Positions 1 to 64,000 of a stretch of 64,000 bases of DNA are shown here, in pieces. Source of the stretch: Fibrobacter sp. UWB11 (GTDB taxonomy: Bacteria > Fibrobacterota > Fibrobacteria > Fibrobacterales > Fibrobacteraceae); assembly GCF_900143015.1 (NCBI RefSeq), contig NZ_FSRT01000003.1, positions 62,001-126,000 on the forward strand. The letters run 5' to 3'. A program made the translations under genes and the position numbers. Under the pieces are notes generated by a model that was not told the origin of the DNA, ran no database searches, and was given only the letters and a program-made list of their open reading frames with translations. Numbering within the stretch: the first letter of the stretch is position 1; the number at the start of each line of letters is the position of its first letter.

Positions 1-522
1 CGGAGCCTTAGCTTCCTTCGGATACTTGTCGATGTATTCAAGGAAGTAACCCAAGGACTTCTGGTGATCCGGCTTGGGGAACTGGTTGATGTTAGCGCAC
101 TTTGCCGGCTTGTTATCACGGTCAGCGCACCATGCAACATCTTCTTCATACTGGGCGTTCTTGTCGAGGAACTGCTTTTCTTCGAGCTGGAACTGATAGT
201 GGCCAAGTTGCTGCAAAGAGCTAGCGCAACGGTTGCTTATCTTGCCGGCGCAACGTTCAACTTGCTTTTCCCACTGGGCAATAGCATCGCGCATGCCCTT
301 TTCGTCAAGACCACCAGAACGGCAAGCCTGTTCTGCCTGGTTCTTAATCACTCTATAGGAGCTGGCGCACTGATCATAACCAGCATTGCCCTTTCCAATA
401 GACTTGCACTTTGCGTAAAGATTCTTTGCTTCGGTTGTTTTATCCTTACACGGGTCCGATGCAGCAAAAGATGTTCCTACCATGGAGCACACAATTGCTG
501 AGACGAGCAATAGATTTTTCAT
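1..522 (-). CDS. Secreted cysteine-rich protein, C-terminus outside window
   Basis: The reading frame is open from an ATG at 522 to the window edge (174 codons, no stop), so the C-terminus is missing. The first 20 residues (MKNLLLVSAIVCSMVGTSFA) form a typical signal peptide with an AxA-like cleavage site, so the product should be periplasmic or surface-exposed. The mature part is charged and helical with regularly spaced cysteines (DPCKDK, YAKCKS, DQCASS, QACRSG, ERCAGK, NRCASS, AWCADR, AKCANI), which suggests several disulfides. The visible end (GYFLEYIDKYPKEAKAP) looks like the start of a TPR-type helical repeat. A terminator separates it from the upstream barrel/TPR gene, so it is probably transcribed separately or by read-through. 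I do not recognise a named family. Confidence 0.75.
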   Translation of the reverse strand, partial: MKNLLLVSAIVCSMVGTSFAASDPCKDKTTEAKNLYAKCKSIGKGNAGYDQCASSYRVIKNQAEQACRSGGLDEKGMRDAIAQWEKQVERCAGKISNRCASSLQQLGHYQFQLEEKQFLDKNAQYEEDVAWCADRDNKPAKCANINQFPKPDHQKSLGYFLEYIDKYPKEAKAP

Positions 523-550
523 CGTTCTCTATCCACCTATGATTTTCTAA

Positions 551-586
551 AAATAAAAAGGACGGACCCGGTTTTAAGCGGGCCCG
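551..586 (-). terminator. Rho-independent terminator after the barrel/TPR gene
   Basis: On the minus strand an 8-bp stem (CGGGCCCG with CGGGTCCG, one G.U pair) closes an 8-nt loop and is followed by a T-rich run (TCCTTTTTATTTTT). It lies just after the stop codon at 595. Confidence 0.75.
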
Positions 587-594
587 AATTTTAA

Positions 595-2826
595 CTAAAG
601 GTCGTCCTCCAACGGGGGCATATCAGGTCCGGACTGTTTGGTTCCGCCTGCACCACCCATCTTAGACATGAGGGTTGCCTTTGTAAAGCCAGCGTCTTCC
701 AAAATGCGCTTGCGGTTAGATTCAAAGCGGTCACTCTGGATAGATCTCTGCATAAACGTTGCGTAATCTTCAATAGCCTGGTTAGCCTTGTTGAACGTCG
801 GACGCAAAGCTTCACGCTTGCTTTCCACACGCGGAGTCGGCAACTGGCGAGCGAGATCCAAGGCGATAACCTGAACGGAATCGAACTGGCTCTGCATTGC
901 ATCGTAGGCCTGACGAGCACTGTCGCGAGCGGCAACAGACACAATCGGCTTTTCCGTGCGAGATTCAGCCTGAGTCAAAGCTTCAAGAGCGTTCTGGTAA
1001 TCTTTCTTCATGAAGTAGCAGTAACCCATAACGAGGTAAGCTTCAGACACGAGGAAGGATTCCGGAAGGTTGCTGATGATCCACTTAGCCGGCTTGATAG
1101 CTTCATCCGGCTTGTTAACCTTAAGGAAGGACCAAGCAATACCGAGCATAGCTTCGTCAAACACCGGAGATTCCTTCTGAACCTGACCATACATCTGAGC
1201 AGCTGCTGCGATGTCCGGCTTTTCACCAGAGAAGAAGAGGTGGCCGAGCTTAACTCTTGCAGCGTCCTGAAGGTCGCGTTCAGACTGGTTGGAAACCGGC
1301 TGTTCCGTAATATCGCGGAAGCAGTTTTCAGCTTCGTCAAACTTGCTCATACGGCTGTTAGCAATACCCATGGTATAGCGAGCGTAGAAGTAGTTTGCGT
1401 TACCCGGAAGAATGGAGGCGAGCAAGTCAACGGATTCCTGATAGAGACCCTGTTCGAACTTGATCTGGCCAGCAACGTAGTCAGCGTCAGCCTTCACGTC
1501 ACTTTCACCGAACTTCTGAGCAATGTTCTGATACTTGTTCATAGCTTCCGTGTACTTGCCTTCCTTATAGTCGATGTTCATCAACTGGAAGTGGTACTTG
1601 GCGCGTTGGTCACTCTGCGGATAGCGCTTGATAGCGTCTTCGTAGATGGACTTAGCAGCCTTGTGCATACGGAGGTTTTCGAAAGACTTTGCCTTATAGA
1701 AAGCAGCCTGGTCGACAAGGTGGAATGCCGGGTACTTGGTCTGAACCTTACCGAATGCATAAGCAGCAGCAAGGAATTCACGGTTCAAGTAGAGACGCAT
1801 TGCAGCACGGTAGTCGTTTTCAGGTTCGATCTTCAAACGGCGATAGCGTTCTTCACCGATCTTCTCTTCACGGGTATCACCGAAGCGAGAAGTCAGCTTG
1901 ACAGCCCACACAAAGCCACGGTTCTTCTTAGCCCAGAGATCGTCGTGAGACATTTCGAGGTCAAGAGCGAGGTAACGGAAGATGCTGACATCCTTGACGT
2001 TAACCGTAGCACCGAGGACCGGGTAGCCTTCCTTAGTGAAGCGGCCGCGGACACCGAGGTGAGAAGAAAGATAATAGGTCAAGGAGAAGCTCATTTCGAG
2101 GTTGCAACCCTTACCACCTTCCTTAGAATCGTGGATGAGGTCAATCACGGAGAGTTCGGCCTTGAATTCGAGAAGACGGTTGAATCCGCGATAGAACAAC
2201 GAAATGTTGAGGTTCGTCGGAATCTTGTAAGCATCGTCAGCGCCCATGAGCACGAACTTGAAGCTACCGTCGCCATCAGCTTCGCTGACAGCCGGAGCAA
2301 GGAGGTTCTGCACGGCAACGCCAATGAGCAAGTAACCATACTTCGAAGAAGCAAGCGGGTTCCAGCTGAAGCCTACGTCAGCACCGACAGTGAGCTGCTT
2401 GAGTTCATCAAACTGGTTGATGTACAAGACAGAGAGGTCGACACCGAGAGAGAGCAAGTGGAAGAGTCTGTAAGCGTAACCGAACTGAGCGGCAATTTCG
2501 CTATAGGATTCGCCACCTTCAATGGAAGCACCGTTTTCGAAAAGAGAGAAGCCCAATGTGTGCTTGTAGTCAATCGGGTATGTCAAGCTGACATATTCCT
2601 GGCTAGCTTCGCCACTAATGGTGCTAAAGAATGCAGCACTGAATTCGAGCTGATCAGTTTCAGAAATACCAGCCGGGTTCACATACATAGAGGTGTTACC
2701 ACCAAATTCGGCAAACCAGTCATTCTGCTGATACTTATTCGGCGTGTAGGTGGCCTCTGCAAACAAAGATGTGCTGGCTACGGCAAGTCCGAGAGCGGAC
2801 GTCTTGATGAAACTAGTACGCAACAT
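595..2826 (-). CDS. PorV/UPF0164-like outer-membrane barrel fused to TPR repeats
   Basis: The start is the ATG at 2826, with AAAGGAG 6 nt upstream, giving 743 residues. A signal peptide (MLRTSFIKTSALGLAVASTSLFA) is followed by about 290 residues that read like a PorV/UPF0164 barrel: an early GGNTSMYVNPAGIS motif, alternating aromatic and glycine-rich strands, and a conserved-looking LLSLGVDLS stretch. From about residue 330 to 650 there are tandem TPR-like helices (for example AYAFGKVQTKYPAFHLVDQA and YTEAMNKYQNIAQKFGES). The tail is GGAGG- and proline-rich. PorV-type proteins assist outer-membrane transport, and TPR repeats bind partners or peptidoglycan-associated proteins. A scaffold role in the outer membrane is inferred. 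It is 11 bp from the OmpA-family gene upstream, so the two are probably co-transcribed. Confidence 0.7.
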   Translation of the reverse strand: MLRTSFIKTSALGLAVASTSLFAEATYTPNKYQQNDWFAEFGGNTSMYVNPAGISETDQLEFSAAFFSTISGEASQEYVSLTYPIDYKHTLGFSLFENGASIEGGESYSEIAAQFGYAYRLFHLLSLGVDLSVLYINQFDELKQLTVGADVGFSWNPLASSKYGYLLIGVAVQNLLAPAVSEADGDGSFKFVLMGADDAYKIPTNLNISLFYRGFNRLLEFKAELSVIDLIHDSKEGGKGCNLEMSFSLTYYLSSHLGVRGRFTKEGYPVLGATVNVKDVSIFRYLALDLEMSHDDLWAKKNRGFVWAVKLTSRFGDTREEKIGEERYRRLKIEPENDYRAAMRLYLNREFLAAAYAFGKVQTKYPAFHLVDQAAFYKAKSFENLRMHKAAKSIYEDAIKRYPQSDQRAKYHFQLMNIDYKEGKYTEAMNKYQNIAQKFGESDVKADADYVAGQIKFEQGLYQESVDLLASILPGNANYFYARYTMGIANSRMSKFDEAENCFRDITEQPVSNQSERDLQDAARVKLGHLFFSGEKPDIAAAAQMYGQVQKESPVFDEAMLGIAWSFLKVNKPDEAIKPAKWIISNLPESFLVSEAYLVMGYCYFMKKDYQNALEALTQAESRTEKPIVSVAARDSARQAYDAMQSQFDSVQVIALDLARQLPTPRVESKREALRPTFNKANQAIEDYATFMQRSIQSDRFESNRKRILEDAGFTKATLMSKMGGAGGTKQSGPDMPPLEDDL

Positions 2827-2837
2827 CACCTACTCCT

Positions 2838-4355
2838 TTACTTAATATCCGTGCGGGTGAACTCAATACGACGGTTCTGCGCACGTCCTTCAGGTGTTTT
2901 GTTGGAAGCAACAGGCTTTGTATCGCCCAAGCCCTTTGTAGTCATACGGCTTTCGGCAATGCCCTTTTCGACAAGGAAGTTCTTCACAGCGTTAGCACGG
3001 TCTGCGGAGAGAGTCATGTTCTTGTCCTTGTTACCGATGTTATCGGTATGACCCACAATTTCGAATGTGGCTTCAGGGAAGGTTTCCATGATATCGACAA
3101 CCTTCATCAAGGAGATGTAGGAGTCCTGAGTAATGGTAGCCTTACCGGATTCGAAGTTCACACCTTCAAGAACGAAGACCTTCTTCGGCGGCTGCGGAAC
3201 TTCGTCCGGGCATCCATCGTCGTCCTTGTAGTTGTTCAAAGCTTCAGCCTGTTCCGGGCAGAGGTCCACACCCTTACAGATGTGAGCGTACTGGGAAAGC
3301 ATACCCTTAGCTTCAACCCACGGGTCGCAGAGACCGTCGCGGTCGTTGTCGGCATCCGGGCAACCATCGTCGTCCTGGAAACCATCGAAGTCTTCGGCTT
3401 CTTCCGGGCAGTTATCGAAACCAGAGCAAGTGCCGGCGTACTTTTCGGAGAGACCTTCTTCAGAAACCCACGGATCGCAAAGGCCATCGCCATCGGTATC
3501 CGGATTACGGGTTTCTTCGACAGCTTCTTCTTCCTTGACGACGTCAGTTGCAGTAAGACCGATATCCAACTTGCCCTTACCACGCTTGATCATCGGGGAA
3601 GTGGACTGGCAGAAGAAGTTCGGGTTACCGAGAGACGGGTTCATGAACTTCGGGTCCAAAGAAACGTTCGTGCGGTTCACCTTGATGAACTGGTTGAACG
3701 GATAGTAGTTCTTGTAGATGTTGTTGTATTCCACCTTCGTCTGACCGGCAGCCGGGTCAGCAAACACACCGTAGTAGTGGTTTTCCATGAAGATGTTGTT
3801 ACGGGCGACCAAGTTGGTCGGGCCCTTCAAAGCAAGGCCAGAGTAGCCGTTGCGGAGCACAACGTTCTGTTCGATGTAAGCATCGAGAGACTTAGCACCC
3901 CAGGCGAGAATACCGGACCAGCGGTTGCCGTAGACCACGTTGTTGCGGAGCCAAGGCAGAGAAATAAAAGCACCGATACCCGTTGCATGGTTATCGATCA
4001 CATAGCAATGATGGATGTAGGGGGCTGCGTTTTCGCAAAGGATACCTTCAAGACCGTTCCTCACAGTGAAGTGCGACATTTCGGCGCCCGAAGTACCCAT
4101 GACGGTCGGACCGCGGCGGCCACCATCGATGATGGTAGACAATGGGTCCTCACCTTTAAGAACAACACCCATAATCAAGGTGATGTTTTCGTTATAAACA
4201 CCGCGTTTGACAAGGATTGTATCCCCGGCATCCGCATTTCCGAGAGCATCTGCAATCTTTGCGAAATCGCCAGGCACGTTGATATTCTTTGCCATGGCGG
4301 TTCCTGAAAGAAGCATCGCCCCGGCCGTAATTAAGACCAGTTTCTTTAGGGTCAT
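2838..4355 (-). CDS. OmpA-family protein with beta-helix and thrombospondin type 3 repeats
   Basis: The ATG at 4355 is preferred over an upstream in-frame TTG because GGAGAAA lies about 9 nt before it; the product has 505 residues. Order of parts: signal peptide (to about residue 25); a right-handed beta-helix of DUF1565/pectate-lyase-like type (about 25-240, with rung repeats such as NAAPYIHHCYVIDNHATG); two Asp-rich thrombospondin type 3 calcium-binding segments (DTDGDGLCDPW and DNDRDGLCDPW, each ending DDDGCPD); and a C-terminal OmpA peptidoglycan-binding domain (about 395-505) with the expected HTDNIG, LSADRA and NRRIEF motifs. The OmpA domain anchors such proteins to peptidoglycan from the outer membrane. 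What the beta-helix binds is unknown; carbohydrate or adhesion is a guess. Confidence 0.8.
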   Translation of the reverse strand: MTLKKLVLITAGAMLLSGTAMAKNINVPGDFAKIADALGNADAGDTILVKRGVYNENITLIMGVVLKGEDPLSTIIDGGRRGPTVMGTSGAEMSHFTVRNGLEGILCENAAPYIHHCYVIDNHATGIGAFISLPWLRNNVVYGNRWSGILAWGAKSLDAYIEQNVVLRNGYSGLALKGPTNLVARNNIFMENHYYGVFADPAAGQTKVEYNNIYKNYYPFNQFIKVNRTNVSLDPKFMNPSLGNPNFFCQSTSPMIKRGKGKLDIGLTATDVVKEEEAVEETRNPDTDGDGLCDPWVSEEGLSEKYAGTCSGFDNCPEEAEDFDGFQDDDGCPDADNDRDGLCDPWVEAKGMLSQYAHICKGVDLCPEQAEALNNYKDDDGCPDEVPQPPKKVFVLEGVNFESGKATITQDSYISLMKVVDIMETFPEATFEIVGHTDNIGNKDKNMTLSADRANAVKNFLVEKGIAESRMTTKGLGDTKPVASNKTPEGRAQNRRIEFTRTDIK

Positions 4356-4405
4356 ACTGCTACGTTTCTCCAATCATAGAACACTTAAATTCGTTAAACA
4401 TACGC

Positions 4406-4420
4406 TTGCCTGTTTGGCAA
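4406..4420. promoter_or_regulatory. Possible operator palindrome in the promoter region of the OmpA-family gene
   Basis: TTGCC and GGCAA are separated by five bases. The palindrome sits between a possible TTTG element and a TATGTTTA element reading towards the gene starting at 4355. It may be a binding site, but no regulator can be named. Confidence 0.25.
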
Positions 4421-4542
4421 ACACAAAACCCATGGTGGAATATACCTTCAAAAATGACTTTAGTCAAATACTTTTCGTCAAAAACGCCATTTTTCGTGTA
4501 AAAATTACGCAGGTATAGCCATTTTGGGGAAAAACTTATCTG

Positions 4543-4743
4543 TCAATCCTCGCTCGGAAGATCGTCCTTTTCCTCCTCCTTCTTTGCACCTTGAATTGAA
4601 ACACGGATCTCTTGGCAGGTCTTTTTGATATTCTGCAAGACCTTGCGAGCGCGTGTACCAGCAGACTTGTTGCCGCGTTCGAACTTTTCGTATTCGCGTT
4701 TGAAATTTTCAATTTCTAGTTCAAGATCGTTTACTAAACTCAT
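4543..4743 (-). CDS. Small histone H1-like (Hc1-family) protein
   Basis: The ATG at 4743 has GGAG 7 nt upstream; an earlier TTG is rejected. The 66-residue product is highly charged and helical. Its central motif (EKFERGNKSAGTRARKVLQNIKK followed by CQEIR) matches the Hc1/histone H1-like family of Chlamydia and Bacteroidetes, in which a lysine/arginine-rich helix binds DNA. Unlike chlamydial Hc1 it has no long Lys/Ala tail but ends acidic (EEEKDDLPSED). It stands alone, between the OmpA operon and the mqn operon. A nucleoid-associated role is inferred from family resemblance only. Confidence 0.65.
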   Translation of the reverse strand: MSLVNDLELEIENFKREYEKFERGNKSAGTRARKVLQNIKKTCQEIRVSIQGAKKEEEKDDLPSED

Positions 4744-4869
4744 AAGCAAACTCCAAAAAAAGATGCTTTTTGGAAAATAAATAAAGTTTTTGCTAAAAAT
4801 TCGCTGTTTTGCAAAATTACGTTTACGTTTACAAACTATTACATAGGTTTGGAGTAATTCAACAACTTA

Positions 4870-5661
4870 TCAACAGTGTGATAACCGCCACAGATTTTCC
4901 AAAGCCCTCCAACCCGCCTCACCGACATTTTCTGAAAAATCATTCACAAACATCGCGATATGGGATCGGATGACTTCTTCGTCATCGATTTGAGCTTTTT
5001 CGACAATAAATGGCGTTACCGGATTATTCCTTTGGCGGGCAATTTGCAAACTGCGACGGATTTCGCGTTCGACAGATTCGATTTCGGCAAAGGCAAGTTC
5101 CTTTTTGGCAACTGCAATCCCCAGAGGAATCGGAGAACCTGTTTCTTGCTCCCAGAAGGCCCCCAGATCCTGCAAAAGGTGGAGTCCGTCGCGCTTCCAC
5201 GTAAAACGGTGTTCGTGGATAGTGACGCCCTGGAGGGTATTTTTGCTCAAGAGCCCCTGGTAGACCTCGTTAAACAACGCATAATCGATTTTTGGGGCGT
5301 TTTTGAACTTATGGGCGTACCAGAACTTGAAAAGGAGCGCAGCAGTCGTATTTGCGCCCGGAAGGGTTGTCGAAAGGTCCGGATTGAACGTACTCCCCTC
5401 CGAAGAGAGCAAAAGCGGGCCACAGCCGTACCCGATAGCGCCCCCGCAACCGAGGCAACGGTAGGTATCCCGAATTTGCGGATAGACCTGAGCACTGATT
5501 TTTGCCACATCCAGTTCGCCACGCATAACCATTTCGTTGAGTGTCTGCACGTCGGCATACGTTACTTTCCATTCGAAAGGGGAATTATCGAGCCCCTGGA
5601 TCAAGGCTTCGTAGATGAACGTGTCATTGGGGCAAGTGGAAATACCGAGAGAGAGTTGCAT
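4870..5661 (-). CDS. mqnD: 1,4-dihydroxy-6-naphthoate synthase (MqnD)
   Basis: This 263-residue protein opens with SLGISTCPNDTFIYEAL and carries TYADVQTLNEM, GELDVAKIS and GYGCGPLLL, all typical of MqnD. MqnD is a periplasmic-binding-protein-like enzyme that converts cyclic dehypoxanthine futalosine to 1,4-dihydroxy-6-naphthoate, a late step of the futalosine pathway to menaquinone. It is the last gene of a tight leftward series after mqnB (19-bp gap), pfkB and tyrS. The pairing with mqnB strengthens the call. Length is normal for the family. Confidence 0.93.
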   Translation of the reverse strand: MQLSLGISTCPNDTFIYEALIQGLDNSPFEWKVTYADVQTLNEMVMRGELDVAKISAQVYPQIRDTYRCLGCGGAIGYGCGPLLLSSEGSTFNPDLSTTLPGANTTAALLFKFWYAHKFKNAPKIDYALFNEVYQGLLSKNTLQGVTIHEHRFTWKRDGLHLLQDLGAFWEQETGSPIPLGIAVAKKELAFAEIESVEREIRRSLQIARQRNNPVTPFIVEKAQIDDEEVIRSHIAMFVNDFSENVGEAGWRALENLWRLSHC

Positions 5662-5680
5662 AAGATTTAGTTGGCTGAAT

Positions 5681-6391
5681 TTAGTGGGTAGAGCTTAGAA
5701 CCGTACGAAGGGCAGAAAGAGCATCAGGAATGCGCCAGGTGGATTTGTCACGGTCGGTAGCAAAGTTGCTTACCGCACGAATTTCGAGGCAGGGCATGCC
5801 GAAAGCATGACAAATCGAGAAACAGGCGGCTCCTTCCATCGATTCGACATCGACATTGAAGTTTTCGACACGCTCAGAGGCCATCGCAGCGGTCCCCGTG
5901 CAGCAGTTTACAGAGAGACCAGCCACGGATTTCAATTTTGCAAGCCCATCGGGAACGCCTCGCAACGAAGAAGATTCGTAGACGAGTGCAGAGACCGAGT
6001 TTTGCGCATTTTCGGAGCCATTGCAAACTTTGTACCAAGGAACAAATGTTCCATCGCGCTCGACAACGCCCAAATCCCCTACCCTCTCGGAATCGACTCG
6101 AACAACATCACCAATGTTAAGTCCACGCCCTGGATAGGCGCCACAAATTCCCGCCTGCACCACATGCGTAAACGGGCCTTCCGCAGCAAAACGGGATAGC
6201 AATACAGCCAAATTTGTTGAAAATTGAAGCGAGCCAACGCCAAGAACGACCGCAAAACCGCGGCCATCGGGCAATTCAACAATTTCACCTAAACGAATGT
6301 TTTTTTGAACAAAGTTTTGACATTCAGGGAAGGTTCCAAAGAATTCCACGTTCGACGCAAAGGCAAACAAAGGAACAAAAAGGTCTTCCAT
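5681..6391 (-). CDS. mqnB: Futalosine hydrolase (MqnB)
   Basis: This 236-residue nucleosidase-like protein has QAGICGAYPGRGLNIGDVV and a later ESMEGAACFSICHAFGMP segment, the signature of the purine nucleoside phosphorylase/MTA-SAH nucleosidase fold. The SNFATDRDKSTW ending and its place next to mqnD fit MqnB, which removes the base from futalosine in menaquinone synthesis. AAGG precedes the ATG by 8 nt. The gap to pfkB upstream is 9 bp. Confidence 0.9.
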   Translation of the reverse strand: MEDLFVPLFAFASNVEFFGTFPECQNFVQKNIRLGEIVELPDGRGFAVVLGVGSLQFSTNLAVLLSRFAAEGPFTHVVQAGICGAYPGRGLNIGDVVRVDSERVGDLGVVERDGTFVPWYKVCNGSENAQNSVSALVYESSSLRGVPDGLAKLKSVAGLSVNCCTGTAAMASERVENFNVDVESMEGAACFSICHAFGMPCLEIRAVSNFATDRDKSTWRIPDALSALRTVLSSTH

Positions 6392-6400
6392 GGCAAAACC

Positions 6401-7357
6401 TTATTCGAGACGTTCGACCTTTCCAGCAAGTTCGCTTTCAAACTCAGCGACGCGATCAAGGCTCAAGTTCCACGGGCGTTCCACTTCGCAACGAGCACAG
6501 GCTACGGCCGTTGCCTTGGCCAAGCAATTTTCAAAGCTCAAGTTTTGTTCAAAAGCATAGAGCCAGCCCGCAAAGAACGAGTCCCCAGCGCCAATGTCAT
6601 TTTTGACCGTAATTGTTGGCGGCTGGAGCTGGACTCCCTGGAATTTCTTTTCCATAAGGCGGAAAGCACGAACCGGAGAATCTTCATCCGTCACGACAAG
6701 GTTCTTGATAGGCAAGCGTTCGAGAACAGCCGTTGCCGTCATCTTCCAGAACTGCGGACTAGACTTGACCAACGGAATGCTCAAGCGTTCAAGCAGCTTG
6801 CAGTATTCTAGCATATTGATTTTCAAGAGTTCGACGCCCTTCGCAAGAAGTTCATCGATTCCATCAATAGCATCGACAAAGATATGCTTGCCATTAAAGT
6901 CAAGATCATTAAACATCTTTGCGTTAAAGCCCTGCGGGAACGTTCCACAGAGAGCAACGTATTGCGTGGAATCCCAATGGTCCGTTAGCGTTTGTGCAAA
7001 ATCGTCGTTCTCGGAATCGGCAAGCATCGGAGACGGTTCGACAAGTTCCGTTGTATCGCCATTGCAGGCAATGGTCGTACAGATACGCGTGTTTTCACGG
7101 ATCCAAATCGGAACCTGCTGAATGCCACAAACAGAAAGCTCGTCAAAGATTTTCTCGCCATGTCCGGTCCCTAGGAAATGCATCAGACGAGGAGTGCCAC
7201 CCAAAAGCTGCAAAACACGGCAGCAGTTGATGCCCTTGCCCGAAGCGTATTCCTTGACCTTGGAGATGCGGTGCACTTCGCCTGGAGTAAACTTATCCAG
7301 AAAGAACACCCTCTGCCATGCAGGATTGAGACCGAGAACTAAGATTTCCCTAGACAT
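6401..7357 (-). CDS. PfkB-family sugar kinase, 1-phosphofructokinase/tagatose-6-phosphate kinase-like
   Basis: This 318-residue ribokinase-superfamily kinase has GKGINCCRVLQLLGG near residue 40 and the catalytic GAGDSFFAGW motif near residue 270. The opening NPAWQRVFFLDKFTPGEVHR aligns with the FruK/LacC group, where the substrate-contacting position is usually Asp (NPALD). Here it is Gln, so substrate preference may differ and fructose-1-phosphate should not be assumed. It sits between tyrS (8-bp gap) and mqnB (9-bp gap) and is probably in their transcript, with no obvious pathway link. Confidence 0.8.
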   Translation of the reverse strand: MSREILVLGLNPAWQRVFFLDKFTPGEVHRISKVKEYASGKGINCCRVLQLLGGTPRLMHFLGTGHGEKIFDELSVCGIQQVPIWIRENTRICTTIACNGDTTELVEPSPMLADSENDDFAQTLTDHWDSTQYVALCGTFPQGFNAKMFNDLDFNGKHIFVDAIDGIDELLAKGVELLKINMLEYCKLLERLSIPLVKSSPQFWKMTATAVLERLPIKNLVVTDEDSPVRAFRLMEKKFQGVQLQPPTITVKNDIGAGDSFFAGWLYAFEQNLSFENCLAKATAVACARCEVERPWNLSLDRVAEFESELAGKVERLE

Positions 7358-7365
7358 GATAAACC

Positions 7366-8583
7366 TTAGAAGTTCACCTTGTAGAACTTGCGCTTGCCCA
7401 CTTGGACAACGAGTTGATCGCCACCCTTGATTTCAATCTGGGCCTGCGGGTCTGCAAGTTTTTCACCGCCAATCTTGACGCCACCGTTCTGCACCATGCG
7501 ACGAGCTTCACCCTTGGAAGCAAAAGCCTTGATGTTCACGAGGAGATCGAGAGCGCCATAAGAACCGGCATCAACGCTACATTCGGCAGCATCGCTCGGA
7601 ATGGCGTTACCGCTGTGAATTTCACGTTCCTTGGCGGCAGCAGCTTCGGCAGCTTCGGCACCATAGTACTGCGTCACGATGTCGATAGCGAGGCGATGCT
7701 TGGCTTCGTTGGGGTTCATCTTGCCCGAAGCGACATCAGCCATCATCTGCTTGACTTCTTCGAGCGGGATGTTCGTCAAAAGTTCGAACCAGTTTTCGAC
7801 AATGCTGTCGGAGAGGCTGTAAATCTTGTGGTACATCACGTCAGCAGGTTCGTTAAGGCCAACGTAGTTACCGATGGACTTAGACATCTTGACCTTGCCG
7901 TCAGTACCGAGGAGAATCGGCATGAAAAGACCGATCTGCGGTTCCATGCCTTCGAAAAGCTGAAGGTCGCGGCCACGGAGTACGTTGAACTTTTGGTCGG
8001 TACCGCCGAGTTCCACGTCGCTCTGGATAGCAACGGAATCGTAGCCCTGCATCATCGGATACATGAATTCGTGCAGGCTGATCGGCGTATTGGCTGCATA
8101 GCGGTTATGGAAGTCTTCACGTTCGAGCATCTGGGCGACAGTGAACTGTCCCATGAGTTCGGTAACCTTGCTGAACGGAAGCTTGGAGAACCATTCACCA
8201 TTATAATGGATTTCAACCTGATCGCGACGAACAACCTTGAAGAACTGTTCCTGGTATTCCTTTGCGTTTTCGAGCACCTGTTCGTGCGTGAGACGCGGAC
8301 GGGCCTTATTGCGGCCGCTCGGGTCGCCAATCTGTGCCGTGTAGTCGCCCACAATGAGCACAACAGTATGACCGAGGTCCTGGAACTGGCGGAGCTTGCG
8401 CATCACGACCGTATGGCCAAAATGGACATCCGGAGCCGTCGGGTCCACACCCATCTTGATACGGAGTGGAACGCCGGTGTCGTAAGACTTCTGGAGTTTC
8501 TTTTCGAGTTCGTCTTGCGGCACAATGTCAGTAACGCCGCGCATCAAAATTTCAAGCTGTTCTTTTACAGGACGGAATTGCAT
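7366..8583 (-). CDS. tyrS: Tyrosyl-tRNA synthetase
   Basis: This 405-residue class I synthetase charges tRNA-Tyr. The HIGH-type motif appears as HFGHT near residue 55 and the KMSKS loop is intact (KVKMSKSIGNYVG) near 235. GGTDQKFN and QGYDSV fit the tyrosine-binding pocket. The last 60 residues form an S4 RNA-binding domain (SKGEARRMVQNGGVKIGGEK). Length and motif spacing suit the TyrS/TyrZ long form. It is first in the leftward operon with pfkB, mqnB and mqnD. The start ATG has no clear ribosome binding site. Confidence 0.95.
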   Translation of the reverse strand: MQFRPVKEQLEILMRGVTDIVPQDELEKKLQKSYDTGVPLRIKMGVDPTAPDVHFGHTVVMRKLRQFQDLGHTVVLIVGDYTAQIGDPSGRNKARPRLTHEQVLENAKEYQEQFFKVVRRDQVEIHYNGEWFSKLPFSKVTELMGQFTVAQMLEREDFHNRYAANTPISLHEFMYPMMQGYDSVAIQSDVELGGTDQKFNVLRGRDLQLFEGMEPQIGLFMPILLGTDGKVKMSKSIGNYVGLNEPADVMYHKIYSLSDSIVENWFELLTNIPLEEVKQMMADVASGKMNPNEAKHRLAIDIVTQYYGAEAAEAAAAKEREIHSGNAIPSDAAECSVDAGSYGALDLLVNIKAFASKGEARRMVQNGGVKIGGEKLADPQAQIEIKGGDQLVVQVGKRKFYKVNF

Positions 8584-8590
8584 GATTCTA

Positions 8591-8624
8591 GTTAATTGGT
8601 TAGTGGTTAGTGATTAGTGGTTAG
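8591..8624. repeat. TTAGTGGTTAG-type low-complexity repeat
   Basis: The stretch repeats GTTA/TTAG units (for example TTAGTGGTTAGTGATTAG) upstream of tyrS. A related stretch lies at 33728-33764. The rest of 8584-8877 holds no gene, only this repeat and the promoter of the next gene. Confidence 0.6.
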
Positions 8625-8814
8625 AAAGAAGCTAACGGCGCCAATCACTGGAAGCCCATTTTGAAGGAATGGATAATCATAACGTGGGTAAAGATAGTAA
8701 TCAGGAGAGCGGTAAATTGCACCCGTAAACACAAGAACACTCTGATAAACAGCCAACTTTGTATCACCAAGATACACGTAAACGTATTTTTACACATAAT
8801 CAAAATCTAAACGC

Positions 8815-8844
8815 TTTGAAAAAAACTGCGATTTATTAGCTTTG
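8815..8844 (+). promoter_or_regulatory. FCB-type promoter for the first beta-barrel gene
   Basis: TTTG (8815-8818), an 18-bp spacer and TAGCTTTG (8837-8844) closely fit the TTTG/TAnnTTTG promoter known in Bacteroidetes. Transcription should begin a few bases later, leaving a leader of about 25-30 nt with a Shine-Dalgarno AGGA before the ATG at 8878. Confidence 0.6.
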
Positions 8845-8877
8845 CATAAAACAAAAAACTTATCAGGAAAACATTAT

Positions 8878-9501
8878 ATGAAAAAATTTCTTTTGTCTAT
8901 TGCTCTCGCTGCTGTGAGCGCATTTGCAATTTCCGCACCGAAAACTCATGACGGTTTCTTCTTGAACGGCACGATGGGCTTTGGCTACTCCGGCTTTGAA
9001 GAAGAAGTTGAAAAGGGATTGGCCACTTTGGAATGCAAGGGCTTTGCATACGAAGGCTCATTCAAGATTGGTGGTGCAGTCACTCAGAACGTTATCCTGC
9101 ACGCAACAATTGGCCTGAACGTTCTTTTCCCGGATCTCGAAGGTAAGGAAAGAGGCTACTCTGGATCTCAAAAGATTGCTCACGATGGCTTCAATATTTT
9201 CATGCTCGGTGGCGGCCTCACCTACTTCTTCCCTAGCGAAAGCAACATCTATGTGAGTGCTTCTGTAGGCTTGACAGACATCAGCATCACCTTCGATGGC
9301 AATGATTATGACCTTACCGACCTTGATAACGGCATCGGTTTCAACATTACCGTTGGCAAGGAATGGTGGATGAATGACGAACTCGGTCTCGGTGTTGCTC
9401 TTTCTTACACCCACAATTCCGCTGACGGCAACGTTAAAAAATATAAGGTTGAAGCTAGTTCCAACACATTTGCAATCGTAGCTTCCCTCACCTTCAACTA
9501 A
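8878..9501 (+). CDS. Outer-membrane beta-barrel protein, paralogue A
   Basis: The ATG at 8878 is chosen over an upstream in-frame start because it begins the signal peptide (MKKFLLSIALAAVSAFAISA) and follows AGGA. The mature protein of about 190 residues has alternating beta-strand patterns (FLNGTMGFGYSGF, VILHATIGLNV, NIYVSASVGLTDIS) and ends with a terminal-strand-like TFAIVASLTFN ending in an aromatic-Asn pair, consistent with an 8-strand barrel. Function is unknown. The next gene is a tandem paralogue sharing APKTHDGFF, GKEWW and ALSY motifs. Confidence 0.75.
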   Translation: MKKFLLSIALAAVSAFAISAPKTHDGFFLNGTMGFGYSGFEEEVEKGLATLECKGFAYEGSFKIGGAVTQNVILHATIGLNVLFPDLEGKERGYSGSQKIAHDGFNIFMLGGGLTYFFPSESNIYVSASVGLTDISITFDGNDYDLTDLDNGIGFNITVGKEWWMNDELGLGVALSYTHNSADGNVKKYKVEASSNTFAIVASLTFN

Positions 9502-9524
9502 TCGTTTAATAAAAACTTGTATGG

Positions 9525-9555
9525 AGCCTCTGTGTTTTACATGGAGGCTTTTTTT
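9525..9555 (+). terminator. Terminator after beta-barrel paralogue A
   Basis: AGCCTC (9525-9530) pairs with GAGGCT (9544-9549), followed by a run of T. It separates the two paralogues, so the second may have lower expression or its own promoter. Confidence 0.7.
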
Positions 9556-9584
9556 AACCCGAATATCAAAAGGAGAATTTGTTC

Positions 9585-10208
9585 ATGAGAAAAATCATTT
9601 TGCTCATCACAATTGCTGTATGTTGCGCATTTGCCACGTCAGCACCCAAAACACACGATGGCTTTTTCATGAACGGCATCGCCGGCTTGGGGTATGGAAA
9701 TTACGTCAACGAGATAAAGACTGAAGGCGTCAAAATAGAAAGTAAAGGTGCGAAGCTCGAATCTGGTTTTAAAATAGGCGGAGCCATTGTCCCTAACTTT
9801 ATTTTGCACGCAACCATTAATTTAAGTTCAATCGTTACAGACATCAAAGCATCTAACAGCGAAGGCGAAACTTCAACGTTACCTCTCAAAAATGAAGCCT
9901 ACAAAGTCCTCGTCTTTGGTGCCGGTATTACATACTACATTCCTCATGAATCCAACATTTATTTTAGCGCTACGGCCGGTTTAGCAGATTACTCTGAATT
10001 TTGTGCCAGTGGCAGAGTCGTCACCGAGCACCACGCCAATTTCAGTTTTAACCTGTCTGTAGGCAAGGAATGGTGGGTGAACAATGAACTCGGCATAGGC
10101 GTTGCATTATCATACAATCATTCCTCTGCCGATACCAAACTTGTCGGTTATAAAGGCGAAGCCACTTTCAACTCATTTGCCGTTGTTGCCTCGTTCACTT
10201 TCAACTAA
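9585..10208 (+). CDS. Outer-membrane beta-barrel protein, paralogue B
   Basis: The ATG at 9585 follows AGGAG with 9-nt spacing; a TTG at 9579 is too close to that site. The 207-residue product has a signal peptide (MRKIILLITIAVCCAFATSA) and the same plan as the protein just upstream: APKTHDGFFMNG after cleavage, SGFKIGGAIVPNFILHATIN in the middle and GKEWWVNNELGIGVALSY near the end, finishing in an aromatic-Asn pair. The two clearly arose by tandem duplication, with divergence concentrated in probable surface loops. Function is unknown. Confidence 0.75.
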   Translation: MRKIILLITIAVCCAFATSAPKTHDGFFMNGIAGLGYGNYVNEIKTEGVKIESKGAKLESGFKIGGAIVPNFILHATINLSSIVTDIKASNSEGETSTLPLKNEAYKVLVFGAGITYYIPHESNIYFSATAGLADYSEFCASGRVVTEHHANFSFNLSVGKEWWVNNELGIGVALSYNHSSADTKLVGYKGEATFNSFAVVASFTFN

Positions 10209-10233
10209 TTGTTGAATCATACTTTTACAAAAG

Positions 10234-10263
10234 AGCCTTCACGATAAACGTGAAGGCTTTTTC
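10234..10263 (+). terminator. Strong terminator between convergent genes
   Basis: AGCCTTCACG and CGTGAAGGCT form a perfect 10-bp stem (10234-10243 with 10249-10258) followed by TTTTTCGTTTT. It ends the barrel gene and faces the LysR gene stop at 10269. Confidence 0.9.
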
Positions 10264-10268
10264 GTTTT

Positions 10269-11162
10269 CTACTTTCGCTTGCATTGCTGACGACGACGGA
10301 GAATGTACTTCGTCAGGAAATTGTAGAACTGTTCCGTCTTGGAATTATCCTGTTTGTTGCGACGGAGCGAAATGACGATATCGCGCTTAAAGTCCGTATC
10401 GGTAATTTCGAGAAGACGGACGCGCTTGTGATCCATTTTTCCCCACGAAAGTTCCGGCCAGAATCCAACTCCGATACCCGCAGCAACAGCCTCCTTGACA
10501 ACGGACGCGTTATCGCTTTCAAACGTTACATTCGTATGGAATCCGATGCTATCACAGAGTTCATTACAAATCTGGCGGTACTGTTTTGAACCATAAAGAC
10601 GAATAAATTTTTCGTCCTTCAAGTCAAACAGCGATATGGAACTGAGTTTTTTGTATTGCGCGGTATTTGGAACGGCCAAGAAAATCTTTTCGGAATGGAC
10701 AAACGTTTCGTCACTTTCAGTGTTGTCCAGTTCCGGTCTGTAATTCGCGTAAGTACGAACGCAGATGTCAAAGACGCTCGTTTCTTCGTTCTGCACAATA
10801 TCCACATCGATGTCGGAATTACTACGCCTGTACTCAATCACAGCACTCGTAATGAGCGTCGATGCCGCAAGAACGTTCAGCTTCACGTTGTTGTTCTGCT
10901 TGTTCGCCGTTTCTTTCAAAAGCGCCGGAAGCGCCATCATATTTTCGTAAAGCGGCTGAAGCTTTTCGTAAAAGAACTTTCCGCTGTCCGTAAGCTTGAT
11001 GTTACGCCCTGCATTCTTGAACAGCAATACACCTAGCTCATCTTCGAGCTTGTGTATAGCTTGCGTGAGGGCCGGTTGAACAATACAGAGGTTCTTTGCA
11101 CTTTGCGTGACATGCTCCGTACGCGCCACCTCCAAGAAGTATTTGAGCTGTGTGAGTTCCAT
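10269..11162 (-). CDS. LysR-family transcriptional regulator
   Basis: The ATG at 11162 begins MELTQLKYFLEVARTEHVTQSAKNLCIVQPALTQAIHKLE, a classic LysR winged-helix DNA-binding domain (residues 1-60), followed by a linker helix and a periplasmic-binding-like effector domain. The TTG nine bases upstream is unlikely to be the start. Length (297 residues) is normal. The effector cannot be told from sequence. LysR proteins often control a divergent neighbour, but here the neighbours are convergent (barrel gene) and same-strand (AAA+ regulator), so the target may lie elsewhere. Confidence 0.88.
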   Translation of the reverse strand: MELTQLKYFLEVARTEHVTQSAKNLCIVQPALTQAIHKLEDELGVLLFKNAGRNIKLTDSGKFFYEKLQPLYENMMALPALLKETANKQNNNVKLNVLAASTLITSAVIEYRRSNSDIDVDIVQNEETSVFDICVRTYANYRPELDNTESDETFVHSEKIFLAVPNTAQYKKLSSISLFDLKDEKFIRLYGSKQYRQICNELCDSIGFHTNVTFESDNASVVKEAVAAGIGVGFWPELSWGKMDHKRVRLLEITDTDFKRDIVISLRRNKQDNSKTEQFYNFLTKYILRRRQQCKRK

Positions 11163-11193
11163 GTGTAGCAATATAGGTTTTTAGACGAGATGG

Positions 11194-11220
11194 AGGTGCC
11201 CGATCAAGTCGGGCATGACA
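11194..11220. repeat. Interspersed palindrome of the CCCGATCAAGTCGGG type
   Basis: TGCCCGA and TCGGGCA form a hairpin followed by TGACA. It lies between the LysR start and the AAA+ regulator stop. Related TGACA-bearing palindromes occur near 12801, 18651 and 34060. Confidence 0.65.
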
Positions 11221-11247
11221 TTCAAGCGTGGCATGACAACATAACTG

Positions 11248-12777
11248 CTACTTACTAAAAGCAGTAAGGTCGATGCCGAGTTGCTTGATTTTGTAAGTCA
11301 AGATGCGCGGAGTAGTCGAAAGGCTACGGGCGGCAGCAGCCATTTTGCCCTTGGAACTCTTGAGCGCATCGCAAATGATGTCGCGTTCGTACGCTTCGAC
11401 CATGAGCTTGAGGTTTCCGCTCACAGGGGTTCCGCTCGTTTCGTCTGTCTGAATCGTCGGCGGGAAGTGATGCGGGTAGATGACATCTTCTTCGGTCAAG
11501 AGAACCGCACGTTCAATGGCATTTTCGAGTTCACGCACATTACCCGGCCACGGGTAACTCATGAGCATTTCGATCGTTCCGCGAGCAAGACGGCGAACGT
11601 TTTTGCCAACCAAACGGCAATAATGTTCTACAAAGTAATCCGCCAAAAGAACAATATCGGTGCGACGCTTGCGAAGAGGCGGAACGTAAATCGGGACTAT
11701 GTGAAGCTGGTAGTACAAGTCTTCGCGGAAGGTTCCTTCGGAAACCATCTGCTGCAGGTTCTTTGTCGTTGCGCAAATCACGCGCACGTTCACTTTTTTC
11801 GGAAAGCGCGCTCCAACGCGTTCCATTTCGCCCTGCTGCAGAAGTCGAAGCAACTTTATCTGCAAGTTCGGGGTGAGTTCAGCGACTTCATCGAGGAATA
11901 GCGTTCCGCCTTCGGCTTGTTCTACGCGGCCCGGCGCCTCGTTGACGACGCCAACCAAGGCGCCCTTTTCGCTACCGAAAAGTTCCCGGTCCAACACGGA
12001 CTCCGGGAGGGCCGCGCAATGCACTCGCACGAACGGCCCTAAATTACGGTCAGAACGGAAATGAATGGCTTCTGCAACAAGACCTTTGCCCGTCCCGACC
12101 TCGCCCACAATGAGCGCTGGAAGCGGGCTTCGAGCCACCTGGTCGATTTGCGTGTAGACCTGTTGCATTTCAGGCGTTTTTCCGATGATGTTATCCGGTT
12201 GAAAACGTGCCTTGAGTTCCATCGCCATGCGTTCGTTTTCGGCCTTGAGGATTTCGTTTTCTTCTCGGGCCTGGCGGCGGAGTTTTACTGCAGTCGCAAG
12301 CATCTGCGCGATGATTTCGAGCAAATGAATCTGGTCGTTGAGGTTCGCTTCGTCAGGATTGTGTTCGTCGGCACTCAAGGCGCCAACGACTTCCTGTTCC
12401 ATGATAATCGGGACGCAAAGGAACGCCTTATCTTCGGTCTTGCCGCGGCCCGTGCGGTCCAAGAAGTCCGGGTCTTTCGCAACAGATGGGATGATGATGG
12501 GCTTACCGGTTTCAACGACTCGGCCGGTAATACCTTCACCCACCTTATAGCGGCCCTTGCTCGCCTGGCGGCTGCTCAAGCCTTCTGCAATTTCAATAGA
12601 GATTTCGCCGGTATGGCGATTGTACAAAGTGAGAGTCGCATGTTCGACCCCCATCACCGATTCAACGGTTTGCAATACAGGATGCGCAACAGTCTCAAAA
12701 TCAAGACTCTGGTTCAAAATGGAGCTGATCTTGTAGAGCAGCTCTAGTTCTTGAATTTTTGATTGAGTGTTGGGCAT
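11248..12777 (-). CDS. NifA/NtrC-type GAF-AAA+-Fis regulator with altered GAFTGA loop
   Basis: This 509-residue protein has a GAF sensor domain (about 1-165), a short coiled linker, a sigma-54-activator AAA+ domain (about 195-425) and a C-terminal Fis-type helix-turn-helix (about 465-505, GKMAAAARSLSTTPRILTYKIKQLGI). Walker A is GEVGTGKG (225-232), Walker B is GGTLFLDEVAE (290-300), and the arginine-finger region FREDLYYQL is present. The loop that touches sigma-54, normally GAFTGA, reads GALVGV at 272-277, so three of six positions differ. This is unusual for a working sigma-54 activator. The domain order resembles NifA, but no nif genes are in the window. Its promoter region overlaps the terminator of yqeY. 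Confidence 0.85.
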   Translation of the reverse strand: MPNTQSKIQELELLYKISSILNQSLDFETVAHPVLQTVESVMGVEHATLTLYNRHTGEISIEIAEGLSSRQASKGRYKVGEGITGRVVETGKPIIIPSVAKDPDFLDRTGRGKTEDKAFLCVPIIMEQEVVGALSADEHNPDEANLNDQIHLLEIIAQMLATAVKLRRQAREENEILKAENERMAMELKARFQPDNIIGKTPEMQQVYTQIDQVARSPLPALIVGEVGTGKGLVAEAIHFRSDRNLGPFVRVHCAALPESVLDRELFGSEKGALVGVVNEAPGRVEQAEGGTLFLDEVAELTPNLQIKLLRLLQQGEMERVGARFPKKVNVRVICATTKNLQQMVSEGTFREDLYYQLHIVPIYVPPLRKRRTDIVLLADYFVEHYCRLVGKNVRRLARGTIEMLMSYPWPGNVRELENAIERAVLLTEEDVIYPHHFPPTIQTDETSGTPVSGNLKLMVEAYERDIICDALKSSKGKMAAAARSLSTTPRILTYKIKQLGIDLTAFSK

Positions 12778-12790
12778 ACAGATTTAATAT

Positions 12791-12822
12791 AAAAAAGGCG
12801 ACCCCGGAACGGAGTCCGGGGT
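12791..12822 (-). terminator. Terminator after yqeY, built from an interspersed palindrome
   Basis: On the minus strand ACCCCGGA pairs with TCCGGGGT (8 bp) and is followed by CGCCTTTTTT. The same CCCCGG palindrome plus TGACA appears after rimO. The T-run is only about 14 bp from the AAA+ regulator ATG. Confidence 0.75.
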
Positions 12823-12837
12823 GACAAAGCATGACTG

Positions 12838-12862
12838 GATGGGGCAAGCCCCAACCTCTTCG
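12838..12862. repeat. GATGGGGC-GCCCCAACCTCTTCG repeat, copy 1
   Basis: GGGGC and GCCCC form a small palindrome followed by AACCTCTTCG. A second copy is at 33777-33804, with a slightly longer loop. Confidence 0.65.
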
Positions 12863-12864
12863 CG

Positions 12865-13335
12865 TTACTTCAGTGCTTCTTGCACGAGAGCGGAAGCGCG
12901 CTTGGAATCAAAGCGGCCCTTGACCTTCGGGGAAAGTTCCTTCATGATCTTTCCCATGTCCTTCGGAGAAGAGGCGCCCGTTGCAGCCTTGATTTCGGCA
13001 ATGAGGGCCTTGACTTCTTCTTCGCTCATTTCGGCAGGCATGTACTTGCGGTACAAAGCGATGCAAGCTTCTTCTTCAGGAATCTTGTCCATGAAACCGC
13101 CCTTCTTGAGGATTTCGATGGCTTCCTGCTTCTGCTTTACGCTCTTGGCAAGAACGTCAATGCACATTGCATCCGTAATGGTATCCATAATCTGAGCCGG
13201 AGCGGCACCAGCCTTCATGGCTTCGTTCTTGATATCAGAATGAAGCGTACGGAGCGTTCCAAGTGTTGCAGCATCATGAGCCTTCATGGCGGTCTTGATG
13301 TCATCAAGAATCTGGGTAAGCAAAGCACAACTCAT
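12865..13335 (-). CDS. yqeY: YqeY/GatB-like domain protein
   Basis: This 156-residue helical protein matches the YqeY family: LRTLHSDIKNEAMKAG near the start, a central KQKQEAIEILKKGG, and a C-terminal GKIMKELSPKVKGRFDSKRASALVQEAL that resembles the tail domain of GatB. In other bacteria yqeY is often linked to rpsU (S21), as it is here, with rpsU about 130 bp upstream on the same strand. A role in tRNA-dependent amidation has been proposed for the family but is not established. Confidence 0.88.
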   Translation of the reverse strand: MSCALLTQILDDIKTAMKAHDAATLGTLRTLHSDIKNEAMKAGAAPAQIMDTITDAMCIDVLAKSVKQKQEAIEILKKGGFMDKIPEEEACIALYRKYMPAEMSEEEVKALIAEIKAATGASSPKDMGKIMKELSPKVKGRFDSKRASALVQEALK

Positions 13336-13461
13336 ATTGATCCCGAGCGATTAGAAACGCCTCGCCCAAGCGATGAAGTTTTATAAAACACCTAATGAGT
13401 CATCGACATTCATCGACAACTCATTAAATTTTAGCAAAAATCTTCCGATTCAGAAATCGAA

Positions 13462-13671
13462 TTAGTAGAGACGCTTGCGGTTCTGGTCAGCAATCTCTTT
13501 GAGACGCTTGCGACGAGCAGCCGTTTCAATACGCTTCTTTTCTTCGGAGGGCTTTTCGAAACGCTGACGCTTCTTGACGTCGGAAATGATACCATTCTTT
13601 TCGCAAGACTTGGTGAAACGCTTGAGAGCGCGTTCGAAAGGTTCGTTGGACTTAACAATAACGCCGATCAC
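13462..13671 (-). CDS. rpsU: 30S ribosomal protein S21
   Basis: The 69-residue basic protein (IGVIVKSNEPFERALKRF, then KKRQRFEKPSEEKKR) is S21, which binds the small subunit near the anti-Shine-Dalgarno region and helps start translation. It appears to start with GTG at 13671, preceded by AAGGATTATC, since no ATG fits the conserved N-terminus. A sigma-70-like promoter lies 40-70 bp upstream. Confidence 0.93.
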   Translation of the reverse strand: MIGVIVKSNEPFERALKRFTKSCEKNGIISDVKKRQRFEKPSEEKKRIETAARRKRLKEIADQNRKRLY

Positions 13672-13710
13672 GATAATCCTTTGGTTAAAAATTCAATTTT
13701 TTGATAGCCA

Positions 13711-13739
13711 AATATACCTAAATATTTAAAATCTGTCAA
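13711..13739 (-). promoter_or_regulatory. Promoter of rpsU
   Basis: Minus-strand TTGACA (13734-13739), a 17-bp spacer and TATATT (13711-13716) continuing into TG give both a perfect sigma-70 -35 box and the FCB TAnnTTTG element in one promoter. Confidence 0.75.
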
Positions 13740-13779
13740 GGGTAACATTTTCCAAGCACTTTCACAAGTGCTTTCCTGC

Positions 13780-15714
13780 TTAAAGAGCACTACCCCCTTT
13801 ATATTCCATTGCAAGCATGGTAATGTCGTCAAATTGCGAGGTGTTTTTTGCAAACGCATCGATTTGGCGTTTAACAAAACGACATGTTTCACCTGTGCCC
13901 TTTCCTCCACCAATAGAAAGCGCGTCGAGTAATCGATCGTTACCGAACAATTCATTATGCTCATTAGTCGCTTCCGTCACGCCATCGGTATAAAGGAACA
14001 GCATATCGCCAGGAGCAAGGTCAAGCGTTTGCAGTCTGTAACGCGAGTTTTCCATTGCCGCAAGCACAATCCCCGCCTTGCTCTTCGCAAATTCAACGGA
14101 ACCGTCCTTATGCCGGATTACAGGCGGATTATGTCCCGCCGAAGCAAATTCAACATGTCCCGTTTTCAAATCGATAAAGCCCATCCACACCGTCACGAAC
14201 ATGTTCGCACGGTTTCGTTTAGCAAGTTCGTAATTCGACTTTTCGAGCGTTTCGACTACGGACTTCAAGTTTTGCGCCATGGTCCTCAAAACAATTCGAG
14301 AAACCATCATAAAGAGTGCCGCAGGAACGCCCTTCCCCGAAACATCACCCACGACCACGCATAGGCGGCCATCATCCAGCTTGAAGAAATCATAAAAATC
14401 ACCGCCAACCTCCTTGGCCGGTAAGAGGAACGGAGTCAATTCATGATACGGATCTTCAGAGCCCTCTTCCTTTTCGTCCATCGACAAGAATCCGATCTGG
14501 ATATCCTTTGCAAAATCAAGCTCGCTTTCGATGCGGTCCAAATCCTTTTGCTTTTCCATGTGTTCTTTAAGCGACGTGCGCATGTTCAAGAACGCCCATG
14601 CAAACTGCGCAATTTCATCGCGTCCCGACAGGTGCGGGATTTCCACATCAAAGTCGCCCTGCCCCATTTTGTTAGCCGCCACAGCCAGTTCTTTAAGCGG
14701 ACGGGACACTCTGGTCGAAATCACAAATATCAGGATCAGCATCACGACATAGCCTGCAAAGCACATCCACGCAAACATTTTTTCCAGGGAACGCTGACTC
14801 TCCATAAATTCATTCGCAGGCCACACAATCATGAACGTCCAGCCGTTCGATTCCATCGCCTTGAAGTAAATGACAGCATCCTTACCGTCGGCTGTGGTCC
14901 CCATGAAGAGTCCCTTCTTCATGCTTTGCACGGTCTTTTCAAATTCCGTAACCGCCTGCGCGCCAACTCCTCCAGAAATGTCGGACAAGCTCTCTTTGAA
15001 AACAATCTCGTTCTTGGGGTGCGCGATAATGGTATTATTCGCAGACAACACAACGACGTAGCCCGAGTTCGACACGGGGATTGACGCCACCGTTTCCTTG
15101 AGGAACGCAATTGACATATCCACGCAAAGGACACCCGCAAAAACGGTATTCCCGTAAGCGTCTTTCTGATAAATCGGCACCGTGTAAATCGCAATCGGCT
15201 CCCTGATAAAGTCTCCAACAAACGGTTCCTGCCAAAGCCCTTTCTGCAAGTTTTTCGTGCTCTTGTACCAAGTCTTTTCAAGATAGTCGCCACCCTTTAT
15301 CAACTTGATTTCGGATCCTGAATATTGGGCAAGACGCATCACCTCCTGGTGCCACTTGGACTTGGGAGCCATACCCGGTTCGTAGGCAACGACAACGGCC
15401 AGCACCTGCGGAAGCGTTTGCCTAGCATCAAAAACGGCCTGAGTCAAGAAGTCGTCGAGATCCTTTCCCGAAAGCATTTCCTTGCCAAGCACTTCGGCAT
15501 ACTCGTCGCCGAGTTTCTTGCCTTTTTCAAAAAGTTTTTCGATTATGGCGACATTCGCGAGACTGATTTCTTCGCCTTTTTCTGTGAGCAGTGTCGAAAG
15601 CTCGCTTTGCACCTGAAAACTGAGAACCCCGAACAACGTCGCGAATACGATGCTGAAACCGACTAGGGTCATCATGGACTGTTTGAACGCCAGTCCGTGC
15701 ATATTGAAGCCCAT
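13780..15714 (-). CDS. Membrane sensor with Cache and HAMP domains and PP2C (SpoIIE/RsbU-type) phosphatase
   Basis: The 644-residue protein has a transmembrane helix at the N-terminus (about 13-33), an extracytoplasmic Cache-like sensor (about 40-310), a second helix (about 315-340), a HAMP linker (SRPLKELAVAANKMGQGDFDVEI) and a C-terminal PP2C-type serine phosphatase (about 410-640). Metal-binding motifs are present: EVGGDFYDFF, VVGDVSGKGVPAALFM, LYTDGVTEA and FDDITMLAM. Such proteins usually control anti-anti-sigma switches (RsbU style); no partner kinase or STAS gene is in the window. AAGG precedes the ATG by about 6 nt. Confidence 0.88.
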   Translation of the reverse strand: MGFNMHGLAFKQSMMTLVGFSIVFATLFGVLSFQVQSELSTLLTEKGEEISLANVAIIEKLFEKGKKLGDEYAEVLGKEMLSGKDLDDFLTQAVFDARQTLPQVLAVVVAYEPGMAPKSKWHQEVMRLAQYSGSEIKLIKGGDYLEKTWYKSTKNLQKGLWQEPFVGDFIREPIAIYTVPIYQKDAYGNTVFAGVLCVDMSIAFLKETVASIPVSNSGYVVVLSANNTIIAHPKNEIVFKESLSDISGGVGAQAVTEFEKTVQSMKKGLFMGTTADGKDAVIYFKAMESNGWTFMIVWPANEFMESQRSLEKMFAWMCFAGYVVMLILIFVISTRVSRPLKELAVAANKMGQGDFDVEIPHLSGRDEIAQFAWAFLNMRTSLKEHMEKQKDLDRIESELDFAKDIQIGFLSMDEKEEGSEDPYHELTPFLLPAKEVGGDFYDFFKLDDGRLCVVVGDVSGKGVPAALFMMVSRIVLRTMAQNLKSVVETLEKSNYELAKRNRANMFVTVWMGFIDLKTGHVEFASAGHNPPVIRHKDGSVEFAKSKAGIVLAAMENSRYRLQTLDLAPGDMLFLYTDGVTEATNEHNELFGNDRLLDALSIGGGKGTGETCRFVKRQIDAFAKNTSQFDDITMLAMEYKGGSAL

Positions 15715-16047
15715 AAAAAACCTTTTCTTTTTACTACATCAAAAATCGTTTTTTATTACATGCAAAAATATATGTAACTTAACAAACCTTGTTTAGACCC
15801 CTTAACGATTTTTACCGGATAAAACAACCATTTTTGAGAGGAACTGCAAACGGAACGTTTTTATAATAAACATTTGAGCACCAAATATACTCAAAAAATT
15901 CGCTTTTTATTGTATTTTTTTGTAAAATTTCAACTTTTTTCATAAAAATAAATCTTCATAACTTGCGAAGTATCAAAGACTTATGTATATTCTTTGTAAG
16001 ATTATTCCAATTTGCTGGAGAAAATTTTTTCAATGTGGAGTTCACCC
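15715..16047. other. AT-rich intergenic region between divergent genes
   Basis: No gene is visible. The AT-rich stretch should hold the divergent promoters of the PP2C gene and the SPOR lipoprotein gene. A minus-strand TATTTTTG (15763-15770) fits the TAnnTTTG element about 50 bp upstream of the PP2C ATG. Confidence 0.4.
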
Positions 16048-16599
16048 ATGAAACTGCAATCGGTATCTTTACTCGGGGCAATCACCCTTTCCTGCGCCTT
16101 ACTTTGCGCCTGCGGTAGCAAGGAAGAACAACCCGCACCTCAAGTCGAAGCCAAGCCTGTTGTCGAAACACCCGCTCCAGCTCCTGTCCAGGAAGCGGCA
16201 CCAGAACCTGTTCAAGAAGAACCCGCATTGGTACCTATCCAATCCCTCAGCGAAGAAAAGAGCGCTCCGGTCGAAGAACGTCCGGCACCAGTCTCTAGCG
16301 TTGAGCAGGAATCTTCCGGCCCGTTCGTGATTCAGGTGAGCATCCAGCCTTCTAGAAGAGCCGCAAATAGCGTTGTAAGCAAACTTTCTGACCAAGGCAT
16401 CAAGGCTTACGTTGCCGAAGTCGAAAATCCCGGTGAACTCGAAGGCACGTTCTACCGCGTGCGCGTTGGCTACTTCTCCACTATCGCAAACGCACAGCAA
16501 TTCGGCAAGGAAGTTCTCGCACCGCAGGGTTATGCCGGTTGGGTGGACAATCGCAAGAACGATCGCATTGGCCAGCCCGGCGCAAGCGAAGACATGTAA
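16048..16599 (+). CDS. SPOR-domain lipoprotein
   Basis: The ATG at 16048 follows GTGGAG by 8 nt; upstream in-frame starts lack such a site. The 183-residue product begins with a lipoprotein signal ending LLCAC, so Cys-22 or so is probably lipidated. A long Pro/Glu/Ala-rich linker (APAPVQEAAPEPVQEEP) follows, then a C-terminal SPOR domain of about 75 residues (FVIQVSIQPSRRAANSVVSKL, then FYRVRVGYFSTIANAQQF). SPOR domains bind denuded peptidoglycan strands at division sites, so this is probably an outer-membrane lipoprotein acting in cell-wall turnover. Confidence 0.85.
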   Translation: MKLQSVSLLGAITLSCALLCACGSKEEQPAPQVEAKPVVETPAPAPVQEAAPEPVQEEPALVPIQSLSEEKSAPVEERPAPVSSVEQESSGPFVIQVSIQPSRRAANSVVSKLSDQGIKAYVAEVENPGELEGTFYRVRVGYFSTIANAQQFGKEVLAPQGYAGWVDNRKNDRIGQPGASEDM

Positions 16600-16625
16600 T
16601 TTTACAAAAGCAACGAACTGTTAAA

Positions 16626-16651
16626 GGCCCCGCACTTGCGGAGCCTTTTTT
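16626..16651 (+). terminator. Terminator after the SPOR lipoprotein
   Basis: GGCCCCGC pairs with GCGGAGCC (one mismatch), followed by six T. Confidence 0.75.
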
Positions 16652-16679
16652 AATTGAACTTAAATCAATTTAGAATCAA

Positions 16680-17132
16680 TTAATCCCAATCTTCGTAATC
16701 TTCAAGGCCTTCTTCGCCGGCCCTTTCTGAAATTTTGCATAGATAGTTGAATTCTTCTTCGCGCTTGTCCAAATCGGCATCGGAGCTGACTTCGTGAGTT
16801 TCAACAGTATTACCATAGCACTGGACCTGATAGGAACCATCTAACCAGTGAGTTGCTTCTTCCCTTTCTTCAGCGCAGTTTTCAGCGGCTGCACCTGCAT
16901 CAGGAACGGTTTCTTTCGATACGATTTCCGAATAGTAGTAGCCATCATTGCCAAGCTTTACAGTCACGGTCGATTCATAATAATAGGCGCCATCCATCAT
17001 CGATTCAACAATCTTGACAGAATTTGCAGAGCGTGTAACGTTGCACTTCAAGGCAGTGTCGCTAGAACTTGTGCTAGATTCACAGCCAACCAATGCAAGC
17101 AAAGTTGCAGAAGCAAGAATAAATTTTTTCAT
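16680..17132 (-). CDS. Small lipoprotein of unknown function
   Basis: The 150-residue product has a lipobox (LALVGC) followed by a serine/threonine-rich spacer (ESSTSSSDTALKC). The rest is acidic and holds a pair of YYYES/YYYSE motifs and four more cysteines. AAGGATTG precedes the ATG. I do not recognise a family. It converges on the SPOR gene and diverges from rimO. Confidence 0.65.
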   Translation of the reverse strand: MKKFILASATLLALVGCESSTSSSDTALKCNVTRSANSVKIVESMMDGAYYYESTVTVKLGNDGYYYSEIVSKETVPDAGAAAENCAEEREEATHWLDGSYQVQCYGNTVETHEVSSDADLDKREEEFNYLCKISERAGEEGLEDYEDWD

Positions 17133-17314
17133 ATAAACAATCCTTATGTTAAATTATTAGAAAATAATTTAGTTAAAATTTCCGACTGTTATTTACCGAC
17201 CAAAGGCTTCACCATATTCTTTCGGCAAGTTCAAGATTTTAATTGTTTTTGGGCAAAGCCCCCAAGATTTATCGATAGACGCCAACGACAAAACCACCTC
17301 CCTGCCGTAAAATC

Positions 17315-17322
17315 TATATTTG
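17315..17322 (+). promoter_or_regulatory. TATATTTG element immediately before rimO
   Basis: This exact TAnnTTTG element ends 4 nt before the rimO ATG, with no Shine-Dalgarno sequence. Transcription would start at or next to the start codon, implying a leaderless mRNA. Confidence 0.5.
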
Positions 17323-17326
17323 GGGT

Positions 17327-18640
17327 ATGCCTACAAAAAAGCCAAAAGTATTCGTTGTGCATCTTGGATGCGCCAAGAACCAGGTCGATGCAGAAAACCT
17401 CGTCGGCGAAATGCTCCATGCAGGTTTTGCTACCTGCGATTCCGCAAACAAAGCGGACTACATCCTCGTGAACACCTGCGGTTTTATCGAAGCCGCCAAG
17501 GAAGAATCCATCAACGCAATTCTCGCACAAGCTAAAGCGAAAAAAGCAAAGCAGAAGCTCATCGTGGCAGGCTGCCTCAGCGGTCGCTACGGCGAAGAAC
17601 TGATGAAGGAACTGCCCGAGGTGGACTACTGGGTCGGCACGTACAAGCCCGGCGAACTTTTGAAGAAGATGGGTATTGTCGCCCCGCAAGGCTGTGAAGC
17701 TGAGAACCTTGCCCGCATGAACTTGGGTGGATTCCCACACCACGCTTATCTGAAAATAGCAGAAGGTTGCAACCGCCGTTGTGCCTACTGCGCCATCCCG
17801 CTCATCCGCGGCAAGCAGGACTCACGTTCTATCGAAGATATCGTTGCCGAGGCCAAAGACCTCGAAGCCCAGGGCGTCAAGGAAATTACTTTGATTGCAC
17901 AAGACACCACTTACTTTGGACGTGAAAAGGGCAAGAAAGGCGGCACACTAGCTCAGCTTTTGCGCGCCATTTTGGACAACACGAAAATACCGTGGATTCG
18001 CATGCTTTATTGGTACCCGATGTTCGTAGACGATGAACTTTTGGACTTGATGGCAAACGAGCCACGTCTTGTGAAGTACGTGGACATGCCCATCCAGCAT
18101 GCAAGCGACAAGATGCTCAAGTACATGAAGCGCAACTACCGCAAGGCAGAACTTGTCGATCTTTTGCACAAAATCCGCGAACGCATTCCGGGTGTGACGC
18201 TCCGCAGTACAGTACTCGTCGGGTTCCCCGGTGAAACGCACGAAGATTTTGAAGAGCTGATGGAACTGTTGCAAGACGTGCAATTTGACCATTTGGGCGG
18301 TTTTGTGTTCAGCCCCGAAGAAGGTACTCCGGTGATGGAAATGGACCTCCCTGCCGTGGACGAAAGCGATGCCCGCGCAAGGCTCGAAGCGGTCACGGAT
18401 TTCCAGGAAGAACTCGCTGCCGAATACGCCGAGAATATGATCGGAAAGACAGTAAAGATTATCATCGACCAGGTCGCTGAAGAAAGCGAATACCACTTCT
18501 ACGGTCGAACAGAAGGCAACTCGATGGAAAATGACGACATCGTGAAAGTCATCGAAGGCGACGGTGACGTGGGAGAGTTCCACAACGCACTAGTCATGGA
18601 TGCCGAACCGCATGAACTTGTGGTGAAATTGATAGACTAG
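17327..18640 (+). CDS. rimO: Ribosomal protein S12 methylthiotransferase RimO
   Basis: This 437-residue radical-SAM enzyme adds a methylthio group to Asp-88/89 of ribosomal protein S12. The N-terminal UPF0004 domain has its three cluster cysteines (C15, C51, C83), and the radical SAM motif CNRRCAYC supplies C148, C152 and C155. A TRAM domain fills the last 65 residues. The VHLGCAKNQVDAENLVGEM opening and the AYLKIAEGCNRRC context separate RimO from MiaB. The protein is full length. It is monocistronic between a divergent lipoprotein and a terminator. Confidence 0.95.
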   Translation: MPTKKPKVFVVHLGCAKNQVDAENLVGEMLHAGFATCDSANKADYILVNTCGFIEAAKEESINAILAQAKAKKAKQKLIVAGCLSGRYGEELMKELPEVDYWVGTYKPGELLKKMGIVAPQGCEAENLARMNLGGFPHHAYLKIAEGCNRRCAYCAIPLIRGKQDSRSIEDIVAEAKDLEAQGVKEITLIAQDTTYFGREKGKKGGTLAQLLRAILDNTKIPWIRMLYWYPMFVDDELLDLMANEPRLVKYVDMPIQHASDKMLKYMKRNYRKAELVDLLHKIRERIPGVTLRSTVLVGFPGETHEDFEELMELLQDVQFDHLGGFVFSPEEGTPVMEMDLPAVDESDARARLEAVTDFQEELAAEYAENMIGKTVKIIIDQVAEESEYHFYGRTEGNSMENDDIVKVIEGDGDVGEFHNALVMDAEPHELVVKLID

Positions 18641-18641
18641 G

Positions 18642-18710
18642 AAAAGGCGCCCCCGGCACCCCGGAACCAGTCCGGGGCAAGCTCCAGCCGGGGTGACAAA
18701 CGCCTTTTTT
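18642..18710 (+). terminator. Terminator after rimO with a nested CCCCGG palindrome
   Basis: AAAAGGCG (18642-18649) pairs with CGCCTTTT (18701-18708), followed by further T. Inside lies the CCCCGG/TCCGGGG and CCGGGGTGACA repeat also found after yqeY, so the repeat has been inserted into, or has formed, the terminator. Confidence 0.7.
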
Positions 18711-18739
18711 ACTATATTATACCCGCTTTAACGGCATAG

Positions 18740-18811
18740 GCCCGTGTATCACAATGGATAGTGTCCTTCCCTCCGAAGGAAGGTATTCCGGTTCGATTCC
18801 GGACATGGGTA
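18740..18811 (+). tRNA. tRNA-Arg (anticodon CCG)
   Basis: A full cloverleaf folds: acceptor GCCCGTG with CATGGGT (two G.U pairs), a 3-bp D stem CAC/GTG, an anticodon stem CTTCC/GGAAG with loop CTCCGAA (anticodon CCG, reading CGG), a 4-nt variable loop and a T arm TCCGG/CCGGA with loop TTCGATT. The discriminator base is A and CCA is not encoded. Confidence 0.9.
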
Positions 18812-18848
18812 TTAAAAAAAAAGAGCCCGCCATGTGAACTGGCGGGCT
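18812..18848 (-). terminator. Strong terminator of the 18868-19887 gene
   Basis: AGCCCGCCA and TGGCGGGCT make a perfect 9-bp stem, followed on the minus strand by C and ten T. It abuts the 3' end of tRNA-Arg. Confidence 0.9.
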
Positions 18849-18867
18849 AAACTTTTATGCGCTTAAA

Positions 18868-19887
18868 CTAGCGGTTCCAAGCACTGGTGCCTGCAGCAGC
18901 CTTGTTGCGTTCCTTTTCACGCTGGCGGCGACGCTTTTCGGTATCATCCGGGAAGAATTCCGGGAAGGCATAACCAATCGTAATGCCAAACACGATACCC
19001 GTCTTGTCCATTCCATTCGGCTTGCCCACAACGCGAGAAGCATAGGTATCGACAGCTTCGGTCTGAGAGTCTCTCGTCTTCTTGAAGCTCGGGTTCTTTT
19101 CAGGAGCCTTGCCAAGATCCGGAGCATAGTACATACCGAAGGAGAATTGCAAGTAGTACCATTCATTAGAAAGGTAAGCAATCAACACGTCAAACTGATA
19201 ACCCTTAACGGAAATCAAGCTACGAAGGCCATCGGCATCCGGTTCCATGTCGTGGTCGAAATAGACCGTACCGTAAGAAGCGGACAAGCCCAAATGAATA
19301 GGAATCTTCGGGAAGAAGTAGTAGTTAAGGCCAACTTTATAGCCCGTACCACCTTCGAGCTTCATATAATCAAATTCGCTATCCTTGACCTTCGGCAACA
19401 TACCGAAAGAAGCAAAGGCGGCAACATGCCAGCGAGTAATGTATTCAATACCGGCACCGAAGCCCATGCCCATGCCAGATTCACCCATGAACGGCATACG
19501 AGAACCGAGACCTACTTCAAAAATCAAGCGATCCTTAAGCCAGTCACGACGACGTTCGGAGTTTGCATATTCATCCAAACGCTGTTCTTCTTCGAACTTT
19601 TTACGAGTGAGAAAATCGTTTCTCTGGGCAGCAGTCATGCCAGCCGTAGCAGTTTCGACATTTTCCTCTTCTTCGTCATCATCAGCAGCCTTGACGGCAG
19701 AAGATGAAGATGCTTCCGTGACAGACATAAAACCATCATCGGAATCAGCCGTGGCAGCAGGAGCTTCCACCGTTTTTTCGGCAACCGGAGCTGCCTTTTT
19801 CTTCATAGACGCTTTACGCCCCTTCGAAGGAGCAGCCCATGCAACCAAACTAGCCAAGCACAACAGCAACAACAATTTTTTCAGCAT
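18868..19887 (-). CDS. Outer-membrane beta-barrel protein with charged N-terminal linker
   Basis: The 339-residue product has a signal peptide (MLKKLLLLLCLASLVAWA) and a low-complexity linker (Lys/Ala-rich, then an acidic DDDEEEENVE patch) to about residue 115. A probable barrel domain follows (FEVGLGSRMPF, GMGFGAGIEYI, VGLNYYFFPKIPIHLGLSASYG). The C-terminus is Arg/Lys-rich (TEKRRRQREKERNK), which is odd for a barrel and suggests a periplasmic tail. GAGG precedes the ATG. Function is unknown. It is monocistronic with its own terminator. Confidence 0.65.
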   Translation of the reverse strand: MLKKLLLLLCLASLVAWAAPSKGRKASMKKKAAPVAEKTVEAPAATADSDDGFMSVTEASSSSAVKAADDDEEEENVETATAGMTAAQRNDFLTRKKFEEEQRLDEYANSERRRDWLKDRLIFEVGLGSRMPFMGESGMGMGFGAGIEYITRWHVAAFASFGMLPKVKDSEFDYMKLEGGTGYKVGLNYYFFPKIPIHLGLSASYGTVYFDHDMEPDADGLRSLISVKGYQFDVLIAYLSNEWYYLQFSFGMYYAPDLGKAPEKNPSFKKTRDSQTEAVDTYASRVVGKPNGMDKTGIVFGITIGYAFPEFFPDDTEKRRRQREKERNKAAAGTSAWNR

Positions 19888-20009
19888 TAAAAAGCCTCGG
19901 ATAAATAACCACGCTTGGAATATAACTTTTTATAGAAGTTTTTTTCGAAAACTTCATGTAAAAGTTGTATTTTCGTTTGATTTTACAATTTTGTAAGTTT
20001 CAAATAGGC

Positions 20010-21074
20010 CTATTCGACCTTTGTCAGCTCAGCCTTGATGCTTCCAAGCTTGATTTCGCACTGCATGAGTACCGGAAGGCGCCTGTCGTCGTCGGTAAAC
20101 CAGATAAAAATGCGGCCGCTGGACTTGAAAATGCCATCGCCATCCAAAACAGGCTCGACCTTGACCGTATTGAACTCGCCAAGATCCGTTTTAATCTTTT
20201 CGCGCTTGTGGATAACGACTTTGAGTTCGTAGCGTTTCTCCCCGCTCACTGCAGCAAAACGAGATGTAGAGCCCTCTTTGAGAGGTAGGGTACGCACAAG
20301 GTAGAACGCAGACATAATGCTGTGTTCGAGCCCTTCGATGGTCACAGACGTATCGGCCGAGCGCTTTACGTAATGATTGACTGCATCCTTGAAAACAGTA
20401 TCCGAAAGGAATGCCTTCTTGGCATTGCGGTCGAAGCGAATCAACGACTTGTTGTGGAACGTCCCCTCATGGAGCGACTTGCGGAACACATCCGTCATGA
20501 GTCCTTTGTTACGGACAAGCGTGTAGACAGTGTCGTGTACCGGATAAAATTTATTGACAGTCTTGTTGGCGGTTGCAAAAGTCAGGAATTCCGTCTTGCC
20601 GTCTTTGCGCGGTTTAACCTCGAGCGTAGCATAGCCAGCCGTAATGAACCCCCAGCTGAGGGTGTAAGACAACTTTTCGCCCTTCATCCACGGGGTCTTC
20701 ATCTCTGGAAGAGTCTGCCATTTGGGGAGCGAAGCGGAGGAAGAAGCTATGGAACTTGAGGACTGCACTACGAGAGTCGCCGAGGACTGTGGATTAGCTA
20801 AAGCTTCTGCAACACGAGACTGCGCTGCGCTTGAGGACTGCGCGGATGAGGAGGAAGAATATTTTTTAGAACTATCTTTTAATAAGGTCCAACAGTCAAG
20901 TGATTTTTGTCCTTGACCTGCTGTAGCAAATGCGGATTCCCCAAGCCTTCCCTTTGAGCAAAGATCTGAAGAAGTTATCAAGCCAGACTGAGCAAAAACA
21001 ACATGACCGGCAAATGGCACGGCCAAGAGCAATAAAAATCCAAGCAAAACACTTTTCAAAGCACGATAAAACAT
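20010..21074 (-). CDS. Secreted DUF3108-family protein with serine-rich linker
   Basis: The ATG at 21074 is favoured (a TTG at 21083 is the alternative), giving 354 residues. A signal peptide (to about residue 28) leads into a Ser-rich linker (SSKKYSSSSSAQSSSAAQS) typical of Fibrobacter secreted proteins, then a DUF3108 domain (about 125-350: GEKLSYTLSWGFITAGYATLEV, later GRIFIWFTDDDRRLPVLMQ). DUF3108 proteins are envelope proteins of unknown function with a lipocalin-like fold, often near purine genes or lipoprotein systems. Transcription comes from an AT-rich region next to the purE terminator. Confidence 0.75.
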   Translation of the reverse strand: MFYRALKSVLLGFLLLLAVPFAGHVVFAQSGLITSSDLCSKGRLGESAFATAGQGQKSLDCWTLLKDSSKKYSSSSSAQSSSAAQSRVAEALANPQSSATLVVQSSSSIASSSASLPKWQTLPEMKTPWMKGEKLSYTLSWGFITAGYATLEVKPRKDGKTEFLTFATANKTVNKFYPVHDTVYTLVRNKGLMTDVFRKSLHEGTFHNKSLIRFDRNAKKAFLSDTVFKDAVNHYVKRSADTSVTIEGLEHSIMSAFYLVRTLPLKEGSTSRFAAVSGEKRYELKVVIHKREKIKTDLGEFNTVKVEPVLDGDGIFKSSGRIFIWFTDDDRRLPVLMQCEIKLGSIKAELTKVE

Positions 21075-21194
21075 AGGCCCCAATACTCTTTATTAATGGA
21101 CAAAATTTAAGATAAGGACAATATATAAAAGTCGAAAGCGATAGATACGGCTACATGTGCGCAAAATCAAAGAGACTGTGACAAAAAAGCAAAA

Positions 21195-21217
21195 AACGCT
21201 GACGAAACGCCAGCGTT
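21195..21217 (-). terminator. Terminator of purD-purE
   Basis: AACGCTG and CAGCGTT form a 7-bp stem with a T-rich tail on the minus strand, just after the purE stop at 21239. The tail is also T-rich on the plus strand. Confidence 0.75.
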
Positions 21218-21238
21218 TTTAATTCTGAATTAGAAGGC

Positions 21239-21718
21239 TTAACCTTCGATGTCTCCGAGGCCCTTGCGGTAAGCGACGAGCTTTTCGCGGACGCTTGCAT
21301 CAGAGAGGGCGACGATGTGGGCGGCGAGGTAACCGGCATTCTTGCCGTTGCCGATGCCGACCGTGGCCACCGGGATTCCCGGAGGCATCTGCACGATAGA
21401 GTGCAGAGCATCGACGCCGTTGAGCGGGCCGCCCGCGCAGGGGAGACCAATCACCGGAAGAATCGTGTGCCCTGCGAGCACGCCCGGGAGGGCTGCAGCG
21501 AGGCCAGCAACACCGATGAGGACCTGAAGGCCTCGCCCGGCGGCTTCGCGAGCATACTTCGCAGTCGCATTCGGGGTGCGGTGTGCAGAGAGGATGTTGT
21601 ATTCCCACACGATGCCGAACTGGTCGAGCACCGCGGTGATCTTGTCTACAGTTTCCTGGTCGGACTTGCTACCCGCAACGATACCGACCTTTGCATTCGG
21701 AACTTCATTAATCTGCAT
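21239..21718 (-). CDS. purE: N5-carboxyaminoimidazole ribonucleotide mutase (PurE)
   Basis: The ATG at 21718 follows AGGA by 7 nt. The 159-residue protein has VGIVAGSKSDQETVDK, the catalytic YNILSAHRTPNATAKYA with its conserved histidine, GVAGLAAALPGVLAGHTILPVIGLP and LHSIVQMPPGIPVATVGIG. It converts N5-CAIR to CAIR in purine synthesis. It follows purD by 15 bp in one operon with its own terminator; a purK partner is not in the window. Confidence 0.95.
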   Translation of the reverse strand: MQINEVPNAKVGIVAGSKSDQETVDKITAVLDQFGIVWEYNILSAHRTPNATAKYAREAAGRGLQVLIGVAGLAAALPGVLAGHTILPVIGLPCAGGPLNGVDALHSIVQMPPGIPVATVGIGNGKNAGYLAAHIVALSDASVREKLVAYRKGLGDIEG

Positions 21719-21733
21719 TTTCAATTCCTTTTT

Positions 21734-23026
21734 TTATTTGCCCATTTTCGCAAGACGGGCGAGTCCCTTCTTACCGATGTCCTTGCGGTAGAACTTGCCT
21801 TCGAACTGAACCTTTTCGCAAGCGGCGTAAGCGATGTTCAAGGCTTCCTGGAGCGTTGCACCGTGACCGACAACACCGAACACGCGACCACCGTTGGTCA
21901 CCAGCTTACCGTCGACCATCTTGGTACCGGCATGAAGCACCTGGGCGCCGTTCTTTTCGGCTTCTTCGATACCCGTGACGACCTTGCCCTTTTCGTAGGA
22001 GCCCGGATAACCGGCGCTGGCGAGCACGACGATAGCGGAGCTACCCTTCGGAGCCTTCGGGGCACCGAGCTTGGCAAGTTTGCCCTTTTCAGCAGCGTCG
22101 AACAAGGCGAGCACGTCGCCATCATAGAGCGGGAGCACAATCTGGCATTCGGGGTCACCGAGGCGGCAGTTGTATTCCACGACCTTCGGGCCCTTGCTCG
22201 TAACCATGATGCCCACGTAGAGCACGCCCGTGTAGGGCTTGCCTTCGGCGGCCATACCCTTGAGGGTCGGTTCAATAATCTTTGCCTTGACTTCGTCGAG
22301 GAGAGCGTCGGTAACAACCGGAGCCGGGCTGTAAGCGCCCATTCCGCCAGTGTTCGGGCCCTTGTCGTCGTCAAAGACGCGCTTGTGGTCCTGGGCAGAG
22401 GAGAGAATCACGTAGTCCTTGCCGTCGCAAACCACGAAGATGGAAGCTTCTTCGCCATCCATGAATTCTTCGATCACGACCGTCTTGCCGGATTCGCCGA
22501 AGACGGCCTTGTCGCCGAGCATTTCTTCCACGGCGTCGTTAGCTTCCTGGTCGGTCATGCAGACGATAGCGCCCTTGCCCGCAGCGAGGCCCGACGCCTT
22601 CACCACGATCGGAGCCGGGTGTTCGGCGAGGAACTTCTTGGCAGAAGCGAGATCGGTGAAGGTCTCGAAGGCTGCCGTCGGCACGTTGTACTTCTTCATG
22701 ATATCCTTGCTGAAAGCCTTGGAGCCTTCGAGCGCGGCAGCAGCCGCAGTCGGGCCGAAAGCGCGGAGACCGCGAGCGCGGAATTCATCCACCACGCCAG
22801 CGACGAGCGGGATTTCGGGGCCGATAATTGCGAGGTCAATTTTTTCGGCTACAGCGAGGTCGGCAATGGCCTTGGGGTCGGCCACATCGACCGGCACGCA
22901 CTTGCCGAGGTTTGCCATGCCCGGGTTGCCCGGAGCGCACACGAGAGTGTCGCACATCGGCGACTTCTTGACTGCAAGAGCGATGGCATGTTCACGACCA
23001 CCGCTACCAACGACGAGAATATTCAT
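21734..23026 (-). CDS. purD: Phosphoribosylamine-glycine ligase (PurD)
   Basis: This 430-residue ATP-grasp enzyme joins phosphoribosylamine and glycine to give GAR in purine synthesis. It starts NILVVGSGGREHAIA, with GPEIPLVAGVVDEF, the ATP-grasp VVKASGLAAGKGAIV and NTGGMGAYSPAP, and the metal-binding EYNCRLGDPECQ. The protein is full length. AAAGGATACGCTAT precedes the ATG, and purE follows directly. Confidence 0.96.
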   Translation of the reverse strand: MNILVVGSGGREHAIALAVKKSPMCDTLVCAPGNPGMANLGKCVPVDVADPKAIADLAVAEKIDLAIIGPEIPLVAGVVDEFRARGLRAFGPTAAAAALEGSKAFSKDIMKKYNVPTAAFETFTDLASAKKFLAEHPAPIVVKASGLAAGKGAIVCMTDQEANDAVEEMLGDKAVFGESGKTVVIEEFMDGEEASIFVVCDGKDYVILSSAQDHKRVFDDDKGPNTGGMGAYSPAPVVTDALLDEVKAKIIEPTLKGMAAEGKPYTGVLYVGIMVTSKGPKVVEYNCRLGDPECQIVLPLYDGDVLALFDAAEKGKLAKLGAPKAPKGSSAIVVLASAGYPGSYEKGKVVTGIEEAEKNGAQVLHAGTKMVDGKLVTNGGRVFGVVGHGATLQEALNIAYAACEKVQFEGKFYRKDIGKKGLARLAKMGK

Positions 23027-23073
23027 ATAGCGTATCCTTTGTTTTTTACGAAGGGAAATGTAGAAAAAAATAA

Positions 23074-23529
23074 CTAGTCAGCCTTTTTTGAGTTGAGTTT
23101 TTTGAACAGCAAAACAACCCCATCTACACAAAGAGCAATAGACACAGGAATCGCAATTGAATAAAGAATCATGTTCACGCCTTCGTGCGGGGAAATTTGC
23201 GGAAGGATTCTAAGAGGGCTAATCGACATGTAGTAAAAGAACAAAATGCTCTCCGGGCCGTTTGACCAATGAAGTTGCGTTTCCAATAAACCAACAAGCA
23301 GCCACGCCAAATGATAAAAGGCAACAAGCCCAAATACAGACAAGGTAAATTTAAACTTTTGCAGTTTTGATGCAAGTTTCCATAAAAAAAGAACATACGT
23401 CAAAATAGATACCAAGCCAATGGCGGACATAACAAAGCAAAAGGATGGTATCGGTGGCAGAAACAAGCCGACGACAAACAGAACCAAGCCAAAAACATAT
23501 AGCGAATAGAAATAGATATTGTTCATCAT
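23074..23529 (-). CDS. Small integral membrane protein of unknown function
   Basis: The 151-residue product has four hydrophobic segments (about 5-30, 33-50, 62-84 and 115-142) and ends with a charged KKLNSKKAD tail. No family is recognised. It is the last of three same-strand genes (25016-26032, 23566-24999, this one) with short gaps, possibly an operon. Base composition is AT-rich. Confidence 0.55.
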   Translation of the reverse strand: MMNNIYFYSLYVFGLVLFVVGLFLPPIPSFCFVMSAIGLVSILTYVLFLWKLASKLQKFKFTLSVFGLVAFYHLAWLLVGLLETQLHWSNGPESILFFYYMSISPLRILPQISPHEGVNMILYSIAIPVSIALCVDGVVLLFKKLNSKKAD

Positions 23530-23565
23530 TCTAGACTCATACAGATTTGCTCATCACAACCCACC

Positions 23566-24999
23566 TTACGGATTACCGCTCTTTGGACCGTATTCTATTT
23601 TACCGTCATGGCGGATGATTACGTAATCGCAAAGATTAAGTGGATCCGATTCCGAAAAATTTTCTTCACATCGTTTCATATGAGATTCAAATCCTCGGTG
23701 ATTCCAAGGAGAAAAACGATCAATAGCAATATTGAAAAAATCTTCCCCTTTCTGAACAGCAGCATCCGAAACAAGAACATCGCCATTATCACTCAACATA
23801 AAAACATACAACGGCACGATCCAATCACTCAATTGCAGTGTCGCCACATAATTTCCCGACATATTAATTTTTTTCCAAACACTATCTTTGGAGATTTCTT
23901 CGGTCATAACAGCAAAATCTTGTTCATAAGAAAGACTCATTCCACCATCATTTCTCAAAAGTTTCTTCTGCTCAAGCCATTTTTCAAATGACGGATTTTT
24001 ACGAACCGCTATAAGCGTTTTCAGAAAAAGCTTAACACTTTCAACAGGATCAGCATCAAACGACTCCGTCATACTACCAATCTTACATTGTCGAAGAATC
24101 AGTTCTCTAAACGGAGTTTTTCCTTTCAAGGATACATAAAAACCATAACATCGATTTAACTCATTATAATGAGAATTCAATTTACTTAACTCATAATGAT
24201 AAGAGTAGTTCACTGCATTGATTATGAAAAAATCTTCAAATCGTTTAAAACGCGGGTCAAGACGGGCTTCTTGAATATACTGCATTTTTTCTTTGTCATC
24301 TAGCGCCTGTTGAAGGCTATCTAGCACATGATAATACGATGCAAACGGAGTCTGATTTTCCCGATAAAGTTTCAGAAACTTTTTCTCCTCAATTTTATCG
24401 GATGTTGCAGGAGACTTCACCGGTTTAGAATACCATCCCACAAATTCTTCTTGAAGTTTTTCCTCGTGCAAAGAAATGACTTTACCTTCCTTTACATGAA
24501 CTGCATAATATCCATTGGCACATTCAAAAAAAAGAGAATCATTTACAAAATCAGCAACCAAAGGCTCATTCTTTTTTTCAGCAGTTTTATTCAAGATAAT
24601 TTCTTGCAGAGGAATGCGAACAGAAACTATTTTGAGAGACCCAGACGATTCATAATCAAATGAACGCGCCCACGCACTGATAGTCACACTATCCAAATAG
24701 AACATCGAATCACGAATACTCCAAAAAGCCTGATATCCGCCCCCCTCAAGAGGAGTTTTAAACATGAACATGGGTCTACATGAATAACACGGACTATTAT
24801 CTATTGGGCGAAACGGCCATGCCTCATAATTGCTTTTAATGTAATCATTGAGCGGAAAAGAGTTTATACGGCAAAGACCATTTTCATGAATAATATGATC
24901 CGTTCCGCCTTCAAAATGGGCTCGCTCAGGCTCCACGGTAGCCATCGCCACGCTAGCAAACAAAGCAATCAAAAATAGCAGTCGTTTCATTCGATCCAT
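23566..24999 (-). CDS. Secreted protein of unknown function
   Basis: ATG codons at 24999 and 24990 both fit; 24999 is chosen because GGAT lies 8 nt upstream. Of about 477 residues, the first 20 (MKRLLFLIALFASVAMA) form a signal peptide. The mature protein is rich in aromatic and charged residues, with four cysteines near residue 80 and at the C-terminus (CRPMFMF, RCEENF, LCDYVII). No known domain is recognised. It lies 16 bp after the TonB-like gene, so the two are probably co-transcribed. Codon use is AT-richer than in the purD or rps genes. Confidence 0.55.
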   Translation of the reverse strand: MDRMKRLLFLIALFASVAMATVEPERAHFEGGTDHIIHENGLCRINSFPLNDYIKSNYEAWPFRPIDNSPCYSCRPMFMFKTPLEGGGYQAFWSIRDSMFYLDSVTISAWARSFDYESSGSLKIVSVRIPLQEIILNKTAEKKNEPLVADFVNDSLFFECANGYYAVHVKEGKVISLHEEKLQEEFVGWYSKPVKSPATSDKIEEKKFLKLYRENQTPFASYYHVLDSLQQALDDKEKMQYIQEARLDPRFKRFEDFFIINAVNYSYHYELSKLNSHYNELNRCYGFYVSLKGKTPFRELILRQCKIGSMTESFDADPVESVKLFLKTLIAVRKNPSFEKWLEQKKLLRNDGGMSLSYEQDFAVMTEEISKDSVWKKINMSGNYVATLQLSDWIVPLYVFMLSDNGDVLVSDAAVQKGEDFFNIAIDRFSPWNHRGFESHMKRCEENFSESDPLNLCDYVIIRHDGKIEYGPKSGNP

Positions 25000-25015
25000 T
25001 ATCACAAATCCATAC

Positions 25016-26032
25016 TTACTTTTTATCGAACTTTAACGGCAAGGTTACGCGAGTTACATCATCTGCCTCATCAAAAGTCCATGTGGAAATTGCGTCACAT
25101 ATTGCTTTGTCAAATTTTTCATTTCCTGTTGATGATGACACTACTTCAATTTCACTAATTTTTCCATCGGGCGCAATAGTAAATTTTACTACGATGTCGT
25201 ATTGAATTTCTGCATCTGGATGTTCACTGTTTTTTACTTCTTTTAAACGAGGCGCCTGCATTCGGTATTTCTTACGAATACTTGAAAGTTTTGGTTTGTT
25301 TTTATCGACAATCTCTTTTACATGCGAAGCTTTTCTTCTTTTAGCAGGCTTCTTTGAAAAGTCAGGATCACTTATTCCATCCCATTTTAAAGGTTTATGT
25401 GCAGAGTATGAAAGCTTTGAGTCCGTGATGTGCAACCATTGTTTATTGCAAGAATGCTTAGAACTTTCCCACGATTCAATCTGTTCCTTGCTGTATTTTT
25501 TGAGCAGAAGATTCTTATATACCTTATCGCTAAATTCTTCCTCTTTAGCAAGCAACCTTATCTTCGAGAATCCGGCGGCCTTAAGTTTTCCAAAAAACTT
25601 CTTGTATTTGTAAATACTTTCATCCTGATACGGGAACGAGACGTTTATTTCATCGCGGTCGATTTTATCAGCATTTTTCTTGCGCATTTCTTTAAGGATG
25701 GCGATTACGGAGTCCGACGGCGCCTGAGAAACGCCATAAACTCTAGCCCAAACAGGGACTTCACGAGAAATATCGCTTGTAAAAATACGGGTGGAACTAG
25801 CATCAACTTCAATCGAAGCAATTCTACCACCAACATGGCGGTCAACAACAAAGTAGCCATCAAGAATAAGAAGATTAAGGCCAGTCGTATTCGCTTTACA
25901 GAACTCATTGCTTTTCACGTCATCACCAATTAATTCTGCTAAGTATTCTCCAATTCCTGTAAACAGGGAACTCGAGGACTGCGCATATAAAACGGCAGTT
26001 AACGATAAAAGCAATGCAAGAACAAACTTCAT
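25016..26032 (-). CDS. Secreted protein with TonB/AgmX-like C-terminal domain
   Basis: The ATG at 26032 starts a signal peptide (MKFVLALLLSLTAVLYAQSS), giving 338 residues. The last 90 residues (IQYDIVVKFTIAPDGKISEIEVVSSSTGNE, then AICDAISTWTFDEA) match the C-terminal domain of TonB-like and AgmX/PglI proteins. Unlike true TonB there is no N-terminal anchor or Pro-rich stalk, so this is probably a periplasmic protein that borrows the fold. The middle (residues 90-200) is unrecognised. It may head a three-gene operon running to 23074. Confidence 0.65.
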   Translation of the reverse strand: MKFVLALLLSLTAVLYAQSSSSLFTGIGEYLAELIGDDVKSNEFCKANTTGLNLLILDGYFVVDRHVGGRIASIEVDASSTRIFTSDISREVPVWARVYGVSQAPSDSVIAILKEMRKKNADKIDRDEINVSFPYQDESIYKYKKFFGKLKAAGFSKIRLLAKEEEFSDKVYKNLLLKKYSKEQIESWESSKHSCNKQWLHITDSKLSYSAHKPLKWDGISDPDFSKKPAKRRKASHVKEIVDKNKPKLSSIRKKYRMQAPRLKEVKNSEHPDAEIQYDIVVKFTIAPDGKISEIEVVSSSTGNEKFDKAICDAISTWTFDEADDVTRVTLPLKFDKK

Positions 26033-26102
26033 AGATTTAAAATACAATCTTTCCACGGGCTTTTTGTTTCTGTGAGCCTTCTTTTAAGCAAATTTACATT
26101 GA

Positions 26103-26110
26103 TAATTTTG
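26103..26110 (+). promoter_or_regulatory. TAATTTTG element upstream of the 26123 lipoprotein gene
   Basis: This exact TAnnTTTG match ends 12 nt before the ATG at 26123. It would leave a leader of only about 5 nt, and no Shine-Dalgarno sequence is seen. Confidence 0.4.
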
Positions 26111-26122
26111 TAATTTACTTAT

Positions 26123-27055
26123 ATGTTTAAGTTAAAACAAAATTTCCTGCTCATTTTCACAGCATTTACAATTGCCGTCGGGATTGCCGCATGCGACTCC
26201 GATAAAAACGAGCCTCAGAACACTCCCGAAAACAAAGCCGCATTTGAAAAAGCCATCAAGAAAATATCTGAAGGATTCACCAAAGACAACTCATGGATAA
26301 GCATCGCTCAATCTCCATATATTCTCACGGGAACGCTTCAAGTCGATACAAATGAAATTAAGAAAATCAAAAAAGAGAAAGGCGATTACATCGAAATCAA
26401 CTTTACGGTCGATACTATTTTAAAAGGGGACGTACCATCAAAAGAAATCATTATCAACAAATATATTTGCAGACAGAAGGATAAAGCACCCTACTGCAAC
26501 GATTCTAATTTATTCTTATTCAATAGCAAAAAATCTGTTATTTTTCTAACTCTTGGACCCTCGGGTGGCTACTATTTTCCAAACAGATTGCCAAACTCAA
26601 TTTTCCCTGAAGCAGACAAAGTCAAAATAAAGGAGGAAATTGCAAAGCAAAATGAAATCATCGCCAACAAAACTTTCGCAAAAATCTGCCCGACAGTTCA
26701 GCATTCTTCTGAAGTAAAAAGTCTCATAGAAGACATGTTAATTGCGAGCAAAGCGAAAGACGCTTACGTTAAACTTGAGAAATTGGGCTTTCAGGCAGTT
26801 CCCGCCACCATCTGCCTAATGGACGATCGAAGAGAACTCGCTGTTAAGGGGATTTCGTTAGAAAACAAGTCCCCACAAGCTTGGGAAGCGATGCGGCATT
26901 ATGGCCCCGAGGTTGTCGTTGATGTTCTTGAAGCCATTTTAAACCAAATAACCGGTAAAAGTTTTGGTTTCATTCACAACGGTGGCACAGAAGAAGAAAG
27001 AACCAGCACGGTCAACGGCTGGCGAATATTCCTGTGGCATTCATTTAACGATTAA
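26123..27055 (+). CDS. Lipoprotein of unknown function
   Basis: The 310-residue product has a lipobox near residue 24 (VGIAAC). An early domain contains ILTGTLQVDTNEIKK and FTVDTILKGDVPSKEIIINKY, a pattern seen in small beta-barrel proteins of unknown role. The second half is helical, with a DRRELAVKG motif and a carboxy-terminal GWRIFLWH. No family name can be given. It diverges from the TonB-like gene, and transcription appears to be monocistronic. Confidence 0.6.
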   Translation: MFKLKQNFLLIFTAFTIAVGIAACDSDKNEPQNTPENKAAFEKAIKKISEGFTKDNSWISIAQSPYILTGTLQVDTNEIKKIKKEKGDYIEINFTVDTILKGDVPSKEIIINKYICRQKDKAPYCNDSNLFLFNSKKSVIFLTLGPSGGYYFPNRLPNSIFPEADKVKIKEEIAKQNEIIANKTFAKICPTVQHSSEVKSLIEDMLIASKAKDAYVKLEKLGFQAVPATICLMDDRRELAVKGISLENKSPQAWEAMRHYGPEVVVDVLEAILNQITGKSFGFIHNGGTEEERTSTVNGWRIFLWHSFND

Positions 27056-27080
27056 TTTATCCTAATATTTGTATAGAACA

Positions 27081-27112
27081 AAAAAAACTGGCCGCCCCGC
27101 GAGGGACGACCA
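27081..27112 (-). terminator. Terminator of rpsB-tsf
   Basis: On the minus strand TGGTCGTCCC pairs with GGGGCGGCCA (10 bp, two G.U), followed by GTTTTTTT. About 125 bp of repeats separate it from the tsf stop. Confidence 0.75.
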
Positions 27113-27128
27113 ATTTAATTTCGCTAGA

Positions 27129-27240
27129 GATTGCTTCACCCCTACGGGGTTCGCAATGACGTCCAAGGTTATACAGCACGGGTGCTTGCACACGTATTGG
27201 ATAACCGAAGCGTCATGCGCTTGCGCAATGACGTAAGCTT
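27129..27240. repeat. Tandem ATTGC-GCAATGAC palindromic repeats
   Basis: GATTGCTTCACC...GGGGTTCGCAATGAC (27129-27160) is a palindrome with ATTGC/GCAAT ends. A second, related unit near 27211-27233 contains GCGTCATGCG and GCGCAATGACG. The region lies in the 3' untranslated part of tsf. Confidence 0.65.
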
Positions 27241-28120
27241 AGTTACCGCGTTCGAAGCGGATGAAGTTCACGACCTTCAAGCTGGTAAGACCGAGCTGCT
27301 TTGCAACGACTTCCTGGAGGTAGTCCTTGACAGAGAGCTTCTTCGGGTTCTTTTCAGACATGAAGAATTCCTGGTCTTCGAGAACGATTTCCTTAAGGAC
27401 CTTAGCCACGCGGCCATCAATCTGGCGCTGCATGAATTCAGGCTTGGTCTGCTTGCCAGAAGCTTCGATCTGAGCCTTGGCAATTTCCTTTTCCTTTTCG
27501 ATCGTTTCAGCCGGAACCGCAGCATCGTTCAATGCAACCGGAGCGAAAGCAGCGGCCTGCATAGCGATGTCCTTAGCAGCCTGCTTGAGAGCAGCTTCGT
27601 CAGCAGAGCCTTCGAAAGCGAGTTCAGTGATAACACCGATCTTGCCCTTCATGTGGCTGTAAACGCCAAACACGGAGTTCGGGACCTTCTTGATTTCAGC
27701 GAACTTGCGGAAGTCAATGTTTTCCTGAATCTTCACGAGGACGTCCTGGAGGCGGTCATTGATCTTGACGCCGTCAACAACAGCGTTCTTGAGATCTTCA
27801 ACGGAAGCGATAGCCTGCGTTTCGACAGCCTTGGTAGCCAAAGCAGCGAGAGCAACGAAGTCGTCGTTGTTAGAAACCGGTTCGGTTTCGCAGGTGAGTT
27901 CGAAAGCAGCAGCCTTGTCTGCGGTTTCGATAAGGTAAACGCGGCCTTCCTTAGCAGCCTTGTCTGCGCGCTTTGCAGCAACAGCAGCACCCTGCTTGCG
28001 GAGGAGTTCCAAAGCCTTTTCCATATCGCCGTCAGTTTCGGTGAGTGCCTTCTTGCACTGCATCATGCCGACGCCAGTCTTCTGGCGGAGTTCGTTAACG
28101 AGGGAAGCGGTAATCTGCAT
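27239..28120 (-). CDS. tsf: Elongation factor Ts
   Basis: The 293-residue protein opens QITASLVNELRQKTGVGMMQCKKAL, the N-terminal domain that binds EF-Tu, with the conserved TDGDMEKALELLRKQG, and has GKIGVITEL and FMQRQIDGRV further on. It exchanges GDP for GTP on EF-Tu. Its ATG overlaps the end region of rpsB (1-bp gap) and has GAGGACAAG upstream, the classic rpsB-tsf operon. Confidence 0.97.
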   Translation of the reverse strand: MQITASLVNELRQKTGVGMMQCKKALTETDGDMEKALELLRKQGAAVAAKRADKAAKEGRVYLIETADKAAAFELTCETEPVSNNDDFVALAALATKAVETQAIASVEDLKNAVVDGVKINDRLQDVLVKIQENIDFRKFAEIKKVPNSVFGVYSHMKGKIGVITELAFEGSADEAALKQAAKDIAMQAAAFAPVALNDAAVPAETIEKEKEIAKAQIEASGKQTKPEFMQRQIDGRVAKVLKEIVLEDQEFFMSEKNPKKLSVKDYLQEVVAKQLGLTSLKVVNFIRFERGN

Positions 28121-28121
28121 A

Positions 28122-28862
28122 TTACTTGTCCTCGCCGTTGTCGAACTTCTTCACTTCTTCCTTGGATTCCTTCTTTTCAGCAGCGACGCGCGGCTTGACG
28201 TTAGCAGCGATGTAGTCCACAATGAGCTTGAGGGACTTCACGGCGTCGTCGTTTGCCGGAATCGGGTAGTCCACGAGGGTCGGATCGACGTTCGTGTCGC
28301 AGATGCCGATGATAGGAATGTGGAGACGGCGAGCTTCTGCAACAGCGATCTTTTCGTGAGCGAGGTCGGTCACGACGAGAAGGCCCGGGAGGTTCACCAT
28401 TTCACGGATACCACCGAACACGTCGAGGAGCTTGGCGCGTTCACGATTCTTGTCGAGGACTTCCTTCTTGGAGAGAGCCTGGAAAGTACCATCCTGTTCC
28501 ATAGCGTCGATCTTGTCGATCTTCTTGATGGACTTGCGAACAGTCTGGAAGTTCGTGAGCATACCGCCCAACCAACGGTTGGTGACGGAGAACTGGTTGC
28601 AGGTAGCAGCAGCGTCGAGCACGCACTGACGTGCAGTCGGCTTCGTGCCAACGAAGAGCACGGTCTTGCCAGATTCAGAAATCTTGGCAGCAGCCTTAGC
28701 AGCTTCTTCGAGGAGGTCACGAGTCTTGGAGAGGTTGAGAACGTAGATGCCGTTCTTTTCTGCCAAGATGTACGGTTTCATTTTCGGATTCCAGCGCTGA
28801 GTCTGGTGACCAAAGTGGGAGCCTGCAGCAAGCAGATCTTCGACGGAAGGCAAATTAGCCAT
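28122..28862 (-). CDS. rpsB: 30S ribosomal protein S2
   Basis: The ATG at 28862 (MANLPSVEDLLAAGSHFGHQ) has AAAGGAAAA upstream; a longer in-frame extension to 28961 is not S2-like and is left out. The 246-residue protein has the S2 signatures GSHFGHQTQRWNPKM, FVGTKPTARQCV, NRWLGGMLTNF and VVTDLAHEKIAVAEA, with a Lys/Glu-rich tail. It is first in the rpsB-tsf operon. Confidence 0.97.
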   Translation of the reverse strand: MANLPSVEDLLAAGSHFGHQTQRWNPKMKPYILAEKNGIYVLNLSKTRDLLEEAAKAAAKISESGKTVLFVGTKPTARQCVLDAAATCNQFSVTNRWLGGMLTNFQTVRKSIKKIDKIDAMEQDGTFQALSKKEVLDKNRERAKLLDVFGGIREMVNLPGLLVVTDLAHEKIAVAEARRLHIPIIGICDTNVDPTLVDYPIPANDDAVKSLKLIVDYIAANVKPRVAAEKKESKEEVKKFDNGEDK

Positions 28863-29115
28863 AGTATATTTTCCTTTTCGGTTGTTACTACCCGGACTGC
28901 AATTAAGCCACAAAGCGAAGTCAATATTAATTGTACCGCGCCACCGAAGCGACTCTTGCAAGCCGGTGATTGTTTACGCCCAGGCGATATTGCTTGGGCT
29001 AGCGCAAAGATAGAAATTATAGGGAGGCGTGTCTAGTGTGGGAATGCGCGCCATGAAAGAAAACGAGCCTCTAGAAAAATTCACACCGCTTGTGGCGACG
29101 CATTAAAAGGCAGAA
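28863..29115 (-). promoter_or_regulatory. rpsB promoter and long leader region
   Basis: Minus-strand TATAAT (29016-29021) with TTCCCA (29039-29044) 17 bp upstream (4 of 6 matches to TTGACA) is a plausible promoter, leaving a leader of about 150 nt. The leader holds a GCCCAAGC/GCCTGGGC hairpin (28978-28999), so an S2 autoregulatory element is possible. No other gene is seen here. Confidence 0.45.
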
Positions 29116-30039
29116 TCAAAGGTTTTCGTTTCCAGAAGCGGAGGAACTACTCCTCTCTTCTTTGGGAATCATCTGGTAGCAACGGACCGCGCCCCCAACA
29201 GATTTCAAAGTTTGACTTGAACCCCACCACCCCCAAGAGTCTCCAAGCAAAAGACCACCAAGTTGCCCAGCGTGATTTGAAGTTTCCATACTTTGCCCCC
29301 AAGGCTCCCAATAACGAAACTCTTCACCAACTTTCTCAAATTTGCCATCCTTATAAAAACCATTCGGCAAAGCGGCAAACCCTAACGAATCGGTACATAA
29401 ATTTTCATCCCATCCTTTTTTTGCACACAAATTATTTGGATTTATATACTTGAATATAAAATTTCTCCAGTCTCCCTCATTTACAAAAAGTTCCCATCCT
29501 TTTGGACAAATTCCCTGAACTCTCAAATAAAAATCTCTATTTTCTTCATGGCGATAATAATCTGTATTGTATCTAGCATTGATATTCAAAGCGGCTGACC
29601 ATGTGTAATACCTTCCATATTTAGAACAAGAGTCCAAATTATCTTGATAACACCATGTTTGGCCCCGTAAATTCGGATAGTTCACCGAATCCGAAAAGTT
29701 CAGATTTTCCGCCATAATACGGAAATTGCTGTGTACAATATACTTGTAAACATGTCCGTCACGTTCATCAGTGAATTCACCGTAAAAAATCGCCGGATTC
29801 ATGTAATCCCACGCTAAATGCTTTTCGACATAAGACGAAGAACTCGAGCTTTCAGCAGAAGATGACAATTCCACTACAGAAGACTTCCGTTCAGATGAAC
29901 TACTTTTTACAGACGAAGACGATACGATTATAGCAATTTCAGAACTTGATGATTCAACAACAGGAGAGGAACTGGAATCATCCCCACAAGCAACAAATAC
30001 GCAAGCTAAGCTCACCAGCATCAAGGTATTACGCAACAT
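29116..30039 (-). CDS. Lipoprotein with Fibrobacter major paralogous domain (TIGR02145-like)
   Basis: The ATG at 30039 follows AAGGA by 6 nt; an ATG at 30084 lacks the signal. The 307-residue product has a lipobox (CVFVAC), then a long Ser-rich linker (DDSSSSPVVESSSSEI and further SSSS runs) and a C-terminal domain with YKYIVHSNFRIMAENLNF, GRYYTWSAALNI, GICPKGWELFVNEGDW, GFAALPNGF and SVGGAVRCY. This pattern is the family first described as the F. succinogenes major paralogous domain, found in large numbers in that genome and of unknown function, perhaps surface binding. It is a strong taxonomic marker. Confidence 0.85.
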   Translation of the reverse strand: MLRNTLMLVSLACVFVACGDDSSSSPVVESSSSEIAIIVSSSSVKSSSSERKSSVVELSSSAESSSSSSYVEKHLAWDYMNPAIFYGEFTDERDGHVYKYIVHSNFRIMAENLNFSDSVNYPNLRGQTWCYQDNLDSCSKYGRYYTWSAALNINARYNTDYYRHEENRDFYLRVQGICPKGWELFVNEGDWRNFIFKYINPNNLCAKKGWDENLCTDSLGFAALPNGFYKDGKFEKVGEEFRYWEPWGQSMETSNHAGQLGGLLLGDSWGWWGSSQTLKSVGGAVRCYQMIPKEERSSSSASGNENL

Positions 30040-30101
30040 TTTTTTCCTTACTAGGTATAAATAATTCAAAAGCAACGTTTCCATAAGTTACCAAACAGGG
30101 A

Positions 30102-30911
30102 TTACCTCTTCAAAAACTCCAAAATCCTTGAACGGTAATCCGGGGCTTCATCGTAGGCGGCGTGGCCATAGTTCTCGTAAACGTACAGTTCCACCGGCGT
30201 GCCATTTTGCTTTAGCACTTCTGCAATTTCGCGGGAAGCGATTACGCCCAAAACTTGGTCAAGTTCAGCTCCCAAAATGAAAGTCGGGCACTTGAGTTTC
30301 AAAAGGCCTTCGTATGCTTCGAACGCGAGGCATGCACGAGCCAGCACGCAGAAGCGCTTCATGTCCTGTTCCGTTGCATTCGTGTTCATGCGCATCAGAC
30401 TCTTTTTGTACTTGCGGATTGTTTCAGCAGAAAAAACTTTATCTATAAAATTCGAGCAGAGGGCTTCGATATCGCCTGCATCGGCAAGGCGTTTCCATTC
30501 CGTCATCACCGCACGGGACATGTCGTTCAAGCGGGAAGCGCTACAGCCAAGTACCAAGCGCTCGACTTTTTGCGGGAACTGTTCTGCAATAAGCTGTGCA
30601 ATCATGCCACCTTGCGAAATACCGATCATGCATGCGCGTTCAATACCGATAGCCGACATTGCTTCTGCGGTATCCGTTGCCATTTCTTCCATCAAGTACG
30701 ATTCGCCAAAATTTTTCTTGCGGTCGAACATGTAGACCGTAAAATCATCTGCAAATATTTTATATGAATCAGCCACCATCGAGGCGATGCCCATAGTGCT
30801 TTTAAGGCTCATACCCGGAAGCAAGACGAGCGGGCGCGCGCCCGTGCCAAACTTGAGGTAATCCATTTCAAAATTGTCGGTCTTTACGGTCTGTACTGTA
30901 TATTCAATCAT
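30102..30911 (-). CDS. Alpha/beta hydrolase
   Basis: The 269-residue protein has the alpha/beta-hydrolase fold: oxyanion region LLPGMSLKS, nucleophile elbow GISQGGM, acid GAELDQVLG and a C-terminal His in YENYGHAAYDEAP. It lacks a signal peptide, so it is cytoplasmic. Substrate is unknown; the group includes esterases and haloperoxidase-like enzymes. It lies 12 bp after alkD-like on the same strand, yet has its own TATCTTTG element (see that entry). Confidence 0.8.
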   Translation of the reverse strand: MIEYTVQTVKTDNFEMDYLKFGTGARPLVLLPGMSLKSTMGIASMVADSYKIFADDFTVYMFDRKKNFGESYLMEEMATDTAEAMSAIGIERACMIGISQGGMIAQLIAEQFPQKVERLVLGCSASRLNDMSRAVMTEWKRLADAGDIEALCSNFIDKVFSAETIRKYKKSLMRMNTNATEQDMKRFCVLARACLAFEAYEGLLKLKCPTFILGAELDQVLGVIASREIAEVLKQNGTPVELYVYENYGHAAYDEAPDYRSRILEFLKR

Positions 30912-30915
30912 ATTG

Positions 30916-30923
30916 CAAAGATA
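30916..30923 (-). promoter_or_regulatory. TATCTTTG element just before the alpha/beta hydrolase gene
   Basis: Minus-strand TATCTTTG ends 4 nt before the ATG at 30911, overlapping the intergenic bases after the alkD-like stop. No Shine-Dalgarno sequence is present, so a leaderless start is likely. Confidence 0.45.
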
Positions 30924-31622
30924 CTATAATTTTAAAGTTTTAAGATAAGCCTTTTGCTCATCGGTAATGCGATAACTTTCGATTGCCTTTTGGATGGTCT
31001 TGTTGTGAGTCCAATCGTCGAGTACACGTTTTTCAATATATGGTAGTGTCGCTTCGTACTGCTTGGCAAGCGCAGTTGCAAAGAACCACGCGACCATCAT
31101 GTTCAGGTAGTATTCTTCGCTGCGGATTTTCGCGACCCACTTTAAAAATTTCGGATCAAAGTCATCATCCAAAAAGAACGACATCAGCGTTTCGATACCA
31201 AAACGGACTGTGTAAACGTCCGTCACGGGAGCTTTCATCCAGCGTTCAACATCTTTCAAAAGGCGCTTACGATTCGCGGCCTTCGCAAACACCTTGGGGC
31301 GCATTTGGTCACAAGTTGCCCAATTATCCACGTACGGCAAAAAGGCATCAATATGCGAAACGCAATCATCGTAATCTTTTATCAAAGACAAAATAAAAGC
31401 GTGCACCTGATTTTCGTCATAATACTTATGTGGAAGCGTTGACAAAAATTTTTCCACATCCGGATGATTTGCAAATTCCTTGGCAATCGCGCGCAAGTCA
31501 GGAGTGCGTACGCCGATAATCAACTTTGCATCCGTCGTCGGAATCAGCTTACTATGGAAAGCCTGAAACTTTAAATCTTGTTTTTCAAAAAGAGTTTTTT
31601 GAATTTCGTTAATAATTGACAT
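30924..31622 (-). CDS. AlkD-like DNA alkylation repair glycosylase
   Basis: The 232-residue all-helical protein matches the DNA alkylation repair (AlkD) HEAT-like family: VRTPDLRAIAKEFA, then WATCDQMRPK holding the Trp and Asp used in base excision, and RFGIETLMSFFLDDDF. AlkD removes bulky or cationic alkylated bases without flipping them. It is probably co-transcribed with, or just upstream of, the hydrolase, and diverges from the flavoprotein gene at 31709. Confidence 0.85.
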   Translation of the reverse strand: MSIINEIQKTLFEKQDLKFQAFHSKLIPTTDAKLIIGVRTPDLRAIAKEFANHPDVEKFLSTLPHKYYDENQVHAFILSLIKDYDDCVSHIDAFLPYVDNWATCDQMRPKVFAKAANRKRLLKDVERWMKAPVTDVYTVRFGIETLMSFFLDDDFDPKFLKWVAKIRSEEYYLNMMVAWFFATALAKQYEATLPYIEKRVLDDWTHNKTIQKAIESYRITDEQKAYLKTLKL

Positions 31623-31695
31623 TATTTCACCGGTCTATATCAGTCTTGTCGTGCACCAATCGCCTTGACGTTCAAATAATTTACAAAAACTTTTC

Positions 31696-31703
31696 TAAAT
31701 TTG
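31696..31703 (+). promoter_or_regulatory. TAAATTTG element just before the flavoprotein gene
   Basis: This exact TAnnTTTG element ends 5 nt before the ATG at 31709. No Shine-Dalgarno sequence is present, again pointing to a leaderless mRNA. Confidence 0.5.
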
Positions 31704-31708
31704 CGCGC

Positions 31709-32464
31709 ATGGCTGAGAAAAAGAAAATACTCGTAATGGTCGCAAGTCCAAAAAATGAACGTAGTGGCACGCTTATCCCGACAAAGGCTTTTGTCGAAGG
31801 ATTGGAACAGAACGGCGACTACGAGACCGAGTACATCTTTATCGACAAGATGCACATCAAGCCCTGCCGCGGCTGTCTTAGCTGCTGGGGACGCGAGGAC
31901 GGATCTTGCTTTATCAAGGACGATGACGTTCCGATGATTCGCGAGAAACTCACGAATGCAGACATCGTTATCTGGAGTTTTCCGCTTTTCCTCTTCAGTA
32001 TTCCCGGACAAATGAAAGTCTTGATGGACCGCATTGTGGGCATGGTTCATCCGTACATGGGTCAGAAGCTCAAAGACGGCGCCAACGCCATGAATTCGCA
32101 CCTGCATGGGCTACAGTTCCAAAAAGAAGGGCAGAAAATTATTTTGCTTTCAAGCTGCGCCTGGATGGACTTGGACGTGGTTTACGAGCCTATCCGCAAG
32201 CAGTTCGACATCATTCTTGGCCATGAAGGCTACACGCTTATTGCATGCCCGCAGATGCGTGCGCTCGACCATCGTGGTGGTCCGCGCCGTTTGAACATGC
32301 TTCGCGACAAGTACCGTAAAGGCGGAGCTGAACTGGCTACAACCGGAGCACTTTCGCAGGAAGCTATCGACTTGATGCAAAAGCCGATTTTCAGCGATGA
32401 CGCCTACGAAACGCTCGTTGTGGAATTCGTGACGCACATGTTCGATCGCGATGACAATTTTTAG
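31709..32464 (+). CDS. Flavodoxin-fold NAD(P)H-dependent oxidoreductase, possible iron-sulfur flavoprotein
   Basis: The ATG at 31709 begins MAEKKKILVMVASPKNERSG, the FMN-binding loop of NADPH-dependent FMN reductase-type flavoproteins; upstream in-frame codons are rejected. The 251-residue protein has WSFPLFLFSIPGQMKVLMDR and a cysteine set CRGCLSCWGREDGSC (CX2CX2CX7C) near residue 50. That spacing resembles the [4Fe-4S] motif of archaeal iron-sulfur flavoproteins (CX2CX2CX4-7C), though plain FMN reductases also carry similar cysteines. The partner is unknown. Confidence 0.75.
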   Translation: MAEKKKILVMVASPKNERSGTLIPTKAFVEGLEQNGDYETEYIFIDKMHIKPCRGCLSCWGREDGSCFIKDDDVPMIREKLTNADIVIWSFPLFLFSIPGQMKVLMDRIVGMVHPYMGQKLKDGANAMNSHLHGLQFQKEGQKIILLSSCAWMDLDVVYEPIRKQFDIILGHEGYTLIACPQMRALDHRGGPRRLNMLRDKYRKGGAELATTGALSQEAIDLMQKPIFSDDAYETLVVEFVTHMFDRDDNF

Positions 32465-32486
32465 CGCCTTCGGCGAGTGGCTTGAT

Positions 32487-32512
32487 TGCTCGGCTTTGCC
32501 GGGCATTTTTTA
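32487..32512 (+). terminator. Terminator after the flavoprotein gene
   Basis: TGCTCGGC (32487-32494) pairs with GCCGGGCA (32498-32505, one G.U), followed by TTTTTTA. Confidence 0.75.
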
Positions 32513-32558
32513 TATAAAGGAAAGGCCCCCGCGGAGCGGAGACTTCGTGAGCCTCAAG

Positions 32559-32578
32559 CGATTCGTATCAACGAATCG
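32559..32578. repeat. Short perfect hairpin of unknown role
   Basis: CGATTCGT and ACGAATCG form a perfect 8-bp stem with a 4-nt loop in the gap between two convergent transcripts. No T-run follows, so it is not a simple terminator. Confidence 0.45.
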
Positions 32579-32642
32579 TGGAGGCGAGAGTGAGGCGATA
32601 TCACATTCTCGTGCTTGCAAAAGAGCCGAACGGTCTTGTAAT

Positions 32643-32676
32643 AACAAAATGCCCCGCCGAAGCAAGGCATTTTGTT
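32643..32676 (-). terminator. Terminator of rplM-rpsI
   Basis: AACAAAATGCC and GGCATTTTGTT form a perfect 11-bp stem just after the rpsI stop at 32696. The stem itself ends in a T-run on the minus strand. Confidence 0.85.
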
Positions 32677-32695
32677 GTAAAAGCAAATTCGCAGA

Positions 32696-33100
32696 TTAGC
32701 GCTTGCTGAACTGGAAGTGCTTACGAGCCTTCTTGCGGCCGAACTTCTTACGTTCAACGGCACGTGCGTCACGAGTCATGAGGCCTTCCTTCTTGAGAGC
32801 CGGCTTCACTTCTGCGTCGTTAGCAACGAGTGCACGGGAGATGCCGAGACGGACTGCGCCCATCTGGCCAGCGATGCCACCGCCACGAGCGGTAACTTCG
32901 ACGTCCCATTCTTCAGCGTTGCCGAGGATGGCGAACGGAAGGTTTGCAATCATGTTCTGCACTTCAGAATGGAAGTATTCCTTGAAATCACGACCATTGA
33001 TAGTGCGCTTGCCGGAACCCGGCTTCAGAATCACAGCGGCGATGGCGTTCTTGCGACGGCCAGTGCCGCGGTAGATCTTCTTATTCTTTGCTGTAGCCAT
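32696..33100 (-). CDS. rpsI: 30S ribosomal protein S9
   Basis: The 134-residue protein opens ATAKNKKIYRGTGRRKNAIA, has GSGKRTINGRDFKEYF and ends RKKFGRKKARKHFQFSKR, all standard for S9, whose C-terminal tail reaches the P-site tRNA. GGAGAAAACT precedes the ATG. It follows rplM by 18 bp, the usual rplM-rpsI pair. Confidence 0.97.
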   Translation of the reverse strand: MATAKNKKIYRGTGRRKNAIAAVILKPGSGKRTINGRDFKEYFHSEVQNMIANLPFAILGNAEEWDVEVTARGGGIAGQMGAVRLGISRALVANDAEVKPALKKEGLMTRDARAVERKKFGRKKARKHFQFSKR

Positions 33101-33118
33101 AGTTTTCTCCGTTCTAAA

Positions 33119-33547
33119 TTAAAGTTCTACGACTTCGGGTTTCTGGGCAGCGAACGGATGTTCGGCACCTGCAAAAATCTTGAGCTTCTTGATCATCTTG
33201 TGGCCAAGAGCGCTGTGCGGGAGCATGCCCCAAATGGCAGCTTCGAGCGGAGCAGTCGGGTGCTTTGCCAAGAGGTCGGCAAAGTTGATCCAGCGTTCAC
33301 CAGCAATGTGACCGGTGTGGTGGAAATACTGCTTCTGGAGAGCCTTGTTGCCGGAAACAGCAACCTTTTCAGCGTTGATAACAACCACGAAGTCGCCAGT
33401 ATCGACGTTCGGGGAATAGATGGCCTTATGCTTGCCCATGAGGAGACGAGCAACTTCGCTTGCAACGCGTCCCATCGGCTTGTCAGCTGCGTCCACAAGC
33501 TTCCACTTGCGAGAGACAGTCTTCGGGTTTACCGTAATGGTCTTCAT
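33119..33547 (-). CDS. rplM: 50S ribosomal protein L13
   Basis: The 142-residue protein shows WKLVDAADKPMGRVASEVARLLMGK, GDFVVVINAEKV and VWGMLPHSALG-like (AAIWGMLPHSALGHKMIKKL), the L13 core. L13 is an early 23S rRNA assembly protein. AGAGGATTTAC precedes the ATG. A sigma-70-like promoter lies about 60 bp upstream, and a 20-bp perfect palindrome beyond it. Confidence 0.97.
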   Translation of the reverse strand: MKTITVNPKTVSRKWKLVDAADKPMGRVASEVARLLMGKHKAIYSPNVDTGDFVVVINAEKVAVSGNKALQKQYFHHTGHIAGERWINFADLLAKHPTAPLEAAIWGMLPHSALGHKMIKKLKIFAGAEHPFAAQKPEVVEL

Positions 33548-33604
33548 GTAAATCCTCTAGTGAGTGAAATTCCAGGGCAAAGGCGCCCCGAGAAAAGCAA
33601 GGTA

Positions 33605-33633
33605 AATTTAGATGATTTTTCGCAAGGGTTCAA
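33605..33633 (-). promoter_or_regulatory. Promoter of rplM-rpsI
   Basis: Minus-strand TTGAAC (33628-33633), a 17-bp spacer and TAAATT (33605-33610) lie about 60 bp before the rplM ATG. Confidence 0.65.
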
Positions 33634-33683
33634 GGGTAAAAATGTGTATTTTTTGAAAAAAGTAGTGTTTTTGCGGGTTAAAC

Positions 33684-33703
33684 ATTCTATCAATTGATAG
33701 AAT
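33684..33703. promoter_or_regulatory. Perfect 20-bp palindrome upstream of the rplM promoter
   Basis: The half-site ATTCTATCAA is followed directly by its exact reverse complement. It begins 50 bp upstream of the -35 box. Gapless symmetry of this length suits a dimeric DNA-binding protein better than an RNA hairpin. No regulator can be named. Confidence 0.45.
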
Positions 33704-33727
33704 TATATTAATTAGTATAGTATTTTG

Positions 33728-33764
33728 GTTGTTAGTCAATGGTCTTTGGTCATTAGTCATTAGA
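33728..33764. repeat. TTAGTC/TTAG low-complexity repeat
   Basis: Units such as GTTGTTAGTC, TTTGGTCATTAGTCATTAG resemble the repeat at 8591-8624. Confidence 0.5.
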
Positions 33765-33776
33765 AATACGTCACTA

Positions 33777-33804
33777 GATGGGGCTAGTAGCCCCAACCTC
33801 TTCG
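33777..33804. repeat. GATGGGGC-GCCCCAACCTCTTCG repeat, copy 2
   Basis: Same palindrome and flank as 12838-12862, with a CTAGTAG-type centre. Confidence 0.65.
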
Positions 33805-33832
33805 GCTCGGTCATACCCATACGAGTATGGTT

Positions 33833-33975
33833 GCGACACTCGCCTTTTGAGGTTGTCTTCGACTCCGCTCAGGATGACACGTCCCTACCTTAGAACGAAT
33901 GTATTAATGGCGACCCCATCCCCATACGCGGATCATGCTCACATAAGTGCTAGTTGCATTCAAGGCGAGTGTCGC
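33833..33975. repeat. Repeat island bounded by a 14-bp inverted repeat
   Basis: GCGACACTCGCCTT (33833-33846) recurs as its exact reverse complement at 33962-33975. Between them lies CTTCGACTCCGCTCAGGATGACA-like sequence of the kind found as an interspersed repeat in several phyla. The gap 33548-34105 holds no gene; it contains the promoter, palindrome and these repeats. The remainder to 34080 includes partial GGGGTGACA and CGGGCATGACA repeat pieces. Confidence 0.5.
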
Positions 33976-34105
33976 GACAGGCTGCTTGCAGACTGTCATG
34001 ATTGAGCCGAAGATGCTGACGCAAAGCGTCAAAGCACTAAGTGATCAAAGAAAATAAATCCGGGGTGACAATCGGGCATGACAAAGCAACAATTCCGAAT
34101 TATCC

Positions 34106-35164
34106 TTACTGTTTACTCTTCTCCTTGCGCATGGAGGCGAGCGCTTTTGACTTGCGGCGGGCGGTTTCTTGCAGGTTCACGGCGACATCGAATTCATCGA
34201 CAATTTCGCGACCGAGAATTTCTTCGAGCACGTCTTCGAGACTTGCAATGCCCGCAATCGCACCAAATTCATCAACAACACCGACCATGTGCCCACGCTG
34301 TTTGAGGAATCGTAGCAACAGTTTGTCGGTCATAAGGCTATCGGGCACAAGTTGCATTGGACGCATAAGCTGACGAAGTTTCACATCGCGCTTGCCTTCC
34401 GCAAGAAGGTTGTACGCGTCTCGACGGAGCACAATTCCAATCCATTGATCCTTTTTTCCATCGTAAAGCGGAACTCTGGAAAACGGCCAGTTTCCACGTT
34501 CATCCAACGTCTCGCCAATCGTGCTATCTGCAGAAAGCGTAAAGACTACTTGACGGGGTGTCATCACACGACGCACAGGGAGCGACTTGAGCGAAAGAAT
34601 ATTCTTGATGACAAGTGCCTGCTGGCGGTCAATCACATCTTCTCGCAAACCAAGACTCACAAGGCTATTGATGTCTTCGATACTCACATCCTTCTTTTCT
34701 TTATCTTCGCGAGTCCAATGCTTGGTAAGCGTAAGGCAAAGCCAAATAATTCCAGTCCAGCTCAGCACTTTTGTAATGTAATAGAACGGCACAGCCACAA
34801 GTGGCGCACAGATTTTTGCCTGTTTCACACCAAGCGTTTTCGGAGTGATTTCGCCAAAGAGCAAAATGAGAATCGTGAGCACCACGGGAAGGAGCATCGC
34901 CTGCGAAGGAGTCAATCGCTTTACCGCAAGGGCTGTCGCCAAGGACGCACCTACAGTATTTGCAACCGTATTCACCACGAGCACCGATGCAATATAACGG
35001 TCGATATTATCCTTCACATGCTTGAGGTAACGCGCCGTAAATTTCTTTTGCCGTTCCAACAGTTCCACCGTCGAAGGCGGGACACTATAAAACGAAGCTT
35101 CAGTCACGGAGCAAAACGCAGAAGCCGCAAGACAACAAAAAACAGTTAAAGCAATTTCAAACAT
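34106..35164 (-). CDS. CNNM/DUF21-CBS membrane protein (hemolysin/CorC-like)
   Basis: The 352-residue protein has an N-terminal DUF21 membrane domain (about 1-180, four hydrophobic segments, including EASFYSVPPSTVELLE and the conserved FGEITPKTLGVKQA) and a pair of CBS domains (about 195-320, VRRVMTPRQVVFTLSAD and GVVDEFGAIAGIASLEDVLEEILG). It stops soon after, without the CorC_HlyC domain often found in larger relatives. The family is linked to magnesium or cobalt efflux in other bacteria. GGAGG precedes the ATG by 9 nt. Function here is inferred from family only. Confidence 0.85.
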   Translation of the reverse strand: MFEIALTVFCCLAASAFCSVTEASFYSVPPSTVELLERQKKFTARYLKHVKDNIDRYIASVLVVNTVANTVGASLATALAVKRLTPSQAMLLPVVLTILILLFGEITPKTLGVKQAKICAPLVAVPFYYITKVLSWTGIIWLCLTLTKHWTREDKEKKDVSIEDINSLVSLGLREDVIDRQQALVIKNILSLKSLPVRRVMTPRQVVFTLSADSTIGETLDERGNWPFSRVPLYDGKKDQWIGIVLRRDAYNLLAEGKRDVKLRQLMRPMQLVPDSLMTDKLLLRFLKQRGHMVGVVDEFGAIAGIASLEDVLEEILGREIVDEFDVAVNLQETARRKSKALASMRKEKSKQ

Positions 35165-35188
35165 AATTTCGCGCCTCCGGCGCAGTTA

Positions 35189-37486
35189 CTAATAACCATT
35201 AATCAACCCCGGTTCAATCGCCCAGAATTGCGTGCGTTCCATATCGCGGACAAAATCGCTCAACGCCTTTGTATCGGCAAACGGAACGATAAACGAATCT
35301 TCGGTATTCAATTGAACAAGTTCAATATCCGTGGATTTGGGGATATCGGCAAGTTTACGCACTTCGTCTAGTGCATCATCAAAACCGCCAAGTCCTTGCA
35401 CAAGGCCGGCCTCTTTTGCCTTCCAGCCCACCATCACGCGGCCACCGCCATACACGGAATCCACCACGGCCTGATTAATTCCAGTCGCCTGCGAAACCAC
35501 GCCCGTAAAGCGGTTGTAGAAATCATCCATGTATTCCTGGAGGGCTGCCTTTTCCGTGTCTGTCCACGGGCGAGCAAACGAACGAGCATCAGAATAATCG
35601 TTAGTCTTCACCGGTTCATTTCTTAGCCCTATTTTTTTCATCAAACCTGAAACATCAATTTTTCCGCCATAGATACCAATGCTTCCGACAATAGCAAACG
35701 GCTCTGCAATTATTTTATCTGCACCACATGCAATGTAGTAGGCGCCTGATGTTCCAATATTTCCGATACTAGCAACGATCGGAATATTAAACCGATTCAA
35801 GTTCTTGAGCGCACCCCAGATTTTATCGGATGCAATTGCATTTCCGCCCGGTGAAGAAATCCGCACAAGGAGCGCCTTCACGCCCATGCCAGGAAGTCTA
35901 CGCAAACTTTCGAGTACAGCCGTTTCCATTTTAGAATCAATCGTTCCATTGATATTCAACAATGCAACTTTCGTACGATGGCTCCAGCTTTCATCAAAGA
36001 TTTTCGTATTTGACGGAGACCATGTTCTAAATCCAGCATAAGGAGCATCTATTCCGAAGAATGTTTTTAAAGCATAGCTCGGCACTTGATCTATATAAAG
36101 AGTCGTATCTGCAAGGCCTGCTTTTTTCGCCCCTGTCGCAGTAATCACAGGTTTTTGAGCAAGTTCATCTAGTTTTTCCGTATTAACTGGAGTCGATCCT
36201 GTCTTAATCCGCGAAGCCAATCGCATACGAATCAATTCCCAAATATCCTTGTAAAGCGTCTCTACATTTTCGCGAGCATTTACCGACATGGAATCCGCCG
36301 TGTACGGTTCCACAGCAGACTTGTAAGCACCATGGCGCAAGAACTCGACCTTGACACCTAGTTTATCCAAAAATCCTTTGTAGAACGTAATTCCGCCGCC
36401 AAGCCCTAGCCACGTAAAATGTGCCGAAGGTTCCACTACAATGCGATCTACACTTGCTGCAGCCATAAGTACAGCTGGACGAACATCATCCATATACGCA
36501 ATGACAAGGCCCCCGCGAGATTTAAGCATTTTCACATAACGGTTAATCTCTTCAGAAATAGCCAAATTGCCAGTATACCCAGAGAAATCAAGCACGACAA
36601 GGCCTGCCGCCGGATCACGAAGCAAGTGTTCGAATAAATTACGAACCCTCATGAGGCCAATGGACGAAGGTTCAAAGAAAAGAAACTTCTTTTCCACTTC
36701 GGAAACTTCCATATTGAGCGGCACACGTATAATCTTCGCCGCATGGGAAGACTGCGGATTACGCGCCGAATGGAAGCCGATACTTCCGCCCTTCGGCAAA
36801 AAGTCATCCAGAATCTTGAGGGAAGCATCGACATGCCCGCCAAACGAAGTAGAAAGCGTGAGAGCGAATTCATCGTCATCGCCGTACAAGGGCATTTTAA
36901 AGCCAAATCGGTATCCGTAAAGGGATAGTTCCAAAAGCAAACGATGTTCCTTCCAATTTTCGACATCGTAACTTGCACTCAAGAAACTCCCCAAGCGAAG
37001 AGTCGCCCCTGCATTATGGATGCGCTCCATAGAAGCGGGCCCCAAATAAAGCAGATTATCACAGGAATAGCCAAGGGAAATAAAGCGGAACGGGCGAATC
37101 AAAATACCGGGAGAAAACGTCCACTCCGTCCCCGTAAAATCCGCACTGCGAAACGCCATAAAACGGCTGCCTAAAAAAGCACTTCGGTCAAAAAGCGGGA
37201 AACTATACGTCAAGTTCCAACGCGATTCGTCCATGCCCTTATCGTTAAAACGGTACTCAAACCCGGCACCCAGACGGTCCAAATTACCGCCAATCCGTAG
37301 CTCGGTAATGCCGTCATCGAATTGGTACGAGAGCAGCGCTCCCTTGGAATCAAGTGACGAAAGCCCCGCAGGGTTCCCGAAAACACCATGCCCACCATCT
37401 AGCGAAACAAAACCCGATTCGCCAGGAAGGTAAGCATAAGATAGCGCCGTAAGCGCAAAAAACGCAGCAATTATTTTTCTCATCAT
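35189..37486 (-). CDS. SppA-type signal peptide peptidase fused to an N-terminal barrel-like region
   Basis: The ATG at 37486 starts a signal peptide ([20 protein letters not shown]); the product has 765 residues. Residues about 20-245 look like a PorV/UPF0164-type outer-membrane barrel ([21 protein letters not shown], then strand-like [14 protein letters not shown] and GAGFEYRF). From about 255 on it is a tandem SppA peptidase. The catalytic pair known from E. coli SppA appears intact: Lys-389 in GAYKSAVEP and Ser-580 in [17 protein letters not shown], with GSIGIYGG after it. SppA cuts leftover signal peptides and is normally membrane-anchored; here the barrel-like part may place it at the outer membrane. 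Divergent from the polysaccharide locus. Confidence 0.8.
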
Positions 37487-37555
37487 TGATATAATAGAAA
37501 AATTGCTATCTTGATTAGCGAGTGAAGGAAATAATTTTAACACAGTGGTGGTTCT

Positions 37556-39652
37556 ATGGCTGCATCTTCTAAAAAAGAAGAAACTGACCTCTTTGATTTA
37601 TTAAAGGAATTCGTCAAAAATTGGAAAATCATGGTTCCGTGCATAATTCTTGCCGGAATTATTGGCGTTTTTGTCGCCATGTGGATTCGTCCGGTTTACA
37701 AGGTAGACGCCCTGCTCCAAATCGAATCCAAGAATAACAAGAGTGTCGGCTTAATGGGCGGACTTCCCAGCCTCTTTGCCAGCGCAAGCCCTGCTGAAAC
37801 CGAAATAGAACTCATTTACAGCCGTCAAATCATCGGCGAAGCTGTGGAAAAGTTGCGTTTACAATACACGGCAACACCGATAAACAAGATGGACAGATTG
37901 TTGCACCACGAAGGCCGCATGGAACTCAGCCAATTCGAAGTGCCTTGGAAATCCATCCCGAAGGATGAAAAAAGGGGACCTTGGATAGCAACAGCTGTAG
38001 ACAGCTCTTCATTCGACCTGTATGATCACAATAACAATAAAATCTTAACAGGAACTGTTGGACAAACATATAGAGTTCCTTACGCTGGAGACACACTCAT
38101 CTTTAGCGTATTCCACATGGATGCAACTGCCGGACAAAAATTCAAGCTCAACAAATTGGAACGTCTTGACGCTATTGCAAAATTCAAAAAGGCATTTGAA
38201 GTCAAGGAAAAGAGCAGAAAGACCGGAATCTTGGAATTCAGCTATCAGGACATCTACCCTGACCGCGCTACAAAAATCCTTAACGAGATTGCAACATCTT
38301 ATTTGAGACAGAACGTAGAACAGCGAAACGCCGAAGCACAAAAGACGCTTGAATTCTTAGAAAAGCAGCTTCCCGACGTCAAAGCCCAAATGGACAGTTC
38401 GCTACTCAAGTTCAACACCTATCGCAACAAAGTCGGTTCCATTGACATTGGTGCAGAAACGCAACTGATTTTGGAAAAGCGCAACAAGTTGCAGCAAAGC
38501 TTGCTGGACTTGCAGCAGAAAAAACAAAGCGCAGTCCGCCTTTTCCAGCCGGAACATCCGACCATCAAGACCTTGGAAGATCAAGAAAGCAACTTGAAAC
38601 GCGAGCTCGCAAGCAACTACGCAGCAACAAAGAAACTTCCGAATACACAGCAAGAAGTTTTGAAACTGACGAATGAAGTTGACATGAGTAAGCACATGTA
38701 CACCACCATGCTCAACAACATTCAACAGCTTAAACTCGTTTCTGCCGGTGAAGTGGGTTCCGTCCGCATTATCGATTTTGCCGAAGAAGTTTCCAGTCCT
38801 ATAAAGCCCAAGAAATCCATGATTGTATGCGTTGCTTTATTCATCGGTTTACTCTTTGGTACACTTATCATCTCGATCAAGAGCAAATTCAACAACGGTG
38901 TCCGAGATGCGAACTTTATTGAACGCGAAACAGGGTACAGCGTTTACGCCAAAGTACCGAAGGGGAACCCCAACGGAACTAAAGGCACTCGCCCGCTCGC
39001 TGTAGTCGAACCCGATGATGTGGCAATCGAATCGCTCCGTGCATTACGCAGTTCTCTTGAATTTAGCATGGAAGACGAAAGCAAATCCATTATTGGTGTC
39101 AGCGGTCTCATCCCTGGAGTCGGTAAAAGCTTTATTTCAGTCAATCTTGCAGCGCTATTCGCAGGATTAGGCAAAAGAGTCCTTCTCATCGATGCAGACC
39201 TCCGCAAAGGTCGCCTGCATAAAGAATTTGGAATCAAGCGCGATAAAGGACTTTCTCAGATTCTTTTACACACAGCAACTCCCGCTGAAGTCATCCGCAA
39301 AACGGAAGTTCCAAATCTTGAAGTCATGCAATGCGGCAACGTTCCGAGCAACCCCTCCGAACTGCTCGGTTCCAGGCATTACGCCGCCATGATCGAAGAG
39401 TTAAAACAGCAGTACGATCTCATCATCATCGATACTCCGCCGATAATGCTTGTTACTGACGCCGCTCTCGCCTGCCGCGTTGTATCTGAAATCGTTATGG
39501 TCATTGAGTACAACCGCCATAGCATTGACGCTATCAAGGATGGCATGAAGCAATTGCTCAAGGGCAACAACGACGTTCACGCAAGCCTCGTGATCAACAA
39601 GTACGAACACGGGCATAGCGATGGATACGGCTACAAATACGGGAAGTATTAA
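37556..39652 (+). CDS. Polysaccharide co-polymerase with BY-kinase domain (Wzc-type)
   Basis: GGTGG precedes the ATG. The 698-residue protein has a Wzz-type region with a transmembrane helix at about 25-45, a long periplasmic coiled region, a second helix at about 420-440 and a cytoplasmic tyrosine-kinase domain. Walker A is GLIPGVGKS (517-525), Walker A' [10 protein letters not shown] (about 543-552) and Walker [10 protein letters not shown] (621-629). The C-terminus has a tyrosine cluster (Y683, Y691, Y693, Y695, Y698), the usual autophosphorylation tail. Such proteins control chain length and export of capsule or exopolysaccharide. Wza and a Wzb phosphatase are not in the window. Confidence 0.9.
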
Positions 39653-39668
39653 TAAATCGAAAGATTTA

Positions 39669-40946
39669 TTATTTCACAGGTTCGAATTTACGGGCAATTT
39701 TCCTTATAAGCGGTCCGTTTAACCAATATAACGTTTTTTCATTGAACTTCGTTAATGTTGGCGTGACCACTTGATAAGGGTAAGAAGTTTCTCGATTGGT
39801 TACCAGCAATACTTTATTCACGTATTTTGACAAACGATCGAGTTCTTCCGTAGTCGGATCCGCCTTGACATAAATGCATTTGGCATTTTTCACGTTGAAT
39901 CTTTTCATGCCGTCGTTCCAACTTTCTAATGCAATTTTCCGGGAATCCAAATTTCGGAAATGTATTTCGATATCAAAGTTTTCAACGGCTGCCATCGAGA
40001 AGAAATCATCCAAATCATTTTGATGCTTTGATTCAGACGATCTAATAAACTTCAAATTAAAGTCTTTTACATAAGACAGGTTGTCAACAACATTGAAAAA
40101 GTCATCATCATAAAGGCTTACTTCCGTAAACGGAGAGTGCGATGATGTATTGCAAGAATGGTAGTAATAGTGTCCTAAAGGAATGTTTGAAATGATTGAA
40201 TAAGGATGCGTGAAATAAAAATATTTTTTATAAACCGAGAAAACACTTCTACCAAAAGTTTTCAGTTTGTTTTTTAAATCTCTTTTAATTTGAATGGGCT
40301 CTTTTTTCAACCACGAGCCCGCAAAGTGGTGAATCGAATACGTATTTTCGGTAACCTCAAGTTTTTGCGTATCCCAAGTCTTTGGACTAAACCAATCAAC
40401 AGGGAACACATTGACAACATCCTTGTCGTAATCAAATTCAGATTGATTTTTTATAAACCGCAATTCATAATTAGACTCAATGCACTTTCTAAAAATAGCG
40501 GGCATAGGAGTCATTTGCACGGCACCGTCAGCTGTTATAAATTCTCTGTCTTTGTAGCGATTGTACAAATCGTCTATCAGGCTCCAATGTTTTTCGCATC
40601 CCAAAGTTGCAGCCTCAATTCCCTTCGGCGTGTTTTCCATGCCAATGAAATAGGGCAAATGAAGCAAGTCATCGAACGATTTTAAAACTTCAACATCACT
40701 ATCTAGATATATGCCGCCATAATTGGATAAGGCGTAAAGTCGTATGTAATCAGCGGCAAAGGCGTACTTTCGTTTTTCGAACGCCTGGTCAACCCATTTG
40801 GCAGTACCTTTAGGAAATCTCTTGAAATCCCATTTCCAAATTTCATAATCGGGTAATTTTTCCTTCCATGAATTCATGCATTTCTGGATAGATTCTGGAT
40901 AGGGATCATCACTAAGCCAACAGAAATGGATTATCTTGGGGATCAT
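39669..40946 (-). CDS. GT32-like glycosyltransferase with extra C-terminal DUF1919-like region
   Basis: The first 220 residues are a GT32 (OCH1/capsular sugar transferase) domain: IPKIIHFCWLSDDPYPESI, WVDQAFEKRKYAFAADYIRLYAL and the DXD motif GGIYLDSDVEVLKSFDD. The C-terminal 190 residues (ISNIPLGHYYYH, then FFNVVDNLSYVKDF, NFDIEIHFRNLDSRKIALESWNDGMKR) resemble DUF1919, a family found in exopolysaccharide loci. The product is 425 residues. GGAGAATCC precedes the ATG. It converges on the Wzc gene with a 16-bp gap. The sugar transferred is unknown. Confidence 0.75.
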   Translation of the reverse strand: MIPKIIHFCWLSDDPYPESIQKCMNSWKEKLPDYEIWKWDFKRFPKGTAKWVDQAFEKRKYAFAADYIRLYALSNYGGIYLDSDVEVLKSFDDLLHLPYFIGMENTPKGIEAATLGCEKHWSLIDDLYNRYKDREFITADGAVQMTPMPAIFRKCIESNYELRFIKNQSEFDYDKDVVNVFPVDWFSPKTWDTQKLEVTENTYSIHHFAGSWLKKEPIQIKRDLKNKLKTFGRSVFSVYKKYFYFTHPYSIISNIPLGHYYYHSCNTSSHSPFTEVSLYDDDFFNVVDNLSYVKDFNLKFIRSSESKHQNDLDDFFSMAAVENFDIEIHFRNLDSRKIALESWNDGMKRFNVKNAKCIYVKADPTTEELDRLSKYVNKVLLVTNRETSYPYQVVTPTLTKFNEKTLYWLNGPLIRKIARKFEPVK

Positions 40947-40960
40947 AGGATTCTCCTAAT

Positions 40961-42502
40961 TTAAAAAACTTTTTCCTTTATCTTTTTCAACAAATAGGCG
41001 CGGTCTAGCTTAGACAAGATAATGTAAGCACCAGTAACTATGCACACAACCGTTACTAATGAGAAAGCCAAAGCCAGCTGAGCCCATGAGGTAGGTTCAA
41101 AAAAGTGCTTTATACCAAAACAAATTACCAAACATATGATAAAATAAGCTAGTGCCTTAAAGAGGTTTTTATAGAACGTAGTCTTTGGCAAAAGCAGGCA
41201 ACGAGCACCATACATAGGCAAAAATACAAAGCCTCTGATTATACCACAGAAAGAGCGGGTTCCGGCCAAAACGTACAACCTCATTTCAGAAGATTCGACA
41301 ATAAACATCGAAGCGAAAACAATCAAGAATACGGTGACGTTATTGCCTAACATGAACAGCGTAGAATACTTCAATTTATTTGTTATAGTGAATATATTCC
41401 AGAAAGATTCAAGAGGCAAAGTATACGCTAACGCAAAGGTACCTAAAATAGTAAGGAATATCAAATCATCAGCATTTTCGCTCGGGAGCCACAACCTATA
41501 GAATGAATCGCCATAAACATAAAGACACGTTAACGGAATCGCAGTAAAGAAAGACAGAATTCGAATAGACTTGTGACATTCATTGAGCAACTCGTCATGT
41601 TTCTTCTCGGCAAAGTACCTCGTCATCGTAGGCGCAAACACCGCGGATATCGACTGAAAGAGTCCTAAAATAATAACAGGAACATTTTTTGTAATTGCAA
41701 AATATCCCATTTCAATCATGCCAATATACAGGTTTGCAAGCAGCAAATCAAAGCCTTGACCGAGGATTTCACCTAGTCTCGAAATCAAGCTCCACACGCC
41801 CGATTTCAAAAGCTCTACAATTTTGCTAACCTCAAAGTTTTCTTTTTTTACACCAAGTTCTGGCGTTAAAACGCTTGTGAACCTATAGTTTGCAAACGCA
41901 GTGTATATAGTGAGAAGCATTCCTGCCAAACCAAGATACCAAACATGGGGCTTAAAGAAACTGAACAATAAAATCAGGGACAAAGCCTTTATTGCTGTTC
42001 CAATAATAGTACGGACATTACTTAAATCAAGTCTATTTTTTATAAACGTTGCGATAGTCCATGTTCCTGCGAGAAGGCCTATAATATTGTTTATCGCCAT
42101 AAGGGCAAACAACAATTTAACATCAAACACCAAATTTTCTGGTATATTGATGAGGTACTCTAGCCATACAATACACAAAGAAACAACGAACGTGATGACG
42201 AATGCAAGAATTATGTTCGAAAGGAATACCGAAGCATAATATTTATTGGCCTCATCGATATTCCCTTCACAATATTTAATGGTGATAAAACGTCCGACCA
42301 TTGAGTTCAAAGCAATAGTTATCAGACTTGTATAAGTAAGAATATTTGCAGACAATCCGATAAACCCGTAAGCTTCTGGGCCAATGGTTCTTACGATATA
42401 CGGAGTCAACCCAAAACGAATACCCAAACCGACGACAAAAGTTATTAACGATGCCGCCATATTGACAACGAATTGCCTGTTTTTCGATGAATGAGTGGGC
42501 AC
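40961..42502 (-). CDS. Wzx-like polysaccharide flippase
   Basis: The 513-residue protein has about 14 hydrophobic segments in the MATE/MVF-type pattern of O-antigen and capsule flippases. These carry undecaprenyl-linked repeat units across the inner membrane. It appears to begin with GTG at 42502; an internal ATG at 42460 is a possible alternative. It lies 14 bp upstream of the GT32-like gene on the same strand. The gene is markedly AT-rich compared with rimO or purD. Confidence 0.8.
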   Translation of the reverse strand: MPTHSSKNRQFVVNMAASLITFVVGLGIRFGLTPYIVRTIGPEAYGFIGLSANILTYTSLITIALNSMVGRFITIKYCEGNIDEANKYYASVFLSNIILAFVITFVVSLCIVWLEYLINIPENLVFDVKLLFALMAINNIIGLLAGTWTIATFIKNRLDLSNVRTIIGTAIKALSLILLFSFFKPHVWYLGLAGMLLTIYTAFANYRFTSVLTPELGVKKENFEVSKIVELLKSGVWSLISRLGEILGQGFDLLLANLYIGMIEMGYFAITKNVPVIILGLFQSISAVFAPTMTRYFAEKKHDELLNECHKSIRILSFFTAIPLTCLYVYGDSFYRLWLPSENADDLIFLTILGTFALAYTLPLESFWNIFTITNKLKYSTLFMLGNNVTVFLIVFASMFIVESSEMRLYVLAGTRSFCGIIRGFVFLPMYGARCLLLPKTTFYKNLFKALAYFIICLVICFGIKHFFEPTSWAQLALAFSLVTVVCIVTGAYIILSKLDRAYLLKKIKEKVF

Positions 42503-42666
42503 TTTCTATTACTCTTTATAAAACTCCAAATTGCAAACGCAAAGATAGCAAAAGACAAAAACCACGGCAAAACAAGCTTCCACATTAAGGCTATTTAGAT
42601 GGTCGCAACCAAGCCCCTAAGCCCACCCTTACATGGATAATAACTATATTTTAATTGAGGTTTTTC

Positions 42667-43533
42667 ATGTCAGCTCGCAAACACGCATTTCTTATTCTTG
42701 CCCATAGCAATCCCCAATTTGTAGCAAGATTAGTAAACAGCTTAGTAGCCCCCAATCACTATTTTTTCATACACATCGATAAAAAATCAAAGGAAGATTT
42801 TTCCTGCCTTAAGCAGATTCCAAACTGCACTTTTTTAAAGAAGCGCGTGAGCTGCAACTGGGGTGGTTTTAGCCTTGTAGAAGCAACACTAAACCTTTTG
42901 AAAGAAGCAAAAGCCGCAGATAACTTTTCCTACTTTCATTTACTTTCCGGTACCGACTATTTCTGCTCCACAAACGAAGCCTTCGATAAGTTCTTCGAAA
43001 ACAACACAAAGAGCTATTTAGAAATTAGAGACGGAAGCCAATTCGAATGGCGTCTTAAGATATACACATTTAACGACTTCATCAATCGAAGAGGCCGTTG
43101 GAAAAACATTCTTTGGCATACAGACGACATCCAAAAAAAGCTCATCCGTCATATTACCATTCGAAAGCCCCTTAAAGAAACGTTCTATTACGGATCGCAA
43201 TGGTTTTCCCTAAGCAATGAAGTCGTCGATTACGTATTGGACTTCTGCAAAAATAATCGATGGTTCGTTCGTCGCTTTTACTTAACTTTCGTGCCGGACG
43301 AATCGTTCTTCCACATGATTATCTTGAACGGACCTTTGGCAAACCAAATCGTCCCCAAGAATCTCCGCTTTATCGACTGGACCAGGAAAGTTCCAAAAGA
43401 ACCGCTTCCCCGCACTCTCGATATCAACGACTATAACGACATTATTCAAAGCGGATGTTTCTTCTGCCGCAAAATATCTACAACCAAATCGGCATCACTA
43501 ATAGACAAATTTGATGAATTGAGGAACAAATAA
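42667..43533 (+). CDS. GT14 family beta-N-acetylglucosaminyltransferase-like (core-2/I-branching type)
   Basis: GAGG lies 6 nt before the ATG at 42667. The 288-residue protein has HAFLILAHSNPQFVARLV, FFIHIDKKS, CNWGGFSLVEATLNLL, FHLLSGTDYFC and YGSQWFSLSNEVVDYVL, the motifs of the core-2/I-branching (GT14) family. It also has the VPDESFFHMII acidic motif. Bacterial members build capsule or adhesive glycans, often adding GlcNAc or xylose. It starts the rightward three-gene block. Confidence 0.85.
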   Translation: MSARKHAFLILAHSNPQFVARLVNSLVAPNHYFFIHIDKKSKEDFSCLKQIPNCTFLKKRVSCNWGGFSLVEATLNLLKEAKAADNFSYFHLLSGTDYFCSTNEAFDKFFENNTKSYLEIRDGSQFEWRLKIYTFNDFINRRGRWKNILWHTDDIQKKLIRHITIRKPLKETFYYGSQWFSLSNEVVDYVLDFCKNNRWFVRRFYLTFVPDESFFHMIILNGPLANQIVPKNLRFIDWTRKVPKEPLPRTLDINDYNDIIQSGCFFCRKISTTKSASLIDKFDELRNK

Positions 43534-43538
43534 TCAAT

Positions 43539-44519
43539 ATGGGCCAGTCTCTCATTTCCATAATTGTTCCCATTTACAAAGTCGAGCCTTATTTGCATCG
43601 ATGCGTAGACAGCATCATTAATCAAACATATCAAGACCTTGAGATTATCTTGGTCGATGACGGATCTCCAGATAACTGCCCCCAAATTTGCGACGAGTAC
43701 CAGCAAAAAGATTCTAGAATCAAGGTCATTCACAAGCCAAATGGCGGCCTGTCCGATGCTAGAAACGCAGGGCTAGACATTGCCCAAGGCGAATACATCA
43801 TTTTCGTGGATTCGGATGATTTCATCCACCCTGAAATGGCTGCAGTTTTATTTGAACTGTTGCAAAAGAACGGTTCCGACATTGCCATTTGCAACTTCGT
43901 TCCATTTACACACGATGTAACAACATCAAACGAAGCCCCCGTTGTCGAAACGCTTTCCGGAGAAGAAGCCGCTTTACGACTTTATCAAAAAGAATATACA
44001 ACACAATCCGTTGTAGCTTGGGATAAGATTTACAAAAAGAGCGTCTTCAACAATCTTCGTTTTAAAGTAGGTAAATTCAACGAAGACGAATTCTTTTCAT
44101 ACAAAGCGATGCTTTCGTCATCGAAAATTACATATACGTCACAGGAACTATATTACTATTTCCTCCGCGATACCGGAATTTCAAAAGCCATCACAAATCC
44201 AAAATCGCTAGACGGACTTGAAGCAAAACAAGAGGCAATCGCCTATTACAGGGAAAATAAACACTTTGCTCTTTTGAGAGCAGCCGTCTCAAGCTTTTTA
44301 AATTTCACCGCCAAGAGATATTGTTTTGTGCACCATCAAAAGGGCAACCACAAAAATTTATTGGCAGAAATCAAAAAGCATCACTTCAAGGTTTTCAGCG
44401 AAAACAAATTCGTTCTGGACAAAAGACTAACTAGGCGAGCACAAGTATTCCAGTTCATGCCGTTATTATATTGGTTCTTTATAAAATACGATAAGTTCAG
44501 GCAGCAAATTCAAAAATAG
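43539..44519 (+). CDS. GT2 family glycosyltransferase
   Basis: The 326-residue protein has the GT2 GT-A fold: LISIIVPIYKVEPYLHRCVDSIINQTY, ILVDDGSPDNCPQICDEYQQ, NGGLSDARNAGLD and the metal-binding IFVDSDDFIHPEM. The later VVAWDKIYKKSVF and FNEDEFFSYKAM fit capsule GT2 enzymes. Membrane helices are absent. It is separated from the GT14 gene by 5 bp and from the next gene by 8 bp, so the three are co-transcribed. Confidence 0.92.
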   Translation: MGQSLISIIVPIYKVEPYLHRCVDSIINQTYQDLEIILVDDGSPDNCPQICDEYQQKDSRIKVIHKPNGGLSDARNAGLDIAQGEYIIFVDSDDFIHPEMAAVLFELLQKNGSDIAICNFVPFTHDVTTSNEAPVVETLSGEEAALRLYQKEYTTQSVVAWDKIYKKSVFNNLRFKVGKFNEDEFFSYKAMLSSSKITYTSQELYYYFLRDTGISKAITNPKSLDGLEAKQEAIAYYRENKHFALLRAAVSSFLNFTAKRYCFVHHQKGNHKNLLAEIKKHHFKVFSENKFVLDKRLTRRAQVFQFMPLLYWFFIKYDKFRQQIQK

Positions 44520-44527
44520 GGGTAATC

Positions 44528-45892
44528 ATGCTTGTTTTATCGTTATTCGCATATATTCTTTTTTTCGCCTTAGTCTTTTTGGTCATCAAGGGGAACCGGG
44601 AGCAGCAATTACTCTCTCTCATTCTTGTAAACATTCTCTTTTACATCAATATTGCATTAATTGCAAAACCAGAACTGACCCCCTTCCAGCTTATCCCCTA
44701 CATTTTTTTCGCAAAAGAAATTCTCTTTAACAGCAGCGAATTTAGAAGAACGTGCGCATCGTTTCCTGTAAAAACAGGTTTGTTAGTAATCTTTATCGCT
44801 TATTTCTTGACAACTTATTCAAATGGCGGTAACTCGCATGACTTCTACAGTTCTTTACGTTATTGTTTCGACAAATATATACCCATAATTGCAGTATTCA
44901 TCTGCGCGAAAGATATCGATGAAAAAATTTTGACAAAGCACTTGTTCTTCTTCTTCCTAATTTATTCCGGTTGCGGACTTCTTGAATATTTGTTAAACCA
45001 CAACTACATTCGAGAAATCATCGCAACAGCCTTCCCGTCCACAAAAAATACAGACATGTTCGGCCCCGCAGGAATTACGAAAGGATTATACTCTTCTAGC
45101 TGGAGACCGAGAATTTCTATTACAACAAAACATCCAACGGCTTTAGGAACACTGCTTAGCACCATGTTCCTATTCACCTTGGCTTATCTTAAAATAGCCC
45201 CGGAAAAGTTTGACATAAAGAAAGTAAAAATAGTCCTTGCAGTTTTGGCAGGAGCGGTGATATTATCAGGGTCGAGAACAGCGCTTGGTTGCATATTGTT
45301 AGGTTCTTTAATCTATTTCACAATGCAACTTTCACTTAAAAAAAGACTTTTTGCAATCATCTTTTATGGTTTTATCGCCCTTCAATTGTCTTCATTTGCC
45401 TTAGAATCATTTGAAGAAAAAGAAGGCGGAAGTTCTCTTTCTCTTAGGCAACAACAGCTTTTGTTTACGCTCATCGAATTTGCAGAAAGGCCAGTATTCG
45501 GCCATGGTCTTTACTTTACCAACCATACGATTTTAGCAAGCGATGACGATGGCAACAGAATGTATTACTCTAAGGAAGAAACAGAGGGGCTTGAATCCAT
45601 CGTCTTCTACACCCTCTTGGATATCGGTTTATTCGGAGCGCTCGCTTTACTGATATTCTATGGGCAAATGCTCTTTTACTTCTATAGACATCGGAAAGCA
45701 AACGAGCATTTGGCCACGCAAGGAATATTGCAAACATCAATGCTCATTGTGTTCCTAATCCTTTCGGGAGAAATCGGAAGAAATACCGAAATGAGCATCC
45801 TCTTTATCGGAACATCACTTGGACTGCTACAAAAATCTATTGAAAGTGATCAGCACGATCTCGTGATATCTTCAAGCGACGAAAACGAATAA
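44528..45892 (+). CDS. O-antigen ligase/Wzy-polymerase-like membrane protein
   Basis: The 454-residue protein has about 11-12 hydrophobic segments and a large loop between late helices containing RPVFGHGLYFTNHTIL, the general layout of Wzy polymerases and WaaL ligases (O-antigen ligase family). Earlier, ISITTKHPTALGTLLSTMFLF and ILSGSRTALGCILLGSLIYF match the conserved SRTA region of that family. It would join repeat units in the periplasm. Its 3' end overlaps that of the convergent lyase gene by 56 bp. Confidence 0.8.
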   Translation: MLVLSLFAYILFFALVFLVIKGNREQQLLSLILVNILFYINIALIAKPELTPFQLIPYIFFAKEILFNSSEFRRTCASFPVKTGLLVIFIAYFLTTYSNGGNSHDFYSSLRYCFDKYIPIIAVFICAKDIDEKILTKHLFFFFLIYSGCGLLEYLLNHNYIREIIATAFPSTKNTDMFGPAGITKGLYSSSWRPRISITTKHPTALGTLLSTMFLFTLAYLKIAPEKFDIKKVKIVLAVLAGAVILSGSRTALGCILLGSLIYFTMQLSLKKRLFAIIFYGFIALQLSSFALESFEEKEGGSSLSLRQQQLLFTLIEFAERPVFGHGLYFTNHTILASDDDGNRMYYSKEETEGLESIVFYTLLDIGLFGALALLIFYGQMLFYFYRHRKANEHLATQGILQTSMLIVFLILSGEIGRNTEMSILFIGTSLGLLQKSIESDQHDLVISSSDENE

Positions 45893-46607
45893 ACGAATCC
45901 CATCGAGGCGCATAATTATCGTCGTTTCCTCCATGGAATGTCGAGAAATAGAATTTGTCTATTTTCTGATCACGCCCATTTCTAAAGAGCATTGAATCTT
46001 CTTTCACGACCAGGCTATCATCAAACCACGTTTGAATATAGCCGTTTCTAGAATAATTATTTAGAGAATCAACATCATTCAGCCCAACATGCATTACAAT
46101 TTTATGCCACTGGCCTCTGGTGATTTTCTTCTGATCAAACTTACCATTTAAATCCCACTTGATGTTATCTGCATATTTCCCTTTCTGGGGGGCCGAATAA
46201 ACGTATTGCGTCAAGAAGCCGTCCTTCTTCCACATAATACGATTGCTCCAGCCATCGGCTTCTTTCGGCGTATTGCCACCGGTATAGCATTTTCCACCAC
46301 AAAATCCAGGCAGTTTTCCACCACTTCTAAAATCAAAATTCTTTTCGAAATAAACTTCGTACGAGCACCACAATTCTTCGGCACTATCCTTTTCAAGCGG
46401 AATCGTAAACTGCAACGCACAACCATTTTTTCTAGATGTGCCAAAACAACCTTTAGGGTACTTCAATCGAAGATAAGTGCCACTTGAATCAGGCACTAAT
46501 TCTGCCATTGAAGAATTCTCGATACTTGCAACAATGCCACCCACAACATCTGCAGGAATGGACAAATTTGAAAAAAAGAATTGCAAGAAAAGAGCTAGAT
46601 AGAGCAT
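45837..46607 (-). CDS. Secreted PL14-like polysaccharide lyase
   Basis: The ATG at 46607 follows GGAGGG by 7 nt; the first 20 residues are a signal peptide. The 256-residue protein shows CSYEVYFEKNFDF, FRSGGKLPGFCGGKC, a GWSNRIMWKKDG motif, GQWHKIVMHVGLND, NGYIQTWFDD and FYFSTFHGGNDDNYAP. These resemble the PL14 jelly-roll lyases that cut mannuronate or glucuronate polymers. Placed inside a synthesis locus it may trim or release the polymer. The gene overlaps the 3' ends of both the Wzy-like gene (45892) and the upstream glycosyltransferase (46595). The substrate is an inference. Confidence 0.65.
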   Translation of the reverse strand: MLYLALFLQFFFSNLSIPADVVGGIVASIENSSMAELVPDSSGTYLRLKYPKGCFGTSRKNGCALQFTIPLEKDSAEELWCSYEVYFEKNFDFRSGGKLPGFCGGKCYTGGNTPKEADGWSNRIMWKKDGFLTQYVYSAPQKGKYADNIKWDLNGKFDQKKITRGQWHKIVMHVGLNDVDSLNNYSRNGYIQTWFDDSLVVKEDSMLFRNGRDQKIDKFYFSTFHGGNDDNYAPRWDSFIRFRRLKISRDRADHFQ

Positions 46608-47719
46608 AGCATTTCCCTCCACATCGGCAAAACGTTTTCTATGTCAAACCGACTAGATAACTCCAAGCAATTCAAAGCAACGTTCGCTCTCATGTTATCA
46701 TCTTTCATTAAATCTAACATCTTTTGAGCATACATCTTTAAATTTCCATAAGGAATCAAGAAGCCATTTTCTCCATCGAATATAATATCCTTGATAGATG
46801 CATAGCTATCAAACGCCAAAGGAACAACTCCAAATTGCTGAGATTCCGTAAGAGTCAACCCCCAGCCTTCAAACGACGATGTCATCATAGACATCGCAGC
46901 CGTTTCATAAAATGGTCGCGGATTTTGTTTCCCCATAAATTGGACATTCTTCAAATTCATTCTTGCAGCAAGCTTTTTATAGTCCTGCAAATTTTCGCCA
47001 TCACCGATAATTTTCAATGTCCAAGTTTCTGCAATCTTGCTTTTCTCCACTTCTCGCCATATTTTCAAAGCTAGAGAAATTCTTTTTTGAGGCTCCTTCA
47101 TTCTCGAAACAATCAGCACTTCATTCTTTTTCTGAGCTATAATCGATTTGTCATTTCGCACGTCAAATGACAATATATTCGGGATAGCAGTTATCTTATC
47201 CGAAGATACATGAAGATTTTTCTGGAAGAAGGGGGCAAACGAATTCGAAAGCAATAAAATTTTAGACACCCTCGGGATTATCTTACCCCAACGAGCATGA
47301 AAGCGTTTCAATTCTTTCCAATAAAAAATAGGGAAAAAAGCCATCCTGACAAAGCGCTTTATTTCATCACTAACAGAACCGAACGTTTTCGTGGAAGCCA
47401 CGCGCCAGGACTTGACGAATGTAGGCGGCGCAGTATGCCATGCGACAATGTACGGAATATTTTTCGCCTTGTTGCTCAGATATCGACTCACAACACAATC
47501 ACAAGCAAGTTGCTGTACAACAACATCAATGGACTTGTCTAAAAAGAATCGTTCTACATCAACAGTTTTACCTTCAAACAAAGTTTCGGTTCCTGTATCC
47601 TGCAAATAGAACGATTGTATTCCATATTTCAAAAGCCCCCGCATAACAGAAACCGTTACGCGTTCTACGCCACCAGCCATCGCATCTAAAGGATTATTAA
47701 AAACAAACAGGACATTCAT
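46595..47719 (-). CDS. GT4 family glycosyltransferase
   Basis: The ATG at 47719 follows the neighbour's stop almost directly. The 374-residue protein begins NVLFVFNNPLDAMAGGVERV, the N-terminal Rossmann entry of GT-B enzymes, and has NEVLIVSRMKEPQKRISLAL, GDGENLQDYKKLAARM and SSFEGWGLTLTESQQFGVVPLA, the GT4 nucleotide-sugar motif with its glutamates. Acceptor and donor are unknown. It is one of four consecutive minus-strand transferase genes. Confidence 0.88.
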   Translation of the reverse strand: MNVLFVFNNPLDAMAGGVERVTVSVMRGLLKYGIQSFYLQDTGTETLFEGKTVDVERFFLDKSIDVVVQQLACDCVVSRYLSNKAKNIPYIVAWHTAPPTFVKSWRVASTKTFGSVSDEIKRFVRMAFFPIFYWKELKRFHARWGKIIPRVSKILLLSNSFAPFFQKNLHVSSDKITAIPNILSFDVRNDKSIIAQKKNEVLIVSRMKEPQKRISLALKIWREVEKSKIAETWTLKIIGDGENLQDYKKLAARMNLKNVQFMGKQNPRPFYETAAMSMMTSSFEGWGLTLTESQQFGVVPLAFDSYASIKDIIFDGENGFLIPYGNLKMYAQKMLDLMKDDNMRANVALNCLELSSRFDIENVLPMWREMLCSI

Positions 47720-47720
47720 T

Positions 47721-48944
47721 TTAAAGTTCCTTAATTGCATTGAAATTTCTCAAGCAATTCTGCGTATCATTATACAAAAAGAACGACTTCATCCGTTCCA
47801 TATACTGATCCGACATTCTGCAATCTTGGCTTAACATAGATTCCACATGCACGACGACATCATCCAAGGATTTTGCGACCGGGCCGAAAGCATCCTGATC
47901 CGGATCAAAATAGCCTTTTCCCTGGTGTCCGCTTTGATATGCTTCACGGTCAAACTGGTACAACAGAATAGGCTTTTGCATATATGCAAAATCAAACTGT
48001 ACACTTGAATAATCCGTAATCATCATGTCACATTCAATCATCAACTTTTGTACATCATAATTCTCAAATGATGCAGCAATCACATTCTTTTCAGGAATTA
48101 TGAACAAATGCAAGAATTTTTGCATTTCGAAGTGAGGATAGAAAATCAGTTCATAGCCATATTGGTCCAGCAAACTTAGCAAACGTTCACTATTCAATAG
48201 CGAATTAAACGATTTAAAATAATCCGTTTTTTCAAAATCTTCTGCCGTACATTTCGATAAATAATGTCTCCAGGTCGGCATCAGCAGTATTTTTTTTGTT
48301 TTTTGATGAGTCAACGGAAGAGCGTCATACCTAGCAAAACCTAAAGATTTCACACATTGTGCAGGATGACCAAATCTTTCAATGACAAATTGTTCTTCCC
48401 TTTTCGAGACCGTGACAAAGAGGTCAAACCGAACCTTATCTCGGTGCAACCAAGGTCCATCTGCTTGAGTCACGCCATGCTGAAGGAACACGTATTTTCC
48501 TTTTACAAATAACTTCTTCAAGAAAGAAACATGATCCATTCGCAAAAAGAGATTTCTTTCAGGCGCCCCACCAAATATATGCGCACTCACTTTTTTCTTT
48601 GCGACCAGATAGCATAAATAATGTTGCCAAGACCCATGATAAACAATTCGGCCAACATCCTGAACATTTTTTAAATCAGGCGAATCTTTTGTAATAATAT
48701 AGACCGCATTAACATCAGGGCACTTCTTACAAACATAACGGAACAGATGCATTGCATTATCTCTAGCATCGTTTCCACGTTCTGCAAAGACCCATAAATC
48801 TTTATACTTCCTGTTTTTCCCAATAAAAACAAGAAGTATCTTGGCTATACAGCATTTAGCAAATATTCCTAACCACTTTATATATTTTCTCAAGCCGTTT
48901 TTTTTGACAAACGAAAGAAAGGTTTCTTTTTTCATATTAGGCAT
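47721..48944 (-). CDS. CDP-glycerol glycerophosphotransferase-like (TagF/TagB family)
   Basis: The 407-residue protein has the PF04464 signatures: KYVFLQHGVTQADGPWLHRD, ILLMPTWRHYLS, FYPHFEMQKFL and IECDMMITDYSSVQFDFAYMQKPILLYQFD. These enzymes transfer glycerol- or ribitol-phosphate from CDP-alditols, as in teichoic acid and in some Gram-negative capsules. No CDP-glycerol synthesis gene is visible nearby, so the donor may come from elsewhere. The ATG at 48944 overlaps the stop region of the upstream gene, with no clear ribosome binding site. Confidence 0.85.
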   Translation of the reverse strand: MPNMKKETFLSFVKKNGLRKYIKWLGIFAKCCIAKILLVFIGKNRKYKDLWVFAERGNDARDNAMHLFRYVCKKCPDVNAVYIITKDSPDLKNVQDVGRIVYHGSWQHYLCYLVAKKKVSAHIFGGAPERNLFLRMDHVSFLKKLFVKGKYVFLQHGVTQADGPWLHRDKVRFDLFVTVSKREEQFVIERFGHPAQCVKSLGFARYDALPLTHQKTKKILLMPTWRHYLSKCTAEDFEKTDYFKSFNSLLNSERLLSLLDQYGYELIFYPHFEMQKFLHLFIIPEKNVIAASFENYDVQKLMIECDMMITDYSSVQFDFAYMQKPILLYQFDREAYQSGHQGKGYFDPDQDAFGPVAKSLDDVVVHVESMLSQDCRMSDQYMERMKSFFLYNDTQNCLRNFNAIKEL

Positions 48945-48946
48945 TG

Positions 48947-50014
48947 CTAGAAGTGATACAAAGAAATCCAAGACTTTTTATAATTTTTCCAAGACCGTTT
49001 CTCGATATAGTCAAAAGCATTCTGTTCCTTTATGCGAAGCTTACCATCAGCGAAATCTTCTTTCACTTGTTTAAACACGCTTATAAGGGAATCTTCATGC
49101 GACTGGGCAGAATCATAATCATACGAATACACAGCATCCGTAGATTTTAAAACATCGCGAATGCATCCAATTTCCGGGCATATCATTGTTTTGCCATAGG
49201 AAAAAGCCATCCACAACGTACCTGAATTCAAAGTGCATCGTTTATCATACGGAGCAACCAGCAAGAGCGATTGGGTCAAATAGGCTTCCATCTGGTCAAC
49301 CGGAATAAAATTAAAGTCCAAAATGATATTTTCATTTCCCTGAGTAGCTTGTTCAATCTTATTCCTATACGATAAATCACGGCAAGATCCACAAACGAGC
49401 AGCACAAAATCACTTTGTCCAATATTTGACTGTTCAAATGCACGAACTAGAACATCAATATTCTTGTAGGGATCAATTTTTCCACAAAATAACACAATCT
49501 TCTTTGATTCTGCTATTCCATATTTTTCCCTAATATTCAAATCCGATTTAGGATAATTCTGTATATAATCCCCATGCGGAATACAGACAACTTTATTCCT
49601 GTATTTTTCTAAAGCAGGGATTTCATCAAACGTTGCATCACATAAAATATGAATACGGGTGCTCCATTTCAGCAACGATCTCATCATTATTCTAGAAAAA
49701 GACTTTCCTAGTTCCTGCCCATGGACTTCCTTGTTATGGATTGTCCAAATAATAGGCTTTCCTCGCAACCTAAAATAAATCAAGGTAGCAAAGCGAAAAA
49801 TAAAGTTCATCCAAACTTTAATCCGGCTTTTGCCACGAATATTTTCTAACCAATTTAGATGGACAACATCATAAAAGAAAAGGCTACCCCATTTTCGTTT
49901 TATGGCTTCATTAACACCAACAACGGTGTATTCGTCGGAAATAACACTAGTTATATTCCCCAAATAACTATTCTGAGGAGTCTCTTTTTGCGGAAAAACT
50001 AGAATTCTAATCAT
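48947..50014 (-). CDS. GT4-like glycosyltransferase
   Basis: The 355-residue protein shows a GT-B layout: IIWTIHNKEVHGQE, VCIPHGDYIQNYP, IVLFCGKIDPYKNIDVLVRAFE, LLVCGSC and a late APYDKRCTLNSGTLWMAFSYGKTMICP, where the usual glutamate motif of GT4 is replaced by a shorter SGTLWMAF pattern. It is therefore a divergent member, similar to GumH-type and fungal-like enzymes in that region. It ends 3 bp before the next gene's start. Substrates are unknown. Confidence 0.8.
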   Translation of the reverse strand: MIRILVFPQKETPQNSYLGNITSVISDEYTVVGVNEAIKRKWGSLFFYDVVHLNWLENIRGKSRIKVWMNFIFRFATLIYFRLRGKPIIWTIHNKEVHGQELGKSFSRIMMRSLLKWSTRIHILCDATFDEIPALEKYRNKVVCIPHGDYIQNYPKSDLNIREKYGIAESKKIVLFCGKIDPYKNIDVLVRAFEQSNIGQSDFVLLVCGSCRDLSYRNKIEQATQGNENIILDFNFIPVDQMEAYLTQSLLLVAPYDKRCTLNSGTLWMAFSYGKTMICPEIGCIRDVLKSTDAVYSYDYDSAQSHEDSLISVFKQVKEDFADGKLRIKEQNAFDYIEKRSWKNYKKSWISLYHF

Positions 50015-50073
50015 CAACCAATAATAGACCGGATCTCATTTATCAATTGTTCTGAAGCAAAGACAGTTCCTTT

Positions 50074-51285
50074 TTACAGTCCAAGTAACTTCTTGTACGC
50101 GCTAATCAGCTTCGGTTTTTCGTAATCCCAACATAGTTCGTTTTGCACACGCTTGCGACCAAAGGCGCCCATTTCCGCCGCCTTTTCAGGATTGTCCAAA
50201 AGCCATAGGATTTTTTCGGCAAAGTCATCTGTATCGGTATTCTTTGCATAGAGCGAAGCTTCCTGTGCAGAGAACTTACCTTCCTTGAGCGTAAACTGCA
50301 CAATCGGCTTTCCGAACGCCATATATTCCATGATTTTGTTCATGGTGGACTTGTCATTCATTTCAGAAGGCAAATCCGGATTGACGCACACATCAGCCGT
50401 GTTCATCACATCGGCCAAGAATTCGTCACTCACGCGACCAGGGAATTCCACATAATCGGTAAGCGCCATCGTCTTGTTCAATTCGCGAAGTTCTTCCAAA
50501 GAAGGTCCCCCGCCCATAATGCAAAAGCGGATGTCCTTGCGGCCCTTCTTGTTCACGATGTAATCGACAGACTTGAGCAAAAGATCAATGCCTTCCTGCT
50601 TGCCCATCACGCCGATATAGCCAATCAGATACTTAAAGCCTTTCTTAACTTCCGGCTTGGCGGGGCCAATTTTCAACTTCGAGAGGTTTGGACCGCTGCG
50701 CACAATCGTCACATCCTCTTCGCGTTTTTTGCCACGGCGCATCGCAATTTCCTTATACGATTCATTCGTGACAATGGCATGCTTTGCAAAAAAGTACGTA
50801 AGGCGTTCCACCAGAATCATCGCGCGGTAGCCCAAGCCTTTCTTGCCAAATTTTGCAATCCAGAGTTCCGGATTAATATCGTGGTGGTCAAAAAGGAACC
50901 TGCAACGCGTAAATGTAAAGAACAAGAACGCCGCTATAAAAATCAAGTCAGGCGGATTGCAAGCATGAATCACATCCTGTACGCCCTGCTTTCTAAACAC
51001 CTTGAACAAGAGACGAGTCTCATGATAAAGTGCACAGAAATATTCCTTGAAATAATCAAGCGAACGCTTTGCTTCTGGCAACGGATGGCGATAAATTTTG
51101 ATACCATCAAGTTCCTCATATTCCTGAGGATACTTCTTTGTCTTCGGGCAAATTACGGTTACTTCGGCACCTGCTTCATGCAAAGATGTCGCTTCCTGCC
51201 AAACACGGCGGTCAAAAGGGACCGGGAGATTTTCAACGACAATGCAAACTTTCTTTCCCGAAAGTTCCTTCAAAGACTGTTCCAT
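50074..51285 (-). CDS. GT4 family glycosyltransferase (WbuB-like)
   Basis: The ATG at 51285 is chosen; a TTG at 51300 would overlap the upstream gene. The 403-residue protein begins KVCIVVENLPVPFDRRVWQEATSLHEAGAEVTVICP and has FDHHDINPELWIAKFG, LIGYIGVMGKQEGIDLLLKSV, MGGGPSLEEL and NDKSTMNKIMEYMAFGKPIVQF. These are characteristic of a group of bacterial GT4 enzymes of the WbuB type that act early in capsule or O-antigen assembly. The gap to the AlgD-like gene is 5 bp. Confidence 0.87.
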   Translation of the reverse strand: MEQSLKELSGKKVCIVVENLPVPFDRRVWQEATSLHEAGAEVTVICPKTKKYPQEYEELDGIKIYRHPLPEAKRSLDYFKEYFCALYHETRLLFKVFRKQGVQDVIHACNPPDLIFIAAFLFFTFTRCRFLFDHHDINPELWIAKFGKKGLGYRAMILVERLTYFFAKHAIVTNESYKEIAMRRGKKREEDVTIVRSGPNLSKLKIGPAKPEVKKGFKYLIGYIGVMGKQEGIDLLLKSVDYIVNKKGRKDIRFCIMGGGPSLEELRELNKTMALTDYVEFPGRVSDEFLADVMNTADVCVNPDLPSEMNDKSTMNKIMEYMAFGKPIVQFTLKEGKFSAQEASLYAKNTDTDDFAEKILWLLDNPEKAAEMGAFGRKRVQNELCWDYEKPKLISAYKKLLGL

Positions 51286-51290
51286 AGAAT

Positions 51291-52604
51291 TTACCAGCAA
51301 AAACCTTCGTAATTAGAAAGCGTTTCTACAGACGGATCCTTCAAGCGAACGAGATCCAAGAAATGAACTTCAGGTTTCTTACGAATCAGTTCCGAGATCT
51401 CAGGATTTCGAACGGTAATAATGACAAGTGAATTATTTTTCACAACATCTTCAACTTCATTCACAAGAAGCGGAAGCAGGTGCGGAATACGCTTATTCAA
51501 TTCACGCAGGTTTGTTTCTTTTTCGCGAGCGATATTCAAATAGCGGTCATAGATGCTCAACGAGCAACCCTTGCCCAAGACGCCTTCGGCCAAACGAATT
51601 GCGGCCGAATTACGCAAGTCATCCGTTCCCGCCTTAAAAGTAAGCCCAACAATGCCCACAGAACGCACGCCTATTTCTTGCACGCGGTCTAGCACTCGGC
51701 GAATGTGCATGTTATTGCTGTTTTCAATCGACGAAAGAACAGGAACTTCGACCTGATGAGATTCGGCCAAGAAATTCAAACCACGCAAATCCTTAGGAAG
51801 GCAAGAGCCGCCGTAAGCGAATCCCGGTTTAAAGTAATACGGCGAAATGTTCAGCTGGGTATCCTTGCAGAACAAGTTCATAACACTATGGCTATCGATA
51901 TCGAGCTTTTTACAAATTGCGCCTATTTCGTTTCCAAATGTAACCTTCAAGGCATGGTATGAATTATTGACAAACTTGATAATTTCGGCAACTTTCGGCT
52001 CGACTTCTACAATTTCACTACCCAAAGGAGCGTAAAGATTTCTAAGAGCATCAAGGGCTCGACGACATTCGCACCCAATAACAGTCAACGGAGGATTCAA
52101 ATAATCGGCAACAGCCATACCCTCACGGAGAAACTCTGGATTCGAGGCCACAGCAAAATTGATTCCTTCACGTTTTCCCGAAACCTTTTCAATCAATTCC
52201 GCAGCAGCAGCATTCGTTCCAGGAGGCACGGTACTACGAATAACGACGATATGGAATGTCGACTTAGAACGAATAGCTTCGGCAATCGAACGCACAGCAG
52301 ACATCAAATATGTTGTATCAAGGCGTCCGTCTGGAGCATTAGGTGTACCGACACAAAGGAACGATACATCCGTTTTTGCAACCGCCTCAACAGCTGAAGA
52401 TGTAGCCGAAATAAGTCCGGCCTTATAGCCATCCTGCAAAACTTCATCAATATCCCTTTCGACAATTGTCGGAAGTCCGGCAGCAATTCGATTTACCTTA
52501 TTAACATCGACATCGCAGCCAATCATTCGATGACCTAGCTTTGCAAGGCAGGCGATTCCAACACAACCGACATACCCTAATCCAAATACACTAATAGAAG
52601 CCAT
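51291..52604 (-). CDS. AlgD-like UDP-glucose/GDP-mannose dehydrogenase
   Basis: The 437-residue NAD-dependent dehydrogenase opens ISVFGLGYVGCVGIACLAKLGH and has FLCVGTPNAPDGRLDTTYL, SNPEFLREGMAVADY, Cys-268 in GFAYGGSCLPKD, and LTFKAGTDDLRNS. It oxidises a nucleotide hexose to the uronic acid in two steps. Many positions, the exact placement of Cys-268, and the ending EGFCW recall Pseudomonas AlgD (ending EGICW), which makes GDP-mannuronate for alginate. UDP-glucose as substrate remains possible. It is followed by a second, quite different dehydrogenase of the same superfamily on the same strand. Confidence 0.8.
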   Translation of the reverse strand: MASISVFGLGYVGCVGIACLAKLGHRMIGCDVDVNKVNRIAAGLPTIVERDIDEVLQDGYKAGLISATSSAVEAVAKTDVSFLCVGTPNAPDGRLDTTYLMSAVRSIAEAIRSKSTFHIVVIRSTVPPGTNAAAAELIEKVSGKREGINFAVASNPEFLREGMAVADYLNPPLTVIGCECRRALDALRNLYAPLGSEIVEVEPKVAEIIKFVNNSYHALKVTFGNEIGAICKKLDIDSHSVMNLFCKDTQLNISPYYFKPGFAYGGSCLPKDLRGLNFLAESHQVEVPVLSSIENSNNMHIRRVLDRVQEIGVRSVGIVGLTFKAGTDDLRNSAAIRLAEGVLGKGCSLSIYDRYLNIAREKETNLRELNKRIPHLLPLLVNEVEDVVKNNSLVIITVRNPEISELIRKKPEVHFLDLVRLKDPSVETLSNYEGFCW

Positions 52605-52628
52605 AATATTTATCTCTTAGTAAAATTT

Positions 52629-53999
52629 TTACTCCGCTTTGCCCTTACCGATGCTAGTCACTTCAAAGCCGATCTTCCTGAGGGCGTCCGCATCCAAGAT
52701 GTTGCGACCATCAAATACAAAGGCAGGTTTCGCCATCGAGCTGTAAATGCGTTTCCAGTCAAGTTCAGCAAAGCATTTCCATTCTGTGCAAACGACAACG
52801 GCGTGAGCACCTTCGGCGGCCTTGTACGGGTTTTCTTCAAATGAAACCTGGTCAATCACATCCTTAAGGTCGCGCTTGGCATCCGGGATAGCCTTCGGAT
52901 CAGTCACGACAGGCAGTGCGTGTTCGGCAAGCAAGTCGCGAACCACGAGGTTCGCCGGGCTTTCACGGGTATCGCCCGTATTGGCCTTGAACGCAAAACC
53001 GAACACGGCAATTTTCTTGCTGGCGATAGTATTGAACATTGTTTCGAGCATGCGGTCCACCACGCGGTGAGTCTGCCACTCGTTAATTTTCACGACGCTT
53101 TCCCAATAGGCAGCCACTTCCGGTAGTCCGTAATAACCGCAAAGGTAAACGAGATTCAAAATGTCCTTCTTGAAGCAGCTACCACCAAAACCGATAGAAG
53201 CCTTGAGGAACTTAGGACCGATACGGCGGTCCTTACCCATTACATAAGCGACTTCGTCGACATCTGCACCGGTGCGTTCACAGAGAGCGCTAATCGAGTT
53301 GATGGAACTGATGCGCTGTGCGAGGAATGCATTTGCAGTAAGCTTCGTCAGTTCGGAGCTCCAGAGGTTCGTCGTAAGTATGCGATCGCGCGGCACCCAG
53401 TGAGCATAAACATCAACGAGCTTCTGGCAGGCAGCAAGGCCCGATTCCGTCTGATGAGAGCCAATGAGCACTCGATCGGGCTCAAACAAGTCATTAATGG
53501 CGGTACCTTCTGCAAGGAATTCCGGATTCGAGAGCACTTCAAAGTGAAGGCCCTTATCGTTTGAATTCAAGATGCGTTCCATGGCCGCAGCGGTGCGGAC
53601 CGGGAGCGTCGACTTTTCGACGATGATCTTTCCTTCGTCAGCAATTTCCAAAATGTTTCGGGCAGTCTTTTCCCAATACTGGAGGTCAGAAGCCTTACCA
53701 GCGCCATGTCCAAACGTTTTCGTCGGGGTATTCACCGACACAAAGATAATGTCCGCTTCCTTGATGGCTGCAGGAATATCCGTGCTGAAGAACAGATTAC
53801 GGCCACGAGCGCGCTTTACAACATCATCCAAGCCGGGTTCAAAAATCGGGAGATTTTCGCTATTCCAAGCGTCAATGCGAGATTGGTTGATATCAACTAC
53901 GGTAACCTTAACATCGGGGCACTTGTCAGCGATAACAGTCATGGTAGGCCCACCGACGTAGCCTGCACCAATGCAAACAATTTTAGTTTCGAAACTCAT
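52629..53999 (-). CDS. ugd: UDP-glucose 6-dehydrogenase, eukaryotic-type
   Basis: The 456-residue enzyme makes UDP-glucuronate. It starts [19 protein letters not shown], has [49 protein letters not shown] and catalytic Cys-275 in [10 protein letters not shown], then [16 protein letters not shown]. These follow the animal and plant UGDH sequence far more closely than the bacterial Ugd/RkpK or AlgD types (human Cys-276 is one position off). This type also occurs in other bacteria, so recent transfer cannot be claimed. The ATG at 53999 lacks a Shine-Dalgarno sequence. It is upstream of the AlgD-like gene with a 24-bp gap. Confidence 0.9.
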
Positions 54000-54102
54000 G
54001 ATGTTATAAAATAGCAATTACACCACGAATCATTATCACCCATAGGCAAAATAAAGGCTTTTTATAAGCCATTATTAAGGGTCCAACGGTAATACAGATA
54101 AA

Positions 54103-54942
54103 CTAAGCAATCTTTTTTTTTCTCGGCCTGCGAACAATAAAAAGACAGGCACCGATGAGCACTAAGCCGACCGAAATAACCTTCCCTATCGGGAACGCTT
54201 CATAAAAAACAAGAGCCCCCGCTAATGTCGGAACCGCAGCACCGACTGCCGCACTGAACGGGATAATAAATAGGGCTCGTCCACGCGAAAAAGACACTTG
54301 CGAGTACAAAAAAGCAATGCCATAAGTAGCGACATAGCCAAGCGTCCTAAAATCCATAAGCAAGTTCGCCACCGAAGAAAACTCGATGTGGTCGAGGTCA
54401 AAATCCATGGCAAGGCTTTTGTAAAACGCAGCCGAAAGTCCAAAACCAACGCCCATAATGAGCGAGTCCACCACTTCGCGATCTTTTACCCAAAGGTGCG
54501 CAATTAACGTTGCAAAACAAAGCCCACCTGCATACGCCCAAAGGCTCCCGATATTCTGCACAGCAGTCGATTCGCCAAGATTTTCGACAGAATAAAGAAG
54601 GCCAGCCACAACAAAGCAAATCGCCACGACAATACGCTTGGTCAAGACTTCTTTCAAAATGCAGAAACCCATGAGTGCCGTCAGCACCGGATTCAAGACC
54701 ATCATCGGTTGCACCTGGCTCAAATCATATTGGGCCATGGCAATGTAATAACCTAGCGTTGCAAGCCCAGAGCATGCAATGCCAAGCCACCAAAATTTAT
54801 TCGTGATAACGCCCTTGAAAAATTCCCAGGGTCTAGAAGTACCGCCCGTGCGTTTGCCTACAGTAGATACTCCCGATTTTTCAAGAATGTTTCCACAGGC
54901 AAAAAGGAACGCCGGACCGATGGTTAAAAGAAGAAAAAGCAT
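54103..54942 (-). CDS. DMT/EamA-family membrane transporter
   Basis: The 279-residue protein has about ten hydrophobic segments in two halves, typical of the drug/metabolite transporter superfamily. Motifs such as GPAFLFACGNILEKSG and VLNPVLTALMGFCILKEVLTKRI in the repeat-end position, and the charged C-terminus RRPRKKKIA, fit. Substrate unknown. The gap to the ugd gene is 103 bp and it is on the same strand. Confidence 0.75.
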   Translation of the reverse strand: MLFLLLTIGPAFLFACGNILEKSGVSTVGKRTGGTSRPWEFFKGVITNKFWWLGIACSGLATLGYYIAMAQYDLSQVQPMMVLNPVLTALMGFCILKEVLTKRIVVAICFVVAGLLYSVENLGESTAVQNIGSLWAYAGGLCFATLIAHLWVKDREVVDSLIMGVGFGLSAAFYKSLAMDFDLDHIEFSSVANLLMDFRTLGYVATYGIAFLYSQVSFSRGRALFIIPFSAAVGAAVPTLAGALVFYEAFPIGKVISVGLVLIGACLFIVRRPRKKKIA

Positions 54943-54975
54943 AACAATTGGCAGAACTTATCGAGTTACTAGATA

Positions 54976-57255
54976 CTACTTATCTCGATATATTTCCTGA
55001 TAAATCCAGTAATTTCCCATGACGCGTTTGACATAGTCGCGGGTTTCCCAGTAGCTGATTTCTTCGACGCGCAAATCCCACGGAAGACCTTCGCTTTCGG
55101 ACTGCCAACGCTTCGTCGGTTTCGGGCCTGCATTATAGTTGCAGAGCACGTACATGTAGTCGTTCTTGTATTCATCCTTGAGATCCACCAAGTAACGGAT
55201 TCCCAAGCGAATATTCATATAGGCATTGTAAAGGCGCTTCGGATTGAAGTTCGAAATTTCTTCCTTGTCCGCAAGCATTTTTCCCGTCGCAGGCATAATC
55301 TGCAAAAGGCCGCAAGCGCCCGCTGGCGATGTAATCTGGAAATCGAAAATGGATTCCTGACGCATCACGCTATACACAAAGAACGGATCAATATTGCTCC
55401 CCGAATGGTAAACGACCGGATCGGCGTACGGCACCGGGAAGAGATAATGCAACACGTCAATCGGCGGAGCCATCAACAAACGTCTATCAATTTTCGCCTG
55501 GAACTGACGTGCAAGCCTGTACCCGGCAGCAGTTTCGCCCATTTCATAGAACAGCTTACCGTATTCGTAAAGGAAATCAAGACGCTTAAAGTTTTTCTTC
55601 TTGACTTCTTCATACAGCCTGAAAGCTTCTTCTTCAAAACCATAGAGGAACAATTTCTTGATTTTTTCAAAGCGTTCCTTGCTATACGAGGCATCGGGCT
55701 TTCCGAGTTTATTCACCGAACGAATCCAATCAATCGTAGCCGCATGGGACATCGGCACGCCATGAGCATAAGGAATCTGGTCTGCCGGCATCAAGCGATT
55801 TTCCAAAAGCTTGGTGCGGCTGCGATGTGCGTAGTACGAAAGTGGGAAGTCCTTGATACAATCAAGATAGGCTGCACGGGCAAGCGAATCCTCGCCCATT
55901 TTCATGTACGAATCGCCAAGGAACATTCTCGAAGCGCTACCACTCCACAAGAACGGATCTTTCGTTGCATCACGGAAATATGCAACAGCTTCAACCCACA
56001 TGCCACGCTTAAAGTAGCAATAGCCTATGCGGAATCTCGCCCATTGGCGTTTTAAGTTGCTTTTAAAACGTTTGTGAATGAGTTTCTTGTAGCACTCAAT
56101 CGCCTTGTCGTACATCAGCTTCTGTTCAAATTCAAAGCCGCGCAACCAAAGATTATTGGCATTTTCGTTGCTATACTGACTCACGTCCTGCAAAAGCGAA
56201 TCGTACGTGTGGATTTCTTCGTCAAAGAGACCTGCAGCTTCCTTGCGGTAAAGCTTGAGAATCGCCTGGATCCAGGACGGACGGGCTTCTACATTTTCAA
56301 TCAAGTTGCGATACTGTTCAATGGCATCTTCACTGCGGTTCAACGCGCGCAATGCCCCAGCGCGTTTTTCCCACAGCATAATACGCGTGTTCAAATCTAG
56401 CGTGCTCTTCTTCAAGCGCGCATAGGCCGGGTCATCAAGCACCACCACCGAAGCCGGATTTTTCTGAGCCTGCTGAGCATCCAGAATCTGGATAGAATCT
56501 AGCAACTCCAGGCAATTTTTCATTTCGTCCTTGTTGCATGCCATCTTTGCATAAGCGACTTTTTCAGCAAGCGTTTCGGGCGTGCCAAGCACTTCTCTCA
56601 AGCGACGGATTGAAGCGTACGCAGAATCCTTGTACGATGTACGGCTCGTCAACAGCTTCATGTAAAGGCGCTTTGCCTGCTTCAACTGGTAAGAATCTTC
56701 TAAATAGCGTGCGTAACGATACTTTAAGGGATCGACATCATCGCCATCCGGATTTCCATTAAGGAATGCCATCAGCGAATCTGCACGGGCTACATCATTC
56801 AGCGAAAAATCAGCCATCGAGGCTTCGATTCTCAAGCGGTCCGCCGATTCGCGCCAAGCCCTGTCATTTTCCAGGCTCTTTTCGAGGCGCAGCGTTTCGC
56901 GCATCTTGGCGTACTGTTCCTGTTTAAAGTTCGCCTTAGCCATACGGAGCACAACACTACCAAGCAATTCCGGTTCGCGTTTGCGCAAAGAATTGTAGGC
57001 AGCATAAGCGCTATCCCACTGGCCACTGTAATAGTAGTAGGCTGCACGGGCAAAATCACGATGGTTCTGCGAAACAGAAATATCATTCATTGTTTTCTTT
57101 GCCCGAGCCGCACGGATAACAGCATCTTGGAACTGATCCGGAGCCACCATTTCCTGATCCGAAAACGGAGACTTATACAAAGAATATGCCGATCCATCCA
57201 CCTGAGCATACAAGGCGGCTGTACATGCAAACAACAACGAATAAAATAATTTCAT
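54976..57255 (-). CDS. Slt70-type lytic transglycosylase with superhelical N-terminus
   Basis: This 759-residue periplasmic enzyme has a signal peptide (MKLFYSLLFACTAALYA), about 580 residues of helical TPR-like repeats, and a C-terminal lysozyme-like domain with catalytic Glu in VMRQESIFDFQITSPAGACGLLQIMPATG, and the supporting NPKRLYNAYMNIRLGIRYL and CNYNAGPKPTKRW. It cleaves peptidoglycan glycan strands to 1,6-anhydro products. It is probably transcribed with or after ptsI (17-bp gap). Confidence 0.9.
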   Translation of the reverse strand: MKLFYSLLFACTAALYAQVDGSAYSLYKSPFSDQEMVAPDQFQDAVIRAARAKKTMNDISVSQNHRDFARAAYYYYSGQWDSAYAAYNSLRKREPELLGSVVLRMAKANFKQEQYAKMRETLRLEKSLENDRAWRESADRLRIEASMADFSLNDVARADSLMAFLNGNPDGDDVDPLKYRYARYLEDSYQLKQAKRLYMKLLTSRTSYKDSAYASIRRLREVLGTPETLAEKVAYAKMACNKDEMKNCLELLDSIQILDAQQAQKNPASVVVLDDPAYARLKKSTLDLNTRIMLWEKRAGALRALNRSEDAIEQYRNLIENVEARPSWIQAILKLYRKEAAGLFDEEIHTYDSLLQDVSQYSNENANNLWLRGFEFEQKLMYDKAIECYKKLIHKRFKSNLKRQWARFRIGYCYFKRGMWVEAVAYFRDATKDPFLWSGSASRMFLGDSYMKMGEDSLARAAYLDCIKDFPLSYYAHRSRTKLLENRLMPADQIPYAHGVPMSHAATIDWIRSVNKLGKPDASYSKERFEKIKKLFLYGFEEEAFRLYEEVKKKNFKRLDFLYEYGKLFYEMGETAAGYRLARQFQAKIDRRLLMAPPIDVLHYLFPVPYADPVVYHSGSNIDPFFVYSVMRQESIFDFQITSPAGACGLLQIMPATGKMLADKEEISNFNPKRLYNAYMNIRLGIRYLVDLKDEYKNDYMYVLCNYNAGPKPTKRWQSESEGLPWDLRVEEISYWETRDYVKRVMGNYWIYQEIYRDK

Positions 57256-57272
57256 TTACAAACCAACTGTTT

Positions 57273-59111
57273 TTATTTTTCTACCTGTCCCACAAATCCT
57301 GATATACCTAGTTCCATAATGGTCTGTGCATACTTTTTATGCAAAAACTCATTTACACTCTCGGCATCGTCCATTTGCAAAACAGTTAACGCAGCTTCAC
57401 GAACATCTTCAAAGTTGATAGAACGGATAATTTTCTTCGTGGTCATCACGCTCCACGGAGTCATCGAAAGTTCATCAACACCAAGGCCAACCAGCAACAA
57501 AACGCTCATCGGATCCGTACACATTTCACCGCAAACAGCCACCGGGATTCCTTCACGGTGTGCAGCCACCACAGTCTGATAAATCATGCTGAGCACAGAG
57601 GGGTGGTGCGGCTGGAACATATCTGTAATAAGTTCGTTCGTACGGTCTACGGCAAGCGTAAATTGGATCAAGTCATTTGTACCCAAGCTAAAGAAATCGA
57701 CTTCCTTAGCAAGTTTATCCACAATCATTACGGCAGCGGGAACTTCGATCATTGAGCCGATTTTCACAACGGGCAACTTATGACCTTCGTCTTCCAGCTG
57801 TTTGCGGGCTTTCGCAATGCAAGCCTTTGCACGGCGCAATTCCGTCATGCTCGATATCATCGGAAGCAAGATGCGCAAATTGCCTTTTGTATTTGCAAGC
57901 AGCAGAGCACGCAACTGCGTAATGAAAATATCTTCGCGATCAAGGCATACGCGGATGGAACGCCAACCCATAAACGGGTTAGATTCATTTACTGCCGAAA
58001 CACCCGACACCAGTTTATCGCCACCCGCATCAAGCGTACGGATGACAACCGGGAACGGAGCCATCTTCTCGAGAATATGTCTATATGCGCTTTCCTGTTC
58101 TGCTTCAGTCGGAGTATCTTTCCTGAAGAACAAGAATTCCGAACGGTAAAGACCAATACCCGTTGCGCCAAAGTCCGTTACTTTGTCCGCTTCTGTAGGA
58201 ATTTCGATATTTGCATGAAGCACAATGTACTTGCCATCGCGAGTCATCGGCTCCAACTGACGCATCGTGAAAAGTTCACGGCGCTGGCGTTCGAACATTT
58301 CCTGGCGTTCATGGAATTTGCGGATATCGTCTTCGTTCGGATTAATGATAACCTTACCATCAGCACCATCGACGATAATTGTATCGCCGCTTTTAACGAG
58401 GGCCGCAACATTTCTAAGACCGGACACAGCAGGAATCTGCAACGCTCTCGACAAAATGGCGACATGGCTTGTACGGCCACCAGTATCCATCACGATTGCG
58501 TTCACCTGGCCCGGTTTGAGCGTCATCAAGAAACTTGGAACAAACTCATGAGCAACAAGGACAATGCCTTCTTCGTCAGACACGTCCTCCAATACCGGTC
58601 CGGAGTCATCCATTGCCGACATCAAGCGGTTGTACAGGTCCCTAAGGTCCGCCGCCTTGTCGCGCATGGCCGGAGAATCTATTTTCTCGAACTTTTCGAT
58701 GTATGCGTTAAATACGACATGCACCGCCCACTTTGCATTTTTGTGTTTCTTCTTGATCTTGTCGAGAACTCCATTCACGAGTCCCGGATCTTGCAAGATC
58801 ATCAAGTGGGTAGCAAAAATCAGGCTGTCCTTGACACCAGCTCTGGTTTCTGAAATTTCTTTAATCTGAGCAATTTCCTTGGAGGTCTTGCTAATGGCCT
58901 TCAAGAACATCTGTTCTTCTGCAGCAAGGCGGCTCTCGGGGAGCGTCTCATCGACCACAGAAAATTCGCGATTTGCAACAGGGAACACCGTCCCCATGGC
59001 AAAGCCCGGAGACGACGGCACGCCGACAAGTTCAGTTCTCGGAGACTTCCGGGAAGAACCTTCAGCGGGCTTCGCCACAAAATCAGCAGGGTTCTTCGTT
59101 GAAGTGGTCAT
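57273..59111 (-). CDS. ptsI: Phosphoenolpyruvate-protein phosphotransferase (Enzyme I)
   Basis: This 612-residue Enzyme I has the phospho-accepting histidine in GGRTSHVAILSRALQIPAVSGL, the PEP-binding RTLDAGGDK, GLYRSEFLF, MIEVPAAVMIVDKLAKEVDFFSLGTNDL and the catalytic CGEMCTD. It passes phosphate from PEP to HPr. The N-terminus has an extension of about 27 residues before the usual ELVGVPSSPGFAMG start. The ATG at 59111 lies inside the end of ptsH (29-bp overlap), so translation is probably coupled. No sugar-specific Enzyme II gene is in the window. Confidence 0.95.
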   Translation of the reverse strand: MTTSTKNPADFVAKPAEGSSRKSPRTELVGVPSSPGFAMGTVFPVANREFSVVDETLPESRLAAEEQMFLKAISKTSKEIAQIKEISETRAGVKDSLIFATHLMILQDPGLVNGVLDKIKKKHKNAKWAVHVVFNAYIEKFEKIDSPAMRDKAADLRDLYNRLMSAMDDSGPVLEDVSDEEGIVLVAHEFVPSFLMTLKPGQVNAIVMDTGGRTSHVAILSRALQIPAVSGLRNVAALVKSGDTIIVDGADGKVIINPNEDDIRKFHERQEMFERQRRELFTMRQLEPMTRDGKYIVLHANIEIPTEADKVTDFGATGIGLYRSEFLFFRKDTPTEAEQESAYRHILEKMAPFPVVIRTLDAGGDKLVSGVSAVNESNPFMGWRSIRVCLDREDIFITQLRALLLANTKGNLRILLPMISSMTELRRAKACIAKARKQLEDEGHKLPVVKIGSMIEVPAAVMIVDKLAKEVDFFSLGTNDLIQFTLAVDRTNELITDMFQPHHPSVLSMIYQTVVAAHREGIPVAVCGEMCTDPMSVLLLVGLGVDELSMTPWSVMTTKKIIRSINFEDVREAALTVLQMDDAESVNEFLHKKYAQTIMELGISGFVGQVEK

Positions 59112-59355
59112 CAAAAAGCTTTTCCAACTGCTGAACGACTAGCTCTTCGTCCTCGCCATCGATTTCGAACTTGACTTCGGAACCGGCAGGGATAGCAAGC
59201 ATCATCACGTTAAGGATGCTCTTCGCGTTGGCCTTCGATCCATCAAATACAATGGACACATCGCTTTTGGCCTGGCCCGTGATATCAACTATCATACCGG
59301 CCGGTCGAGCGTGAATACCCAATTTGTTGGAAACAGTAAATAACTTTGTAATCAT
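59083..59355 (-). CDS. ptsH: Phosphocarrier protein HPr
   Basis: The ATG at 59355 follows GAGGAATTG; longer in-frame starts lie within mlaD. The 90-residue protein has His-15 in GIHARPAGMIVD and the Ser-46 region KSILNVMMLAI intact, so it could be phosphorylated both by Enzyme I and by HPr kinase. It ends with an acidic tail (EDEELVVQQLEKLFDDHFNEEPC). It sits between mlaD and ptsI. Confidence 0.93.
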   Translation of the reverse strand: MITKLFTVSNKLGIHARPAGMIVDITGQAKSDVSIVFDGSKANAKSILNVMMLAIPAGSEVKFEIDGEDEELVVQQLEKLFDDHFNEEPC

Positions 59356-59362
59356 CAATTCC

Positions 59363-60283
59363 TCAGAAGAAATCCACATTAATATCAAGGCCATCCTGCA
59401 GGATGATCTTGAACAGGCTGTCAGCGGAGTGTACCGTTTTGACAAGATCGTCATGAAGCTGTCTATCGTTCAGCAATATACCGACGGTATTGTCTTTTGA
59501 ATCCATCTTGGCTTGCACCTTGGCAATCAGCCCATCCAAATGCTTTGTCACGCCTTCCAGTTCCGAAATCAACTGGTTCGCGTTACCCATAACCTTATCC
59601 GTTCCAGCAAAGAGACCGTTAATCGGTTCCTTCACGCCATCCACCAATTCATTCACCTTGACCGTCACCTTGTTGAGGTTTGCAAGGCTCTTCTTGAGCT
59701 GCGGATCGGTCGTCACGACAAGCGACATCAGGCGATCTTCAAGATTTTCTGCTTTCACAAGGAGTGTCTTGAAACGGTCCTGAAAATCCGGATTTGCAAT
59801 TGTTCCATTCAAAGCAGTCTTCACCGCTTCCAGGAGCACCTTTGTAGAATCGCAAACTTCACCAGCAAGGCCAAGTGCTTCGGCAATACCCGCATCAAAC
59901 TGTCCCGTAATCGTATCGCCCGGCACAAAATATTCTTCGGAATCCCCGAGAATCATGCCAATCTGGCGTTCGCCCATGATTCCGATATTCTGCACTCGGA
60001 TTTCGGAATCCTTCGGAATCTTCACATTAGACTTAAGCCTGACCGTCACAACAACGCGATGGCCAGAAAGTTCAATCGATTCCACTCGGCCAAGCTTTAC
60101 ACCGTTAATCTTAACCGGGTCATCCAAAACTAGCGTACTCACCTGCGTAAAGCGCAAATGGTACACATCAAAAGTCTCACGCAGATCCTTCTCGTTCAAG
60201 AAAATCATGCCAAATATCAAAATGAAAATGGCTAAAAGAACGACAAGGCCAACAGAAAAATATAAAGCAGTATTCTTTTTCAT
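59363..60283 (-). CDS. MlaD/MCE-family lipid-transport substrate-binding protein
   Basis: The 306-residue protein has one N-terminal transmembrane helix (YFSVGLVVLLAIFILIFGMI) and a periplasmic MCE domain (VYHLRFTQVSTLVLDDPVKINGVKLGRVESIEL, then IPKDSEIRVQNIGIMGERQI). The long helical C-terminus (KKSLANLNKVTVKVNELVDG) is typical of MlaD/TTG2C proteins, which hand phospholipids to an ABC importer between the membranes. The ATPase and permease (MlaF, MlaE) are not in the window. The gap to ptsH is 7 bp. Confidence 0.85.
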   Translation of the reverse strand: MKKNTALYFSVGLVVLLAIFILIFGMIFLNEKDLRETFDVYHLRFTQVSTLVLDDPVKINGVKLGRVESIELSGHRVVVTVRLKSNVKIPKDSEIRVQNIGIMGERQIGMILGDSEEYFVPGDTITGQFDAGIAEALGLAGEVCDSTKVLLEAVKTALNGTIANPDFQDRFKTLLVKAENLEDRLMSLVVTTDPQLKKSLANLNKVTVKVNELVDGVKEPINGLFAGTDKVMGNANQLISELEGVTKHLDGLIAKVQAKMDSKDNTVGILLNDRQLHDDLVKTVHSADSLFKIILQDGLDINVDFF

Positions 60284-60344
60284 TCTAAAAACAATCTAGC
60301 ATATTTTACGATTGGCATTGGAGGCGTAATAAAAAATATGGGGA

Positions 60345-61001
60345 TTATCCCTCCACCCTCACGATGGGGCTATTTGTTTCAATTCCGTTTACATGACGGT
60401 CAAGCCAATCAAGCAAAAGAGCATCTCTTTCGGCCTGAGGGAGCGCAAATTTTTCGCGGCCTTCTTTCTGCATGAACACATCAAGATACGTCATCAAGAC
60501 ACCACCGGCAACAGACACGTTCATGGATTCTGTAATGCCATACTGCGGGAGCTTAAATTCGTAATCGGCATGGGCAAGTGTATCCGGGTGGTTTCCGTGA
60601 AATTCACTACCCAAGTAGAATGCCATCGGCTGGCTCAAATCGAGGTCGAGCACAGAGTTCGTCGTGTTCGTGCTGGCGACCGCAATCTTGTAACCTTTTG
60701 CACGAAGCTTTTCCATGCAAAGCATACGCTTCTTGTACAGATAAAGGCTCATCCACTTATAAGAACCCTTGAGGATAGACTTGTTCACACTGTAGGCATT
60801 GTCTTCTTCGATGATGTGCACATCCTGAAGTCCAAAAACTTCTGCCGTACGGATAACAGCCGATATGTTGTGCGGATCGAACAGGTCTTCGAGCACCATG
60901 CAAAAATGACGAGTGCGACGATTAACAACGGATGTCAAGAGTTCACGGCGACGTTCCGTAACACGTGCAAGCAAAGTTTCCAAGTCCTTAGGTTCACTCA
61001 T
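60345..61001 (-). CDS. TrmH-like tRNA/rRNA 2'-O-methyltransferase (SpoU family)
   Basis: The 218-residue protein has the three SpoU motifs: DLFDPHNISAVIRTAEVFG (motif 1), MAFYLGSEFHG (motif 2) and ITESMNVSVAGGVLMTYL (motif 3), forming the trefoil knot that binds SAM. The N-terminal ARVTERRRELLTSVVNRRT extension and the size resemble TrmH, which makes Gm18 in tRNA. AAGGATTAAAA precedes the ATG. The stop of the upstream gene is 2 bp away. Confidence 0.87.
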   Translation of the reverse strand: MSEPKDLETLLARVTERRRELLTSVVNRRTRHFCMVLEDLFDPHNISAVIRTAEVFGLQDVHIIEEDNAYSVNKSILKGSYKWMSLYLYKKRMLCMEKLRAKGYKIAVASTNTTNSVLDLDLSQPMAFYLGSEFHGNHPDTLAHADYEFKLPQYGITESMNVSVAGGVLMTYLDVFMQKEGREKFALPQAERDALLLDWLDRHVNGIETNSPIVRVEG

Positions 61002-61003
61002 TT

Positions 61004-62065
61004 TTAATCCTTTTTTATAGAAATTTTTTCTGTGGGTTCCGTTGGTTCTGCAGGCTTAGCAGGCGTTGCCTTCGGCTTGCTAAGTTCCATCATAGAACGT
61101 TCAAGACGGAGAGCATCCCCGAGTTTCCAGGAGCCGCCAGAGACCACTTTATCAAATTCTGTTATATGGCGCTGATTTTCGGGCGTCCGCATTTTAGCAT
61201 TTGTCGTAAGCGGGCGACGATTTCCGCCGTAATACATTGACGATGCTTTTTTGATATCGTTCACGACATCGTCAATCTTCGAATTCACGACACTTTTGAA
61301 AACGCGCAATTGCATAATCGAATTCAAGACGGAATTTGCAGGGAATACAAAAGCGGTAAGCTTGTACTTGAGTTTCCGAGGAGCGACCAAGTCCATATCC
61401 AAGAACGCCACTGCGGTTCCCTTGAGAGACCACTTTAGAATTTGTGCGTAACCATAGCCAAAGAACATGTTACGCAACATGGGTTTTGTACCTGCACTAT
61501 CTTGCAAGGCCCAATAAAAATCACCCGAAAGTCCATGGCCATTACCGCCCGAGAAATAGCGACGGTCATGGCTATTGTATTCAAGAGTGTATTCCGATTC
61601 TAGATAAGCGTTAATCAAGTCCGCTGTAAACGGCATATTATCGAACAAGAACGTGATTTCGTTGACTTCGAGCGGGAGAGTTCCTTCGCTAGAATAAATA
61701 GCCCTGTACTGGCGGCCTAGACGTAAAAAAACATCAGCCACCATAGGCTTATAAATATCCACCGAGAAACCACGTTTTACAATTTCCTTATAGGGGCCGC
61801 AGAATTCCTCGTCATAATTAAGTTTAGGCCACGGCTTCATATCGTTCTCGGTACAAGCCTCGTACCTAATATCAAGGCACTTGAACATGCCCGCACAAAA
61901 AGAACGTACATCTTCGTCCTTGTTGTGCACTTTCTTCAAAATTGTTTTGCGTGAGACTTCCGATGCCGGGATAATCTTGGCGGCATAAGACAGAGAAGAG
62001 CCCAGCGCCAGTACAACACCAATGCATACGCTCAAAAACGAAAAATGCAAACTCTTACCCTGCAT
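61004..62065 (-). CDS. Secreted protein of unknown function
   Basis: The ATG at 62065 follows GAGG by 5 nt; a GTG at 62071 is the alternative. The 353-residue protein begins with a signal peptide (to about residue 30, ending SLSYAAK) and the remainder holds paired cysteines (RSFCAGMFKCLD, RYEACTEND). The C-terminus is Pro/Lys/Thr-rich (KPKATPAKPAEPTEPTEK). I do not recognise a domain. It lies between the M16-type gene and trmH with very short gaps, so it is likely part of a small operon. Confidence 0.6.
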   Translation of the reverse strand: MQGKSLHFSFLSVCIGVVLALGSSLSYAAKIIPASEVSRKTILKKVHNKDEDVRSFCAGMFKCLDIRYEACTENDMKPWPKLNYDEEFCGPYKEIVKRGFSVDIYKPMVADVFLRLGRQYRAIYSSEGTLPLEVNEITFLFDNMPFTADLINAYLESEYTLEYNSHDRRYFSGGNGHGLSGDFYWALQDSAGTKPMLRNMFFGYGYAQILKWSLKGTAVAFLDMDLVAPRKLKYKLTAFVFPANSVLNSIMQLRVFKSVVNSKIDDVVNDIKKASSMYYGGNRRPLTTNAKMRTPENQRHITEFDKVVSGGSWKLGDALRLERSMMELSKPKATPAKPAEPTEPTEKISIKKD

Positions 62066-62085
62066 AGACACCTCGCTTTTAAAGA

Positions 62086-63606
62086 TTAACGGAACTCAAG
62101 ACTATCCAAAGGAATCACCGTAAATGGCTTCAGCGATTCGAACATGGAGACAGGACCGACAATCGAAATCGTCATCTTGTCCTTACCAAAATACTTAGCT
62201 ATCATCGCCTTGACCTGTTCCGCAGTCACAGCCGTGATTTCCTTCACATAATCTAAATAATGATCATCCGATTTGCCAAGAAGTTCACCCTTTGCAAAAA
62301 TGGATGCTGTCGAAGACGGTGTGTCAAAAAGGCTCGGCAAACTTTCGACCAAAGACTTCTTGGCCTGTTCCAGTTCTTCTGCCGTGGGGCCATCTTTCGC
62401 AAGCTTTTCAACCTCTTCGAAAATGAGCTTCAGCGCAAAATCAATCGTTTCCACTTTCGTCTGAAGAGCAATAGTTGTCATCGCCGTGTCGCGGTAATCG
62501 TTACCGACCGTACTGTAGACGCTGTAAGCAAGTCCTTCATCGCTACGGACTCGATTCATGAGTCTAGAACTAAAGCTGCCACCGCCCAAAATAAAGCTAG
62601 CCACGGCAGTCGGATAGTAATCCGGATGCGGGCGCTGAACGAACGGCTGGTTCATGGTGATGTTAGCCTGCGTAATATCCTTGTCGACCACATACACACC
62701 GGGCTTGCGTGCAAAGGTAAGCGGTGTCGGCTTTGGCTTTTCGGTCTTCGCAGGTTCTACTTTCCAGTCCGCAAAGAACTTCTTGAGAGCCACAACAGCA
62801 GAATCCTTGTCCACGTCGCCAGCAAGAGCAAAGACGATGCGTTTAGAGGAGAACACTCCCTTAGCAAGGCGCTTTACATCGGCTGCAGTCACAGCCTTGT
62901 ATTCGTTGGCGTTTGCATCCCAAAGGCGCGGATTCGGGGCGTAATTGACCTTGGACTTGAGTGCAGCAAGCACCTTCGCCGGAGTTTCGTAACGGCGTTC
63001 GTAAGACGTGACAAAGTTTGCCTTTACAATTTCTAGCTGAGTCTTGTCGAACGCAGGCGCCGTAAGCACTTTCTTCGAAAGTTCGAGCATCGACGGGAAA
63101 TCTTTAGAAAGGCAGTTAATGTCAAAAGCGGAAAGGTAAGTTCCGACGCTTGTAGAAATCGAGGCACTCACAAATTCAAGAGAGTCTTCAAGGGCATGTG
63201 GAGTAATTCCACCACCCGAACCACGACGGATCATGGAACCGACCATTTCAAAGGCGGCCTTGTCTTTGAGGACCTGCGGCAAATTATTTTCTTCAAAATA
63301 AACCGTAAAGTCTACGAGCGGAAGCGTCTTGTCGCTTACAATATAGCCCGTGATACCATCAGCAATTTCCACACGGAAATCCTTCGGATACGGAGCTACA
63401 TATTTGTATTCAGGAAATTCAATCTTGCTATAATGTTCGGGCAAGCCTGCCCAAGAACTCGACACATTCGCAGAATCCTGAGCAGCCGCGGCATACACAT
63501 CCACCGTATTACGGGAATTCGAGCCATTTTTCGGCATCAGGGAACATGCGGTCAAAACAGCCAAAGAGGCCAAAAACGCAGTAGAAACTAAATATTTCGT
63601 ATTCAT
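62086..63606 (-). CDS. M16-family peptidase-like lipoprotein lacking the zinc motif
   Basis: The ATG at 63606 begins a lipoprotein signal (AVLTAC). Two M16 domains follow (about 70-280 and 290-500). The first is where HXXEH would lie, but the corresponding KAAFEMVGSMIRRGSGG has no such motif. The second keeps the RSDEGLAYSVYS signature that completes the active site of a partner subunit. M16 enzymes of this bacterial type usually work as a pair, one active and one inactive; no partner gene is in the window. An outer-membrane or periplasmic location is inferred from the lipobox. Confidence 0.8.
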   Translation of the reverse strand: MNTKYLVSTAFLASLAVLTACSLMPKNGSNSRNTVDVYAAAAQDSANVSSSWAGLPEHYSKIEFPEYKYVAPYPKDFRVEIADGITGYIVSDKTLPLVDFTVYFEENNLPQVLKDKAAFEMVGSMIRRGSGGGITPHALEDSLEFVSASISTSVGTYLSAFDINCLSKDFPSMLELSKKVLTAPAFDKTQLEIVKANFVTSYERRYETPAKVLAALKSKVNYAPNPRLWDANANEYKAVTAADVKRLAKGVFSSKRIVFALAGDVDKDSAVVALKKFFADWKVEPAKTEKPKPTPLTFARKPGVYVVDKDITQANITMNQPFVQRPHPDYYPTAVASFILGGGSFSSRLMNRVRSDEGLAYSVYSTVGNDYRDTAMTTIALQTKVETIDFALKLIFEEVEKLAKDGPTAEELEQAKKSLVESLPSLFDTPSSTASIFAKGELLGKSDDHYLDYVKEITAVTAEQVKAMIAKYFGKDKMTISIVGPVSMFESLKPFTVIPLDSLEFR

Positions 63607-63707
63607 CAACTAGAAAATAGCAAACTAAAGCGGAACATTCCAAAATAGACCAATCATTTTGAGGATTATTGCTCCCCATTCCGCAAATAGACATATATTA
63701 ATACTTG
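63607..63707. other. AT-rich gap before the M16-type gene
   Basis: This gap probably holds the promoter of the M16-type gene on the minus strand. No gene is seen. Confidence 0.4.
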
Positions 63708-63798
63708 AGCCTTCCTAGTGGCCACAACACGCGTAGTAAGCCAACCTCCGGCTTCCGCACAGTTCTCCAGTCGAGACACAAGCCCCACCAGGAAGGCT
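63708..63798 (-). ncRNA. Candidate structured RNA or repeat with long closing stem
   Basis: Positions 63708-63721 and 63785-63798 pair over 14 bp on the minus strand (AGCCTTCCTGGTGG with CCACTAGGAAGGCT, one G.U); the plus strand would have a mismatch there. Inside, two hairpins fold: TCTC/GAGA around GACTG, and TGTGCG+AAGCC with GGCTT+CGCGTG, using G.U pairs only available on the minus strand. No known riboswitch or SRP motif is recognised. A 62-codon open frame covers it but looks accidental. It could also be an interspersed genomic repeat. Confidence 0.4.
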
Positions 63799-63816
63799 TC
63801 TTCAATCCCTCCTATG

Positions 63817-63851
63817 AAAAAGACCCGACGCATGCGCGCCGGGCCTTTTTT
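63817..63851 (-). terminator. Terminator of the Bat-like gene
   Basis: On the minus strand AGGCCCGGCG pairs with CGTCGGGTCT (10 bp, two G.U), followed by TTTT. The plus strand also ends in six T, so it may act both ways. Confidence 0.75.
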
Positions 63852-63862
63852 CAAACCAACAA

Positions 63863-64000
63863 CTAACTGAACCTTCCGTTCAGCTGCTTGCGGCGACGGC
63901 CACGTTCCGAAACAATAGCTTCAATCAAGAACAGCAAAGCGGCAAGTCCGAGGAATATCTGGTAGCGGTCCTGGTAATTTTCCATGCGGTCGCTGCTCTG
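63863..64000 (-). CDS. C-terminal end of a Bat/aerotolerance-type membrane protein (partial)
   Basis: Only the last 45 residues are in the window. They read QSSDRMENYQDRYQIFLGL, then AALLFLIEAIVSERGRRRKQ and a short tail: a polar segment with YQ-R-YQ, one hydrophobic helix, and a basic end. This closely resembles the end of BatB/BatA-type von Willebrand A proteins, whose last transmembrane helix has the pattern FLxxALxLLLxExxxxERR. The assignment rests on this short stretch alone. Confidence 0.55.
   Translation of the reverse strand, partial: QSSDRMENYQDRYQIFLGLAALLFLIEAIVSERGRRRKQLNGRFS

Follow-up and report, generated by a model that had tools for sequence, protein, structure and literature searches.

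How a bacterium that builds a surface polysaccharide might also cut it is the question raised by a gene cluster in Fibrobacter sp. UWB11. The 64,000-nucleotide stretch of DNA analysed here (the window) contains a polymer locus in which a gene for a PL14-type polysaccharide lyase lies beside the polymerase gene. A first-pass annotation of the window had named an AlgD-like dehydrogenase, a UDP-glucose 6-dehydrogenase (UGDH), a flippase, a Wzy-like protein, a Wzc-type kinase, and a PL14-like protein, and all are present according to profile and structure matches (Table 1). We consider it probable that this is a Wzx/Wzy locus whose AlgD-like enzyme and UGDH, by prediction, provide mannuronate and glucuronate, and whose predicted exported PL14 protein likely cleaves the completed polymer at a uronate residue.

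Table 1. Genes of the polysaccharide locus, with window coordinates, strand, and supporting matches.
Feature	Coordinates	Strand	Evidence
Wzc-type tyrosine autokinase	37556..39652	+	PF02706, PF13807; TIGR01007 164 bits vs cut-off 108
DXD glycosyltransferase with DUF1919	39669..40946	-	PF04488 60 bits, PF08942 47.5 bits
Wzx-type flippase	40961..42502	-	PF01943 39.8 bits
Core-2/I-branching (GT14-type) enzyme	42655..43533	+	PF02485 97.1 bits
GT2 glycosyltransferase	43539..44519	+	PF00535 149.7 bits
Wzy-like polymerase, convergent with PL14	44528..45892	+	PF04932 40.5 bits; 65-67% identical in L070, L071, L072
PL14-type polysaccharide lyase, predicted exported	45837..46607	-	PF21294
GT4a glycosyltransferase, just upstream of PL14	46595..47740	-	Pfam; present in L070, L071, L072
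Glyphos_transf family protein	47721..48971	-	PF04464 130.7 bits; present in L070, L072
GT4b glycosyltransferase	48947..50017	-	Pfam; present in L070, L072
GT4c glycosyltransferase	50074..51300	-	Pfam; after GMD in 19/19 GMD loci, 0/56 others
AlgD-like GDP-mannose 6-dehydrogenase (GMD)	51291..52604	-	381 bits to 1mfz; C268; EGFCW end
UDP-glucose 6-dehydrogenase (UGDH)	52629..53999	-	591 bits to 5vr8

The cluster contains the flippase, polymerase, co-polymerase kinase, and several glycosyltransferases that mark a Wzx/Wzy-dependent locus. When the 18 proteins encoded in the 34-59 kb region of the window were scanned with Pfam, none matched an alginate synthase (Alg8/Alg44) or alginate exporter (AlgE) family; therefore, the cluster is of the Wzx/Wzy type, and an alginate biosynthesis operon was ruled out. 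Further components are encoded on contigs other than that of the window, namely three matches to initiating transferases, two to Wza-type exporters, and a mannose-1-phosphate guanylyltransferase/isomerase for GDP-mannose supply.

Against solved structures, the AlgD-like protein matches the GDP-mannose 6-dehydrogenase 1mfz best and over its full length (residues 4-437), followed by 3vtf with 263 bits over residues 1-354 only. By these bit scores, it is closer over its full length to AlgD than to the UDP-sugar dehydrogenases, and we predict it to be a GDP-mannose 6-dehydrogenase (GMD) supplying mannuronate. Its catalytic cysteine sits within GGSCLPKD, and the EGFCW terminus remarked on in the first-pass annotation is confirmed; a G-x-C-W end is common to 102 of the 106 homologues of at least 430 residues among 120 matches listed. 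UGDH scores 591 bits with both 5vr8 and 2q3e (human enzymes), as opposed to 267 bits with 4a7p, the best structure outside that group.

We compared 80 Fibrobacter genomes, of which 74 encode UGDH (E <= 1e-100) and 19 encode GMD. One locus was read in each of 75 genomes (the 74 with UGDH and G088), initially up to 20 kb downstream of UGDH and in two 20-kb pieces for G006. Many loci end at contig ends, and nine of the 56 GMD-less stretches are shorter than 15 kb, the shortest being 1.2 kb; the co-occurrence statistics ignore relatedness among the genomes. GT4c follows GMD wherever GMD is found. In the 18 other genomes, the UGDH-GMD-GT4c cassette is accompanied by a heparinase II/III-like gene and, in most cases, by one exported depolymerase-type gene as well. 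The heparinase II/III-like protein (PF07940, 166 bits; PF16889, 51 bits) has no obvious signal peptide, and its gene lies within the read stretch in 17/19 GMD loci vs 0/56 others; in G091 it is on a contig other than that of GMD. Counted over whole genomes by a search with one protein as query, it occurs in 18/19 genomes with GMD vs 6/61 without (p = 7e-12, relatedness ignored), these six having the gene and UGDH on different contigs. The same search found no match in the genome of the window. A role of PL14 as the replacement of the heparinase II/III-like protein was dropped after the other GMD loci had been read; since these mostly have the heparinase-like gene and a second, exported gene, PL14 fits the second slot better.

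The PL14 reading frame spans 45837-46622 on the minus strand, and its likely start is the ATG at 46607, with GGAGG ahead of it. The protein matches PF21294 with 138.4 bits, above the curated cut-off of 27, and its predicted fold is a β-jelly-roll, as in solved PL14 lyases; no NCBIfam model was listed for it. The catalytic lysine, arginine, and tyrosine positions of the family are all present (K98, R123, Y135, and Y137), whereas the position of the substrate-binding Gln120 of vAL-1 is K127. Thus, the protein escapes both refuting conditions set for it in the first-pass annotation, failure of the PL14 profile and loss of the catalytic residues. The secretion claimed with it becomes a predicted export, read from an N terminus that is hydrophobic but, as a point against, lacks basic residues. 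The fold listing for this protein also includes further jelly-roll entries, toxin chains among them.

Relatives of the PL14 protein were sought by a pattern scan of the species genomes, which returned 21 loci. Its own clade comprises three other loci (L070, L071, and L072; 60-64% identity), and all three proved to be surface-polysaccharide loci. In these, as in the window, the gene lies between GT4a and Wzy; in all three, the GT4a-PL14 pair faces Wzy and GT2 in convergent orientation, followed by the branching enzyme, and the PL14 and Wzy reading frames overlap by an identical 56 bp in 4/4 loci. A second type, 46% identical, at L077 and L078 (apparently G083:C18 and G085:C4) also lies in a surface-polysaccharide locus. 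Of the first-pass proposal, the part supported by this setting and by the lyase comparison below is that the surface polymer contains uronate and has a lyase encoded with it; what did not hold is that PL14 tracks the AlgD-like gene, as it occurs in 1/19 GMD loci and 2/56 GMD-less loci (p = 1). Direct GMD-PL14 pairing was therefore dropped as a rule, the window being a single case, and glucuronate becomes as good a target as mannuronate.

It is conceivable, though we think it doubtful, that PL14 acts on its own polymer at glucuronate, with mannuronate from the AlgD cassette located elsewhere in the repeat and irrelevant to the lyase. In L072, G083, and G085, PL14 occurs with UGDH and PssD/PssE-like genes and without GMD. 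The PssD/PssE-like genes are present in L070 as well, and in both L070 and L072 the PL14/Wzy module comes after these genes of glucuronosyltransferase type. The best NCBIfam models for their products are PssD, PssE, and the beta-1,4-glucuronosyltransferase WelK, all below cut-off. Furthermore, vAL-1 was crystallised with glucuronate according to its structure title, although in the account given in PMC9614988 the glucuronate took the place of mannuronate or guluronate. Against a restriction to glucuronate, the PssD/PssE-like pair is absent from the window, and mannuronate is an equally known PL14 target, because an excerpt of PMC8618178 assigns AkAly30 and Aly36B to the EC 4.2.2.3 lyases. The PssD/PssE-like genes themselves occur in 5/56 GMD-less loci, with PL14 in only two of those five, a count that speaks against the preferred reading, and in G001, G013, and G086 they have no PL14 nearby.

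It is unlikely that the locus PL14 serves nutrition, by degrading uronates from the diet or other outside sources (alginate or glucuronan, for example), and is located here by accident. Fibrobacter does degrade polysaccharides, and a longer PL14 paralogue is found in 44/80 genomes (its gene split in G028), including one copy in the genome of the window, away from the locus. Where UGDH was also detected (n = 40), this paralogue is on another contig in 39 genomes and 664 kb away in G081. However, a single branch with support 100/99 separates the six polysaccharide-locus rows of the PL14 tree, which holds 47 further rows without a label, from the six rows of the longer paralogue, and the Wzy overlap kept throughout the PL14 clade likewise argues against an accidental position.

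The core of the preferred reading, a uronate polymer with a lyase encoded alongside it, is well supported by sequence comparison across the genus. Strong matches to PF05426, at 265-276 bits, were obtained in exactly 5/80 genomes and PL8 (PF02278) matches in exactly 6/80, all of them with GMD; together they mark 11/19 GMD genomes vs 0/61 others (p = 7e-9, relatedness ignored). Ten of the 11 lyases are on the GMD contig, at a distance of 11-19 kb for PF05426 and 11-14 kb for PL8, and in G091 the lyase shares its contig with the heparinase-like gene. The closest solved relative of the PF05426 protein, for which no NCBIfam model was listed, is the alginate lyase 3nfv (331 bits). The PL8 protein is nearest to the solved structures of chondroitinase AC, at 168 bits, and of xanthan lyase, at 110 bits, and 6/6 PL8 proteins pass the profiles PF02278 and PF08124. 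Weak PF05426 matches are widespread (48/80 genomes at E <= 0.001), with nine genomes over the cut-off and five above 30 bits; the sixth-best match (26.9 bits) falls inside the heparinase-like gene of G019.

To read the slot, we extended the stretches in 16 of the 18 GMD genomes besides that of the window; in G084 and G096, the contig already ends inside the first stretch. The 19 GMD loci hold PF05426 in five, PL8 in six, Exo_endo_phos in five, and PL14 in one; the two with an empty slot are G032 (24 kb, partly masked) and G084 (7.6 kb). No GMD locus has two of the four genes, for which the chance under independent placement is 6.5e-5 (relatedness ignored). In the 56 GMD-less loci there are at least 18 Exo_endo_phos and at least two PL14 genes, both lower bounds, and no PL8 or PF05426, for which whole genomes were searched. 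The Exo_endo_phos protein is exported and is not a lyase; being common without GMD, it weakens the idea that the slot is about uronates alone.

The GMD-lyase association could also be a matter of linkage, the cassette having been inherited as a block with no working relation between polymer and lyase, and the PF05426 slot is indeed somewhat clustered on the GMD tree (two changes; as low in 4/500 shuffles). We consider this improbable, because with all groups taken together the slot has changed at least seven times on that tree (minimum possible 3; mean over the shuffles 8.9, with 21/200 of them as low), because G024 and G076 carry different lyases (PF05426 and PL8, respectively) despite identical GMD proteins, and because within the 80 genomes PL8 and strong PF05426 accompany GMD only. 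Finally, it is very unlikely that the PL14 protein is no lyase and binds or otherwise modifies the polymer, even though the jelly-roll is common to binding modules and the fold relative Cip1 gave no convincing lyase activity in the excerpted account of PMC3764139, as the Aly36B residues mutated in its complexes (K143, M171, and Y185) all have counterparts in the window protein (K98, M125, and Y135).

The preferred reading can be laid out as a sequence of steps. GDP-mannuronate, presumably made by GMD and used by the adjacent GT4c, and UDP-glucuronate from UGDH would go into a repeat unit that the GT4, GT2, and branching enzymes assemble. Wzx would flip this unit and Wzy, together with Wzc, would polymerise it, such that uronate probably ends up in the polymer. 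The predicted exported PL14 may then cut the chain at a uronate by beta-elimination, with K98 as putative base and acid and with R123, Y135, and Y137 lining the site by analogy with Aly36B and vAL-1. Such cutting would limit chain length or release the coat, so its purpose may be to shorten or shed it. The window locus itself reads as a hybrid, in which a UGDH-GMD-GT4c cassette appears joined to a GT4b-Glyphos_transf-GT4a-PL14/Wzy-GT2-branching-enzyme module.

Because genes with a predicted role in supplying two acidic sugars and a lyase match lie in one cluster, and unrelated lyase families lie near the same sugar gene in several related genomes, these bacteria likely have an acidic coat and the means to cut it. 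More tentatively, Fibrobacter surface-glycan loci might be modular build-and-cut systems, each with one exported depolymerase gene that is matched to the polymer, drawn from unrelated families (PF05426, PL8, PL14, and perhaps the Exo_endo_phos phosphodiesterase), swapped along with that module, and serving to remove the coat and thereby let cells grip cellulose. F. succinogenes grown on cellulose reportedly has less surface polysaccharide and more surface protein (PMC4619616), and this drop suggests a purpose for coat cutting. If the two are linked, as we suppose, the presence of such a cutting enzyme in the coat locus would open the cause of this cellulose-linked surface change to direct testing.

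A lyase gene in a polymer locus is already known from single cases. In Pseudomonas, algL is placed within the alginate operon. AlgL is comparable in that this uronate lyase and the machinery making the polymer that it cuts are encoded together, with mannuronate coming from AlgD (PMC4432689, in excerpt), though its lyase family differs and its polymer is a synthase-type homopolymer, whereas the window has PL14 in a Wzx/Wzy-type locus. Similarly, the RbmB gene of Vibrio cholerae lies in a biofilm-polysaccharide cluster and its product cuts that polysaccharide; according to the text available from PMC11637428, RbmB is a predicted parallel beta-helix with demonstrated activity, whereas the window PL14 is a predicted jelly roll and a putative lyase. 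The Klebsiella K14 capsule cluster also contains an alginate lyase gene, but its substrate is not known there and the available excerpt of PMC5320592 describes no exchange of lyase families. As far as our literature searches go, two features are new, namely PL14 as a polymer-locus lyase and a single mannuronate-type cassette around which unrelated lyase families are exchanged; among the matches listed, no title or abstract opening deals with PL14 encoded in a surface-polysaccharide locus of a bacterium. Within one genus, this cassette is found repeatedly with unrelated lyase families, two of which (PL8 and strong PF05426) were found with it alone across the 80 genomes. Alginate lyases of molluscs and viruses are generally PL14 enzymes, as stated in the excerpt of PMC8618178. 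The PL14/PL36 lyases AkAly30, vAL-1, and Aly36B resemble the window protein in sequence, fold, and catalytic positions, but by their structure titles AkAly30 is from a sea hare and vAL-1 from a chlorella virus, whereas the PL14 gene of the window is bacterial and adjoins the polymerase gene of a biosynthetic locus.

The AlgD-like cassette, a run of UDP-glucose dehydrogenase, GDP-mannose 6-dehydrogenase (GMD) and GT4c genes, is accompanied in 18 of its 19 genomes by a gene for a heparinase II/III-like protein, whose representative lacks an obvious signal peptide. This protein may be a lyase or an epimerase, or serve some other function. Among the 80 Fibrobacter genomes searched, the window's own has no homologue of it. 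The FGE-sulfatase/DltD-like and CotH-like proteins of related GMD loci have lipoprotein-like starts.

An exported Exo_endo_phos protein, which may be a depolymerase acting on phosphodiester-linked polymers, is encoded at five surface loci with GMD and 18 without, and in no surface locus read does it co-occur with PF05426, PL8 or PL14. The longer PL14 paralogue, present in 44 of the 80 genomes, lies away from the surface locus.

Features discussed (L, loci; G000, the window's genome; C, contig)
Feature	Position	Strand	Remarks
Heparinase II/III-like protein	L063:8375-10273	-	homologues in 24/80 Fibrobacter genomes
Longer PL14 paralogue	L069:9030-10106; also G000:C1	- (L069)	extra sequence at C-terminus
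FGE-sulfatase/DltD-like and CotH-like proteins	L061:6985-9783; L061:9884-11296; L064:13645-15180	-; -; +	related GMD loci
Exported Exo_endo_phos protein	L062:1485-2342; L063:2994-3830; L110:5873-6745	+; -; -	plus others
Mannose-1-phosphate guanylyltransferase and Wza-type exporter	G000:C2:101798-104115		other contig than window; L091 and L162

Within the window, the UDP-glucose dehydrogenase (52629-53999) matches 5vr8 and 2q3e, structures of the animal enzyme, at 591 bits, whereas the next group reaches only 267 bits. The G+C content of the surface locus is 36-40% at 40001-50000, in line with an exchanged module, versus 44-52% across the remaining window, where the single further dip is to 38% (24001-26000). 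On G000:C2, the adjoining guanylyltransferase and Wza-type exporter genes are perhaps a piece of a second polysaccharide locus.
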